IMG/VR virus record: IMGVR_UViG_3300035162_003119
Coordinates: 1 to 37,150 of that record
Reading direction: 5' to 3' (one strand)
DNA from: a virus
Length of the DNA: 37,150 nt
A model generated the notes under the pieces. That model ran no database searches and was not told the origin of the DNA. It worked only from the letters and a program-made list of their open reading frames with translations. Both the position numbers and the translations under genes were made by a program. Positions 1 through 37,150 of this stretch are shown piece after piece; within the stretch, counting starts at the first letter, position 1, and each line of letters opens with the position of its first letter.

Positions 1-2
1 CA

Positions 3-683
3 GAAATCGTCCGTGTCGAGGCCCGACTCAAAGGCTTGAAGGAAGACCGGGCGACCCGTGCAAAGGGTGATCCCAGCATCACCGCACAGCAGATCACCAA
101 CCTGGTCGAAGCAGGGAAGCAACTGGAAGCCCAAGCAGACAGAGCCTACGAAGAGATCGAGGACCGCCTCCTCGCCCAACAGGAGGCCCAACAGGAGGCC
201 CAACAGGAGGCCCAACAGGAGGCCCAACAGGAGGCGCAAGAGGCTCAGGCTCCCGTCCCTGAGGCTCCTCGGCGAGAGTCGGTGATCCCGTCAGCGTCCC
301 CACCACCCTCAGTATCCCCACCGCCGTCTGCCCCCTCGTCGAGTCGTGCCCCCTCGTCGTTCTCCGCTTCCAGCGGCACGCATGTCCCAGGAGAGGTGAT
401 GTCATCTTTCGGGGACGGTGATGATCCCGAGGTCGCCGCAGGGGAGGAGTTGCGGATCATGGAGGCTCGCCGACAGGCTGCCTTGGCTCGTCACGCTGCC
501 GAGCAGGAACCTCGTGATCCCTTGCGTGAAGCGGTACAGGTAGGAGACGTGGGTGGTGTTGAAGCCTACAGGCTCCCCAAGGAGGAGATGTCCCCCCGAG
601 GTCGTACTCATCAGCCTGTGAAGAACACGGAGACTGAGGGAGTGCCCAGCACGGAGAATCCAAACTTCAAACCATCCCGATGA
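3..683 (+). CDS. 5'-truncated phage structural or assembly protein with QQEA repeats
   Basis: The frame is open to the left window edge, so the true start lies outside; a TTG at 36 is an internal codon or a weak alternative start. The visible N-terminal part is helical and charged, probably coiled coil. It runs into five AQQE units (from the 12-bp repeat at 174-233), then a Pro/Ser-rich stretch containing SPPPSVSPPPSAPSSS, which looks like a flexible linker. The C-terminal third is charged and has no motif I recognise. The gene sits two positions upstream of the tape measure and is in the same reading frame as the next gene, separated only by TGA and three codons. In many tailed phages this position holds tail-assembly chaperones or minor head-tail proteins. 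That placement is the only hint of function; the family is unknown to me. Confidence 0.75.
   Translation, partial: EIVRVEARLKGLKEDRATRAKGDPSITAQQITNLVEAGKQLEAQADRAYEEIEDRLLAQQEAQQEAQQEAQQEAQQEAQEAQAPVPEAPRRESVIPSASPPPSVSPPPSAPSSSRAPSSFSASSGTHVPGEVMSSFGDGDDPEVAAGEELRIMEARRQAALARHAAEQEPRDPLREAVQVGDVGGVEAYRLPKEEMSPRGRTHQPVKNTETEGVPSTENPNFKPSR
174..233 (+). repeat. 12-bp tandem repeat, five perfect copies
   Basis: The unit gcccaacaggag is repeated five times without mismatch, followed by a degenerate sixth unit starting gcgcaagag. It is in frame in the surrounding gene and encodes AQQE each time. Perfect identity at the DNA level suggests recent expansion by slippage, so copy number may differ between related phages. 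Confidence 0.95.
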
Positions 684-692
684 TGGTGCCCG

Positions 693-1910
693 ATGGACCG
701 TGAGGAACTTCTCCGCGAAGCCGCTGAAGAACACTTGCTTCAGGAATCCGACCGTCGGCGGTTCCTTTACGCCGACGTAGAGCAACTGATCTGTGACGGG
801 GTGCTCGTGGCGCATGTTGATTTCCATGGCCAACACATAGCCTTCCGCACCATAACCAATCCTCAACGCCCACACCTCATAGCAAGATGTGAGGGTGATC
901 AAAGCAACTGGATGCGCCACCGCATAGCACACGCCTTGCACATGGTGGACGGCTACTACATTGATCCGACGGACCCCAATACGCCCTACTACGTCTTTCA
1001 GGAGTGGTTGCGTGATGTCAGGGCCGAAACCATTGAGGTGCTGCACACCTATGTCGCAGGTTTGTCCGCGAGGTTGGGACGGGCATGTCGCATGGTCAAT
1101 GCCTATTGCCACGAGGGGTACTCCCGCGCCCTATGGAAGCGGCGGCCCCGGTCCACCGCGCAGACAGCACAGAACATCATCCAGGAGTTGTGGTGGGCAT
1201 ACAATGAGGCGGAAGACAACTTTGATTCCGACCTTCGGAGATGGCAGCACACGCGGTCGATTGCGGGGTCCATGTCCAACAAGGCTGCGAAGTCCCTGAA
1301 GAAATCTGAGGACTCCTGGAAAACGCGGAGGGCCAGCCTGGCAGAGAGGACCATCACCGATGCTGTGAACTGGGTCATCAGTGGTGACCGTGAGGAGCAG
1401 GAGCCCCTCACTGTTACCGTGAACGGCCAGACCCTCACCGTGCCCAAGGTCCACGCCTCGCAAAGCGTGGATGAGATGCAGGACGAACTCATGCGGGCTG
1501 TCCGTGGCGAGAAGGATTACCACGACCACATGGTGGATCAGTACAAGGAGCACCACCGCGCCAAGAACGAGGCTGTCCGCCTTGAGCGCCAGGAAGCCCT
1601 GGACAAAGCCCGGAGGGCGTCAGACGAGCGTGGGATCAGTGGGCATACCACTATCGTGGGCTACACCCCAGCGCAGTTGGCTAAGATCAACCCAGAGATC
1701 CTGGAGCAGCCCGCAGCCCGTCGGCAGCAGGGTGCTCCCGAACGGGAACGCTTTGACCAGTACCTCGACACCGATGTGGGTGTGGGGTGGATCGGCATGT
1801 CTGGGCGACCCGAGAAAGCCGGAACTGGCAGCACGGAAGCCCCAAAGCCCGATAAGCCCGAGTCCTTACAGGACAAGATCAGCCGCCGAAGGCCACGCCT
1901 CAAGCCATAG
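693..1910 (+). CDS. Putative tail-assembly protein upstream of the tape measure (405 aa)
   Basis: ATG start; no convincing Shine-Dalgarno sequence precedes it, so translation may be coupled to the gene before, whose in-frame TGA lies nine bases upstream. Residues about 30-75 read as a short beta-rich segment (VLVAHVDFHGQHIAFRTI) followed by a helix ending in MVDGYYID. This resembles the 'x-F-x-S/T-L/I' core of phage tail-assembly chaperones or baseplate hub assembly proteins, but only as a general pattern. The middle is helical with many W, R and H residues. Residues about 250-330 are a charged, likely coiled-coil region, and the end is Pro/Lys-rich and probably disordered. Its position directly before the tape measure fits a chaperone that coats the tape measure during tail assembly. 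That role is inferred from context. Confidence 0.6.
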   Translation: MDREELLREAAEEHLLQESDRRRFLYADVEQLICDGVLVAHVDFHGQHIAFRTITNPQRPHLIARCEGDQSNWMRHRIAHALHMVDGYYIDPTDPNTPYYVFQEWLRDVRAETIEVLHTYVAGLSARLGRACRMVNAYCHEGYSRALWKRRPRSTAQTAQNIIQELWWAYNEAEDNFDSDLRRWQHTRSIAGSMSNKAAKSLKKSEDSWKTRRASLAERTITDAVNWVISGDREEQEPLTVTVNGQTLTVPKVHASQSVDEMQDELMRAVRGEKDYHDHMVDQYKEHHRAKNEAVRLERQEALDKARRASDERGISGHTTIVGYTPAQLAKINPEILEQPAARRQQGAPERERFDQYLDTDVGVGWIGMSGRPEKAGTGSTEAPKPDKPESLQDKISRRRPRLKP

Positions 1911-1950
1911 TCAGTCTATGCCACCCTCCCGAGTGTAAGGAGCCCCTACC

Positions 1951-4900
1951 ATGTCACTGCCCATCGAACTCGCCGCAGACCTTACGTTGAACGTCCGCAA
2001 CGTCAACAGGGCACAGCGGGACGTCGAAAAGGCTGTGGGCACGGGTGCGACGAGAGGGTTGACGAAAGCGATCAGAGACACCCAGAAGTTGGCCAGGACC
2101 GAGTACTCCAAAGCCCACGAGGATGCTCTCAGGGTCGGATACAAGGTAGAAGCCGCGCTACTGAAAGGGAAGTGGAAGGCCAACCTCGGGTACCTCAAGA
2201 ATGCCCAGAAAGAACTCACGAAACTCGACAAGGCAATCGCAAAGGAGAAGGACAAGGAAGCCAAGAAACGGCTGAAGGCCCAGCGCAAGGACATCGAATC
2301 CAACCTCAAGTTGGAGCAGGCAGGTATGCGGAGGCTGATCTCGGAACGAGCCTCCGCGCAGGAAGACCAACTCAAACTTCTCGACAAAGGGATGGAGAAG
2401 GCTGCACGCAGCCTCACCGAAAAGGCAGAGGACGCTGGTGAGAAGTTTTCTGACTTGGTCAGCAAGGCGCTGACTGGCGGCGGCGCTGACGGTGGTGAGT
2501 TCGTCAAGTCCATCGCTGCCGGGATCAAAAAGGCTGCCCCGTCGATGATGAGTGGAGGCAAGGCCGCAGTCGCCAAGGGCGGTGACATGGGCGGGAGTAT
2601 GGGTACTGCTGTGGCCGGTCTGGGCAAGGCGGCCATGGGTCTTGCGGGGGCAGCGGCAGGGATTGCAGCCGTCGTCGCCATCCTCGCAGTGTTTGTGGCG
2701 GTGGGTGCTGCGGCAGTCAACCAGACGAAGGTGTGGAACAAGGCGATCCTGCAAGGGGTGTCGGGCTTCGACGCATTCAACGCATCTGGAGGAAGCGTCT
2801 CTAATACTCTTGAGGATATCCGAGACGCAGCGAGCCGTGTGTCTCGCGCCTGGTCAACAGCCGGGGAGGAGATCATCGCCTCCATGAACGCATTCCACCA
2901 GCAGGGTCTGACGATTGGGGAGATGAAGGCGTTCACAGGGGCTGCCCGACAGGTGGATGCTTACACCCAGGTGATGGCCTTTGCTCAGGTTCAGACCAGA
3001 GCGTTGGGCATGGAGACTGGGGAACTGGCTCAACTCACGAACCGGATGTACGAGCAGTATGGCTACGGGATCAAAGAAATGGGCGACCAGATGGCGCACT
3101 TTGGGGGCGCAGCGTTGCTGGCGGGCATGAACACTCGTTCGTTCGTTGCGGCAGTCATGGAAGCAGGGGCGAACATGGCCCTCTACAACTTCCGCCTGGA
3201 GGACACGAGCGAACTCCTGATCGGCCTGACCAAGATCCTGGGCGAAGACCTTGCGAAACAGACCATTGGGATGGAAGGCACCTTCCGAAACATGGGCACA
3301 GAGGGGAGATACAAGTCTGCCAGGACTGGCGGAAAAGTACTTGGGAACGTCATCGACGTTACGGCTACACGACAACTTGTTGGAACCTTCACTGACATGA
3401 CCCAAGCGCAAAAGCAGATCATGCGGGAAGCAGGGCTGCTGGGCAGTACGGCGGGCTTCGGTGAGGAGAAGGTCAAGATCGCCGACATCGACCTGGAAAA
3501 ACTGGGATCACTCTCGGGCATCGAGGTCGGTGCCATCATGAACAAAATGGACAAAGCCGGGTCAAACATGACTAACTTTGAGACGCTGACCGACCTCGCA
3601 GCAGGCATCGGGGGCACCCACCTGGAAAGGGCTGATGCTCTCGCCGAACTCGATCGGAGTGGGGAGATCGCAGCCCAGGTGGCTCAGGCCATGGGTGTGC
3701 TCGGGTTCCAGGACTTTGAGACAGGGCTGGACGGTAAGAAACTCGGTGTTGGGGAGCGGAGGGCTATTGAGGAGTTGACGGGACTCCAAAATGAACAACA
3801 AAAAGTAGTGGGAGCCATCTTCAACCGCGTCGGGGCGCGGATGCAGGCAGATGCCCCGGACAAGTACGGCCCAGGGGGGCCAGGGTACGCAGAGATCGCA
3901 GAGGAAATAGGTGGCGGCTCAGAATACATGAGCGAAGATATGGAGAAAAAGTTGGAGGAGGCGTCCGCTCCAGCCCTCGATATCGCCACACAACAACTCC
4001 ATGCGACCGAGACCCTCGGGGATATCTTGAGCACCAATATCGCCGGGTTGCTCAACTGGATCGGTGGCGGGATCACCAACATGGCGGATCTATTTCGCAC
4101 TATAATCCCCGACCTCAACGACGATGCCGAGGAACTGGCGGCGTCCTTAGAAAGGGAAAAGGCTCTCTCGGACGAACTCGCAACTCAAAAAGGAGAAGTA
4201 AGGGAACTTGAAAGGACTCCTGGAGCAAAGACGGAGGACATAGACAAGGCGCGTGCGGACCTGGAACGCCTGGGGGCCGAGCAGGTGGCGGAGCAAAACT
4301 TTCAGCGGGACCTCCGAGGAGGGGCTTCTGTCGAGGAGGCCAGCCTAAACAAGTTGAATGACCTCTATGGTAACTTGGGCGGTAGGCTCCAAGAGTTGGT
4401 TCAGTCTGAGGACACCGACATGGTGGGTGTGCTTGGAACCCACTCGTTAACGACGGAAGTCGCGGAAGGTCGCATCACCGGCAGCGAAGCGCTGGATACG
4501 CTTGATGCGGATCGGCTTCGCGCCCTTGAGAAACTTCTTGCTGCACAGGACAAAGCCAACGACGAGGCCGCTACTGCAAAGGAGACACGCAAAGCCGAGT
4601 TGGGAGTGGCTGAGGATGCCGCTGCGGTGGCTGAGGCAGATCAAGTAGCACTGCAAGCGTTGACTAAGACTGGGGACGCTGCGTCGGAGGCGAAGTTGGC
4701 GGAGTTGAAGCAAGCCTCAGCCGCCGCCCAGACTACCTATGATGAACTTCTGACTGAAAGCCGGAAACAAACCCACATAGACTTGCTCAAGTCCGTACTG
4801 GGGCCGGATGGTAGTGAAGATCTAATAAGGCGGATGACCGCTGGCGAAACTCTGTCGGCAGAGGAGAAAAAACGCCTAAAACAACAGGGATTGTTGAGAT

Positions 4901-5151
4901 CAGCCACGTCGCTCAACCCAGAAGGAAGCGCCGAGGACTTCCTCTACACGGGGGACGCGAACGGGGGCATGATCACCCACATCGACGACAAGGACTCTTT
5001 CTTCGGGGCAAAGCCTGGTGGTGCAATCGACAGGCTTGGTGGGGGTGGGCGTAGCATCGTCATCTCCAACCTCACCATCAACGAGTCTGGGAACCCCCAG
5101 AAGACACTCGCGATGGTCAAACGTGCGCTCCGCGCAGCCGAACAAGCGTGA
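1951..5151 (+). CDS. Tail tape measure protein
   Basis: 1066 aa; ATG with AAGGAG about 9 bases upstream. Residues about 1-190 are Lys/Glu-rich helix with coiled-coil character. A Gly/Ala-rich stretch follows, then a strongly hydrophobic segment around residues 218-257 (containing AAVVAILAVFVAVGAAAV), the membrane-inserting segment usual in tape measures. The centre is helical and globular. Residues about 727-785 and 855-900 return to coiled coil, and the end has a Gly-rich turn, a short beta segment (SIVISNLTI) and a final helix. In tailed phages this protein sets tail length, fills the tube lumen and is ejected first. At roughly 0.15 nm per residue it would specify a tail of up to about 160 nm. 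No peptidase or transglycosylase motif is visible in it. Hub and spike genes just downstream support the call. Confidence 0.93.
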   Translation: MSLPIELAADLTLNVRNVNRAQRDVEKAVGTGATRGLTKAIRDTQKLARTEYSKAHEDALRVGYKVEAALLKGKWKANLGYLKNAQKELTKLDKAIAKEKDKEAKKRLKAQRKDIESNLKLEQAGMRRLISERASAQEDQLKLLDKGMEKAARSLTEKAEDAGEKFSDLVSKALTGGGADGGEFVKSIAAGIKKAAPSMMSGGKAAVAKGGDMGGSMGTAVAGLGKAAMGLAGAAAGIAAVVAILAVFVAVGAAAVNQTKVWNKAILQGVSGFDAFNASGGSVSNTLEDIRDAASRVSRAWSTAGEEIIASMNAFHQQGLTIGEMKAFTGAARQVDAYTQVMAFAQVQTRALGMETGELAQLTNRMYEQYGYGIKEMGDQMAHFGGAALLAGMNTRSFVAAVMEAGANMALYNFRLEDTSELLIGLTKILGEDLAKQTIGMEGTFRNMGTEGRYKSARTGGKVLGNVIDVTATRQLVGTFTDMTQAQKQIMREAGLLGSTAGFGEEKVKIADIDLEKLGSLSGIEVGAIMNKMDKAGSNMTNFETLTDLAAGIGGTHLERADALAELDRSGEIAAQVAQAMGVLGFQDFETGLDGKKLGVGERRAIEELTGLQNEQQKVVGAIFNRVGARMQADAPDKYGPGGPGYAEIAEEIGGGSEYMSEDMEKKLEEASAPALDIATQQLHATETLGDILSTNIAGLLNWIGGGITNMADLFRTIIPDLNDDAEELAASLEREKALSDELATQKGEVRELERTPGAKTEDIDKARADLERLGAEQVAEQNFQRDLRGGASVEEASLNKLNDLYGNLGGRLQELVQSEDTDMVGVLGTHSLTTEVAEGRITGSEALDTLDADRLRALEKLLAAQDKANDEAATAKETRKAELGVAEDAAAVAEADQVALQALTKTGDAASEAKLAELKQASAAAQTTYDELLTESRKQTHIDLLKSVLGPDGSEDLIRRMTAGETLSAEEKKRLKQQGLLRSATSLNPEGSAEDFLYTGDANGGMITHIDDKDSFFGAKPGGAIDRLGGGGRSIVISNLTINESGNPQKTLAMVKRALRAAEQA

Positions 5152-5162
5152 GGTGACGGATG
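5150..5162 (+). promoter_or_regulatory. Stop-overlapping Shine-Dalgarno sequence GAGGTGA
   Basis: The tape-measure stop TGA (5149-5151) is part of a GAGGTGA ribosome binding sequence (5150-5156), three bases before the ATG at 5160. The next junction is almost the same: stop TGA at 5784-5786 inside TGAGGTAGACG before the ATG at 5795. Both imply efficient re-initiation at the two baseplate genes and fix their starts. Confidence 0.75.
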
Positions 5163-5786
5163 GCGAGAGGAACACCATTATTCTCAGGGGCTTTCCCAGC
5201 GGGAGCCGAGGACGAGTTTTCGGGTCGTGGGGTCAGGCCAGTGGTCTTCGACATCATCGCGCCCGATGGGATCACGAGCATCCTGCCGGACAACCTGAAA
5301 CTGGTCCTGCACACGAACCCCAGGTCGATGAAGATCTCCTACGAGAAGATCATCGAGCGCACCCAGACCAAAGGCGGGTTCGTCGAGCAGCACTGGGGCG
5401 ACGGGGCACAGAAGATAACCTTCGACATGACGACTGGAGGCTTCATGCGGCTGTACTCCGGGTTGGCTGAGAACACTTCCCCTGAGATGACTGGAGGAAC
5501 GAGGCGGGAATCCCTGGCTTACGACTCCTACCTGGACCTCCTGGCGCTGTTCCATAACAATGGCTCCGTCTACGACATCCACGGACAGGTGGCCCTGCAA
5601 GGCATGATCCAGATCACGTTCGACGGTGGGGTCTACCAAGGCTGGTTCACTGACTTCACAGTCAGCGACTCAGCCGCACCTTCCTCGGCCCCCTACCAGT
5701 TTGAAATGTCCACCACCTTTGAGGTGAATCGGGAGATCCAATCCTGGCGCACGGCATTGACCACCACCAACCCCTTTTCGATGTGA
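5160..5786 (+). CDS. Baseplate/tail-tube junction-type protein, short paralogue (208 aa)
   Basis: The start is fixed by a strong GAGGTGA just upstream. Residues 50-100 have the pattern NPRSMKISY, then a Gly-containing turn, HWGDG, an alternating hydrophobic strand (KITFDM) and TTGGFMRL. Residues about 130-195 contain SYLDLLALFHNNGSVYD, a beta-hairpin (IQITFDGGVYQGWFTDF) and a closing strand (EMSTTFEVNREI). The same series of motifs appears in the next gene, so the two are paralogues. In large phages, proteins of this type lie between tape measure and hub and are likely equivalents of T4 gp48/gp54 or LysM-type tube adaptors, which join the tube to the hub and have tube-like beta folds. The family match is from memory and position; the paralogy is read directly from the sequence. 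Confidence 0.65.
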   Translation: MARGTPLFSGAFPAGAEDEFSGRGVRPVVFDIIAPDGITSILPDNLKLVLHTNPRSMKISYEKIIERTQTKGGFVEQHWGDGAQKITFDMTTGGFMRLYSGLAENTSPEMTGGTRRESLAYDSYLDLLALFHNNGSVYDIHGQVALQGMIQITFDGGVYQGWFTDFTVSDSAAPSSAPYQFEMSTTFEVNREIQSWRTALTTTNPFSM

Positions 5787-5794
5787 GGTAGACG

Positions 5795-6994
5795 ATGGCG
5801 GTAGATGACGCAAGTGACGACAGCGAGTACATCGCCAGCAGGTACGACGGTCTTTCCGTGGGGCCTGACCTCTCCTACACGTTTGAGACTCAGGCGACCG
5901 TGCCCTACGACGGGTCCAACAAGATGGCGAGGAAGTTGTCGCCTTTCACGTTGCGGCTCGTAGTGCCACAGGCGTTGGTCCCTGCGGATAGCAAGATCGA
6001 CGTGAACCTTATTGGCAGGGGCTCCCAACAGACCACTGCCAACAACGCGATGGCCAATGAACTTAGGCAAGCCCTGGGGGTGCCGACGATTACGGATGCC
6101 AACACGGCTTCCGAGAACCTCACGAACCTCAACACCACAGTGTCTGCTGGGCGGGTGCTCCAGACGACGATGGGTACAGAACAACGCTCCGTGCTGGCCG
6201 ACAACGTGACCGTGGCTGACATCAAGTACCAGGTCGAGAAGATGCTCCAGACCCCGCCGTTGACCTTGTTCATCAACCCTACTGACATAAGCATGACCTA
6301 CACGGCAATCCAGCAGTACGCTCAAAAGTCACGCTACGGCTACATCTTTGAGCGGTGGGGTGAGGGTCAACCCACACTCAGCCTCTCAGGATCAACTGGA
6401 GCCTGGTGTGCGGGTGCTGATCCCAACGCGGTCATGGGCTTCCCGAGTGTGGGTGGTCAGAACGGTGTCGCCACCGGAGTCCAGTTCGCCACGAAGCGGG
6501 ACTCAGCGGCGTTCCAGCAGTTTATCTCGCTCTACCACCTGTACAGGAACAACGGCTACATCTACGACACCATCGAGGAGTCCCACGCGATGCTGTTCGT
6601 TGGTGCAGTAGCCATTGACTACGACCAGTGGACCTATGTAGGCAATATCGACTCGTTTGAATACTCCTACGAGGAGGATTCTCCGAATCGGATCCAGTGG
6701 TCGATGGAGTTCACCGTAGGGCGCATATATGACCACGCTGAATCTCCCCCTGTCGTGCTGCCGGAGTCCTCACCGTCTGTGACCCCAGGATCACTCTCAA
6801 CAGCCGAGTTGGCACGAGAGATGGCGGGTACTCCCAGCCGCACTGACATCGCCGACGCAGGCACCGGATTACAACTGCTGGGGCTCTCAGGCACCCAGCA
6901 GTTGACCGGAGGGCAAGACCCAGACCCGGACAGCACAACGCCTTTGCAGGCATTGGGTGCCTTCTTCACTCCCAGCGGTATGTTTACCCCATGA
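5795..6994 (+). CDS. Baseplate/tail-tube junction-type protein, long paralogue (399 aa)
   Basis: ATG preceded by GAGGTAGACG. The N-terminal ~150 residues have no equivalent in the preceding gene and include an early polar stretch and a beta-rich part. Residues about 155-312 repeat the motif series of the 208-aa protein: INPTDISMTY, ERWGEG, LSLSGSTGAW, then FISLYHLYRNNGYIYD, VAIDYDQWTYVG and SMEFTVGRIYD. The C-terminal ~85 residues are Pro/Ser/Thr-rich and probably flexible. Its stop overlaps the hub start (ATGA, 6991-6994), implying production coupled to the hub. I infer a second ring or adaptor between tube and hub, like the pair gp48 and gp54 in T4. The pairing with its neighbour is solid; the exact structural role is not. 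Confidence 0.65.
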   Translation: MAVDDASDDSEYIASRYDGLSVGPDLSYTFETQATVPYDGSNKMARKLSPFTLRLVVPQALVPADSKIDVNLIGRGSQQTTANNAMANELRQALGVPTITDANTASENLTNLNTTVSAGRVLQTTMGTEQRSVLADNVTVADIKYQVEKMLQTPPLTLFINPTDISMTYTAIQQYAQKSRYGYIFERWGEGQPTLSLSGSTGAWCAGADPNAVMGFPSVGGQNGVATGVQFATKRDSAAFQQFISLYHLYRNNGYIYDTIEESHAMLFVGAVAIDYDQWTYVGNIDSFEYSYEEDSPNRIQWSMEFTVGRIYDHAESPPVVLPESSPSVTPGSLSTAELAREMAGTPSRTDIADAGTGLQLLGLSGTQQLTGGQDPDPDSTTPLQALGAFFTPSGMFTP

Positions 6995-9900
6995 GCATCA
7001 AGAACAGACCCTACACAGGCTCCTGGGAGATGGGCACCCAGAGCGTTGTCCGGTACACCCCGGATGCGAAGGTGCTCATCAACGGGCACACGGAGTTGGC
7101 GGTCTGTGCGACCTGTGGCGACAAGACTGACTTCAACAAGTACATCACAACCATCTCGTGTGACGTCAGCACCGATCCAATCAGCACCGCAAGTCTGACC
7201 CTGGCGGTGCCACGGCACGAGGCGGCGGTCTTCTCACATGACGGCAACTACGTCCTACATCCCGGTCTGGAAGTCGTGATCCTGATGCGCGGGTATTTCC
7301 CGGTCACGGGCTACGCCATGAAGGGCCAGGAGGGTGCATCCGATGAGACTGCGGATACTGACCCCGCTGCCGACAACGCTGATGACAATGTGCAGGTCTA
7401 CCCCTACTACCAGGTTTTCCGTGGGGTCGTGACTGAGGTGTCCCACGAGTACAGCGGTGGTTTCTACACGGCCAGCGTCACCTGCTCCAGCATCCTGCAC
7501 TTCTGGCAGTACCTCTACGTTGCCACCAATGGGAGTGCCATCGGGCCGCGCCCTCCCGGTGAGGGCGCAGGGATTGATCTTAGTGGCCACAAGTTCACGT
7601 CTATGTCTCCCTACGGGATCATCTACACCCTGATGCGAATCGGCTTCGGGGCAGCCTTCGGCCAGAACTGGACGATCTCTCAGGCGACCAACATCGCAGC
7701 CGTGGACGACTCCTCAGGCAAGAGCCTCTACAAGCACGCCGCTCTCTGGTGGGAGAAACGCTGGCAAGAATCCTCGATGCGGCTGCGTATGTACGGCCAG
7801 GACGGAAGTCTGTTCAACGCCATGGAGCAGTCCTATCTGGGCATGTTCGACATGCAGAAGACCCATGTCAGCGATTTCATCAAAGGCTTCAATGTAGAGA
7901 CCCCGAAGGGCTACGACTATGAAGCGGAAGCCTCCAGGCAGAAAGCGGCGCGGACCCTCGGCTATCGCGGAACAGAGACCACGGCTGCGGCGCTGGATGC
8001 GTCAGGCACCAAGTTAGATGCCATGAAGATGCAGGCGTACACGCTTGACCTGGGCCGTGTGGGTCAGGTCAACCTGTTTGAATCGGAGTACATGAGCAAA
8101 CTGGAGATCGCCACGACGGTCAAGGAACTCTGCGGTTTCGAGTTCTACCAGGACGTGGATGGTGATGTCGTCTTCAAGCCGCCCTTCTATAACCTGGACA
8201 CCTCCGAGGATGAGGTCTACTGCATCCGGGACCGTGATCTCATCTCGTGCTCAGAGTCCGAGCGCGAGCCCGAAGCCACCTATGTCAAAGGCTCAGGGTC
8301 ACTGTTGCAGAACTTCCAGGGCATCCTGAGCGGGGAGTTCGGGACACGCCAAGGCAAGTACGCAGACTGGCGGCTGATCGCCCAGTACGGGTGGCGTGAG
8401 ACCTCCTTTGAGTCTCACTACTACTCGGGGGCCAAGCAAATGTTCATCGGGTGCATCTTGCGGCTCGATGTCGTCAACGCAGAGATGCGAACGGCTCAGA
8501 TCACGATCCCCATGCGACCCGAGTTGCGACCTGGCTATCCAGTGTGGGTTGAGCACCTGGACTGCTTCTTCTACGCGAAGTCTCTCAGCCACTCCTTTGC
8601 TCCGGGATCTTCCGCTCAGACGACCATCACAGGCACCGCCAAGCGGGCAAAGTGGCTCCCTCCTGGACTTCCTGACCGCAGTGAGGGGCCAGGCAGCCAG
8701 AACCTCCCTTCCCTGGACGACATGCGCCTCAATGCACCTGGCGACTATCCTCCGATGCCTTTGTATGTCTTCCCAGAAGACATCGAAGGGGCTGAGGAAG
8801 GAGCCTCAGGACCACCTCGGGTCATGGGCTTTCCCAACGTCGTGATGGCACTGGACTCCGAGAAGTTGAACCCATTAAGTATGCCAGGAGGTCTGTACTT
8901 CACGAACGGGCAGACTTACTTCGACACAGCCTTGACCCTGGGTGCCTTGCGCCGTGATCCTGAGAACCCTGACCTGTACAGGCTCGCTGTGGACAACGAC
9001 CCCGCGAACGACATCATCATCTCAGAGACGGATGTGACCACTGCCTTCGATAACTACGCCGGGGCGATGCAGATGCCCGAAGGGAAAGATGACGAAAAGG
9101 CAGCGAAGGCAGCGGCACTGGCTCAGACATCGCCGGACTCCAACCCCGAGTTTGGAAAACTGGTTGTCGCGGTTGGGGCTCGGCTGAAGAGTGCGGTCCC
9201 AGACGCCCAACAACTCAACAACTACATGGGGCTGCAACGGAACCTCAAGAACGTCTTTGCGGGTGCCGACAGTACTGGCGAGTACAGGTACTTCTCATCG
9301 TCAGCCCCGCAGCCAGAAGACCAGTCCCCCTCCACGGTGCGGATTGACGCAGAGACACAGACGGTCACCAAGGATGTCCCAGGCGGACCCGTGGACTCAG
9401 CCATGAGGGGCCTCACAACCCTCTACCAGAAGGGTGACCGGATCGGTGTGAAGGCAGGGATGCCTTCACGAGGATTCCGGGTCTACGGGTTCAACCCGCC
9501 CGGCGATGAGGGGGGGGAAGGAGAAGCCCTTGGGCACGTTGATGTCACCACACGGGAGATCCGTTTCATCACCTTCCAGAGGATCACTACACGCACCAAA
9601 GTCACCAAAGCGGCGATGCGCGGTGACGGGCGGGCGGCGCTGTTTCTGTCCCAGGAGGCCATGGCGGTCTTGTTTGAGCAGATTCTCATGGCGGACGCAC
9701 GCAAGCAAGACGTGACGGAATCAGCCTTTGTCCGCTTCGGGGGAGACACCAGCCAAGAACAGGTAGGGTACGGGCTGATCTGGAACGCCTGCATGGACCT
9801 GGCGAAAGCACTCGGGGTCTTTGAAGACCCCGAGTGGAGTCAGGAAAATGGTCCAACACAGGGATCACCGCTGGATGTCCCCGGCGATCTCAAGGATTTC

Positions 9901-11220
9901 TCCAACGCTTTTTTGGCTTTCTCTGTGGGCCGCACGACGAGGGCATCCTCTGAAACCGTGCTCAAGTGGTTCTATGCGAATGGTGACTATGCGGGTCAAG
10001 AAGCATACAATGTGGACACATCGCCACAAAATGCAGGCGAAACGGGCGAAGATAACAACTACGAGGACATCGTGGCACAGCCGGTGCAGGTGCCAGGGGA
10101 CCTCTCTACGAGGCAGGTTCCCCTTGAAAAGAACGTGGGTGCTCCCGTGGGCCGGGTGGATTCGGATAATCCTGGCCTCACGGGCATGTCAGATCCCGAC
10201 GGTGTCGCTGCACTGGCGACACAGTTGGGTGCGAGCCTCGCTGAGTTTCTGGAAAACATCCAGAGTATCTGGGCGTGGCCTGGTGATCCCACCCCGGAGG
10301 AAGAAGCCGCGTACAGTACTTTCATTGAAACCGTCACGGTGGCCTACGACTATGAGGTGAACAACACCAACGGGAACACAGAGGTCCTGACCGATCTCTA
10401 CACTGAGAAACCAATACACACCACCGTCCTCCCCGTGTCGGACAACCGTGGCTACGAGGTCTACGGCTCGATGGCTTACGGTCGAGGGATGACCATCCAG
10501 TCCTACAAGAAGTTGTTGGAGGTTGGAGGTTCCCCCACCAACACTGCCTCGATGCTGGCTGTCGAGAGGTTCTTCGCAGCCACCATCGCCGTCGGCGGAG
10601 CGGACATCAGCCTTGCTTTGACCGCAATGTCAGTAGAGGCAAAAGCCGACCTCGCGGTAGCCTTGGAGACGGATGTGGGTTCTCTGGAAGGCATCATCAC
10701 GGCGCTGAAGGCGGAGGGTGATTCACCCTCCGTCTATGTGAGGAACACTCCGGTTACGACTTCCAGTCGAGGGCAGTCCTACACTGTCGCCCTCAGTGCG
10801 GAGGAGTTGGCGTCCCTGACCCTAACGGACACTGCGATCTGCTTGTGCAAGGGCACCTCAAACTCGCATTGGATTCAGGCATTCACGGGGGAGTTCGTCG
10901 AGTTGCACGGGGACGATGCCGTCAACGACTTCCTGGTCACCGAAGCCGAGAAGGCCGGGTACGGCTACACCATCACGAAGCAGGCACTGTCGGGCGAGAT
11001 GATGGATCTCTCCAGCGGGAACAAGTTGGCCGAGACCCTTCAGGGTGCGAGAAACTCCGTGAACAGCCTCGGCAACACCCTGACCTCAGCACGGGGGGAG
11101 ATCCGGGAGGATTTCCAGGAGTCCCTTGACGACATCCGCAGGTCCGCGCAAGGAGTGGCCGCAGCGTTCAACGATCCGCTCAACCCCGACGCACCACAGG
11201 CAGATGAGGAGGACGCATGA
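6991..11220 (+). CDS. Baseplate hub protein, gp27/gpD-like N-terminus with long C-terminal extension (1409 aa)
   Basis: The ATG overlaps the previous stop. The N-terminal ~180 residues show hub-type features: SCDVSTDPISTASLTLAVPR (a strand-rich 'defined quantity' segment), then YYQVFRGVVTEVSHEYSGG and TASVTCSSILHFW, as in T4 gp27 or P2 gpD relatives. Around residues 359-410 comes LFESEYMSKLEIA, then FEFYQDVDGDVVFKPPFYN, another pattern common in phage hubs. T4 gp27 has under 400 residues; here at least 800 more follow. They are acidic, mixed alpha/beta, with no lysozyme or protease signature I can recognise, and the C-terminus (last ~60 residues) is helical and acidic. A CATC pair near residue 38 is noted without a partner pair. 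Likely forms the trimeric ring between tube end and spike; the stop overlaps the spike start (ATGA). Confidence 0.75.
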   Translation: MSIKNRPYTGSWEMGTQSVVRYTPDAKVLINGHTELAVCATCGDKTDFNKYITTISCDVSTDPISTASLTLAVPRHEAAVFSHDGNYVLHPGLEVVILMRGYFPVTGYAMKGQEGASDETADTDPAADNADDNVQVYPYYQVFRGVVTEVSHEYSGGFYTASVTCSSILHFWQYLYVATNGSAIGPRPPGEGAGIDLSGHKFTSMSPYGIIYTLMRIGFGAAFGQNWTISQATNIAAVDDSSGKSLYKHAALWWEKRWQESSMRLRMYGQDGSLFNAMEQSYLGMFDMQKTHVSDFIKGFNVETPKGYDYEAEASRQKAARTLGYRGTETTAAALDASGTKLDAMKMQAYTLDLGRVGQVNLFESEYMSKLEIATTVKELCGFEFYQDVDGDVVFKPPFYNLDTSEDEVYCIRDRDLISCSESEREPEATYVKGSGSLLQNFQGILSGEFGTRQGKYADWRLIAQYGWRETSFESHYYSGAKQMFIGCILRLDVVNAEMRTAQITIPMRPELRPGYPVWVEHLDCFFYAKSLSHSFAPGSSAQTTITGTAKRAKWLPPGLPDRSEGPGSQNLPSLDDMRLNAPGDYPPMPLYVFPEDIEGAEEGASGPPRVMGFPNVVMALDSEKLNPLSMPGGLYFTNGQTYFDTALTLGALRRDPENPDLYRLAVDNDPANDIIISETDVTTAFDNYAGAMQMPEGKDDEKAAKAAALAQTSPDSNPEFGKLVVAVGARLKSAVPDAQQLNNYMGLQRNLKNVFAGADSTGEYRYFSSSAPQPEDQSPSTVRIDAETQTVTKDVPGGPVDSAMRGLTTLYQKGDRIGVKAGMPSRGFRVYGFNPPGDEGGEGEALGHVDVTTREIRFITFQRITTRTKVTKAAMRGDGRAALFLSQEAMAVLFEQILMADARKQDVTESAFVRFGGDTSQEQVGYGLIWNACMDLAKALGVFEDPEWSQENGPTQGSPLDVPGDLKDFSNAFLAFSVGRTTRASSETVLKWFYANGDYAGQEAYNVDTSPQNAGETGEDNNYEDIVAQPVQVPGDLSTRQVPLEKNVGAPVGRVDSDNPGLTGMSDPDGVAALATQLGASLAEFLENIQSIWAWPGDPTPEEEAAYSTFIETVTVAYDYEVNNTNGNTEVLTDLYTEKPIHTTVLPVSDNRGYEVYGSMAYGRGMTIQSYKKLLEVGGSPTNTASMLAVERFFAATIAVGGADISLALTAMSVEAKADLAVALETDVGSLEGIITALKAEGDSPSVYVRNTPVTTSSRGQSYTVALSAEELASLTLTDTAICLCKGTSNSHWIQAFTGEFVELHGDDAVNDFLVTEAEKAGYGYTITKQALSGEMMDLSSGNKLAETLQGARNSVNSLGNTLTSARGEIREDFQESLDDIRRSAQGVAAAFNDPLNPDAPQADEEDA

Positions 11221-13616
11221 GCAAGGTCACACAAGGGCTGATCGACCATGAGGTCGGCAGGAGCGGACTCAAGCAAGCCAGCCTCAACGGGGGGCACCAG
11301 TTCCCCATCCGACACGCGAAGGTGACTCGTGTGGACGCCAAGCGCATGGAGGTGGACCTCGTGGCGCTTGCAGGGCCTCAGATCGAGATGCGTAAGATCC
11401 CACTCACCTTCCCCGCTGCGGGCAGCCGCCACTTCCTCGGGGCCATCCCAGAAGTTGGGGACATGTGCCTTGTCGGCATGGCTCCTGCGGAGTCTGGGCG
11501 GTCCAGAAGGTTCGTGATCCTGGGGTGGTATGTATCCAGTGTCAACGCGGGCTACGACTGGCTCAACGTCCGAAGCCACTCCCCTGACGAACTCGGGATG
11601 GCATCTAAGGATCAGGTGTATCTGGAGGGTGCGGCTTCTCAGCGGAGGCACAAACTGCGGCAGATGGAGAAAGGCAACATCATCGCCTCCTCCTCGCAGG
11701 GTTCAGACCTGATGCTCACCGAGAGCGCAACGCTGACCAACAGGCGAGGCAACGAGATCATCCTGCGGGATCAAGATCAGGCACTCGTAGTCCGAAGCCT
11801 TCAGCAGTTTCACTCGGGCGCAGGGTTCAGGACCTACTCGGGCATGATCCAACGGGATGCGAACCTGCTGCCGACCCAGTTGGCAAGGACGAGTAAGGAC
11901 TACGCCTCAGACCGACAGGTGGACGAGGCGGGCAACCCACTCTCACCAGCGGGACTCGACCAACGAACTGCTGCTGGATTCCCCCAACCCGCAGATATCT
12001 TTGATACCGACTTCATGGCCCCGCCCTCGATTGACCCCCCAAGTGTGTTGGCCTTGGGTCTGTTTCTGGACGGGTCCGGCAACATCGTCGTCGGGAAGAA
12101 CTCGGCGACCTATGGTGGCAAGCCGATGTACCGGGTCTGCACGGACCTCAAGTCCAACGGCGTCACCGCTGATGGGGTCGGGATCTTTACGGAGTACCGG
12201 ATCGAGGTGGCTCATACCACCGACGGCACGTTGCCCGTCACTGAGCAGACCGACGGTCTGGACGTAGACCGTCTGCTCAAGACTGCTTCAGCCGTGCTCC
12301 CAGACACCGAGGGGGGACCAGGCAACCCGCTTGACCCCACCAACAGGTCACCGAATGCACCCATGGTGGAGTTCGTCCTCGGCACAGCCGTAGGGAACGA
12401 CGCTTTCACAGATCCCGAGAGTTACGGCCTCCCCCTGGTAGCCAAGATCGGCACGCCAGATGGCACTTCCCAGACAGTGATCCGCCCCTATGATTCTGCG
12501 ACGGACTCGCTGGGTGACCAACTGGCGTTCCTGGTGCGGTCCCGTGATCCCACGAACCCCACCCGCGAGTCGTTCATTGCGCTCTCCAAGAGCGGTGCAT
12601 GGTTGACCAACTTTCAGGGCGAGGGTTCCGCCGTCGTCCAGGAGAACCTGCGGACGGGCAAACGGTCTTTCCTGGGAACAGACAAAGACGGCACCTCCCA
12701 GACCACAACGGCGGCGGGGACGATTTCTTTGTCGGCTGCCGCCGGGCGTGCGGCTGACAACGTGGGGGTTGAGATCACGTCTGCGGGCGGCGCGGTCACC
12801 ATCTTCGGGGGAGGCTCAAACACAGCAGGAGCCGCAGACGGGAGCACGAACCCCAATGATCCTGCCAACAGCAAGACGGCCCTGAGCCTCACGAGTGCAA
12901 AGAGCACCCTCCTGTCCGCTGTGGACAACATAGTGGTCAAGGGGAGCAACATCTCCAACACCGCTGGGGTCATCGACCTCAAGTCCTCGGCGGCAGTGAA
13001 CATCAACTCGGGCGACACGGTCTCCACCACGACCAAGACCCTGGGGGTCACCGTTGCAGGGCTGGCTGAGTACACCTTTGGAGGTCCGAAAGACGGACTC
13101 CCCACGAACGGGGGATCACGGACCACCTCGTTCTCCGCAAGCCCCGCAACGGGAAGTGTTGGCGGAGCCGTTGACTCGTACTCGATGCTGTTCGGAGGGC
13201 GGGAAGAGACCTTCACGATGGGTCAGCACGACACCCTGATGAAGGCGGGGTCATTCAACATCCGCAGCATGACTGCCTTACCTGCGAACATGGTCACTCC
13301 CGGTGTGGGTGTGTTGCTCGCCACCGGGGTGCCTTTGTTGGACAACCGGGTGGAGTCAAACCTGACCGGGGTGGCTGTGACTTCCAATGTGGGCACAGCC
13401 AAACTGTCTGCCACGAAGGGCACGGCTACCGTGTCTGGGATCGCTGGAGCCACCATCATGTCGCTGGCCAAGGTCGGGATCACTGCACCCTATGTGAGTG
13501 TGCTGGCCCCCGGACCTCCTGGCGGTGTGCTCACCGATGGTTGCTTTGACAGCCTCACAGGACGCCCCTTCCTGACCTCTGGAACCATCGGCTGCCCCTC
13601 CTTCCGGGTGGGGTAG
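11217..13616 (+). CDS. Tail spike/puncturing protein, gp5/VgrG-like (799 aa)
   Basis: Residues about 25-115 look like an OB-fold: HAKVTRVDAKRMEVDLVAL, LTFPAAGS, then IPEVGDMCLVGM and RRFVILGWY, the order seen in gp5/gpV/VgrG proteins. Residues about 120-230 are a linker with a conserved-looking RRGNEIILRDQDQALVVRS. The last ~330 residues are short, repetitive Val/Thr/Ser/Gly strands (NIVVKGSNI, AGVIDLKSSAAVNI, TKGTATVSGIAGATI, VGITAPYVSVLA), as expected for an intertwined beta-helix needle. There is no internal lysozyme domain, unlike T4 gp5. The end, GVLTDGCFDSLTG and SGTIGCPSFRV, has two Cys that could pair or bind metal. Start overlaps the hub stop and the stop abuts the next ATG directly, so hub, spike and tip candidate are one translational unit. 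Confidence 0.78.
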   Translation: MSKVTQGLIDHEVGRSGLKQASLNGGHQFPIRHAKVTRVDAKRMEVDLVALAGPQIEMRKIPLTFPAAGSRHFLGAIPEVGDMCLVGMAPAESGRSRRFVILGWYVSSVNAGYDWLNVRSHSPDELGMASKDQVYLEGAASQRRHKLRQMEKGNIIASSSQGSDLMLTESATLTNRRGNEIILRDQDQALVVRSLQQFHSGAGFRTYSGMIQRDANLLPTQLARTSKDYASDRQVDEAGNPLSPAGLDQRTAAGFPQPADIFDTDFMAPPSIDPPSVLALGLFLDGSGNIVVGKNSATYGGKPMYRVCTDLKSNGVTADGVGIFTEYRIEVAHTTDGTLPVTEQTDGLDVDRLLKTASAVLPDTEGGPGNPLDPTNRSPNAPMVEFVLGTAVGNDAFTDPESYGLPLVAKIGTPDGTSQTVIRPYDSATDSLGDQLAFLVRSRDPTNPTRESFIALSKSGAWLTNFQGEGSAVVQENLRTGKRSFLGTDKDGTSQTTTAAGTISLSAAAGRAADNVGVEITSAGGAVTIFGGGSNTAGAADGSTNPNDPANSKTALSLTSAKSTLLSAVDNIVVKGSNISNTAGVIDLKSSAAVNINSGDTVSTTTKTLGVTVAGLAEYTFGGPKDGLPTNGGSRTTSFSASPATGSVGGAVDSYSMLFGGREETFTMGQHDTLMKAGSFNIRSMTALPANMVTPGVGVLLATGVPLLDNRVESNLTGVAVTSNVGTAKLSATKGTATVSGIAGATIMSLAKVGITAPYVSVLAPGPPGGVLTDGCFDSLTGRPFLTSGTIGCPSFRVG

Positions 13617-14192
13617 ATGGCAGTCACCCCCTCAGCGGTCACCGCAGCGATCATCGCAGCGAGCCCCGCGTTGAAGGGACCCGCGTGGTTCCAGACTGCC
13701 ACCGGGATCGGAATCGGGGTGGTTGCGTGGACGGTGAACCCGATCAACGTGATCTTGGTAGGCTCCGTCAATGGCACCCTGGGCGGCGGCGTGGTGAATG
13801 GGAAGTTCATCCTCCCGCCTGTCCCTGCCCCTGTGGTGGCTTCCGTAGCCGCTGGTGGGCTGATAGGTCTGTCCGCTCCTCAGATCGGCACAGCGGTCGG
13901 TACAGGCATTGGCACGGCCTACTCCGCATCCGGGCAGTACATCGGAACAAGCGTGGGGGCAATCGGAGCGGACATTTCTAAGGTGGTCTTCGCCAACCCT
14001 GCCACACTGACCCCTCTGCTGATAGCCGGACTGGCTGCCCAGGGGATCATAGGACCCGCTGCTCTCCAACTGGCTGCTGCTCTCTCCCCCGGTATTGCGG
14101 CTATGTTCCTTACTGGTTTTGGGACGGGTGTTGCCGCCGGTCCCACAGGCCCTTCGCCGGGTACTGGTGTGAGTAAGTCCAGCATCATCTGA
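13617..14192 (+). CDS. Hydrophobic three-repeat protein next to the spike (191 aa)
   Basis: The ATG directly follows the spike stop. The protein is almost entirely Ala/Gly/Val/Ile with few charges. It contains three units spaced about 61-65 residues apart, starting near residues 8, 73 and 134. Each has the pattern A-x-x-hydrophobic-AA, a Gly, and a later GIG or GIA turn: for example AAIIAASPALKG with TGIGIGVV, ASVAAGGLIG with GTGIGTAY, and AGLAAQGIIG with SPGIAAMF. Two intervening parts (IPP-type turn in VNGKFILPPVPAP; VFANPATLTP) end the first and second units. The short C-terminus is Pro/Gly/Ser. I have seen similar Ala/Gly-rich proteins beside spike genes in other phages but know no established function. 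Options are a spike-tip or channel component with pseudo-threefold symmetry, or a membrane-active protein released on infection. It lacks recognisable PAAR motifs. Confidence 0.6.
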   Translation: MAVTPSAVTAAIIAASPALKGPAWFQTATGIGIGVVAWTVNPINVILVGSVNGTLGGGVVNGKFILPPVPAPVVASVAAGGLIGLSAPQIGTAVGTGIGTAYSASGQYIGTSVGAIGADISKVVFANPATLTPLLIAGLAAQGIIGPAALQLAAALSPGIAAMFLTGFGTGVAAGPTGPSPGTGVSKSSII

Positions 14193-14202
14193 GGGTCGCA
14201 AC

Positions 14203-17200
14203 GTGGGATTCAAACTAAACGGCTTTGTGCTTCGTCCGGCGCGTGTTGCGTCAGGCAACGCCCAGGACTCCAATGAAGCCGTCACGGGTGTAGACCGCGA
14301 CCACATCCTCTCCAACAACCGCATGGTGTCTCCCCCCGCTGGTGAGATCACGCTGGAGTCTCTGGGCTACCAGGTCCGCCCCGAGGTTCGTCCCGACGGC
14401 ACAGACGTGCTCGTGGAGCCTTACGCTGACATGTACCGAGCAGCGGTGCTTGAGCGAGCCGTGAGCAAGCAATCCACCGAGCAGTACTGCCTGTTCGCTG
14501 CGACTACGGGATCACTGAGTACCGTCGAAGACACTGCGATGGCCATCGTGGGCGCAGCATCCACCGCTGTCCCCATTCCAGGCACGCTGGCTGTCACCAA
14601 CCCCTCCCCTCCTCCTTCGGGCTGGCTGGACGGCACCAACGAGTTCTATGTCCGGGATGCTGGTCAACGGGACATTGCATCCGTCATCTCGATCACCATC
14701 CTTGTAGGCCCCTCTCTCTTCCCCGTGACGTACTCCGTCACGAATGATGATCCCTCAACGGGACGGGTCACACTCCTCGGTAGTCTCGGTGGTGGGGTGT
14801 ACTCCGTTGAACGCGGCGACCAGATCCTCTCGACTGCATACATCCTGGCGAGCCCCTCTTTCTGGTGGACACGGAACGACGACGACATGACCCGCTTCGG
14901 CTGGGATGGGAAGTCTTCTCGCTGGCTCCCTCTGAAGGGAGGTGCCGCTCAGAACATGGGCACGGTGTTGCCGGACACGGGGTACAAACTCACCCCGCCT
15001 CCGACCCGCTTCCAGATCAATGACACCCTTCCGGGGTCTTCTGTCTTTCCAGACGCTTACGCGCTGGTGCGGCTTGGACTCTACGCCGACAAGGACAGCA
15101 CCCCGCTGAACATCCTCGTGGTGTCCGACACCGCCGCCTCGGGAACGTGGCAGTCCCCTACCTGGGATGCTTACGATGCCGTCGTGGGGGTCACCAATGG
15201 GGTGCTCCTCCTCAGCCCTACTTTCGTGACCACCGACGCAGGGCGAACCCTTTGGTACAACGCTGAGACCTTCCAGTCGGATGCCGATGGTGACCTGGGA
15301 GCCCTGGCTGTCCTGCCTACAGGGTCGAACCAGGGCTTCCCCTCTCTGTCTCCAGTGCCTGGCCCGACCGAGCGCCCTTTCCTCCGCATAGGATCACGAC
15401 GCTACCTGACTCCGGTCCCAGTAGACACTGACGCAGACCTGAATGCCCCCAGTGGTGTTCCAACCGGGTCCTTTGAGTGGAGCAAGGCGACAGGAAAGGT
15501 CGTCCTCTCAGACATTGACATCGCAAAGTGCATCCCCGGCTCCGCTACCGTGGACGGCGATCCCGCTGACTACGAGATCCCGTTCCTCGGAGCGCGGCTC
15601 TACTACGACGGTGTGGCTCTCAGCACGCAGCCTCTCCCCCTCAAAGCAGCAGTTCCAGGACTGAACCCTGACGGCTACTCGCTGGACGGATCGGACCCAG
15701 TGGCAGATCACACCCTGTCCTCGTCTGGGTCTGTCTGGGTCCCTCGTGCGGTCTGTATGCCCCCGCCTGGCATTAGCGGTGTGCGGTGGGAGCCCGACGA
15801 CACCGGGGACACTCCGGTTGTGCCTGGTCCCAGCCTCCTCGCCGTAAACCAAGAGCCTCAGACACGCCCCAACGGGACGGGGTTGGTTCGCAGGATCACA
15901 GGGGGTGCGGGAACCCGCCTCTACGGAGATTCCTTCTTCTTCACCACGGACTATGCCTACGAGAACACCGATGTCGTTGAGTACGACGAGGATCTCAAGA
16001 CACTCAAGTTCAAGGTCCCGAAGAACGGAGTCGAGATTTCCCGGATGACCGTTTCGGCCTCCCAACCCACCAACTGGGACAACACTTCTCGCATCCAGTT
16101 GCGGCGCAGACCCGTGAAAGGGCAACCCCTCTACTTCCGACAAGCCGAAGTGGTCCCCTCGGTCTATGCAGACGAGGCAAAGGTCTACTCCAGGCTTGCC
16201 GAGCCTTACTCTGTTGCAGGCACTGAGACTCTGCGCTTCGCCATCGACGGTGCCGTGTTCACATGGTCGGGATCATCTCTGAATGCGACCGGCGTGGCAG
16301 CCAACTACACAGCCCAGGAGGTCGCTGACTCCCTGAACACTCTCTCGGCAGGCATCGCAGGTGTGCTGCGTGGTCGGATCTACCTCCGAGCCGCTGATCT
16401 CGCGGCGGGCATTGTAGAAATCGGCTGGAACGTGGACCCTGGCGACGGGAGCACCGACTACACAGACCTCTCGGGGCACGCCATGCTGGGCCTGCTGCCG
16501 GGCTGGCGCGTGGACACGAATGGCACGACCTTCCGTTGGTTGCCAGACAACGGTGCCTTCATGGGGCTGTTCCGCAGCGCAGTGAACATGGACATGAGCG
16601 ACAGCACCCCCGACATTCGGGCTGTTGGGCGAGTCAATGACTCCTTGCTGCTCGCCAGCGTCAACGCTTACCCGTTTGTCGCTGTGTCCCCGCCTCCTCT
16701 CGTGGACCTTCCGGGCTACACGGCCACCTCTCACTTTGAGGCTGTCATCGGTCTTCTGACCATCGAGTTGGAGAACTACCAGACCACACTGGACGTGGGT
16801 GTCGTCTACGACTGGGTGAACGACCGCTTCACCTGGTGTAGTGACGGGCGCACAGGCGGGACGCAGATTCCGTATCCCACCTCCGCGTTGCAACTCGCCA
16901 ACGTGGGCGTGTTCCCTGAGACCGTCAGCCCTCTCGCCATGGACGATGCCGCCTATGGGCTGAACCTGCGTAGGGCTACGGATGCTGCTGGGCAAACGCT
17001 GCCTGCTGACTTCGCGGTGCCAGAAGACCTCACGGGATCAGACACCACCATAGATTTCTTGATGCCTGGCAACGGCGGACCCGGCCAGGCCGTGCTCGTG
17101 ACCCCAGAGGGAGCAGAGGCCGCAACGGGCGGCAAAGGCGAAACTACCGCCGGGTCTGGCGTGTTCTTTGACGCAAACGTATCAGACCAGAGTGATCTCG

Positions 17201-20200
17201 CCGCCGCCGTGGAGCCAGGCTACCTCCTGCACATCCTGACGGGGGACAACGAAGGCATCTACACGGTGATTGGTGTGGTGACGGGATCACCGACTCTCAT
17301 CACCGTGACCCCTGACTTCGCTGCCACAGACCTGACCACACAATGGCGCATCTACGAGGCGAAGCCCCGCTCTGCTGTGGACTTGACCCTGTTGGCAGAT
17401 GTCCAACAGGTCGCCACGAGCCACTTCCCTGAGAACCCCTTCAAGGTACGCACCCTCACCTCGGTGGGGCAGGTCGGCGCGAGCCTCGTGGCCAACGTCG
17501 CCGATGCCCTCGCTTCCACACGGACGGTGAGCCTCCGCTTCGGGCTCGGCCCCATCGCCGCCAACGAACGCACGGTGTCCTATCTCGTACAAGGGACCAA
17601 CCTCGGTCCCGTCGTGGCAGCCGGACTGGTGTGTCCTGACCCCGCTGATCCTCACCTGACACTCTCGGGAGGCGCAGCGGCGTACTTCCAGATCCGTGTG
17701 GGAGCCAAGGTCTACTCGCTTGGTGCTGGGAACCTGACCCTGGATACAGGCACCCCAGCCGTTGATGGGATTGACGTGAGCACCACTGGGGCCACCACAG
17801 GAGAAATCCTCATCGGCGCTGGTGTCATCGCTGATCTCACAGGCAGCGCGGTCTACTACGACCAGACGTTCCTTGATCCCACTGACGTCCCGAGTGGCAC
17901 CTGCGAGATTGCCCCGCTCGACGGCAGTGTGAACATCAACAGCACCGACGCCGGGGCCTATGTCAACGACATCGCCTACTTCGTCGAGCAAATGGTCACG
18001 GACAACGACCGTGACGCCAAGATCAACCCGATGAATGGGAGCCTGCTGTTCAGCAAGCCCCTCCGTGCCTTGCAGATTGTCGAGGTCAACTACTTCCAGG
18101 CGGACACCAACGGCGACAAGAAACTCGACAAGGACGGGAACCCCGTCGAGATCACCGAGTTCCTTCCACTCATGGTGTCTCTGGAAACCTGTGCCTACGT
18201 CAGCAACACCGAGTGGGCATACAACCCCACGGGACGCACGCTCTCCGCCACCGTAGAGCCGATGATGTGGGTGGGCACGAACCTGATGAACTATGCAGGG
18301 GTCAAGAACGCCACGGCGGACAAGGGCGTGCTTTCCATCACCGACGAAACCGCTGCACTGCTGAAGACCAGTGCTGCCACTGTGGTCAGGATCAACTACG
18401 GCGTACTGGAAGCCTTCGGGGGCGAGACTGCCTACACAGTGTCCAAGCCGCCCGTGTTCTGCAAGCCCTTCTGGATCGAGGCAGATTCAAGCACCTTCAC
18501 GTTGGAGACAGACCGCACAGCAGACTTCGTGAGGGGTCTCCTGATGGTTCTGGGACCGACGCCGCTCTACATCGAGTCCAGCACCTACAGTGCCACCACA
18601 GACCTGACTACGGTGACCATCTTCCCGACCCCTGAGAACGAGGTGGGTAGCCGCGCTCCTGGACGGGACGCTGGGCTGACGCTCTCGGACTTCCTGGTGA
18701 GCGTGTCTCGCGGTGGCGGGGCTGGCTTCATGCCAGTGCTGGATACCTCGGTGACCCCGCTCCTGGAGTGCGACAAAGGGCAGGTCGCTGTCGCCTTCTA
18801 CGGCGATGTGCGCCGCTATATGAACACCGACCACCTGCTGGAGATCGGGGGGTATCCGTACCTAATCGTCAACTCCGAGTTGTCCTCGGATGGCTACAAC
18901 ACCCTCGTTCAGGTAGCATCACCGCTCGCCAAGCAGCATGACAACAGTGAAGAAGTCCGGGTGTCAGTGCGGCGCTTGTACCTCAACCCGCCTGTCGAGT
19001 TCACTGGGATCAGCCCCTTCATCCCTTCGGAGGAGTACGACCTTTTCCTCATGGGGATCACCGACAGTGCAGGAGCACTCCTACCAGGCAAGGCACTTGT
19101 CGAGGGGTTCGACTACACCATCGACCCAACCACAGGGGAAGTGGCCTTCCAGGCTCCGACACAGGGCGCACTTCAGCCGGGCGAGTACCTCCATCTCCGC
19201 TACACGCGGCTCGTCTCGGTCGGACCTACCGTCGTTGAGGGCGCAATCGTCTACCCTGTGTACCGGGCGAAGTACCTCTACACGGCTACACCCTCGGTCG
19301 AGAACAGGCTCCTTGGTGCCGCCCTGAAGGGCGAGTACACCTACCGAAGCCAGGACTCCTTCTTTTACTCCGTGGAGGCGTTGGAGGAGTACCTCGGGGA
19401 AGTCTCAGTGGCCTCAGCCTCACAGGGGATCATCCCCTTCTCCGGTGGGCCGGTCTTCTTCAGTGACCCTGGCAGTGACCCCTCCAAGCAGGGAGGCTAC
19501 GGACTGCGCGGTGGGGTCGTGGACGCTCAGGATCAGGACCGAGCAGCGCGGGTGTTTGTCGAGTTCTTCAACGGTGTGACCCTGGCTTTTGAGCAAGTCC
19601 TGGAAGCCATTGACGGCAGGATCATCGGTGACCGTGACGGCAAGTTCCGCTTCTTCATTGGTCACGACAAGCGATACGCACCTCCCGGCTACGAAGACGA
19701 GATCACAGGCAACCTCAACCAACGGCTCCTGTGGCGAGACCTCATTGACGCCTGGGCACCTTCAGCCTTTGAAGACGACGACGGTTACTACAGGACCAAG
19801 GACTACCTCTACCTGCCCACTACGGCCACCGTTGAGGAACCCAGAGTCCGACCTGGGGAGACCAGCGGGACAGCGATGGACCCTTCCTCGTTGTCTGCGT
19901 TCACGGATCGCCAACGCAGGCTGATCAAGAACGACATGGATGACAGGATCCTGAAGGGGTCTGGTCGATCGAAGACCGAGTTCAAGGTCTCCACCATGTT
20001 CTCCCTCGTGAGGGTCAAGGGGGACTTCGACGATATGTGGGAGGACCATCGGTTCTCGCGTCTGTTCCCGACGGAGACAGAGCACTTCTCGCGTCTGTTC
20101 CCTGGGATCAACTACGACCCCGCCGCTCAGGATCCCGGCTTCTTCACCCCCGGACGGGACATCGAGATGCCCGGACCAGAGCCGGGAGAGACCAGCATCC

Positions 20201-23200
20201 AGACGGTGAAGACATTCGGCCAGCCTAATGGGGCGATCTCAAACAACGCTCTCGGGGACATTCCCAACATCATCGACGTAAGCGTCAAGGACAGGCTTCC
20301 ACGGGGTCGTGTCTGGGCCTACTACCCGAACGGGTCCAGTGCTCTGGAGACTGCGCTTGGGCTGACCGCTGGAGCCACCACAGGCAAGGCTACGCTCGTT
20401 CTGACCGTCCTGACGATGGATCAGTTTCCCATTGACCCCGCGACAGGGTTCCCTGACATTGACCCTACGACAGGGTTGATCCTGCCTCCTGTAGTGCCTG
20501 GGAATCCCGGCACAGGCGTCGTCTACTCGCTGGTGACAGGCAACCCTGACATAGCCACTCCAGCCTTTGAAGTGGGTCAGCGGGTCAACTACGGTAAGCC
20601 CGACGGGACTGTCTACTCGCTGAGTGACAGCCTGGGTAACGGCATCTTCATCGAGCAGGTGCTTGCGGGTTGCGTCGTCACACTGGCGACCAGTGACGGA
20701 GCAACCACTCCCGCGTTTACCTCGGTGGCTGGTAGCAACGTCTACACCGACAAGGACACCCTGACGAACCTCGATGGCGTGATCTCACCCGACAACGGCT
20801 ACTCGGACACGATGTACGTCGGCACCGGCGTGGGAGTGGACCCCATCGGTGACCCGCCCACGACCGCTGAGTTGACCCTGCTTGCGGAGTCGATGCCTGA
20901 GTACAGGCAGTTTTTCGATGTGGGGCTTCAGCGCAAGTCCGGTGACATCATCGACATCACGTTCCCAGGACCCGACGACAACTTCTTCCTGAACCTCCGG
21001 GCGATCTTCGGCCAGAACCCGCCTGACCCGCTCTCGTGCGTCGAAGGCACGGTCAAGTTCATCAACACGGCCTCGGAGCCACTTCAACTGCCGTGCCTGC
21101 TTGGCGAGGACAAGGACGACTCGGGTGACCAGCAGATCCCGTTCCTGCGCGGGACCCCGAACGAACTCACAGTGCTGCGCGAGGTTCAGCCCCTGCTGGA
21201 AGACCTCTACGTGGACACCACACTCACCCTCCCCTATGCTCCCGTGTACTACGACGATGCTCTCGGGTTGGGCACGGTCGCTGTGGTCGAGCAACAGAAC
21301 TTCAGTGCGGTGTACCCGAACGAGACCCTTGTCGGCGACGGTGCCCTCTACGAGAGCGCGACCTACATTGGCTACCCTCAGAACCCAGCCACGCTCTACA
21401 CGGCTCGCGATCTGAATGCGGCAGCCGTGTCCCCAACGGGATCCCCGGCAACGGGAACGGGCCTCGGTGATCTTAGGCGCTTCGATCTGCTGTTTTCTCA
21501 GGTCAACCAGACCGCCGTTGACCCTGCGTGGCTGGGCATGACGGGCATCCTGGATGTCGGGGACGTGGTCTACGACGCCTCGGGGTCCGGCACTCGGGCA
21601 TCCATCGAGATCCCACGCTTCGTGTCCCCTTGCGAGAAGGGCCAGATCCACAACTACACGTTGCTGGGCTGGGCGGCCTACGTCTCCGAGAGGGACATCA
21701 ACCCCGGTGAAGGTTTTGAAGTGTCCGTGGCGCTGAACCCGGCACCAAACCAGTTCACCTCGACGCTGTTGTTCAACAGTGTCACGGACATGCCTGACCT
21801 GAGTCTGCTGACCCCTCTGTTGGTGAACAACAACGCCTTCGTGATCCGCATTTACGACCCAGATGCGTTGGCAGCGGAAGCCTTCATCGGAGCCATCACC
21901 TTGATCTCAGGGTCTGGTGCTGCGGTAAAGCACTACTTCTACAACCACGCAGCCGGAACCATCACCACACCGAGCGTACTGGTGGCACCCACCTACGGGC
22001 CTACTGGGATCCTGATCCAGTACGACATGGCTCTCACCCCGACGCCGACCGACCCCCTGGAGACCGTGCTGGGACTGGTGCCCGGTCAACGCTACGATTT
22101 CCGGCTGGACATCGACACCTATGGGGCTCTCCCCACGACCAACGTGTCCTCGGCTGCGTTGGCGGGGGCACTCTATGGCTCCGACTCCTGTGCAGTGTTG
22201 CGTGATCGGCTGACATTCACGGAGGAGTTGGACCTCACGATGGCAAAGCCGCGTGACTACCTCCCTGCCAACGACGATGCCTACGAGATGGGTGCATCGT
22301 TGGATGTGGCCGAGTTCACGGCCAACGGGGTCTCTGGGCTGACGGCAAACCGTAGACAAGAGATCAACGGAGGCAGCCCCCTCTCATTCCTCAACCGCTA
22401 CAACACGACTCCTCAGTTCTATGTTGGCACCTACGACGGCACAGACGGGCGGCTCCGAGCCATGTCCTGGGAAGGGCATGGCAACCTACCTCTCCCGGCT
22501 GAGATCACCGACCTCCTCCTCTCCAGTGCCCCGTCCTCGGACGGGGACACCGGGGGAGAAATCCTGGAAGGCACCTTCCAGTTCTGGGACGGGGGATCAA
22601 GCCTCACGCCCGTGGCCACGGGCGTCGGTGCCTATGAGCGAGAAGGCAACCGCAACTACCTCTCCACAGTCACCGAAACTCTCGGAGCGGGCGGCAACGT
22701 CCTCGCCGGGGACATCTGTGTGGTGACTCAGAACCCCAGCGAAAATGGGGCGGTCAAGACTGGCTCGTACCTCGTGCGCCATGCCGTTCCGTTTGGGACA
22801 GACATCTGTGAGGCTGCCTCCAGCAACTTCGGAAACGCCCGACTTCTGGCTGCACGACAAGGGCCGGATGCCGCAGACCCCTTCCCTGCGGCTCAAGCAC
22901 CGTCGAAGCAACCTCGTGTAGACCTTGGCACTGGCGTAGCGTCCGTGCCTCCTGCTGGGCAAGGCTGCCTGGACCTGACCTCCCCCACGATTCAGGCGGT
23001 CACTGTGCTTGGGACGAGGATCACCCTCGCCAACGTGGTTCCAGTCACCGGGTCGGCTACTGGTTGCGGTTGGGAGAACCCCGCGACGGTCGGCCCTTAC
23101 CGTCTATATCTGGTGCTCAAAGACCAGTATGCCACCTACAGCGACGATGCTGGCGGGCCAGGTGTGCCGGGCTGGGTTGTGGACGCAGACGCAGTATGGT

Positions 23201-25695
23201 CGGTCGAAGTGACCAGTATCACCACGGGCTATGACGCGGAAGCACAGACCATCACGTTCCAAGCCAACACCACGACCTTGTCGAGAGCCAACCCCGCTGC
23301 CCCTCTCACCTGGGCTACTTTCCAGGCAGGAGCGGTCTCAGGCACTCGTGTTTCGGGAATGACCGCACTCCCCCTGAAGCAGATGGGATCACACCTCCCC
23401 ACGAACAACCTGGTGGGTGCTGATTACCTCGACGACGGGGGTGCTCAACCACTGCTGGCTGGGTTCCGTCGAATGTACCTCGGCAACCGCAACGGGAACA
23501 TGATCCAACCCTACTTCGATGCTGGGTACGCGGACTCCTTCACCGCCTTGTGGCTTGCGGGAGTCAACCTCTCCCACAGACTCGGTGCCGTTGTCCCCAC
23601 CGCTGGCGACATCGTGACGAACGTCCTTCAACCAGCCGACAACACTGACTTCTATGTGGATCGGGGTCAGCCAGTCTACGGTCGGATCTATGATCCCGCT
23701 GGACCCTCAACAAAGCCCATCGCAGGGGTTGTGTCCTCCCTGAGCCTTCACGACTGGCCTCGCAGCCAGTGGCAACTCCTCCACTTCGGCTCACTCCCTG
23801 GGATCCGAATCTACAACTCTTCGCAGGTGGACATCACTGGCACCCAGGTCATGGAATGCCTGCTGCCCCAAGACCGCTTCACCTTCGGTTCAAACATTGA
23901 CCCCACCGTGGGTGATCCTGGCTACTACGCCCTCTCGGGGGTGTTCCTGGAGCCGTCGTTCCCCCGTCCTGTGACCAACATCAACTCAACGGCGGCTAAG
24001 GTCACCTCGGCCACCTACGACAGCCTGACTGTGGATCAGATCGGGGCACGAGACTACGCCGCCTTCGGAGGTGCCACCGACTACGAGACGGTCACCGCTG
24101 CCATCCGACGAATCCGCCGGTTCCACAAGATTCAGGTGGACATCATCGACCTGATCAGGCCCTTGCGCTACGTCTACGAGATCAGGCGCGGGTTCGTGGG
24201 CTCCTACGTCGCTGGAACCCGCACACTGGTAGCCACAACGCCCGCCGTGTACGACGGCTACGCCACGAATCTCGGGGCATTCAACAACCGCGACGTGAAT
24301 ATCCATCAGGGAGATGTGGTTCGCGTGCTGAACGCTGCCGAAGAGGTGGTCGATACCGCAGAAATCCAGCGGGTCGAGGACGCCACCACCTTGATCCTAC
24401 GGCGACCCGGTTTGACCAATGCCGCGTTCTTGGCGGCTCCTGGGGACTTCACCTTTGAGGTCTACCTGGAGCAAGCCGTTGTCCCACACGAGCAATCGAA
24501 CGAGCAGTTGCTTGACCTCCTGACCCAAGAAACCGTGTTCACCCGCCGCGTGGATTACATTGACCCCACGCCGGGCGCTGAGATTGGCGGTGAGGTCACG
24601 GTCGCCAACGAGATGATGGACACAGGAGTCACCGACTGGGAGGCCGTGGGCGTCCAGGCGGGTGATTATGTGGTCATTGACCCGGCTGGTGACCTCTACA
24701 AGGAACAGGAGTCAGGTGCCCGACCCTCTGGGGACATGAGTGTCGTGGGGCGCAGCGCCCTCGTTCCGAGTCCTTACGTCCAGGGGGGTCCTTCCAGGTT
24801 GGACGACAACCGAGGCTTCTACAAGGTCGAGGAGGTCGGGCAGGACTCCGGGGGCGCAGCCCCCGGCACACTCACCCTTTCAGGCAGTTCCCGCTTCACC
24901 GATGGTGCCATATTCGGAAGCGCAACAGGTGTCGTCACGACTGACAGCCAGTACGTTGTCATGCCGACCATTCATGGCTCTCAACTGACCGGCGATGGGA
25001 TCGAGGATCAGCAGGCTCTACGCCCCACTGCACCTCCGGTCGGCAACTCCTACTACGCCCGAACCACGGGAACAACGGGCGACGACGGCTACAAGAGCAT
25101 CACTCCGTTTGCCTACCAGATCATCCGGCCCAACCCCATCTTCTCTAAGGACACCGTTGAGTTGATCCTGTTCACGCGGGAGAGGATGCTCTCATGGATC
25201 GACGAGATCACCACCCTGTGGAGCAAGAGCGGTGATTACTATGTTTTCCAGAGGGATGACCAGATCGAGGACGTAGGCTCTGACACGGATGCTTCCGCCG
25301 GGGCTGGTGTGCTATCGAACCTCGTGGCGGACAGTCTGCGAGGTCTCACTGACACGACCCCGTTTGCCAACATGTCTGACTGCCTCTCGGTGCTCGACAG
25401 GCGGTTCTGGATTCTGGATCTCACCCTCGACTTCCAACCCACGGGTGGCGCGGCGACGTACACCCAGTTCTCTACAGGGGACTACGCACAGCGTCCTGTG
25501 GAGCCTGACCTCATCGACGGCGTGTTGAACACGGACGACCTGTTTCGCAGCCAACGGTACGGTTGGATCACCTTCCGGGCGAACCGCACGGACGGTTCCA
25601 TCCGAAAGGCCACCCGAGAGACCCGTACACTGGCGAGCCGATTACAAAAACAACGCGAAGCCCTGATGCGCCAGAAGGGTCTGGACAAGGCGTAG
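14203..25695 (+). CDS. Giant virion-associated tail/baseplate protein (3830 aa)
   Basis: GTG start with GAGGG seven bases upstream; the frame runs 11.5 kb without interruption. Composition is even and beta-rich (Thr, Gly, Pro, Asp, Tyr; few Lys), as in large extracellular virion proteins, and no signal peptide or membrane segment is evident. Visible landmarks: small beta-modules such as VEPGYLLHILTGDNEGIYTV near residue 1005; a calcium-loop-like DTNGDKKLDKDG at 1301-1312; GRIIGDRDGKFRFFIGHDKR near 1805; a doubled FSRLFP around residue 1951-1967; a late module with VQAGDYVVIDPAG; and a basic helical tail (last ~45 residues). No lyase, lysozyme or protease signature is recognised. The size and place after the spike suggest a baseplate wedge or scaffold, or a central fibre. 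I do not recognise a named family. Confidence 0.7.
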   Translation: MGFKLNGFVLRPARVASGNAQDSNEAVTGVDRDHILSNNRMVSPPAGEITLESLGYQVRPEVRPDGTDVLVEPYADMYRAAVLERAVSKQSTEQYCLFAATTGSLSTVEDTAMAIVGAASTAVPIPGTLAVTNPSPPPSGWLDGTNEFYVRDAGQRDIASVISITILVGPSLFPVTYSVTNDDPSTGRVTLLGSLGGGVYSVERGDQILSTAYILASPSFWWTRNDDDMTRFGWDGKSSRWLPLKGGAAQNMGTVLPDTGYKLTPPPTRFQINDTLPGSSVFPDAYALVRLGLYADKDSTPLNILVVSDTAASGTWQSPTWDAYDAVVGVTNGVLLLSPTFVTTDAGRTLWYNAETFQSDADGDLGALAVLPTGSNQGFPSLSPVPGPTERPFLRIGSRRYLTPVPVDTDADLNAPSGVPTGSFEWSKATGKVVLSDIDIAKCIPGSATVDGDPADYEIPFLGARLYYDGVALSTQPLPLKAAVPGLNPDGYSLDGSDPVADHTLSSSGSVWVPRAVCMPPPGISGVRWEPDDTGDTPVVPGPSLLAVNQEPQTRPNGTGLVRRITGGAGTRLYGDSFFFTTDYAYENTDVVEYDEDLKTLKFKVPKNGVEISRMTVSASQPTNWDNTSRIQLRRRPVKGQPLYFRQAEVVPSVYADEAKVYSRLAEPYSVAGTETLRFAIDGAVFTWSGSSLNATGVAANYTAQEVADSLNTLSAGIAGVLRGRIYLRAADLAAGIVEIGWNVDPGDGSTDYTDLSGHAMLGLLPGWRVDTNGTTFRWLPDNGAFMGLFRSAVNMDMSDSTPDIRAVGRVNDSLLLASVNAYPFVAVSPPPLVDLPGYTATSHFEAVIGLLTIELENYQTTLDVGVVYDWVNDRFTWCSDGRTGGTQIPYPTSALQLANVGVFPETVSPLAMDDAAYGLNLRRATDAAGQTLPADFAVPEDLTGSDTTIDFLMPGNGGPGQAVLVTPEGAEAATGGKGETTAGSGVFFDANVSDQSDLAAAVEPGYLLHILTGDNEGIYTVIGVVTGSPTLITVTPDFAATDLTTQWRIYEAKPRSAVDLTLLADVQQVATSHFPENPFKVRTLTSVGQVGASLVANVADALASTRTVSLRFGLGPIAANERTVSYLVQGTNLGPVVAAGLVCPDPADPHLTLSGGAAAYFQIRVGAKVYSLGAGNLTLDTGTPAVDGIDVSTTGATTGEILIGAGVIADLTGSAVYYDQTFLDPTDVPSGTCEIAPLDGSVNINSTDAGAYVNDIAYFVEQMVTDNDRDAKINPMNGSLLFSKPLRALQIVEVNYFQADTNGDKKLDKDGNPVEITEFLPLMVSLETCAYVSNTEWAYNPTGRTLSATVEPMMWVGTNLMNYAGVKNATADKGVLSITDETAALLKTSAATVVRINYGVLEAFGGETAYTVSKPPVFCKPFWIEADSSTFTLETDRTADFVRGLLMVLGPTPLYIESSTYSATTDLTTVTIFPTPENEVGSRAPGRDAGLTLSDFLVSVSRGGGAGFMPVLDTSVTPLLECDKGQVAVAFYGDVRRYMNTDHLLEIGGYPYLIVNSELSSDGYNTLVQVASPLAKQHDNSEEVRVSVRRLYLNPPVEFTGISPFIPSEEYDLFLMGITDSAGALLPGKALVEGFDYTIDPTTGEVAFQAPTQGALQPGEYLHLRYTRLVSVGPTVVEGAIVYPVYRAKYLYTATPSVENRLLGAALKGEYTYRSQDSFFYSVEALEEYLGEVSVASASQGIIPFSGGPVFFSDPGSDPSKQGGYGLRGGVVDAQDQDRAARVFVEFFNGVTLAFEQVLEAIDGRIIGDRDGKFRFFIGHDKRYAPPGYEDEITGNLNQRLLWRDLIDAWAPSAFEDDDGYYRTKDYLYLPTTATVEEPRVRPGETSGTAMDPSSLSAFTDRQRRLIKNDMDDRILKGSGRSKTEFKVSTMFSLVRVKGDFDDMWEDHRFSRLFPTETEHFSRLFPGINYDPAAQDPGFFTPGRDIEMPGPEPGETSIQTVKTFGQPNGAISNNALGDIPNIIDVSVKDRLPRGRVWAYYPNGSSALETALGLTAGATTGKATLVLTVLTMDQFPIDPATGFPDIDPTTGLILPPVVPGNPGTGVVYSLVTGNPDIATPAFEVGQRVNYGKPDGTVYSLSDSLGNGIFIEQVLAGCVVTLATSDGATTPAFTSVAGSNVYTDKDTLTNLDGVISPDNGYSDTMYVGTGVGVDPIGDPPTTAELTLLAESMPEYRQFFDVGLQRKSGDIIDITFPGPDDNFFLNLRAIFGQNPPDPLSCVEGTVKFINTASEPLQLPCLLGEDKDDSGDQQIPFLRGTPNELTVLREVQPLLEDLYVDTTLTLPYAPVYYDDALGLGTVAVVEQQNFSAVYPNETLVGDGALYESATYIGYPQNPATLYTARDLNAAAVSPTGSPATGTGLGDLRRFDLLFSQVNQTAVDPAWLGMTGILDVGDVVYDASGSGTRASIEIPRFVSPCEKGQIHNYTLLGWAAYVSERDINPGEGFEVSVALNPAPNQFTSTLLFNSVTDMPDLSLLTPLLVNNNAFVIRIYDPDALAAEAFIGAITLISGSGAAVKHYFYNHAAGTITTPSVLVAPTYGPTGILIQYDMALTPTPTDPLETVLGLVPGQRYDFRLDIDTYGALPTTNVSSAALAGALYGSDSCAVLRDRLTFTEELDLTMAKPRDYLPANDDAYEMGASLDVAEFTANGVSGLTANRRQEINGGSPLSFLNRYNTTPQFYVGTYDGTDGRLRAMSWEGHGNLPLPAEITDLLLSSAPSSDGDTGGEILEGTFQFWDGGSSLTPVATGVGAYEREGNRNYLSTVTETLGAGGNVLAGDICVVTQNPSENGAVKTGSYLVRHAVPFGTDICEAASSNFGNARLLAARQGPDAADPFPAAQAPSKQPRVDLGTGVASVPPAGQGCLDLTSPTIQAVTVLGTRITLANVVPVTGSATGCGWENPATVGPYRLYLVLKDQYATYSDDAGGPGVPGWVVDADAVWSVEVTSITTGYDAEAQTITFQANTTTLSRANPAAPLTWATFQAGAVSGTRVSGMTALPLKQMGSHLPTNNLVGADYLDDGGAQPLLAGFRRMYLGNRNGNMIQPYFDAGYADSFTALWLAGVNLSHRLGAVVPTAGDIVTNVLQPADNTDFYVDRGQPVYGRIYDPAGPSTKPIAGVVSSLSLHDWPRSQWQLLHFGSLPGIRIYNSSQVDITGTQVMECLLPQDRFTFGSNIDPTVGDPGYYALSGVFLEPSFPRPVTNINSTAAKVTSATYDSLTVDQIGARDYAAFGGATDYETVTAAIRRIRRFHKIQVDIIDLIRPLRYVYEIRRGFVGSYVAGTRTLVATTPAVYDGYATNLGAFNNRDVNIHQGDVVRVLNAAEEVVDTAEIQRVEDATTLILRRPGLTNAAFLAAPGDFTFEVYLEQAVVPHEQSNEQLLDLLTQETVFTRRVDYIDPTPGAEIGGEVTVANEMMDTGVTDWEAVGVQAGDYVVIDPAGDLYKEQESGARPSGDMSVVGRSALVPSPYVQGGPSRLDDNRGFYKVEEVGQDSGGAAPGTLTLSGSSRFTDGAIFGSATGVVTTDSQYVVMPTIHGSQLTGDGIEDQQALRPTAPPVGNSYYARTTGTTGDDGYKSITPFAYQIIRPNPIFSKDTVELILFTRERMLSWIDEITTLWSKSGDYYVFQRDDQIEDVGSDTDASAGAGVLSNLVADSLRGLTDTTPFANMSDCLSVLDRRFWILDLTLDFQPTGGAATYTQFSTGDYAQRPVEPDLIDGVLNTDDLFRSQRYGWITFRANRTDGSIRKATRETRTLASRLQKQREALMRQKGLDKA
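20053..20102 (+). repeat. 17-bp direct repeat inside the giant gene
   Basis: The sequence ttctcgcgtctgttccc occurs at 20053-20069 and again at 20086-20102, exactly 33 bases (11 codons) apart and in frame. It encodes FSRLFP twice, in DHRFSRLFPTETEHFSRLFP. The perfect DNA identity suggests a small recent duplication. Confidence 0.9.
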
Positions 25696-25737
25696 CCTCG
25701 GTAGTGTGGCTGTATGCCAAGAGCAGTGGGAGACCCC

Positions 25738-25971
25738 ATGGATGACATCGAAGAAATCAAGCAACGGTTGAAGGAGATGGGCATCCCCTTCAACGGCGAG
25801 TGGGGTGCAACGACTAAGCGGACCAACATCGAATCCCCCATGGTCAGGAAACAGAAGGTGGCGTTGCACCGTTTGGAAGGCATCCTCCAAAGCCAGTTGG
25901 ACCAAGACCAGGAGAAGGTGGCAATGCTCCATGTTCAACTCCAGCGCCTAAAGAACGGCGGGGGTTCATAA
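25738..25971 (+). CDS. Small helical coiled-coil protein (77 aa)
   Basis: I chose the ATG at 25738 because GGGAGA lies just upstream; the in-frame ATG at 25714 has no ribosome site. The protein starts MDDIEEIKQRLKEMGIPF, continues with a polar middle, and ends in a long helix with heptad-like spacing (HRLEGILQSQLDQDQEKVAM). The stop TAA touches the ATG of the next gene. It lies between two very large tail genes, so it may be a small assembly factor or a baseplate bridging subunit. No family is recognised. The preceding gap 25696-25737 is only 42 bases and shows no clear promoter or terminator. Confidence 0.6.
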   Translation: MDDIEEIKQRLKEMGIPFNGEWGATTKRTNIESPMVRKQKVALHRLEGILQSQLDQDQEKVAMLHVQLQRLKNGGGS

Positions 25972-28569
25972 ATGGCAGAGAAACCCAAGGACTGGCTCGT
26001 AGTTCAGCCGAGTCTGGATCCCATCTTGGCGGTCCCAAACGCGGTCATCGGCACCCTCGACTCGGTGCTGTCCTTCATGATCACGATCCTCAACATCACC
26101 AACGTGATCCTCAACGTGGTCAAGGTGTTCCTCGTTGGGCTGCTCAACCCGATCAGAGCCATCGTAGAGGCCATAGTAGAAGAGATCAGGGCGTTCTTCC
26201 ACGATCTCAGGCAGTTGGGGATCTACCTCACTGGCGACTGGAGCCTCATCGAAGTCAAACCCGTTAATCGAACTGAAGAACTGCTTGGCGGCTACGAAGC
26301 CTACGAGCGCCGAATGCTCAAACGGCTCCTGAACCGCAAAGACCCCGGACGACCAGACTTCACATCGCGGTCGGCGTGCATCGCCTTGTTCACTTACCGT
26401 TCGTCGGGGGATGTTGTCACCCTGATCGAGTTGATCAACCGCATCAAGGCGTTCTTCGGAGCCGGGGGGGAGACCAAGGGAGCACCTTACGCCGCTCCGA
26501 CCGTACCTGAGGCTGAGTTCCAGACCGCGACCTCAATCCTTCGGCAGCCCCTCCCCAACTTGGGGGGTCCACCCACGAAGGTGGTCTTGACCTGGGCAAT
26601 GCCCGGCACGGGGTCGCTGTTCAGCGACCCTCCTGCGGGGTTTCTCGTCCACGTTTCCACGGTGCCCAACGGCTTCGGGGTGCGGACGATGATGTTCGAT
26701 GCCAGGGGCGAGGCGGATGACGTTGTGGCTCCCGGATACCAACCGTCGGTCGGAATCGACGCAACCACGGGGTCAGAGTTGCGGCTTTTCGGTGGGGTCA
26801 GCGACCTCTCGACAGAGTTCTCTGACTTCAGCGACGTTGCGCGGGACTCGCTCCAAGCCAACAAGTTGCTGTTGTCATTGGACCAGAACACCCCGTTGAT
26901 CCCACCAGGCGAACTTCTGGTGGACGGCGGAGTTCCCCTCGGAGGGGCTACCTACTTCGTCAAGGTCAGCGGGTTCAGCAAGGCGGTTCCTGGTCAGTCT
27001 TACTCGGCGACCCTGAACTACGAAGACCTCCCGCAAGCCATCGCTGTGGAGGCAGACGGCAGTGGTGGGGTCACGGTCAGCGGAGAGGACTGCTACACGT
27101 TCTACGCACGAGCCAGGCCCGTCACGAAGACCTACGCAGATGCCCTGGGTGATGTAAAGGAAGGGACATCGAGAGCCCCTGCTCTCGTTGGCGGCGAAAC
27201 TCTGAAGTTGAATCACTGGTCCAACAAGCAGATCACCGCTAACTCCTCGGCTCTGTTTCTCCCGACGCCGGGCGCACCAGGACCGACACCTTCCTCAGAG
27301 GTCACTGCTGGGGAGGTTGGCCCAGCCTCAGCCCCGGCTGTGTTTAGTATGCCGACGGCTGCTGCAATGGATCTGGTCACGGCGACAATAGTGGCGTTGG
27401 AGATCCTACTCTTGGTCCGCGTTGATCTCACAGAGGTAACAGCCGCCATGGGGGGATTCGCATACGGTGCCAAGAACACCTATGAACCAGGGGCAGCGAC
27501 TGGCCTGGAGGCTTTCAGGGATCAGATGACCTCGATGGAGGTTGATCTATCCGTCTTCTACGAGCAGACGGACTCCAAGAAGTTTCGGCGAAGGGTCCGC
27601 CGCCTGTGTCGGCAGTCCGCCACCCGGAAGTTCCTGCAAGCGCCCTCAGAGTCCATCGCGGCTACCGTTGCAGAGCAGGTGCGGACCCTCCTCGACTTCA
27701 AGTGGTCGGATATTGACTCCAGGTGGCCCGACTACAGCATCCTGGAGACCATGTCCAACCAGAGTGGGACGTGGGGCGTGGCGGCCAACCCGATGGGAGC
27801 GGGTCTGACGGAGATGTCGGGACGGCTCCGTCGCGGAGCAACCGTCGGGGGAGAAGACCTATGGTTGAGCCGCGAGGGGCTGTTCCCCCCCAAGGTGTTC
27901 TCGTCCGGCACGACTACGCCAGAGGCCCTGGCCAGGGCTGGCCTACCACCTACTGGCTGGTACCAAGGCCAAGGCTACTCCGACTACTGTCCTGTGTTGT
28001 TCAGCACCCTCGACGAAGCAAGCACCGCTCTGCGCCCCCTCTACATGCAGTTCGTCCGACGACTGCTCATAGACTACGACGGAGGCAGTATGCTCCAAGC
28101 AGCGTCGGTGGTCCTGGGCATCGTTGCAGCCCCCGATGCCCCGTCACCCTCCGAGACCGAGTGGCTATCGGTAAGGTTCCTCGACGATGCTCTCGCCCCT
28201 CTTGATGCCCTGCTGGTGGATGTCGAGAAGTACCTACTTGCGATCCTGGACGGTCTAAAGGGCACGATCGACAAGATCGTTGCTTACATTGAGGCTATTC
28301 AGGCCCGCATCTTCCAGGTCCAAGCCCTTATCGAGATGATCCGTGCGCTCCTGAACTCGCTCTCGATGTTTAGCCTGCCGTCCTTTTCGGGGCTGTTGCT
28401 CGTCGAAAACGGTACAGATGGGATCACGAGGGGGTTGATCACCGCAGGGAACAAGCCTTCAGACTCAGCATTGTCCTACGGAGGCGGTGTGCTGGTCATG
28501 GCGGGAGGTCTGCCTGTGATCCTGCTGGAGATTCTTGAACTGATCCTCGGTGCCGAGGGAGGTGAGTAG
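25972..28569 (+). CDS. Large tail/baseplate protein with amphipathic helices at both ends (865 aa)
   Basis: The ATG follows the previous TAA directly. Residues about 20-80 form long hydrophobic or amphipathic helices (SFMITILNITNVILNVVKVF; RAIVEAIVEEIRAFFHDLRQ). Residues about 195-230 look like a fibronectin-type-III strand series (TKVVLTWAMPG, PAGFLVHVSTVP). The central part is beta-rich to about residue 400. Then comes a helical, basic part with RRRVRRLCRQSATRKF near residue 542, and residues about 743-800 are again long helices rich in Ile/Leu/Ala (KYLLAILDGLKGTIDKIVAY, QVQALIEMIRALLNSL). Such proteins occur in large-phage tail modules; the repeated helices may be buried in a wedge or fibre core, not membrane-spanning. 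The role is inferred from position between the giant gene and the fibre region. Confidence 0.6.
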   Translation: MAEKPKDWLVVQPSLDPILAVPNAVIGTLDSVLSFMITILNITNVILNVVKVFLVGLLNPIRAIVEAIVEEIRAFFHDLRQLGIYLTGDWSLIEVKPVNRTEELLGGYEAYERRMLKRLLNRKDPGRPDFTSRSACIALFTYRSSGDVVTLIELINRIKAFFGAGGETKGAPYAAPTVPEAEFQTATSILRQPLPNLGGPPTKVVLTWAMPGTGSLFSDPPAGFLVHVSTVPNGFGVRTMMFDARGEADDVVAPGYQPSVGIDATTGSELRLFGGVSDLSTEFSDFSDVARDSLQANKLLLSLDQNTPLIPPGELLVDGGVPLGGATYFVKVSGFSKAVPGQSYSATLNYEDLPQAIAVEADGSGGVTVSGEDCYTFYARARPVTKTYADALGDVKEGTSRAPALVGGETLKLNHWSNKQITANSSALFLPTPGAPGPTPSSEVTAGEVGPASAPAVFSMPTAAAMDLVTATIVALEILLLVRVDLTEVTAAMGGFAYGAKNTYEPGAATGLEAFRDQMTSMEVDLSVFYEQTDSKKFRRRVRRLCRQSATRKFLQAPSESIAATVAEQVRTLLDFKWSDIDSRWPDYSILETMSNQSGTWGVAANPMGAGLTEMSGRLRRGATVGGEDLWLSREGLFPPKVFSSGTTTPEALARAGLPPTGWYQGQGYSDYCPVLFSTLDEASTALRPLYMQFVRRLLIDYDGGSMLQAASVVLGIVAAPDAPSPSETEWLSVRFLDDALAPLDALLVDVEKYLLAILDGLKGTIDKIVAYIEAIQARIFQVQALIEMIRALLNSLSMFSLPSFSGLLLVENGTDGITRGLITAGNKPSDSALSYGGGVLVMAGGLPVILLEILELILGAEGGE

Positions 28570-29373
28570 ATGCCTTCGTTCTCCTCCCAAGGGTACTTCC
28601 GTGAAGGCCAGTGGCGTGCCATCCGGTCCTTCGCCTTGCGCGAGAGGCGGGATTTCTCGACGCGCTCGATGGTCATCACCGCCGAGATGCAGCGCATCGG
28701 GAAGATCGAACTGCTGTACGGGCGGGACCTGATCACTGGAAAGGTGACCCAGCAGCGCGTGGGTGTTGTCCTTGAGGGCAGCAGCACGAGCAGCATTGGG
28801 AAACTCCTCACAGCCTACTGCGCGTTGGGGGGCAACCCGCTGGACATCAGCATGTTCCTGTACCCCAACAACCCCGACCTCCCCGGCGAAGGGTCAGCCT
28901 ATCCCAAGGGGTTTACCTACTCGCTGCAAGGGCAGGAGGAGGACGAAGACAGCAACATCGACAAGTACAAGCCTTCCCGTGTCGGAGGTACACGGGAGAC
29001 CCCCTCTGAGATCACGAGCGCAACAATGGGACTGCTGCGCGAGCCGATTATCAAGGAGATGTACCAGAAGCGGATCCTCCTGGAGGAGCGCATACTCAAA
29101 CTGGCAGACCTCTACGAGCAACTGGAAGAGGAGCAGACGCTCATGCTCCGAGGACAGGGGAGAGGGAACATCGGACAGCAGGCATGGTCACCGGAGAAGT
29201 ATGACAAGGGGCACAGCATCCCTTGCATCGTGTACCTGTTCGACAGCACCTTCCGCACCGCCGGGACTGACGGGCGTGTCCCTGCCGAATCCCCGCTCAA
29301 CATGACCAACCTGGGGCCTCTGCCGCAGTTGCTCACAGACGTTCTGCCAGGAGAGGGCAACAACGCACTGTGA
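28570..29373 (+). CDS. Tail-module protein of unknown function (267 aa)
   Basis: The ATG directly follows the preceding TAG. The N-terminal half is mixed alpha/beta (FREGQWRAIRSFALRERRDF; KIELLYGRDLITGKV) with GGNPLDISMFLYPNN near residue 97, a phrase I associate with structural proteins of large phages. An acidic loop (EEDEDSN) follows, then a long coiled-coil-like helix at about residues 153-196 (LLEERILKLADLYEQLEEEQ). The C-terminal part has YDKGHSIPCIVYLFDSTFR, a beta segment. It is the last of the directly abutting tail genes, so likely a virion component or wedge-associated protein. I do not recognise the family. The 45 bases after it hold only a weak hairpin and the next ribosome site (AGGAGA). 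Confidence 0.55.
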   Translation: MPSFSSQGYFREGQWRAIRSFALRERRDFSTRSMVITAEMQRIGKIELLYGRDLITGKVTQQRVGVVLEGSSTSSIGKLLTAYCALGGNPLDISMFLYPNNPDLPGEGSAYPKGFTYSLQGQEEDEDSNIDKYKPSRVGGTRETPSEITSATMGLLREPIIKEMYQKRILLEERILKLADLYEQLEEEQTLMLRGQGRGNIGQQAWSPEKYDKGHSIPCIVYLFDSTFRTAGTDGRVPAESPLNMTNLGPLPQLLTDVLPGEGNNAL

Positions 29374-29418
29374 TCCGGTATCTCTCCTATCGCTGTCACA
29401 GGGACAGGAGACTGCCCC

Positions 29419-29766
29419 ATGAAACCGGACCCCACCTCGGTCGTCATCCGTTTCGCCAAGAAGTGGAAGAAACTCCCTCCGGGATGGACAGACAAGTCCG
29501 TGGAGAAGTTCTGGAAGACGCTGGGCAAGGGCACGCCTGAGCACAAGGTGTGGAACTGCGTCGAGAAGATGGACAAGCCTTTTGGCGACGGTGCCGGTGC
29601 CTTCTGCGGGGGTCTCGCTGACTGGCAGATGCCTGGCTGGCGCAAGAAGAACAAGAAGGAATCCCCCGAGGCTCGCTCCGATGCGAAGTCCTACTGGAAG
29701 GGCAAGATTAAAGGCAAGAAGGCAAGCGCGGTTCGTGTAGCCCTTCGTCACGCAGAGGGAGCATAA
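29419..29766 (+). CDS. Small basic protein ending in KASAVRVALRHA (115 aa)
   Basis: ATG with AGGAGA upstream. The protein is very Lys-rich (about one in five residues) with several Trp (KKLPPGWTDKSVEKFWK). The middle reads VWNCVEKMDKPFGDGAGAFC, resembling a short Cys...FC-x-x-L segment I have seen near phage maturation-type proteins, but there is no protease catalytic pattern. The C-terminal tail KASAVRVALRHA closely matches the N-terminus of the protein at 31617. High positive charge fits binding to DNA or to acidic virion proteins. It could be a minor virion or head-core protein; the function is unknown. Confidence 0.55.
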   Translation: MKPDPTSVVIRFAKKWKKLPPGWTDKSVEKFWKTLGKGTPEHKVWNCVEKMDKPFGDGAGAFCGGLADWQMPGWRKKNKKESPEARSDAKSYWKGKIKGKKASAVRVALRHAEGA

Positions 29767-29767
29767 A

Positions 29768-29944
29768 ATGGACATGATCACCGTCACCAATGATCTCGGA
29801 ACACCCATCGGTAGCGTGCAGCGCATCGAAACGGGCCGGTCGAGCACCTTCTGGAGAGCACTGACTCTCACAGGTGAGCGTATCCAAGACTGTCCAACCC
29901 AGGCTGAAGCGGAATCCGCTGTAGCCGCACACGCAGGGGCTTAG
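29768..29944 (+). CDS. Small hypothetical protein (58 aa)
   Basis: ATG one base after the previous stop; ends in TAG two bases before the next ATG. The product begins MDMITVTNDLGTPIGSVQRI and ends with a helix (TQAEAESAVAAHAGA). The pattern of an N-terminal beta-hairpin, a central TFWRALTLTGERI strand pair and a terminal helix is that of a small compact domain. Its tight packing between two genes supports it as real. No family recognised. Confidence 0.55.
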   Translation: MDMITVTNDLGTPIGSVQRIETGRSSTFWRALTLTGERIQDCPTQAEAESAVAAHAGA

Positions 29945-29946
29945 TC

Positions 29947-31605
29947 ATGGCTATCGTTCTACGGGTAACCGGCACAGGCACTCTCGGTGCCTCCATGTAC
30001 GTCACGGACGTATATCCAAACCGGTACATCGCCAACGCCGGGACCGAGGACTTCAACTACACCTCGGATGTGGCGCGGTCCTTTGAGACAGGTGCTCTCT
30101 CTATCTGGATCGCCCAAGGTCACCTGACCACGGCGGTCGTGTTGGGGGCCACCTTTGAGGACGCGGTGGCTGTGACCACCGAGAACGCAGGTGTGGCTGT
30201 CGAGACTGAGACACGCACGATCAACTTCGTTGGTGCAGGTGTCACGGCTGCTGCTGTGGGCGCAAATCAAGTCGATGTGACTATTCCCGGAGGCGGAGGT
30301 GGTGGTGGCATGACCAGCATCGACTTCGGCACTACGGGGTTGACCCCCGCCGTAGCAACTGGTGGCGTGGTCGCTGTCGCAGGCACCCTCGCCGTCGGCA
30401 GTGGTGGAACTGGGATCACGACCGCCCCAAAAGGCACGGTGTTGGTCGCCAATGCTCTGGACACGATTTCTGCACTGGCGGGAGCCGCCGACCGGGACCT
30501 CCCGACCTACACCGCAGGAACCGACGACATCACGATGCGCTCGATGTCCACAGGATCAAGCGGGCTTGCCTACGGTGCAGTCGGTGGCGCAACCATGTTG
30601 ACGTTCACCCGGAACACCGCCGGGGTTCCCCCGCAGTACGCGACGGGAGACAACACCGCAGTGTTGTTCCAAGACTGGGGCGGCACCGGGCAGGACTTGA
30701 GCGGTTCTGTACTGACGCCTCTGACAGGGCTTCTGCCCAACGTCCAACTGGCGGGTCGGATCACGACCAACACGACGACGACGAGCACCTCGGGAACTCC
30801 TCTCCTCTACAACCTCCTGCCGGGCGATGTCGCACCGGCAGGTGGAACCGGGCTGACCCTCGCCATCTTCGGCGCAGGGGCGAACGTGACCTCGGTGGTG
30901 GCTACACCAGTCCCCGATAACTTCAACACGGGCACCGGGTACAACTCGGGTGATGTGATCACGATCCCACAGGCGGATATTCCCGGCTCGGGCAACGACC
31001 TCATCATCACGCTTGTAGACGCTGACTTCACTGGGAACGGTGTTCAAGGCGTCTTCATGGGCGGCTACAACAGTGGCGGCGTGATCGCTGACATGGGTCG
31101 TGGAAGCATTGTATCTCTGGACGGGTCGGTCAGTGTCGTCGGTGAGAACGGGATGTCCAACCGCTCGGAAGGCTCTGTTCAACTCCAGACAGTATCGGCT
31201 CCAGCCCTCCACATTTCCTATGTGGCTGGTGAAACCCTCGCCGTGGGGGATGTGTTGAAGTTCGGCTTGAATGCCAGCGGGGAAACCGCAGGACGCGCCT
31301 ACCAAGCCCAAGCGGACACCCTCGCCAACTCTGGGGTGGTCGCCGTAGCGAGGTCTGCTGGAATCACAGCGGGCAGCGTGTCATGCGTCGTCGCGGGCGA
31401 AGCGTCAATGACCTTTGATGTGGTTCCCGCCGCGAATGACAACGGCAAGCCTGTATATCTGTCAGCAACCGCAGCACAAGCCACACTCACTGCACCGGCA
31501 GGGGGTGGAACCTTCACGACTGAGATCGGTCGCCTGACCGGAGGCGACGGGGCATCCAACCCCGTGACCGTGCTCCTGTCAGTCCGTCCTACCGTGTCGA
31601 ACTAA
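29947..31605 (+). CDS. Tail fibre or decoration-like structural protein (552 aa)
   Basis: Residues about 90-121 have RTINFVGAGVTAAAVGANQV, DVTIP and a run of seven Gly, a module frequent at the N-terminal side of phage tail fibres ('INF-GAGVT' type followed by a glycine hinge). The middle is Thr/Gly/Ser-rich beta sequence typical of fibrous trimers (VVAVAGTLAVGSGGTGITT, TSTSGTPLLYNLLPGD). The last ~130 residues (from AGETLAVGDVLKFG to the end) resemble phage decoration or fibre-tip beta-domains of the DUF2190 type: GD start, GVVAVA, GEASMTF, GKPVYLSA, a final IGRLTG. There is no chaperone or hydrolase motif. It likely forms a host-contact fibre or a surface decoration; the gene order after tail genes favours fibre. 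Confidence 0.65.
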   Translation: MAIVLRVTGTGTLGASMYVTDVYPNRYIANAGTEDFNYTSDVARSFETGALSIWIAQGHLTTAVVLGATFEDAVAVTTENAGVAVETETRTINFVGAGVTAAAVGANQVDVTIPGGGGGGGMTSIDFGTTGLTPAVATGGVVAVAGTLAVGSGGTGITTAPKGTVLVANALDTISALAGAADRDLPTYTAGTDDITMRSMSTGSSGLAYGAVGGATMLTFTRNTAGVPPQYATGDNTAVLFQDWGGTGQDLSGSVLTPLTGLLPNVQLAGRITTNTTTTSTSGTPLLYNLLPGDVAPAGGTGLTLAIFGAGANVTSVVATPVPDNFNTGTGYNSGDVITIPQADIPGSGNDLIITLVDADFTGNGVQGVFMGGYNSGGVIADMGRGSIVSLDGSVSVVGENGMSNRSEGSVQLQTVSAPALHISYVAGETLAVGDVLKFGLNASGETAGRAYQAQADTLANSGVVAVARSAGITAGSVSCVVAGEASMTFDVVPAANDNGKPVYLSATAAQATLTAPAGGGTFTTEIGRLTGGDGASNPVTVLLSVRPTVSN

Positions 31606-31616
31606 GGATGAACCCC

Positions 31617-32102
31617 ATGCTCAAAGCCAGCGCAGCCCATGTAGCCCTCCGATTCGCAGTCCGTACTGCTCCTCCCTTCGCGTACCGCAAGCACCACGAG
31701 AGCCGACACGCCAGCACCAACACCGAGCGGGACTTCTACAAGGCCACGGACGGCCAGTGGTACGTGGACAACGAAGAATACAACGAGGACGAGGACGGAG
31801 AGCAGACCGAAGGTGACATGACCTCCTACGGGCCGTTCCCATCGTTTGAGGCCGCTGATAAGTACATGAGCCGCAACTTCGCCAACTCAGGAGGCTATGG
31901 AGAGGATGACAGCGGGCGGCAACGACCACCGCGCAAGCCGGTCTCCCCACGCGGACGACGTTGGGCCTTCAGTGGCAGCCCACTCATGCTACAGCCCGAC
32001 TACGGACACGGCGATGCAGCCGTCCCAGGAGATCAGGAGTACCACCCCTGCCAGAACGGTGGCCCGTGTCAGTGTGGCGGTCAGTGTGGCTGTGGCAAGT
32101 GA
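31617..32102 (+). CDS. Protein with KASA motif at N-terminus and Cys-rich C-terminal tail (161 aa)
   Basis: I prefer the ATG at 31617 because AAGGA lies eight bases upstream; an ATG at 31608 would overlap that site. The N-terminus MLKASAAHVALRFAVR is amphipathic and resembles the C-terminus of the 115-aa protein. An acidic middle (YNEDEDGEQTEGD) follows. Residues about 60-85 read FPSFEAADKYMSRNF. Then comes a basic, disordered part and a terminal tail with five Cys in 15 residues (C145, C151, C153, C157, C159), in the pattern CxCxxxCxC with glycines. That tail could bind metal or make disulfides. No known family; it may be a minor virion protein. Confidence 0.55.
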   Translation: MLKASAAHVALRFAVRTAPPFAYRKHHESRHASTNTERDFYKATDGQWYVDNEEYNEDEDGEQTEGDMTSYGPFPSFEAADKYMSRNFANSGGYGEDDSGRQRPPRKPVSPRGRRWAFSGSPLMLQPDYGHGDAAVPGDQEYHPCQNGGPCQCGGQCGCGK

Positions 32103-32105
32103 GGG

Positions 32106-32128
32106 CAACAGGATGATCCTCCCTGTTG
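32106..32128 (+). other. 7-bp inverted repeat in the intergenic gap before the transglycosylase
   Basis: caacagg (32106-32112) and cctgttg (32122-32128) are exact complements with a 9-base loop, right after the stop of the preceding gene. There is no T-run, so an intrinsic terminator is weakly supported; it could be an RNA processing or stability hairpin. The rest of the 65-base gap (32103-32167) holds only the AGGAG site for the next GTG. Confidence 0.35.
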
Positions 32129-32167
32129 GGTAAGGCATAGACATGTCAACCCCAGCAGGAGTCAGCA

Positions 32168-32752
32168 GTGTTCGATAGCCTTCAGAAACGCCAAGAGGTT
32201 GTCCTGCCTGCGCTCGCGGCGCTGATGTTGGGCTTGTGGTTGAGCATCCCTGAGAAAGAACATGAACCCCCGCCCCTCTTATGGGAGGACACTGCGCCAC
32301 CCGAGATCATCCCGGAACCCGCTGAGGACTTCGCACAGCACTGCGACATCGAGCCTCCACCCGACTTCAACCGCATGGTGGAGGCAGCCGGGGAGGCCAC
32401 AGGGATCAACCCCCGGCTGATCGCACTGACGGTCTACCGAGAGAGCCGCTGCAAAGTGGATGCCCTCGGAGCCGTGGGAGAGATCGGTCTCGGACAGGTG
32501 TACCCAGACATCTGGACTCAGGTTCTCGTCGAGGAGGGGATCATTGAGTCGGTGGGCGACCTATACGACCCAGAGGTCAACCTGCGTGCAACCGGCTTCA
32601 TCCTCAGTGAGGTCCTGCGGTACGCGAAGGGAGATCCCGCAGATGCACTCCGAAGATACAATGGCAGCGGTTCCGCAGCACGGAGATATGCCCGTGAACA
32701 GTCTGGAATCTACCAAGCCATGTGGGGAGAGCCTGTCTGGTTCCGTCGGTGA
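32168..32752 (+). CDS. Membrane-anchored lytic transglycosylase (SLT domain, 194 aa)
   Basis: GTG start with AGGAG six bases upstream. After KRQ, residues 11-27 (VVLPALAALMLGLWLSI) form one membrane segment; a Pro/Glu-rich linker follows to about residue 65. The rest is an SLT/goose-lysozyme-like domain: LTVYRESRCKVDALG with E92 as the expected catalytic acid, GEIGLGQV (104-111, the usual G-x-x-G-L-x-Q-V/I), DPEVNLRATGFI, and YNGSG (164-168). Such enzymes cut the MurNAc-GlcNAc bond in peptidoglycan, forming 1,6-anhydroMurNAc. Topology is N-in with the catalytic domain in the periplasm. It may be a lysis enzyme released from the membrane (SAR type), or act in wall remodelling; placement after the fibre genes fits lysis. 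No holin or spanin is seen nearby. Confidence 0.85.
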   Translation: MFDSLQKRQEVVLPALAALMLGLWLSIPEKEHEPPPLLWEDTAPPEIIPEPAEDFAQHCDIEPPPDFNRMVEAAGEATGINPRLIALTVYRESRCKVDALGAVGEIGLGQVYPDIWTQVLVEEGIIESVGDLYDPEVNLRATGFILSEVLRYAKGDPADALRRYNGSGSAARRYAREQSGIYQAMWGEPVWFRR

Positions 32753-32888
32753 TCTGAGCCTGTGTGGTCCTGCACTGCGCTCCAACGCTACCTGTGACTG
32801 GGGAGCCTGCTCTCAGACCGCAACGCAAGCACGACGATGGAGGAGCCAGTGGCTCCCCGTCTGCGGGGGGTGCGCGACCAAGCCCTGA
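32688..32888 (+). CDS. Small zinc-finger-like protein overlapping the transglycosylase gene (66 aa)
   Basis: The frame overlaps the last 65 bases of the transglycosylase gene in another phase. ATG at 32688 is preferred but weak; ATG at 32661 is possible. The C-terminal half reads ATCDWGACSQTATQARRW then WLPVCGGCATKP: CxxxxC, about 17 residues, CxxC, with Trp residues, which resembles small zinc ribbons that phages often carry. Beyond the overlap, the sequence is otherwise non-coding, which supports a real gene. Its stop (32886-32888) overlaps an ATG in frame with the next zinc-ribbon gene. Function unknown; zinc binding is inferred. Confidence 0.55.
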   Translation: MPVNSLESTKPCGESLSGSVGDLSLCGPALRSNATCDWGACSQTATQARRWRSQWLPVCGGCATKP

Positions 32889-32926
32889 TGCGCCACGGGT
32901 ATTGTGGGGCTCACACGGAGTCCCCC

Positions 32927-33118
32927 ATGCCCCTCTTTGAATACCGTTGCGCGAAGTGCAGCACCGAGTTTGAACGGCTCGTGGCTCCCTCCCAGCGTGA
33001 CGCACCCCAGAAATGTGCCAACCCGAAATGCGAGTCCACGGAAACCAAGAAACTGGTGTCGCGGACTTCCTTCTCCCTCAAAGGGGGAGGCTGGGCCTCG
33101 GATGGGTACTCGGAATGA
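32927..33118 (+). CDS. FmdB-type zinc ribbon protein (63 aa)
   Basis: The start at 32927 gives the family's characteristic N-terminus MPLFEYRCAKCSTEFERLV and has CGGAG six bases upstream; in-frame ATGs at 32888 and 32837 are alternatives. C8 and C11, then C30 and C35, form the expected four-Cys zinc site. The C-terminal FSLKGGGWASDGYSE matches the short 'F-x-L-x-GGGW-x-x-DGY' ending of FmdB/CxxC_CXXC_SSSS-type ribbons. Members occur widely in bacteria and phages; a regulatory role is suggested by name, but the molecular job is largely unknown. Its stop overlaps the next start (ATGA). Confidence 0.8.
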   Translation: MPLFEYRCAKCSTEFERLVAPSQRDAPQKCANPKCESTETKKLVSRTSFSLKGGGWASDGYSE

Positions 33119-33288
33119 CCGGCAACCCCCTGTTCGCCAGATTCCCAGAGCGATTCCAGTGGACGTTCCACAACGTCGTCGCCCACCCGCTGTCCGAGGT
33201 TCTATTCCAGATAGGCTTTGAGGACGCGGGCAACCGGCTCCACGACTGGAGCATCCCCCAGCATGACCCCGGAACGGGTCGAGGTTGA
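33115..33288 (+). CDS. Conserved-looking small phage protein (57 aa)
   Basis: ATGA overlap with the zinc ribbon gene sets the start. The sequence has PERFQWTFHNVVAHPLSEVL then FQIGFEDAGNRLHDWSIP. I recall small phage proteins with the same 'W-x-x-HN-x-x-AHP-x-x-E-x-L-F/Y' and 'LHD-x-T/S-IP' phrase order, with no known function. Two His clusters and no Cys are present; it could be a small membrane-surface or metal-binding protein. It is followed five bases on by the lipoprotein gene, with no terminator between. Confidence 0.65.
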   Translation: MTGNPLFARFPERFQWTFHNVVAHPLSEVLFQIGFEDAGNRLHDWSIPQHDPGTGRG

Positions 33289-33292
33289 TAAA

Positions 33293-34570
33293 ATGAACCA
33301 TCGTATCTTTTTGCTTCTCCCCCTCCTGGCCTTTACCGGCTGCCCTGAACCTAAGCCCCCGACGCCTCCTGTACCTGCGACCTGTGAGGCTGATCCCAAC
33401 TGGATCACCAACCCTTCGATGCCGGGCGAGGTTCCCGAGGCGGAGTCCTTCTGCGACTTCTACCAGTTCTCGTGGCAGTGGTTCCTTGCACAGGCAAGCC
33501 CCAGCGGATCGGGTGACCCCGTGTTCATGCAGAACAGGGTCTACTCCCCGACGGGCGGCAATGACCAGTGTGCTGATCCGCCAATCACGGGCGTCCTGGG
33601 AGCCATGAGCCAGTTGGTTCCACGGCAAGGCAAGCCCAACAACTTTGAGGACGCCCAGGCCGACGGCAACGCGCTCTATGACCAGAACGGCAACATCCTC
33701 TACTACAACGCCTTCTACACACAGGCGTACTGCTCCTCGACCGCTGCGGGCTTCGCTCCTGGGTCGATGGAAGCGAAGGTCTCATGGGTGGTGCTCAAGG
33801 ACGGGCCTGATCCCACCTACTACACCATCAGTGCCTCGCTGCCAGATCAGGAGGAAGAAATCACCCTCGGCCTGGTCGGACTGCATCTGGCGATCTGGAC
33901 CCCGAACCATCCCGAGATGATCTGGGCCACCTGGGAGCACAAGACCAACGCGCCTCTGTGCAATGGCACCAGTGCCGCTTCAGGCTGGTCGCTGGCTTCC
34001 GACAATGCCTCCGCGTGTCTGGCAGCCAACGTATCAGGGGCAACCACGGGGGCTCCTGATCCTTCCTGCAACGACTACGGGTTCAATGTCCCTGCGGTTC
34101 ATCCCACGGGTGCTGCACCCATCACAGGTGCCCCCATCAACGTCTGTCGGCAGTATGCCCACGGCAACCAAGACGGGGAAGCCATCAACGGCAACGACAA
34201 CGGGGCGAACCTCGCAGCGATCACTGAACTCAACGAAGCCCTTGTTGGCACCGAGGGGCTGATCACCACGTTGCCAGGGGACAACCCTTTGTCGGTGTGG
34301 TCCAACTACGAGATGGTCGGCGCACTCTGGACGAAGGACGGAGCCGACTCCGGGCCGCCTCCGGTTCCCAGCCTGCAATCACAGGGCGCGGGCGATGCGG
34401 ACAGCCCTCAGCGCGGCTCGTTGGAACTCACCAACATGACCCTGGAGACCTTCCAGCAGGGTGACACCTCGGCAATCCCGAACTGCTTCGGGTGCCACAA
34501 CTACACAGCGGCAAGTCCTCTGGATGTCTCGCACATCCAGTCCAAGTTGCTTCCTGCTTCTGCGGAGTGA
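33293..34570 (+). CDS. Predicted lipoprotein with a single CxxCH haem-type motif (425 aa)
   Basis: ATG at 33293 with GAGG eight bases upstream; the frame stays open further upstream but only this start gives a signal peptide: MNHRIFLLLPLLAFTGC with C17 as lipidation residue, then a Pro-rich linker. The domain begins near residue 35 with many aromatics (FYQFSWQWFLAQ). Landmarks: KVSWVVLKDG, then LGLVGLHLAIWTPNHPEMIW with ATWEHKTNAP, a long Gly/Ala/Asn part, SVWSNYEMVGALW, LTNMTLETFQ and finally NCFGCHN (C398, C401, H402). I recall bacterial 'cytochrome c family' proteins with the same order: VGLH, W-ATxEH, NYE-VG-xW, N-T-METY, then CxxCH. It is probably exported and lipid-anchored in the periplasm, with covalent haem if the host's maturation system acts on it. 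No heme axial partner is obvious. In a phage it is unexpected and likely host-derived. Confidence 0.7.
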   Translation: MNHRIFLLLPLLAFTGCPEPKPPTPPVPATCEADPNWITNPSMPGEVPEAESFCDFYQFSWQWFLAQASPSGSGDPVFMQNRVYSPTGGNDQCADPPITGVLGAMSQLVPRQGKPNNFEDAQADGNALYDQNGNILYYNAFYTQAYCSSTAAGFAPGSMEAKVSWVVLKDGPDPTYYTISASLPDQEEEITLGLVGLHLAIWTPNHPEMIWATWEHKTNAPLCNGTSAASGWSLASDNASACLAANVSGATTGAPDPSCNDYGFNVPAVHPTGAAPITGAPINVCRQYAHGNQDGEAINGNDNGANLAAITELNEALVGTEGLITTLPGDNPLSVWSNYEMVGALWTKDGADSGPPPVPSLQSQGAGDADSPQRGSLELTNMTLETFQQGDTSAIPNCFGCHNYTAASPLDVSHIQSKLLPASAE

Positions 34571-34575
34571 TCCCA

Positions 34576-34607
34576 GGTAGGGGAGTCCTGATCAGGACTC
34601 CCCTACC
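34576..34607. terminator. Perfect 32-bp palindrome between convergent operons
   Basis: ggtaggggagtcctga (34576-34591) is followed at once by its exact reverse complement (34592-34607). It lies five bases after the lipoprotein stop and includes the stop of the convergent gene, so a bidirectional transcription terminator is likely. There is no T-run on either side, so factor-dependent arrest or a protein-binding site remain possible. Confidence 0.7.
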
Positions 34608-34828
34608 GGCTGGGTGGCGGTTGCTACTCGTACCTGGTTTTCTGTGTTGACGAGTTCCCACAACACCTTCACGAACTCGTGCATCTCGTCTTCGGTGAGG
34701 GTGTCCGTCATCACGGCGATCTCGACGCTGATCTTGATCAGCAGAGCGATGACCTTCGCGGGCTCCTCCCCGGAGTGGGCAGCCTGAAGAACCGCTTCAT
34801 GGATGTTCTGGAAAGGGTCTGCAATCAC
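34592..34828 (-). CDS. Small helical protein, last gene of the left-going operon (78 aa)
   Basis: GTG start with GGAGG five bases upstream on the - strand. The sequence is nearly all helix, with NIHEAVLQAAHSGEEPAKVI, an Ile/Val/Leu-rich amphipathic segment (ALLIKISVEIAVM) and LTEDEMHEFVKVLWELVN. It could be a small dimeric helix-bundle protein. The stop TGA is the centre of the palindromic terminator. An 18-base gap separates it from the gene before; no family recognised. Confidence 0.65.
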   Translation of the reverse strand: MIADPFQNIHEAVLQAAHSGEEPAKVIALLIKISVEIAVMTDTLTEDEMHEFVKVLWELVNTENQVRVATATQPVGES

Positions 34829-34846
34829 GCCTGCCTCCGCCTCGAT

Positions 34847-35134
34847 TTAGTCTTGGCTCTCTTGGAGGTGGCTCCAAGCCGCCTCCAAGAGAGGGTCTGG
34901 TTCGTGTACGCTATCTCCTGGCTGCCAGAGAAAGAAGTCATCATCGGTGACCTTGGATTCGGGAGCGGGCGCGATAGGGGCTGGTGCATAGGGTGCATAG
35001 CCTCCGAGGCCCTTGTCTCTGACCTGCACCAACCCTTCCGGGTCGATCCCCGTGAGATCAACGGCTTCTGTGTCCGGTCGGGACTTTGCCCAATCCCGCA
35101 TTGAACCGACGACGCCTTCGGGTTTACGGCTCAT
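34847..35134 (-). CDS. Small hypothetical protein (95 aa)
   Basis: I prefer the ATG at 35134, which overlaps the previous stop (TAATG) and has GGAGA upstream; a longer frame to 35191 lies within the preceding gene. The start MSRKPEGVVGSMRDWAKSRP is basic, then comes a turn-rich part with a GGYAPYAPAPIAPAPES segment (Ala/Pro-rich, likely flexible) and a DDDFFLWQPGD motif followed by a short helix (LLEAAWSHLQES). Composition suggests a partly disordered adaptor. Function not recognised. Confidence 0.6.
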   Translation of the reverse strand: MSRKPEGVVGSMRDWAKSRPDTEAVDLTGIDPEGLVQVRDKGLGGYAPYAPAPIAPAPESKVTDDDFFLWQPGDSVHEPDPLLEAAWSHLQESQD

Positions 35135-35412
35135 TATGCTTCTCCCTGACGATGTAAGTAGTCGAGAGCCTTGTCGGTATCCCACGCGCACGCATCCAAG
35201 GCTTTCTTTGCGTCGGCGACATACGCACCAGACTGCTTACGGACCCACTTGACAGCGTGTGCCTTGTCCCAAGGGGACATCAGGTCCAGTGCGGTGACTA
35301 CGGCGTCAAGGTCGGAGCCCGCCGCTGCGGTGAGTTCGTCAAGAGTGATCGCGTCACCCACAGAGAACTCCCGGTCGAGGTGCTCCACCTCGATCTCAAT
35401 CGTGATCTTCAT
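35134..35412 (-). CDS. Small protein with EF-Ts N-terminal (TS-N/UBA-like) domain (92 aa)
   Basis: Start at 35412 overlaps the previous stop (TGATG); an upstream ATG at 35424 is less likely. Residues 1-50 begin with an alternating strand (KITIEIEVE) and a short helix. Residues 53-90 read VRKQSGAYVADAKKAL then WDTDKALDYLHRQG, which matches the N-terminal EF-Tu-contacting domain of elongation factor Ts without gaps; against E. coli EF-Ts from memory I count 13 identities in 38, including R, G-A, D, KKAL and the final G. In EF-Ts this three-helix UBA-like domain binds EF-Tu. The rest of EF-Ts (the core and its TDV-F region) is absent. A role in binding EF-Tu, or another UBA-type partner, is inferred. 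Confidence 0.65.
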   Translation of the reverse strand: MKITIEIEVEHLDREFSVGDAITLDELTAAAGSDLDAVVTALDLMSPWDKAHAVKWVRKQSGAYVADAKKALDACAWDTDKALDYLHRQGEA

Positions 35413-35651
35413 CAGATGACCCACCCGCGCTCACGCATCTTTTGGTGGTTGGGGCTCGACACCCGACCTTCCCACTCGTGACCACAGCCTTTGGTGGCGT
35501 GGACCGGGTCAACACCCTCGGGGCAAAAGCCGCCGCACCGGAGGGTCGCCTTCATGTTCATATCCAGTGTCTCAGGATTATGAGCCTTCACAATGAGATC
35601 GGTGTACTGGACGACACCACACTTCGGGCATCGGTTGAGTCGTTCAGCCAT
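35412..35651 (-). CDS. Zinc-ribbon protein (79 aa)
   Basis: The ATG overlaps the end of the preceding gene by eight bases. RCPKCGVVQY (C8, C11) and a later C39-x3-C43, with C56 and H58 following (GCGHEW), give a plausible zinc ribbon with the second knuckle irregular. The first helix-less part is short and the C-terminus is basic (PNHQKMRERGWVI). Likely a small zinc-binding protein with a nucleic-acid or protein partner; no named family. Confidence 0.7.
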   Translation of the reverse strand: MAERLNRCPKCGVVQYTDLIVKAHNPETLDMNMKATLRCGGFCPEGVDPVHATKGCGHEWEGRVSSPNHQKMRERGWVI

Positions 35652-35925
35652 CGTCTTGCTCCATCGTATCCAGACTACCCGTCGTGACTTTCCACTCGAT
35701 GATCAAAGGCAAGCCGTCACCGATGGGGTGGTAGCCGATGCTCCCGCCGCCGCCGTAGTGGATGGGGGCGTGAGGCTCACCCAGCCGCTCCCGTAGGTGA
35801 GCCGTGGCGATCTCCACATAGTCGAAGTCCGGGGTCGCGATCTCGTAGGACACGATCAAGTCCCGCGTCTCCAACTGGACGTGGTACAGCGGCATGAGGT
35901 TGGGGTCTTCCCACGGGTGGGTCAT
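35644..35925 (-). CDS. Small hypothetical protein (93 aa)
   Basis: ATG overlaps the previous stop (ATGA, 35922-35925). The sequence is beta-rich: LYHVQLETRDLIVSYEIAT, then DYVEIATAHLRERLGE, a turn-rich GGGGSIGYHPIGDGLP and a strand IIEWKVTTG. This looks like a compact alpha/beta domain with a Gly-loop. I recognise no family. It shares an operon with zinc-ribbon and duplicated-module genes, so a host-takeover or regulatory role is possible but unsupported. Confidence 0.6.
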   Translation of the reverse strand: MTHPWEDPNLMPLYHVQLETRDLIVSYEIATPDFDYVEIATAHLRERLGEPHAPIHYGGGGSIGYHPIGDGLPLIIEWKVTTGSLDTMEQDDG

Positions 35926-36371
35926 TCGTCGCCCCCCGCTTCGCTCTGGAGTGAGGTCGCCAGAATCCGCTTGTCCTCGATCTTCGTGATCTCCTCGGCC
36001 ACCTCGCTGGGACGGGTCACGAACGGCCAGACTGGGTCGTCGTTGAGCAGGTCTTCCTTGGTGATCGTGACCGTGGACTTGATCGTGAATGTGGTAGGCA
36101 TGAGGACGGTCTTTCCGTCCTTCGTCTTGCGGATCCGTTCGGGGTTGTCAATGCCGATGCCGACGATCTCGGTGGCAGACCATTGGATCAGGGTCTTCGC
36201 GTGATCCCGAAGTTTCTCGTGCGCTGTAGCGCCAACTCGGACGCGGACGGCGATGGAGGACTCGGGGTCAAGGCGGTGAGCAAACCGCGCTGCACTCTTT
36301 TGATCCTTCTTGCGTGTTGCACGACAAGCGAACAACACCCAGCCCAACTCCTCTGGAGTTAGGTCGATCAT
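35922..36371 (-). CDS. Hypothetical protein with the SATEIVGIGIDNPER module (149 aa)
   Basis: ATG overlaps the previous stop (ATGA). Residues about 1-60 are helical and basic (TPEELGWVLFACRATRKKDQ). Around residues 62-92 is a module WSATEIVGIGIDNPERIRKT followed by DGKTVLMP, shared with the neighbouring 99-aa protein. After it come strands (FTIKSTVTITKEDLL) and a polar end. Position in an operon of overlapping small genes and the shared module suggest a family of duplicated phage proteins. Function unknown. Confidence 0.65.
   Translation of the reverse strand: MIDLTPEELGWVLFACRATRKKDQKSAARFAHRLDPESSIAVRVRVGATAHEKLRDHAKTLIQWSATEIVGIGIDNPERIRKTKDGKTVLMPTTFTIKSTVTITKEDLLNDDPVWPFVTRPSEVAEEITKIEDKRILATSLQSEAGGDE
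36097..36186 (-). repeat. Direct repeat copy 1 (90 bp), module of the 149-aa gene
   Basis: Aligned without gaps to 36555-36644, with 81 of 90 bases identical. The copy encodes the module described for the 149-aa protein. Differences fall mainly at third codon positions, so the protein is conserved more strongly than the DNA. Confidence 0.9.
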
Positions 36372-36667
36372 TCCTCACCGCTCACGACACCACTCACGAC
36401 AACGCCCGAAGTGCCGAGGAACGCAGACTCGCCGTCGTCGGATACGAGACCTCGCACACCGCCATGGTCGATGGGGAACTTCAAGGGAGTTACCCGCACC
36501 ACTTCTCGCTCGGGTGGGGTCCACTCGGAGATCACGCCGATAGGGTAGTCGGACGGCATGAGGACGGTCTTGCCGTCCTCCGTCTTGCGGACCCTCTCTG
36601 GGTTGTCGATGCCGATACCGACGATCTCGGTGGCAGACCACTGGAAGCGGGGCTTGTCGTCGGACAT
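36368..36667 (-). CDS. Hypothetical protein with the SATEIVGIGIDNPER module (99 aa)
   Basis: I choose the ATG at 36667, which overlaps the previous stop (TGATG) and has AAGGGGG upstream; a TTG codon three bases before is the only longer option. The module FQWSATEIVGIGIDNPERV then RKTEDGKTVLMP sits at the N-terminus here, whereas in the neighbour it is central. The remaining part reads GVISEWTPPEREVVRV, then a Gly/Val-rich C-terminus (GTSGVVVSGVVSG). The tail of the neighbour differs, so one gene likely arose by partial duplication. No known function. Confidence 0.65.
   Translation of the reverse strand: MSDDKPRFQWSATEIVGIGIDNPERVRKTEDGKTVLMPSDYPIGVISEWTPPEREVVRVTPLKFPIDHGGVRGLVSDDGESAFLGTSGVVVSGVVSGEE
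36555..36644 (-). repeat. Direct repeat copy 2 (90 bp), module of the 99-aa gene
   Basis: Partner of 36097-36186, in the same orientation and 458 bases away, 81 of 90 bases identical with no gaps. It could serve as a site for recombination that would delete the intervening part of the two genes. Confidence 0.9.
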
Positions 36668-36873
36668 CAATCCCCCTTCAACACATCGAGAGATGCGTAC
36701 AAGTCGCCCATGACCTTCGCGTCCATGTCCTTCTGAACACCCCCGCCCATGACGGACTCGGGGCCACCGAACATAGGCTGGGTGTTTCTCGTGCGGCGTC
36801 GGCGGGCGGGTCGGGTCACGACCTCGACTTCCTGGCCATCCTTGCCTGTGACTGTTTTGATCATCTTGCTCAT
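36667..36873 (-). CDS. Small basic protein (68 aa)
   Basis: ATG overlaps the previous stop (ATGA, 36870-36873). A short beta N-terminus (MIKTVTGKDGQEVEVV) is followed by a strongly basic RPARRRRTR patch, then a flexible Gly/Met-rich part (MFGGPESVMGGG) and an acidic helix. The basic patch suggests nucleic-acid or acidic-protein binding. No family recognised. Confidence 0.6.
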   Translation of the reverse strand: MSKMIKTVTGKDGQEVEVVTRPARRRRTRNTQPMFGGPESVMGGGVQKDMDAKVMGDLYASLDVLKGD

Positions 36874-37136
36874 CCGAGGCTCACTATTGCGGGGGTCACT
36901 ATTGCGGGGGTCAGGAACTCGGCAGCGACGAGGTCATGTGCCTTGGCCTCTGCCTGCCAGAGGGACGCGGCGCGGACATGAACATGCACGGCATCCAGGT
37001 GATCCTCGTCCGTGTACCACGGAGTCAACGGATCACCGTTGGCTGGGTTGGCATCGGAAGGCCGAGGCGGAATCCGCCCCCCGTGGAGTTGGACTTGGAG
37101 GTCGTTCCCTGAGCGGGTGAAGTAGTACCAGTGCAT
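36870..37136 (-). CDS. Small hypothetical protein (88 aa)
   Basis: ATG at 37136; AGGA seven bases upstream is at the window edge, so more genes may lie further right. The start MHWYYFTRSGNDLQVQLHGG is beta-rich, followed by a Pro/Asn turn region, a strand (DAVHVHVRA) and a helix (LWQAEAKAHDLVAAEF). It ends with TPAIVTPAIV, two identical units. It resembles small phage early proteins in size and gene packing; function unknown. Confidence 0.6.
   Translation of the reverse strand: MHWYYFTRSGNDLQVQLHGGRIPPRPSDANPANGDPLTPWYTDEDHLDAVHVHVRAASLWQAEAKAHDLVAAEFLTPAIVTPAIVSLG
36881..36910 (-). repeat. 15-bp perfect tandem repeat, two copies
   Basis: tcactattgcggggg occurs twice back to back (36881-36895 and 36896-36910), giving TPAIV twice near the C-terminus of the 88-aa protein. 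The exact copies suggest a recent slippage event; copy number may vary between relatives. Confidence 0.9.
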
Positions 37137-37150
37137 GATCCCATCCTACC

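Follow-up and report, generated by a model that had tools for sequence, protein, structure and literature searches.

A predicted haem lipoprotein gene of bacterial origin that closes a phage late operon, with probable distant kinship to cytochromes P460 and c'-beta

Our analysis points to a phage gene, the last of its late operon, that was probably derived from a host and kept as an accessory gene, and whose product, an envelope haem lipoprotein resembling cytochromes P460 and c'-beta, would bind small ligands or carry out redox chemistry late in infection. The stretch of DNA analyzed, hereafter the window, is a 37-kb IMG/VR record of 37,150 nucleotides and is probably a fragment. The preliminary description had noticed a haem-type CxxCH lipoprotein in a late operon; its presence in a true phage, as the last gene of that operon, was confirmed. 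We place the protein near the P460/c'-beta superfamily, as a distant relative that has a large insertion, and class its gene as a phage auxiliary-type gene; it was not filed as a P460 proper because the curated threshold was not reached and the activity is only predicted. The features of the gene are as follows.

33293..34570, plus strand: gene encoding the P460-like haem lipoprotein of 425 aa (open reading frame and translation)
33281..33284, plus strand: Shine-Dalgarno-like GAGG, 8 nt 5' of the ATG (sequence)
33293..33343, plus strand: lipoprotein signal peptide with lipid-acceptor Cys17 (sequence; lipobox in phage copies)
33761..33778, plus strand: Gly157-x4-Lys162 (hhalign, position check and literature; Lys162 invariant in 67 sequences)
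33878..33925, plus strand: Gly196-x-His198-x12-Trp211 (invariant columns; spacing read manually)
33941..34453, plus strand: insertion of about 170 aa, lacking in classical P460s, that separates the Trp strand from the CxxCH segment (deduced from the model, the alignment lengths, and the spacing of the motifs)
34484..34498, plus strand: haem c attachment motif C398-F-G-C401-H402 (sequence and family conservation)
34532..34534, plus strand: invariant His414 in a C-terminal Ser-His (alignment column)

Positions 33293 to 34570 are a real gene with a good ribosome-binding site. Its lipoprotein signal sequence is MNHRIFLLLPLLAFTGC, with the lipid Cys at residue 17 as had been proposed, and the close phage copies carry the lipoboxes LAGC, LAGC, and LVGC (L001, L002, and the N-terminal fragment of L003). 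Since the residue at position +2 of the lipid Cys is Pro, the Asp inner-membrane retention signal is absent. The order of phrases read earlier in the protein (VGLH, WATWEH, NYEMVG, NMTLETF, and NCFGCHN) is also as claimed. Residues 398 to 402 form the sole CxxCH of the 425-aa protein, and such a motif arose by chance in 0.56% of composition-shuffle trials. This motif, on whose conservation the preliminary description had staked its haem reading, is kept in close and distant relatives alike, being present in 87 of 87 relatives with an open reading frame that reaches the C terminus; the single family open reading frame that lacks it comes from the broken L003 gene and covers its N-terminal part. 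It mostly lies 23 to 60 residues from the C-terminal end, and about 80 to 117 residues from it in members with C-terminal extensions; in several members (e.g., L031, L033, and L035 to L039) the distance is about 90 residues. A mannan-binding lectin domain (MVL; PF12151, best E value of 7e-12) was found in 9 of the 67 members of alignment A2, such as those just named, where it is probably the C-terminal extension behind the haem motif, pointing to a putative extracellular location for this subset.

Structural models were compared for the phage protein and for a distant bacterial member of its family, L066, which AlphaFold2 predicted with pLDDT values of 89.8 and 85.7, respectively. In the VIA comparison, ranks 1 to 14 for the phage model were all P460 or c'-beta structures (Z scores of 6.0 to 4.5; next fold at 3.6), as were ranks 1 to 17 for the L066 model (6.1 to 4.8; next fold at 3.4), and the matches spanned about 126 to 144 residues, almost the whole target. 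Foldseek also returned P460 or c'-beta structures at ranks 1 to 7 for the L066 model (best E value of 0.014, probability of 0.90); for the phage model it gave no significant match (best E value of 0.13). Both kinds of cytochrome, P460 and c'-beta, bind haem c in a beta-sheet protein whose CxxCH is C-terminal (PMC6427953, PMC11928373). The phage protein has its one CxxCH close to the C terminus and resembles them in its beta-sheet at the level of the fold only, with Z scores of about 6 that are moderate and come from two models.

The sequence comparisons gave a fainter picture. The Pfam family matched by most members is PF16694 (Cytochrome_P460), with 13 of 67 members hitting it below threshold (best E value of 0.013) and the window protein giving no match at the cut-off. 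Aligned by hhalign with a partner set of P460s recovered from genomes, GFAPGSMEAKVSW paired with the P460 segment PWPDGAILxKxVW, and Gly157-x4-Lys162 with Gly73-x4-Lys78 of the Methylococcus P460 (counted on the PDB alignment). According to the cited P460 literature, Lys78 is the haem cross-linking lysine of that protein, and few residues other than Gly73 and Lys78 are common to all 144 P460s studied. The real pair reached an E value of 0.001, compared to at least 0.18 for 11 shuffled or reversed decoys. When the insertion was spliced out, the hhalign probability rose to 47%; decoys with the CxxCH tail scored equally well, so sequence alone is no proof of P460 kinship. Indeed, the P460 sequence signal lies mostly in the CxxCH tail, and a P460 HMM gave the members weak scores that were partly above the controls, one reversed control scoring 10.4 bits. 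A manual reading suggests that Gly196-x-His198-x12-Trp211 may correspond to Gly82-x-Met84-x12-Trp97 of c'-beta, a pairing absent from the hhalign alignment. Mainly from the two structural comparisons and the collinear lysine motif, kinship with the P460s is likely.

With cytochrome P460 (PF16694; Methylococcus capsulatus and Nitrosomonas; PMC11928373, PMC6427953) the phage protein has in common the single C-terminal CxxCH, predicted export, and the best structural matches, and its conserved Gly-x4-Lys aligns with the P460 segment that holds the haem cross-linking lysine, the cross-link and any hydroxylamine oxidation being putative here. In contrast, it has 425 residues including the insertion of about 170 aa, whereas the P460s have about 140 to 160, and it is a lipoprotein without a sequence match at the curated threshold. 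Furthermore, no acidic residue was found at the distal carboxylate position, which on manual reading is occupied by Gly196. Cytochrome c'-beta shares the predicted fold, ties for the best Z score (6.0 to 6.1), has a putative NO-binding role, and agrees in the Gly-x-Met/His-x12-Trp spacing on manual reading. However, the phage protein is larger and has Lys162 where McCP-beta and TtCP-beta have Phe61, and the sequence likeness is recognizable at the haem motif alone.

The window protein had no match in Pfam, PHROGs, PDB sequences, or 50,697 phage records, and NCBIfam gave just a meaningless transketolase match; the family profile (alignment A2) had no match among PDB sequences either. By tblastn (E value of ≤1e-3), 344 relatives were found among 84,980 species genomes, and distant copies were seen on proteobacterial plasmids. 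The nearest bacterial relatives belong to the Lysobacteraceae (52 to 59% identity), a family in which 38 of 297 sampled genomes carry a member. The window protein has conserved bacterial relatives; the profile searches proposed earlier gave it no family name. Because the genomes were scanned with a single peptide pattern, W[ATS]T[FW]E[HF]xxNA, the conservation of Trp211, Thr213, Glu215, Asn219, and Ala220 is partly by construction; CxxCH, which is not in the pattern, Lys162, and His198 are unaffected. Lys162 is invariant across 67 sequences, and the window protein keeps 38 of 39 bacterially conserved columns, including C31, C54, K162, H198, W211, C398, C401, H402, and H414.

In a maximum-likelihood tree (quick search, SH-aLRT support), the four phage copies form one clade (SH-aLRT of 100) nested in an 11-row clade (SH-aLRT of 100) in which every remaining row belongs to the Lysobacteraceae or Lysobacterales. 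The phylogeny that had been suggested as a check thus sets the phage genes beside Lysobacteraceae chromosomal genes, and a single acquisition from a Lysobacteraceae-like bacterium would be the simplest reading. Pairwise dN/dS ratios among the phage copies were 0.11 to 0.26, approximate values because dS is high. Purifying selection, which is looked for in a phage auxiliary or moron gene, was therefore found with the same approximation. The retention of the haem-site residues under such selection favors a role that would require haem.

Syntenic relatives of the window's tail genes occur in G001, G002, and G003, viral records of 205, 44, and 159 kb, respectively, and all four records carry the haem lipoprotein gene, in keeping with the earlier suggestion to look for it in related phages. 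G001 encodes a major head protein, baseplate wedge, DNA polymerases, helicases, ribonucleotide reductase, and thymidine kinase; G003 encodes a terminase, portal, baseplate wedge, clamp loader, and UvsX. The terminase was found with PHROGs, the Pfam terminase model PF03237 having no match in these phages. Taken with the tree, these hallmark genes and the synteny show a cellular gene within a genuine phage genome, as is looked for in an auxiliary or moron gene. In both the window and G001, the gene is preceded by those for the transglycosylase and the zinc-ribbon protein; it directly precedes the tail gene cluster in G002 and lies elsewhere in G003, where it is split by a TnpB-encoding insertion and an adjoining segment of about 130 bp is inverted (L003:7881-10519). 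Among the 47 searched IMG/VR records with the window's conserved 799-aa structural gene, only G001, G002, and G003 have it; it is absent from the other 44, including relatives of 297 and 150 kb. The broken copy and these absences indicate that the gene is dispensable; it is accessory and stands outside the phage core. Elsewhere in the window, a GTG-started open reading frame of 3,830 aa (14203-25695) had no Pfam or PHROG match and is conserved in two of the related records, at 74% over 1,335 aa for G001 and 44% over 2,472 aa for G002, and the first open reading frame holds a 12-bp tandem repeat, GCCCAACAGGAG, at 174-243 (5.8 copies). Host prediction from spacers in the 297 genomes yielded no host, the four matches of about 32 to 43 nt lacking CRISPR repeats.

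The gene is the last of a plus-strand tail/lysis block, in the following surroundings.

32168..32752, plus strand: upstream neighbor, SLT transglycosylase/endolysin-like, with an N-terminal hydrophobic segment (PF01464, E value of 1.7e-8; phrog_342)
32927..33118, plus strand: upstream neighbor, FmdB-type zinc-ribbon (PF09723, E value of 9.7e-11; G001 homologue 77% identical)
34576..34607, plus strand: perfect 13-bp inverted repeat GGTAGGGGAGTCC-TGATCA-GGACTCCCCTACC (sequence; 6 nt past the stop codon)

The order of the zinc-ribbon gene is maintained in G001. A terminator search at the gene end found no canonical terminator, the inverted repeat having no T-run; the segment from 34568 to 34625 has a folding energy of -34.8 kcal/mol (z of -3.3), the likely genes 3' of the repeat lie on the opposite strand, and the repeat is probably a hairpin ending the late operon. 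An open reading frame of 57 codons at 33115-33288 (MTGNPLFARFPERFQWTFHNVVAHPLSEV...) overlaps the zinc-ribbon stop and has no counterpart in the matching G001 gap.

Several other explanations were weighed. A contig of host DNA misfiled as viral would accord with a gene that the tree makes clearly bacterial in origin and with the few recognizable hallmark genes of the window; nevertheless, tail genes are common to the window, G001, G002, and G003, head, portal, terminase, baseplate, and replication genes accompany them in G001 and G003, and window positions 25001 to 37150 without this gene gave trivial short matches only in eight Lysobacteraceae genomes. Synteny across the four records refutes misfiling, to which we assign almost no probability. 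The single CxxCH, the export, and one relative annotated as cytochrome C would also suit an ordinary soluble-type electron carrier of the class I cytochrome c kind, held by a lipid anchor. This is highly improbable: the model is a beta-sheet whose best matches are P460 and c'-beta, the CxxCH is C-terminal rather than N-terminal, and PF00034 had no match in the window protein and one, below threshold, among the 67 members, so that the class I combination of PF00034, N-terminal CxxCH, and helical fold is not found. Of the earlier assignment to the cytochrome c family, the predicted exported, lipid-anchored CxxCH haem protein stands and class I membership falls, the predicted core being a P460/c'-beta beta-sheet.

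The bacterial gene neighborhoods bear on two further explanations. Across 89 bacterial and plasmid loci (L005-L093), LodA was found in 28, LodB in 25, and a GMC oxidoreductase in 2, and 6 of them, in myxobacteria and others, share a conserved neighbor protein without a Pfam hit, which we take to be VioB-like; these neighbors, which include oxidases of amino acids or other substrates, suggest that in bacteria the family may take part in surface chemistry involving peroxide or redox reactions. LodA and LodB adjoin the family in about 30% of the bacterial loci, and the accessible part of the account of the LodA/GoxA operons (PMC4417212) does not mention a haem-lipoprotein neighbor. The family could thus take electrons from, or mature, LodA/GoxA-type CTQ oxidases, with the phage copy serving a host oxidase, and a tyrosinase-family neighbor annotated in L012 would agree with this. 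However, no LodA, GMC, or VioB-like neighbor was seen in the Lysobacteraceae loci nearest the phage genes, and none adjoins the phage gene, which makes such a partnership very unlikely. The Lysobacteraceae homologue instead lies between a TonB-dependent receptor gene and pncC, in a mutS-recA neighborhood (names except the receptor read from sequence), and in all 6 loci of sufficient length the receptor gene is directly upstream of it. From this, together with the outer-membrane type lipoprotein signal and the patchy, accessory distribution of the phage gene, one could argue for superinfection exclusion or receptor masking, in which the phage copy would occupy the receptor partner of the host homologue on the outer membrane and block adsorption, the haem being structural or incidental. 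We consider this unlikely: a gene placed in the late operon would more readily serve late in infection or in the virion than in early exclusion, the haem-site residues are strictly kept under purifying selection, and the known exclusion lipoproteins are small, the phage protein being far larger. The roles named in the preliminary description, an auxiliary metabolic gene, a superinfection block, or a receptor mask, cannot be separated by sequence.

The preferred reading, a host-derived late gene for a ligand-binding or redox-active haem lipoprotein, would proceed as follows. A large-phage lineage would, once and long ago, have taken a Lysobacteraceae-like chromosomal gene and kept it as an accessory late gene. 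From its motifs, the product is expected to leave the cytoplasm through Sec, to receive its lipid at Cys17, and to acquire one c-type haem at C398/C401-H402 from the host cytochrome c maturation (Ccm) system, with sorting to the outer membrane. Its haem domain would be a beta-sheet like that of P460 and c'-beta but with a large insertion, placing Lys162 at the position of the P460 cross-link lysine, and a pocket of this type would serve for ligand binding or catalysis (NO, CO, or hydroxylamine) and not as an electron wire. In the late phase of infection, at the outer membrane or beneath it, the protein may bind NO, hydroxylamine, or peroxide or convert them by redox chemistry in the envelope, and the respiration of the infected cell may in this way be protected or sustained until lysis. 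That it is a working P460-type enzyme, tethered to the envelope with a lysine cross-linked haem and turning over hydroxylamine or NO or using peroxide during infection, is quite unlikely; if so, it would be the first phage member to found a new branch of the P460 superfamily marked by the large insertion, a branch found in many bacteria and frequently paired with quinoprotein oxidases.

Viral norB and nirK (PMC8115048) and the soxC and soxD genes of sulfur-oxidizing phages (PMC8190135) are precedents for redox auxiliary genes; these are likewise host-derived, with purifying selection argued for them, but they are annotated enzymes of known pathways, unlike the haem lipoprotein. Two phage SoxD proteins (PMC8190135) lack one or both cytochrome c motifs, whereas all haem lipoprotein copies reaching the C terminus keep CxxCH. 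No description of a phage P460-like protein was found in the open-access literature and no classical P460 in the phage records; a PF16694 search of 28 lineage records, in which no positive control gave a signal, gave no match.

Overall, these results define a large bacterial haem-lipoprotein family, previously without annotation, that is present in hundreds of species genomes and has a probable P460/c'-beta core. A predicted c-type haem protein, and not just an enzyme of a mapped pathway, has been retained in a phage lineage with its haem site intact, suggesting that the phage may alter redox or nitric-oxide chemistry at the host cell surface. Since P460s and c'-beta cytochromes handle hydroxylamine and NO, phage control of nitrogen-oxide and redox chemistry in the envelope would be testable with one protein.
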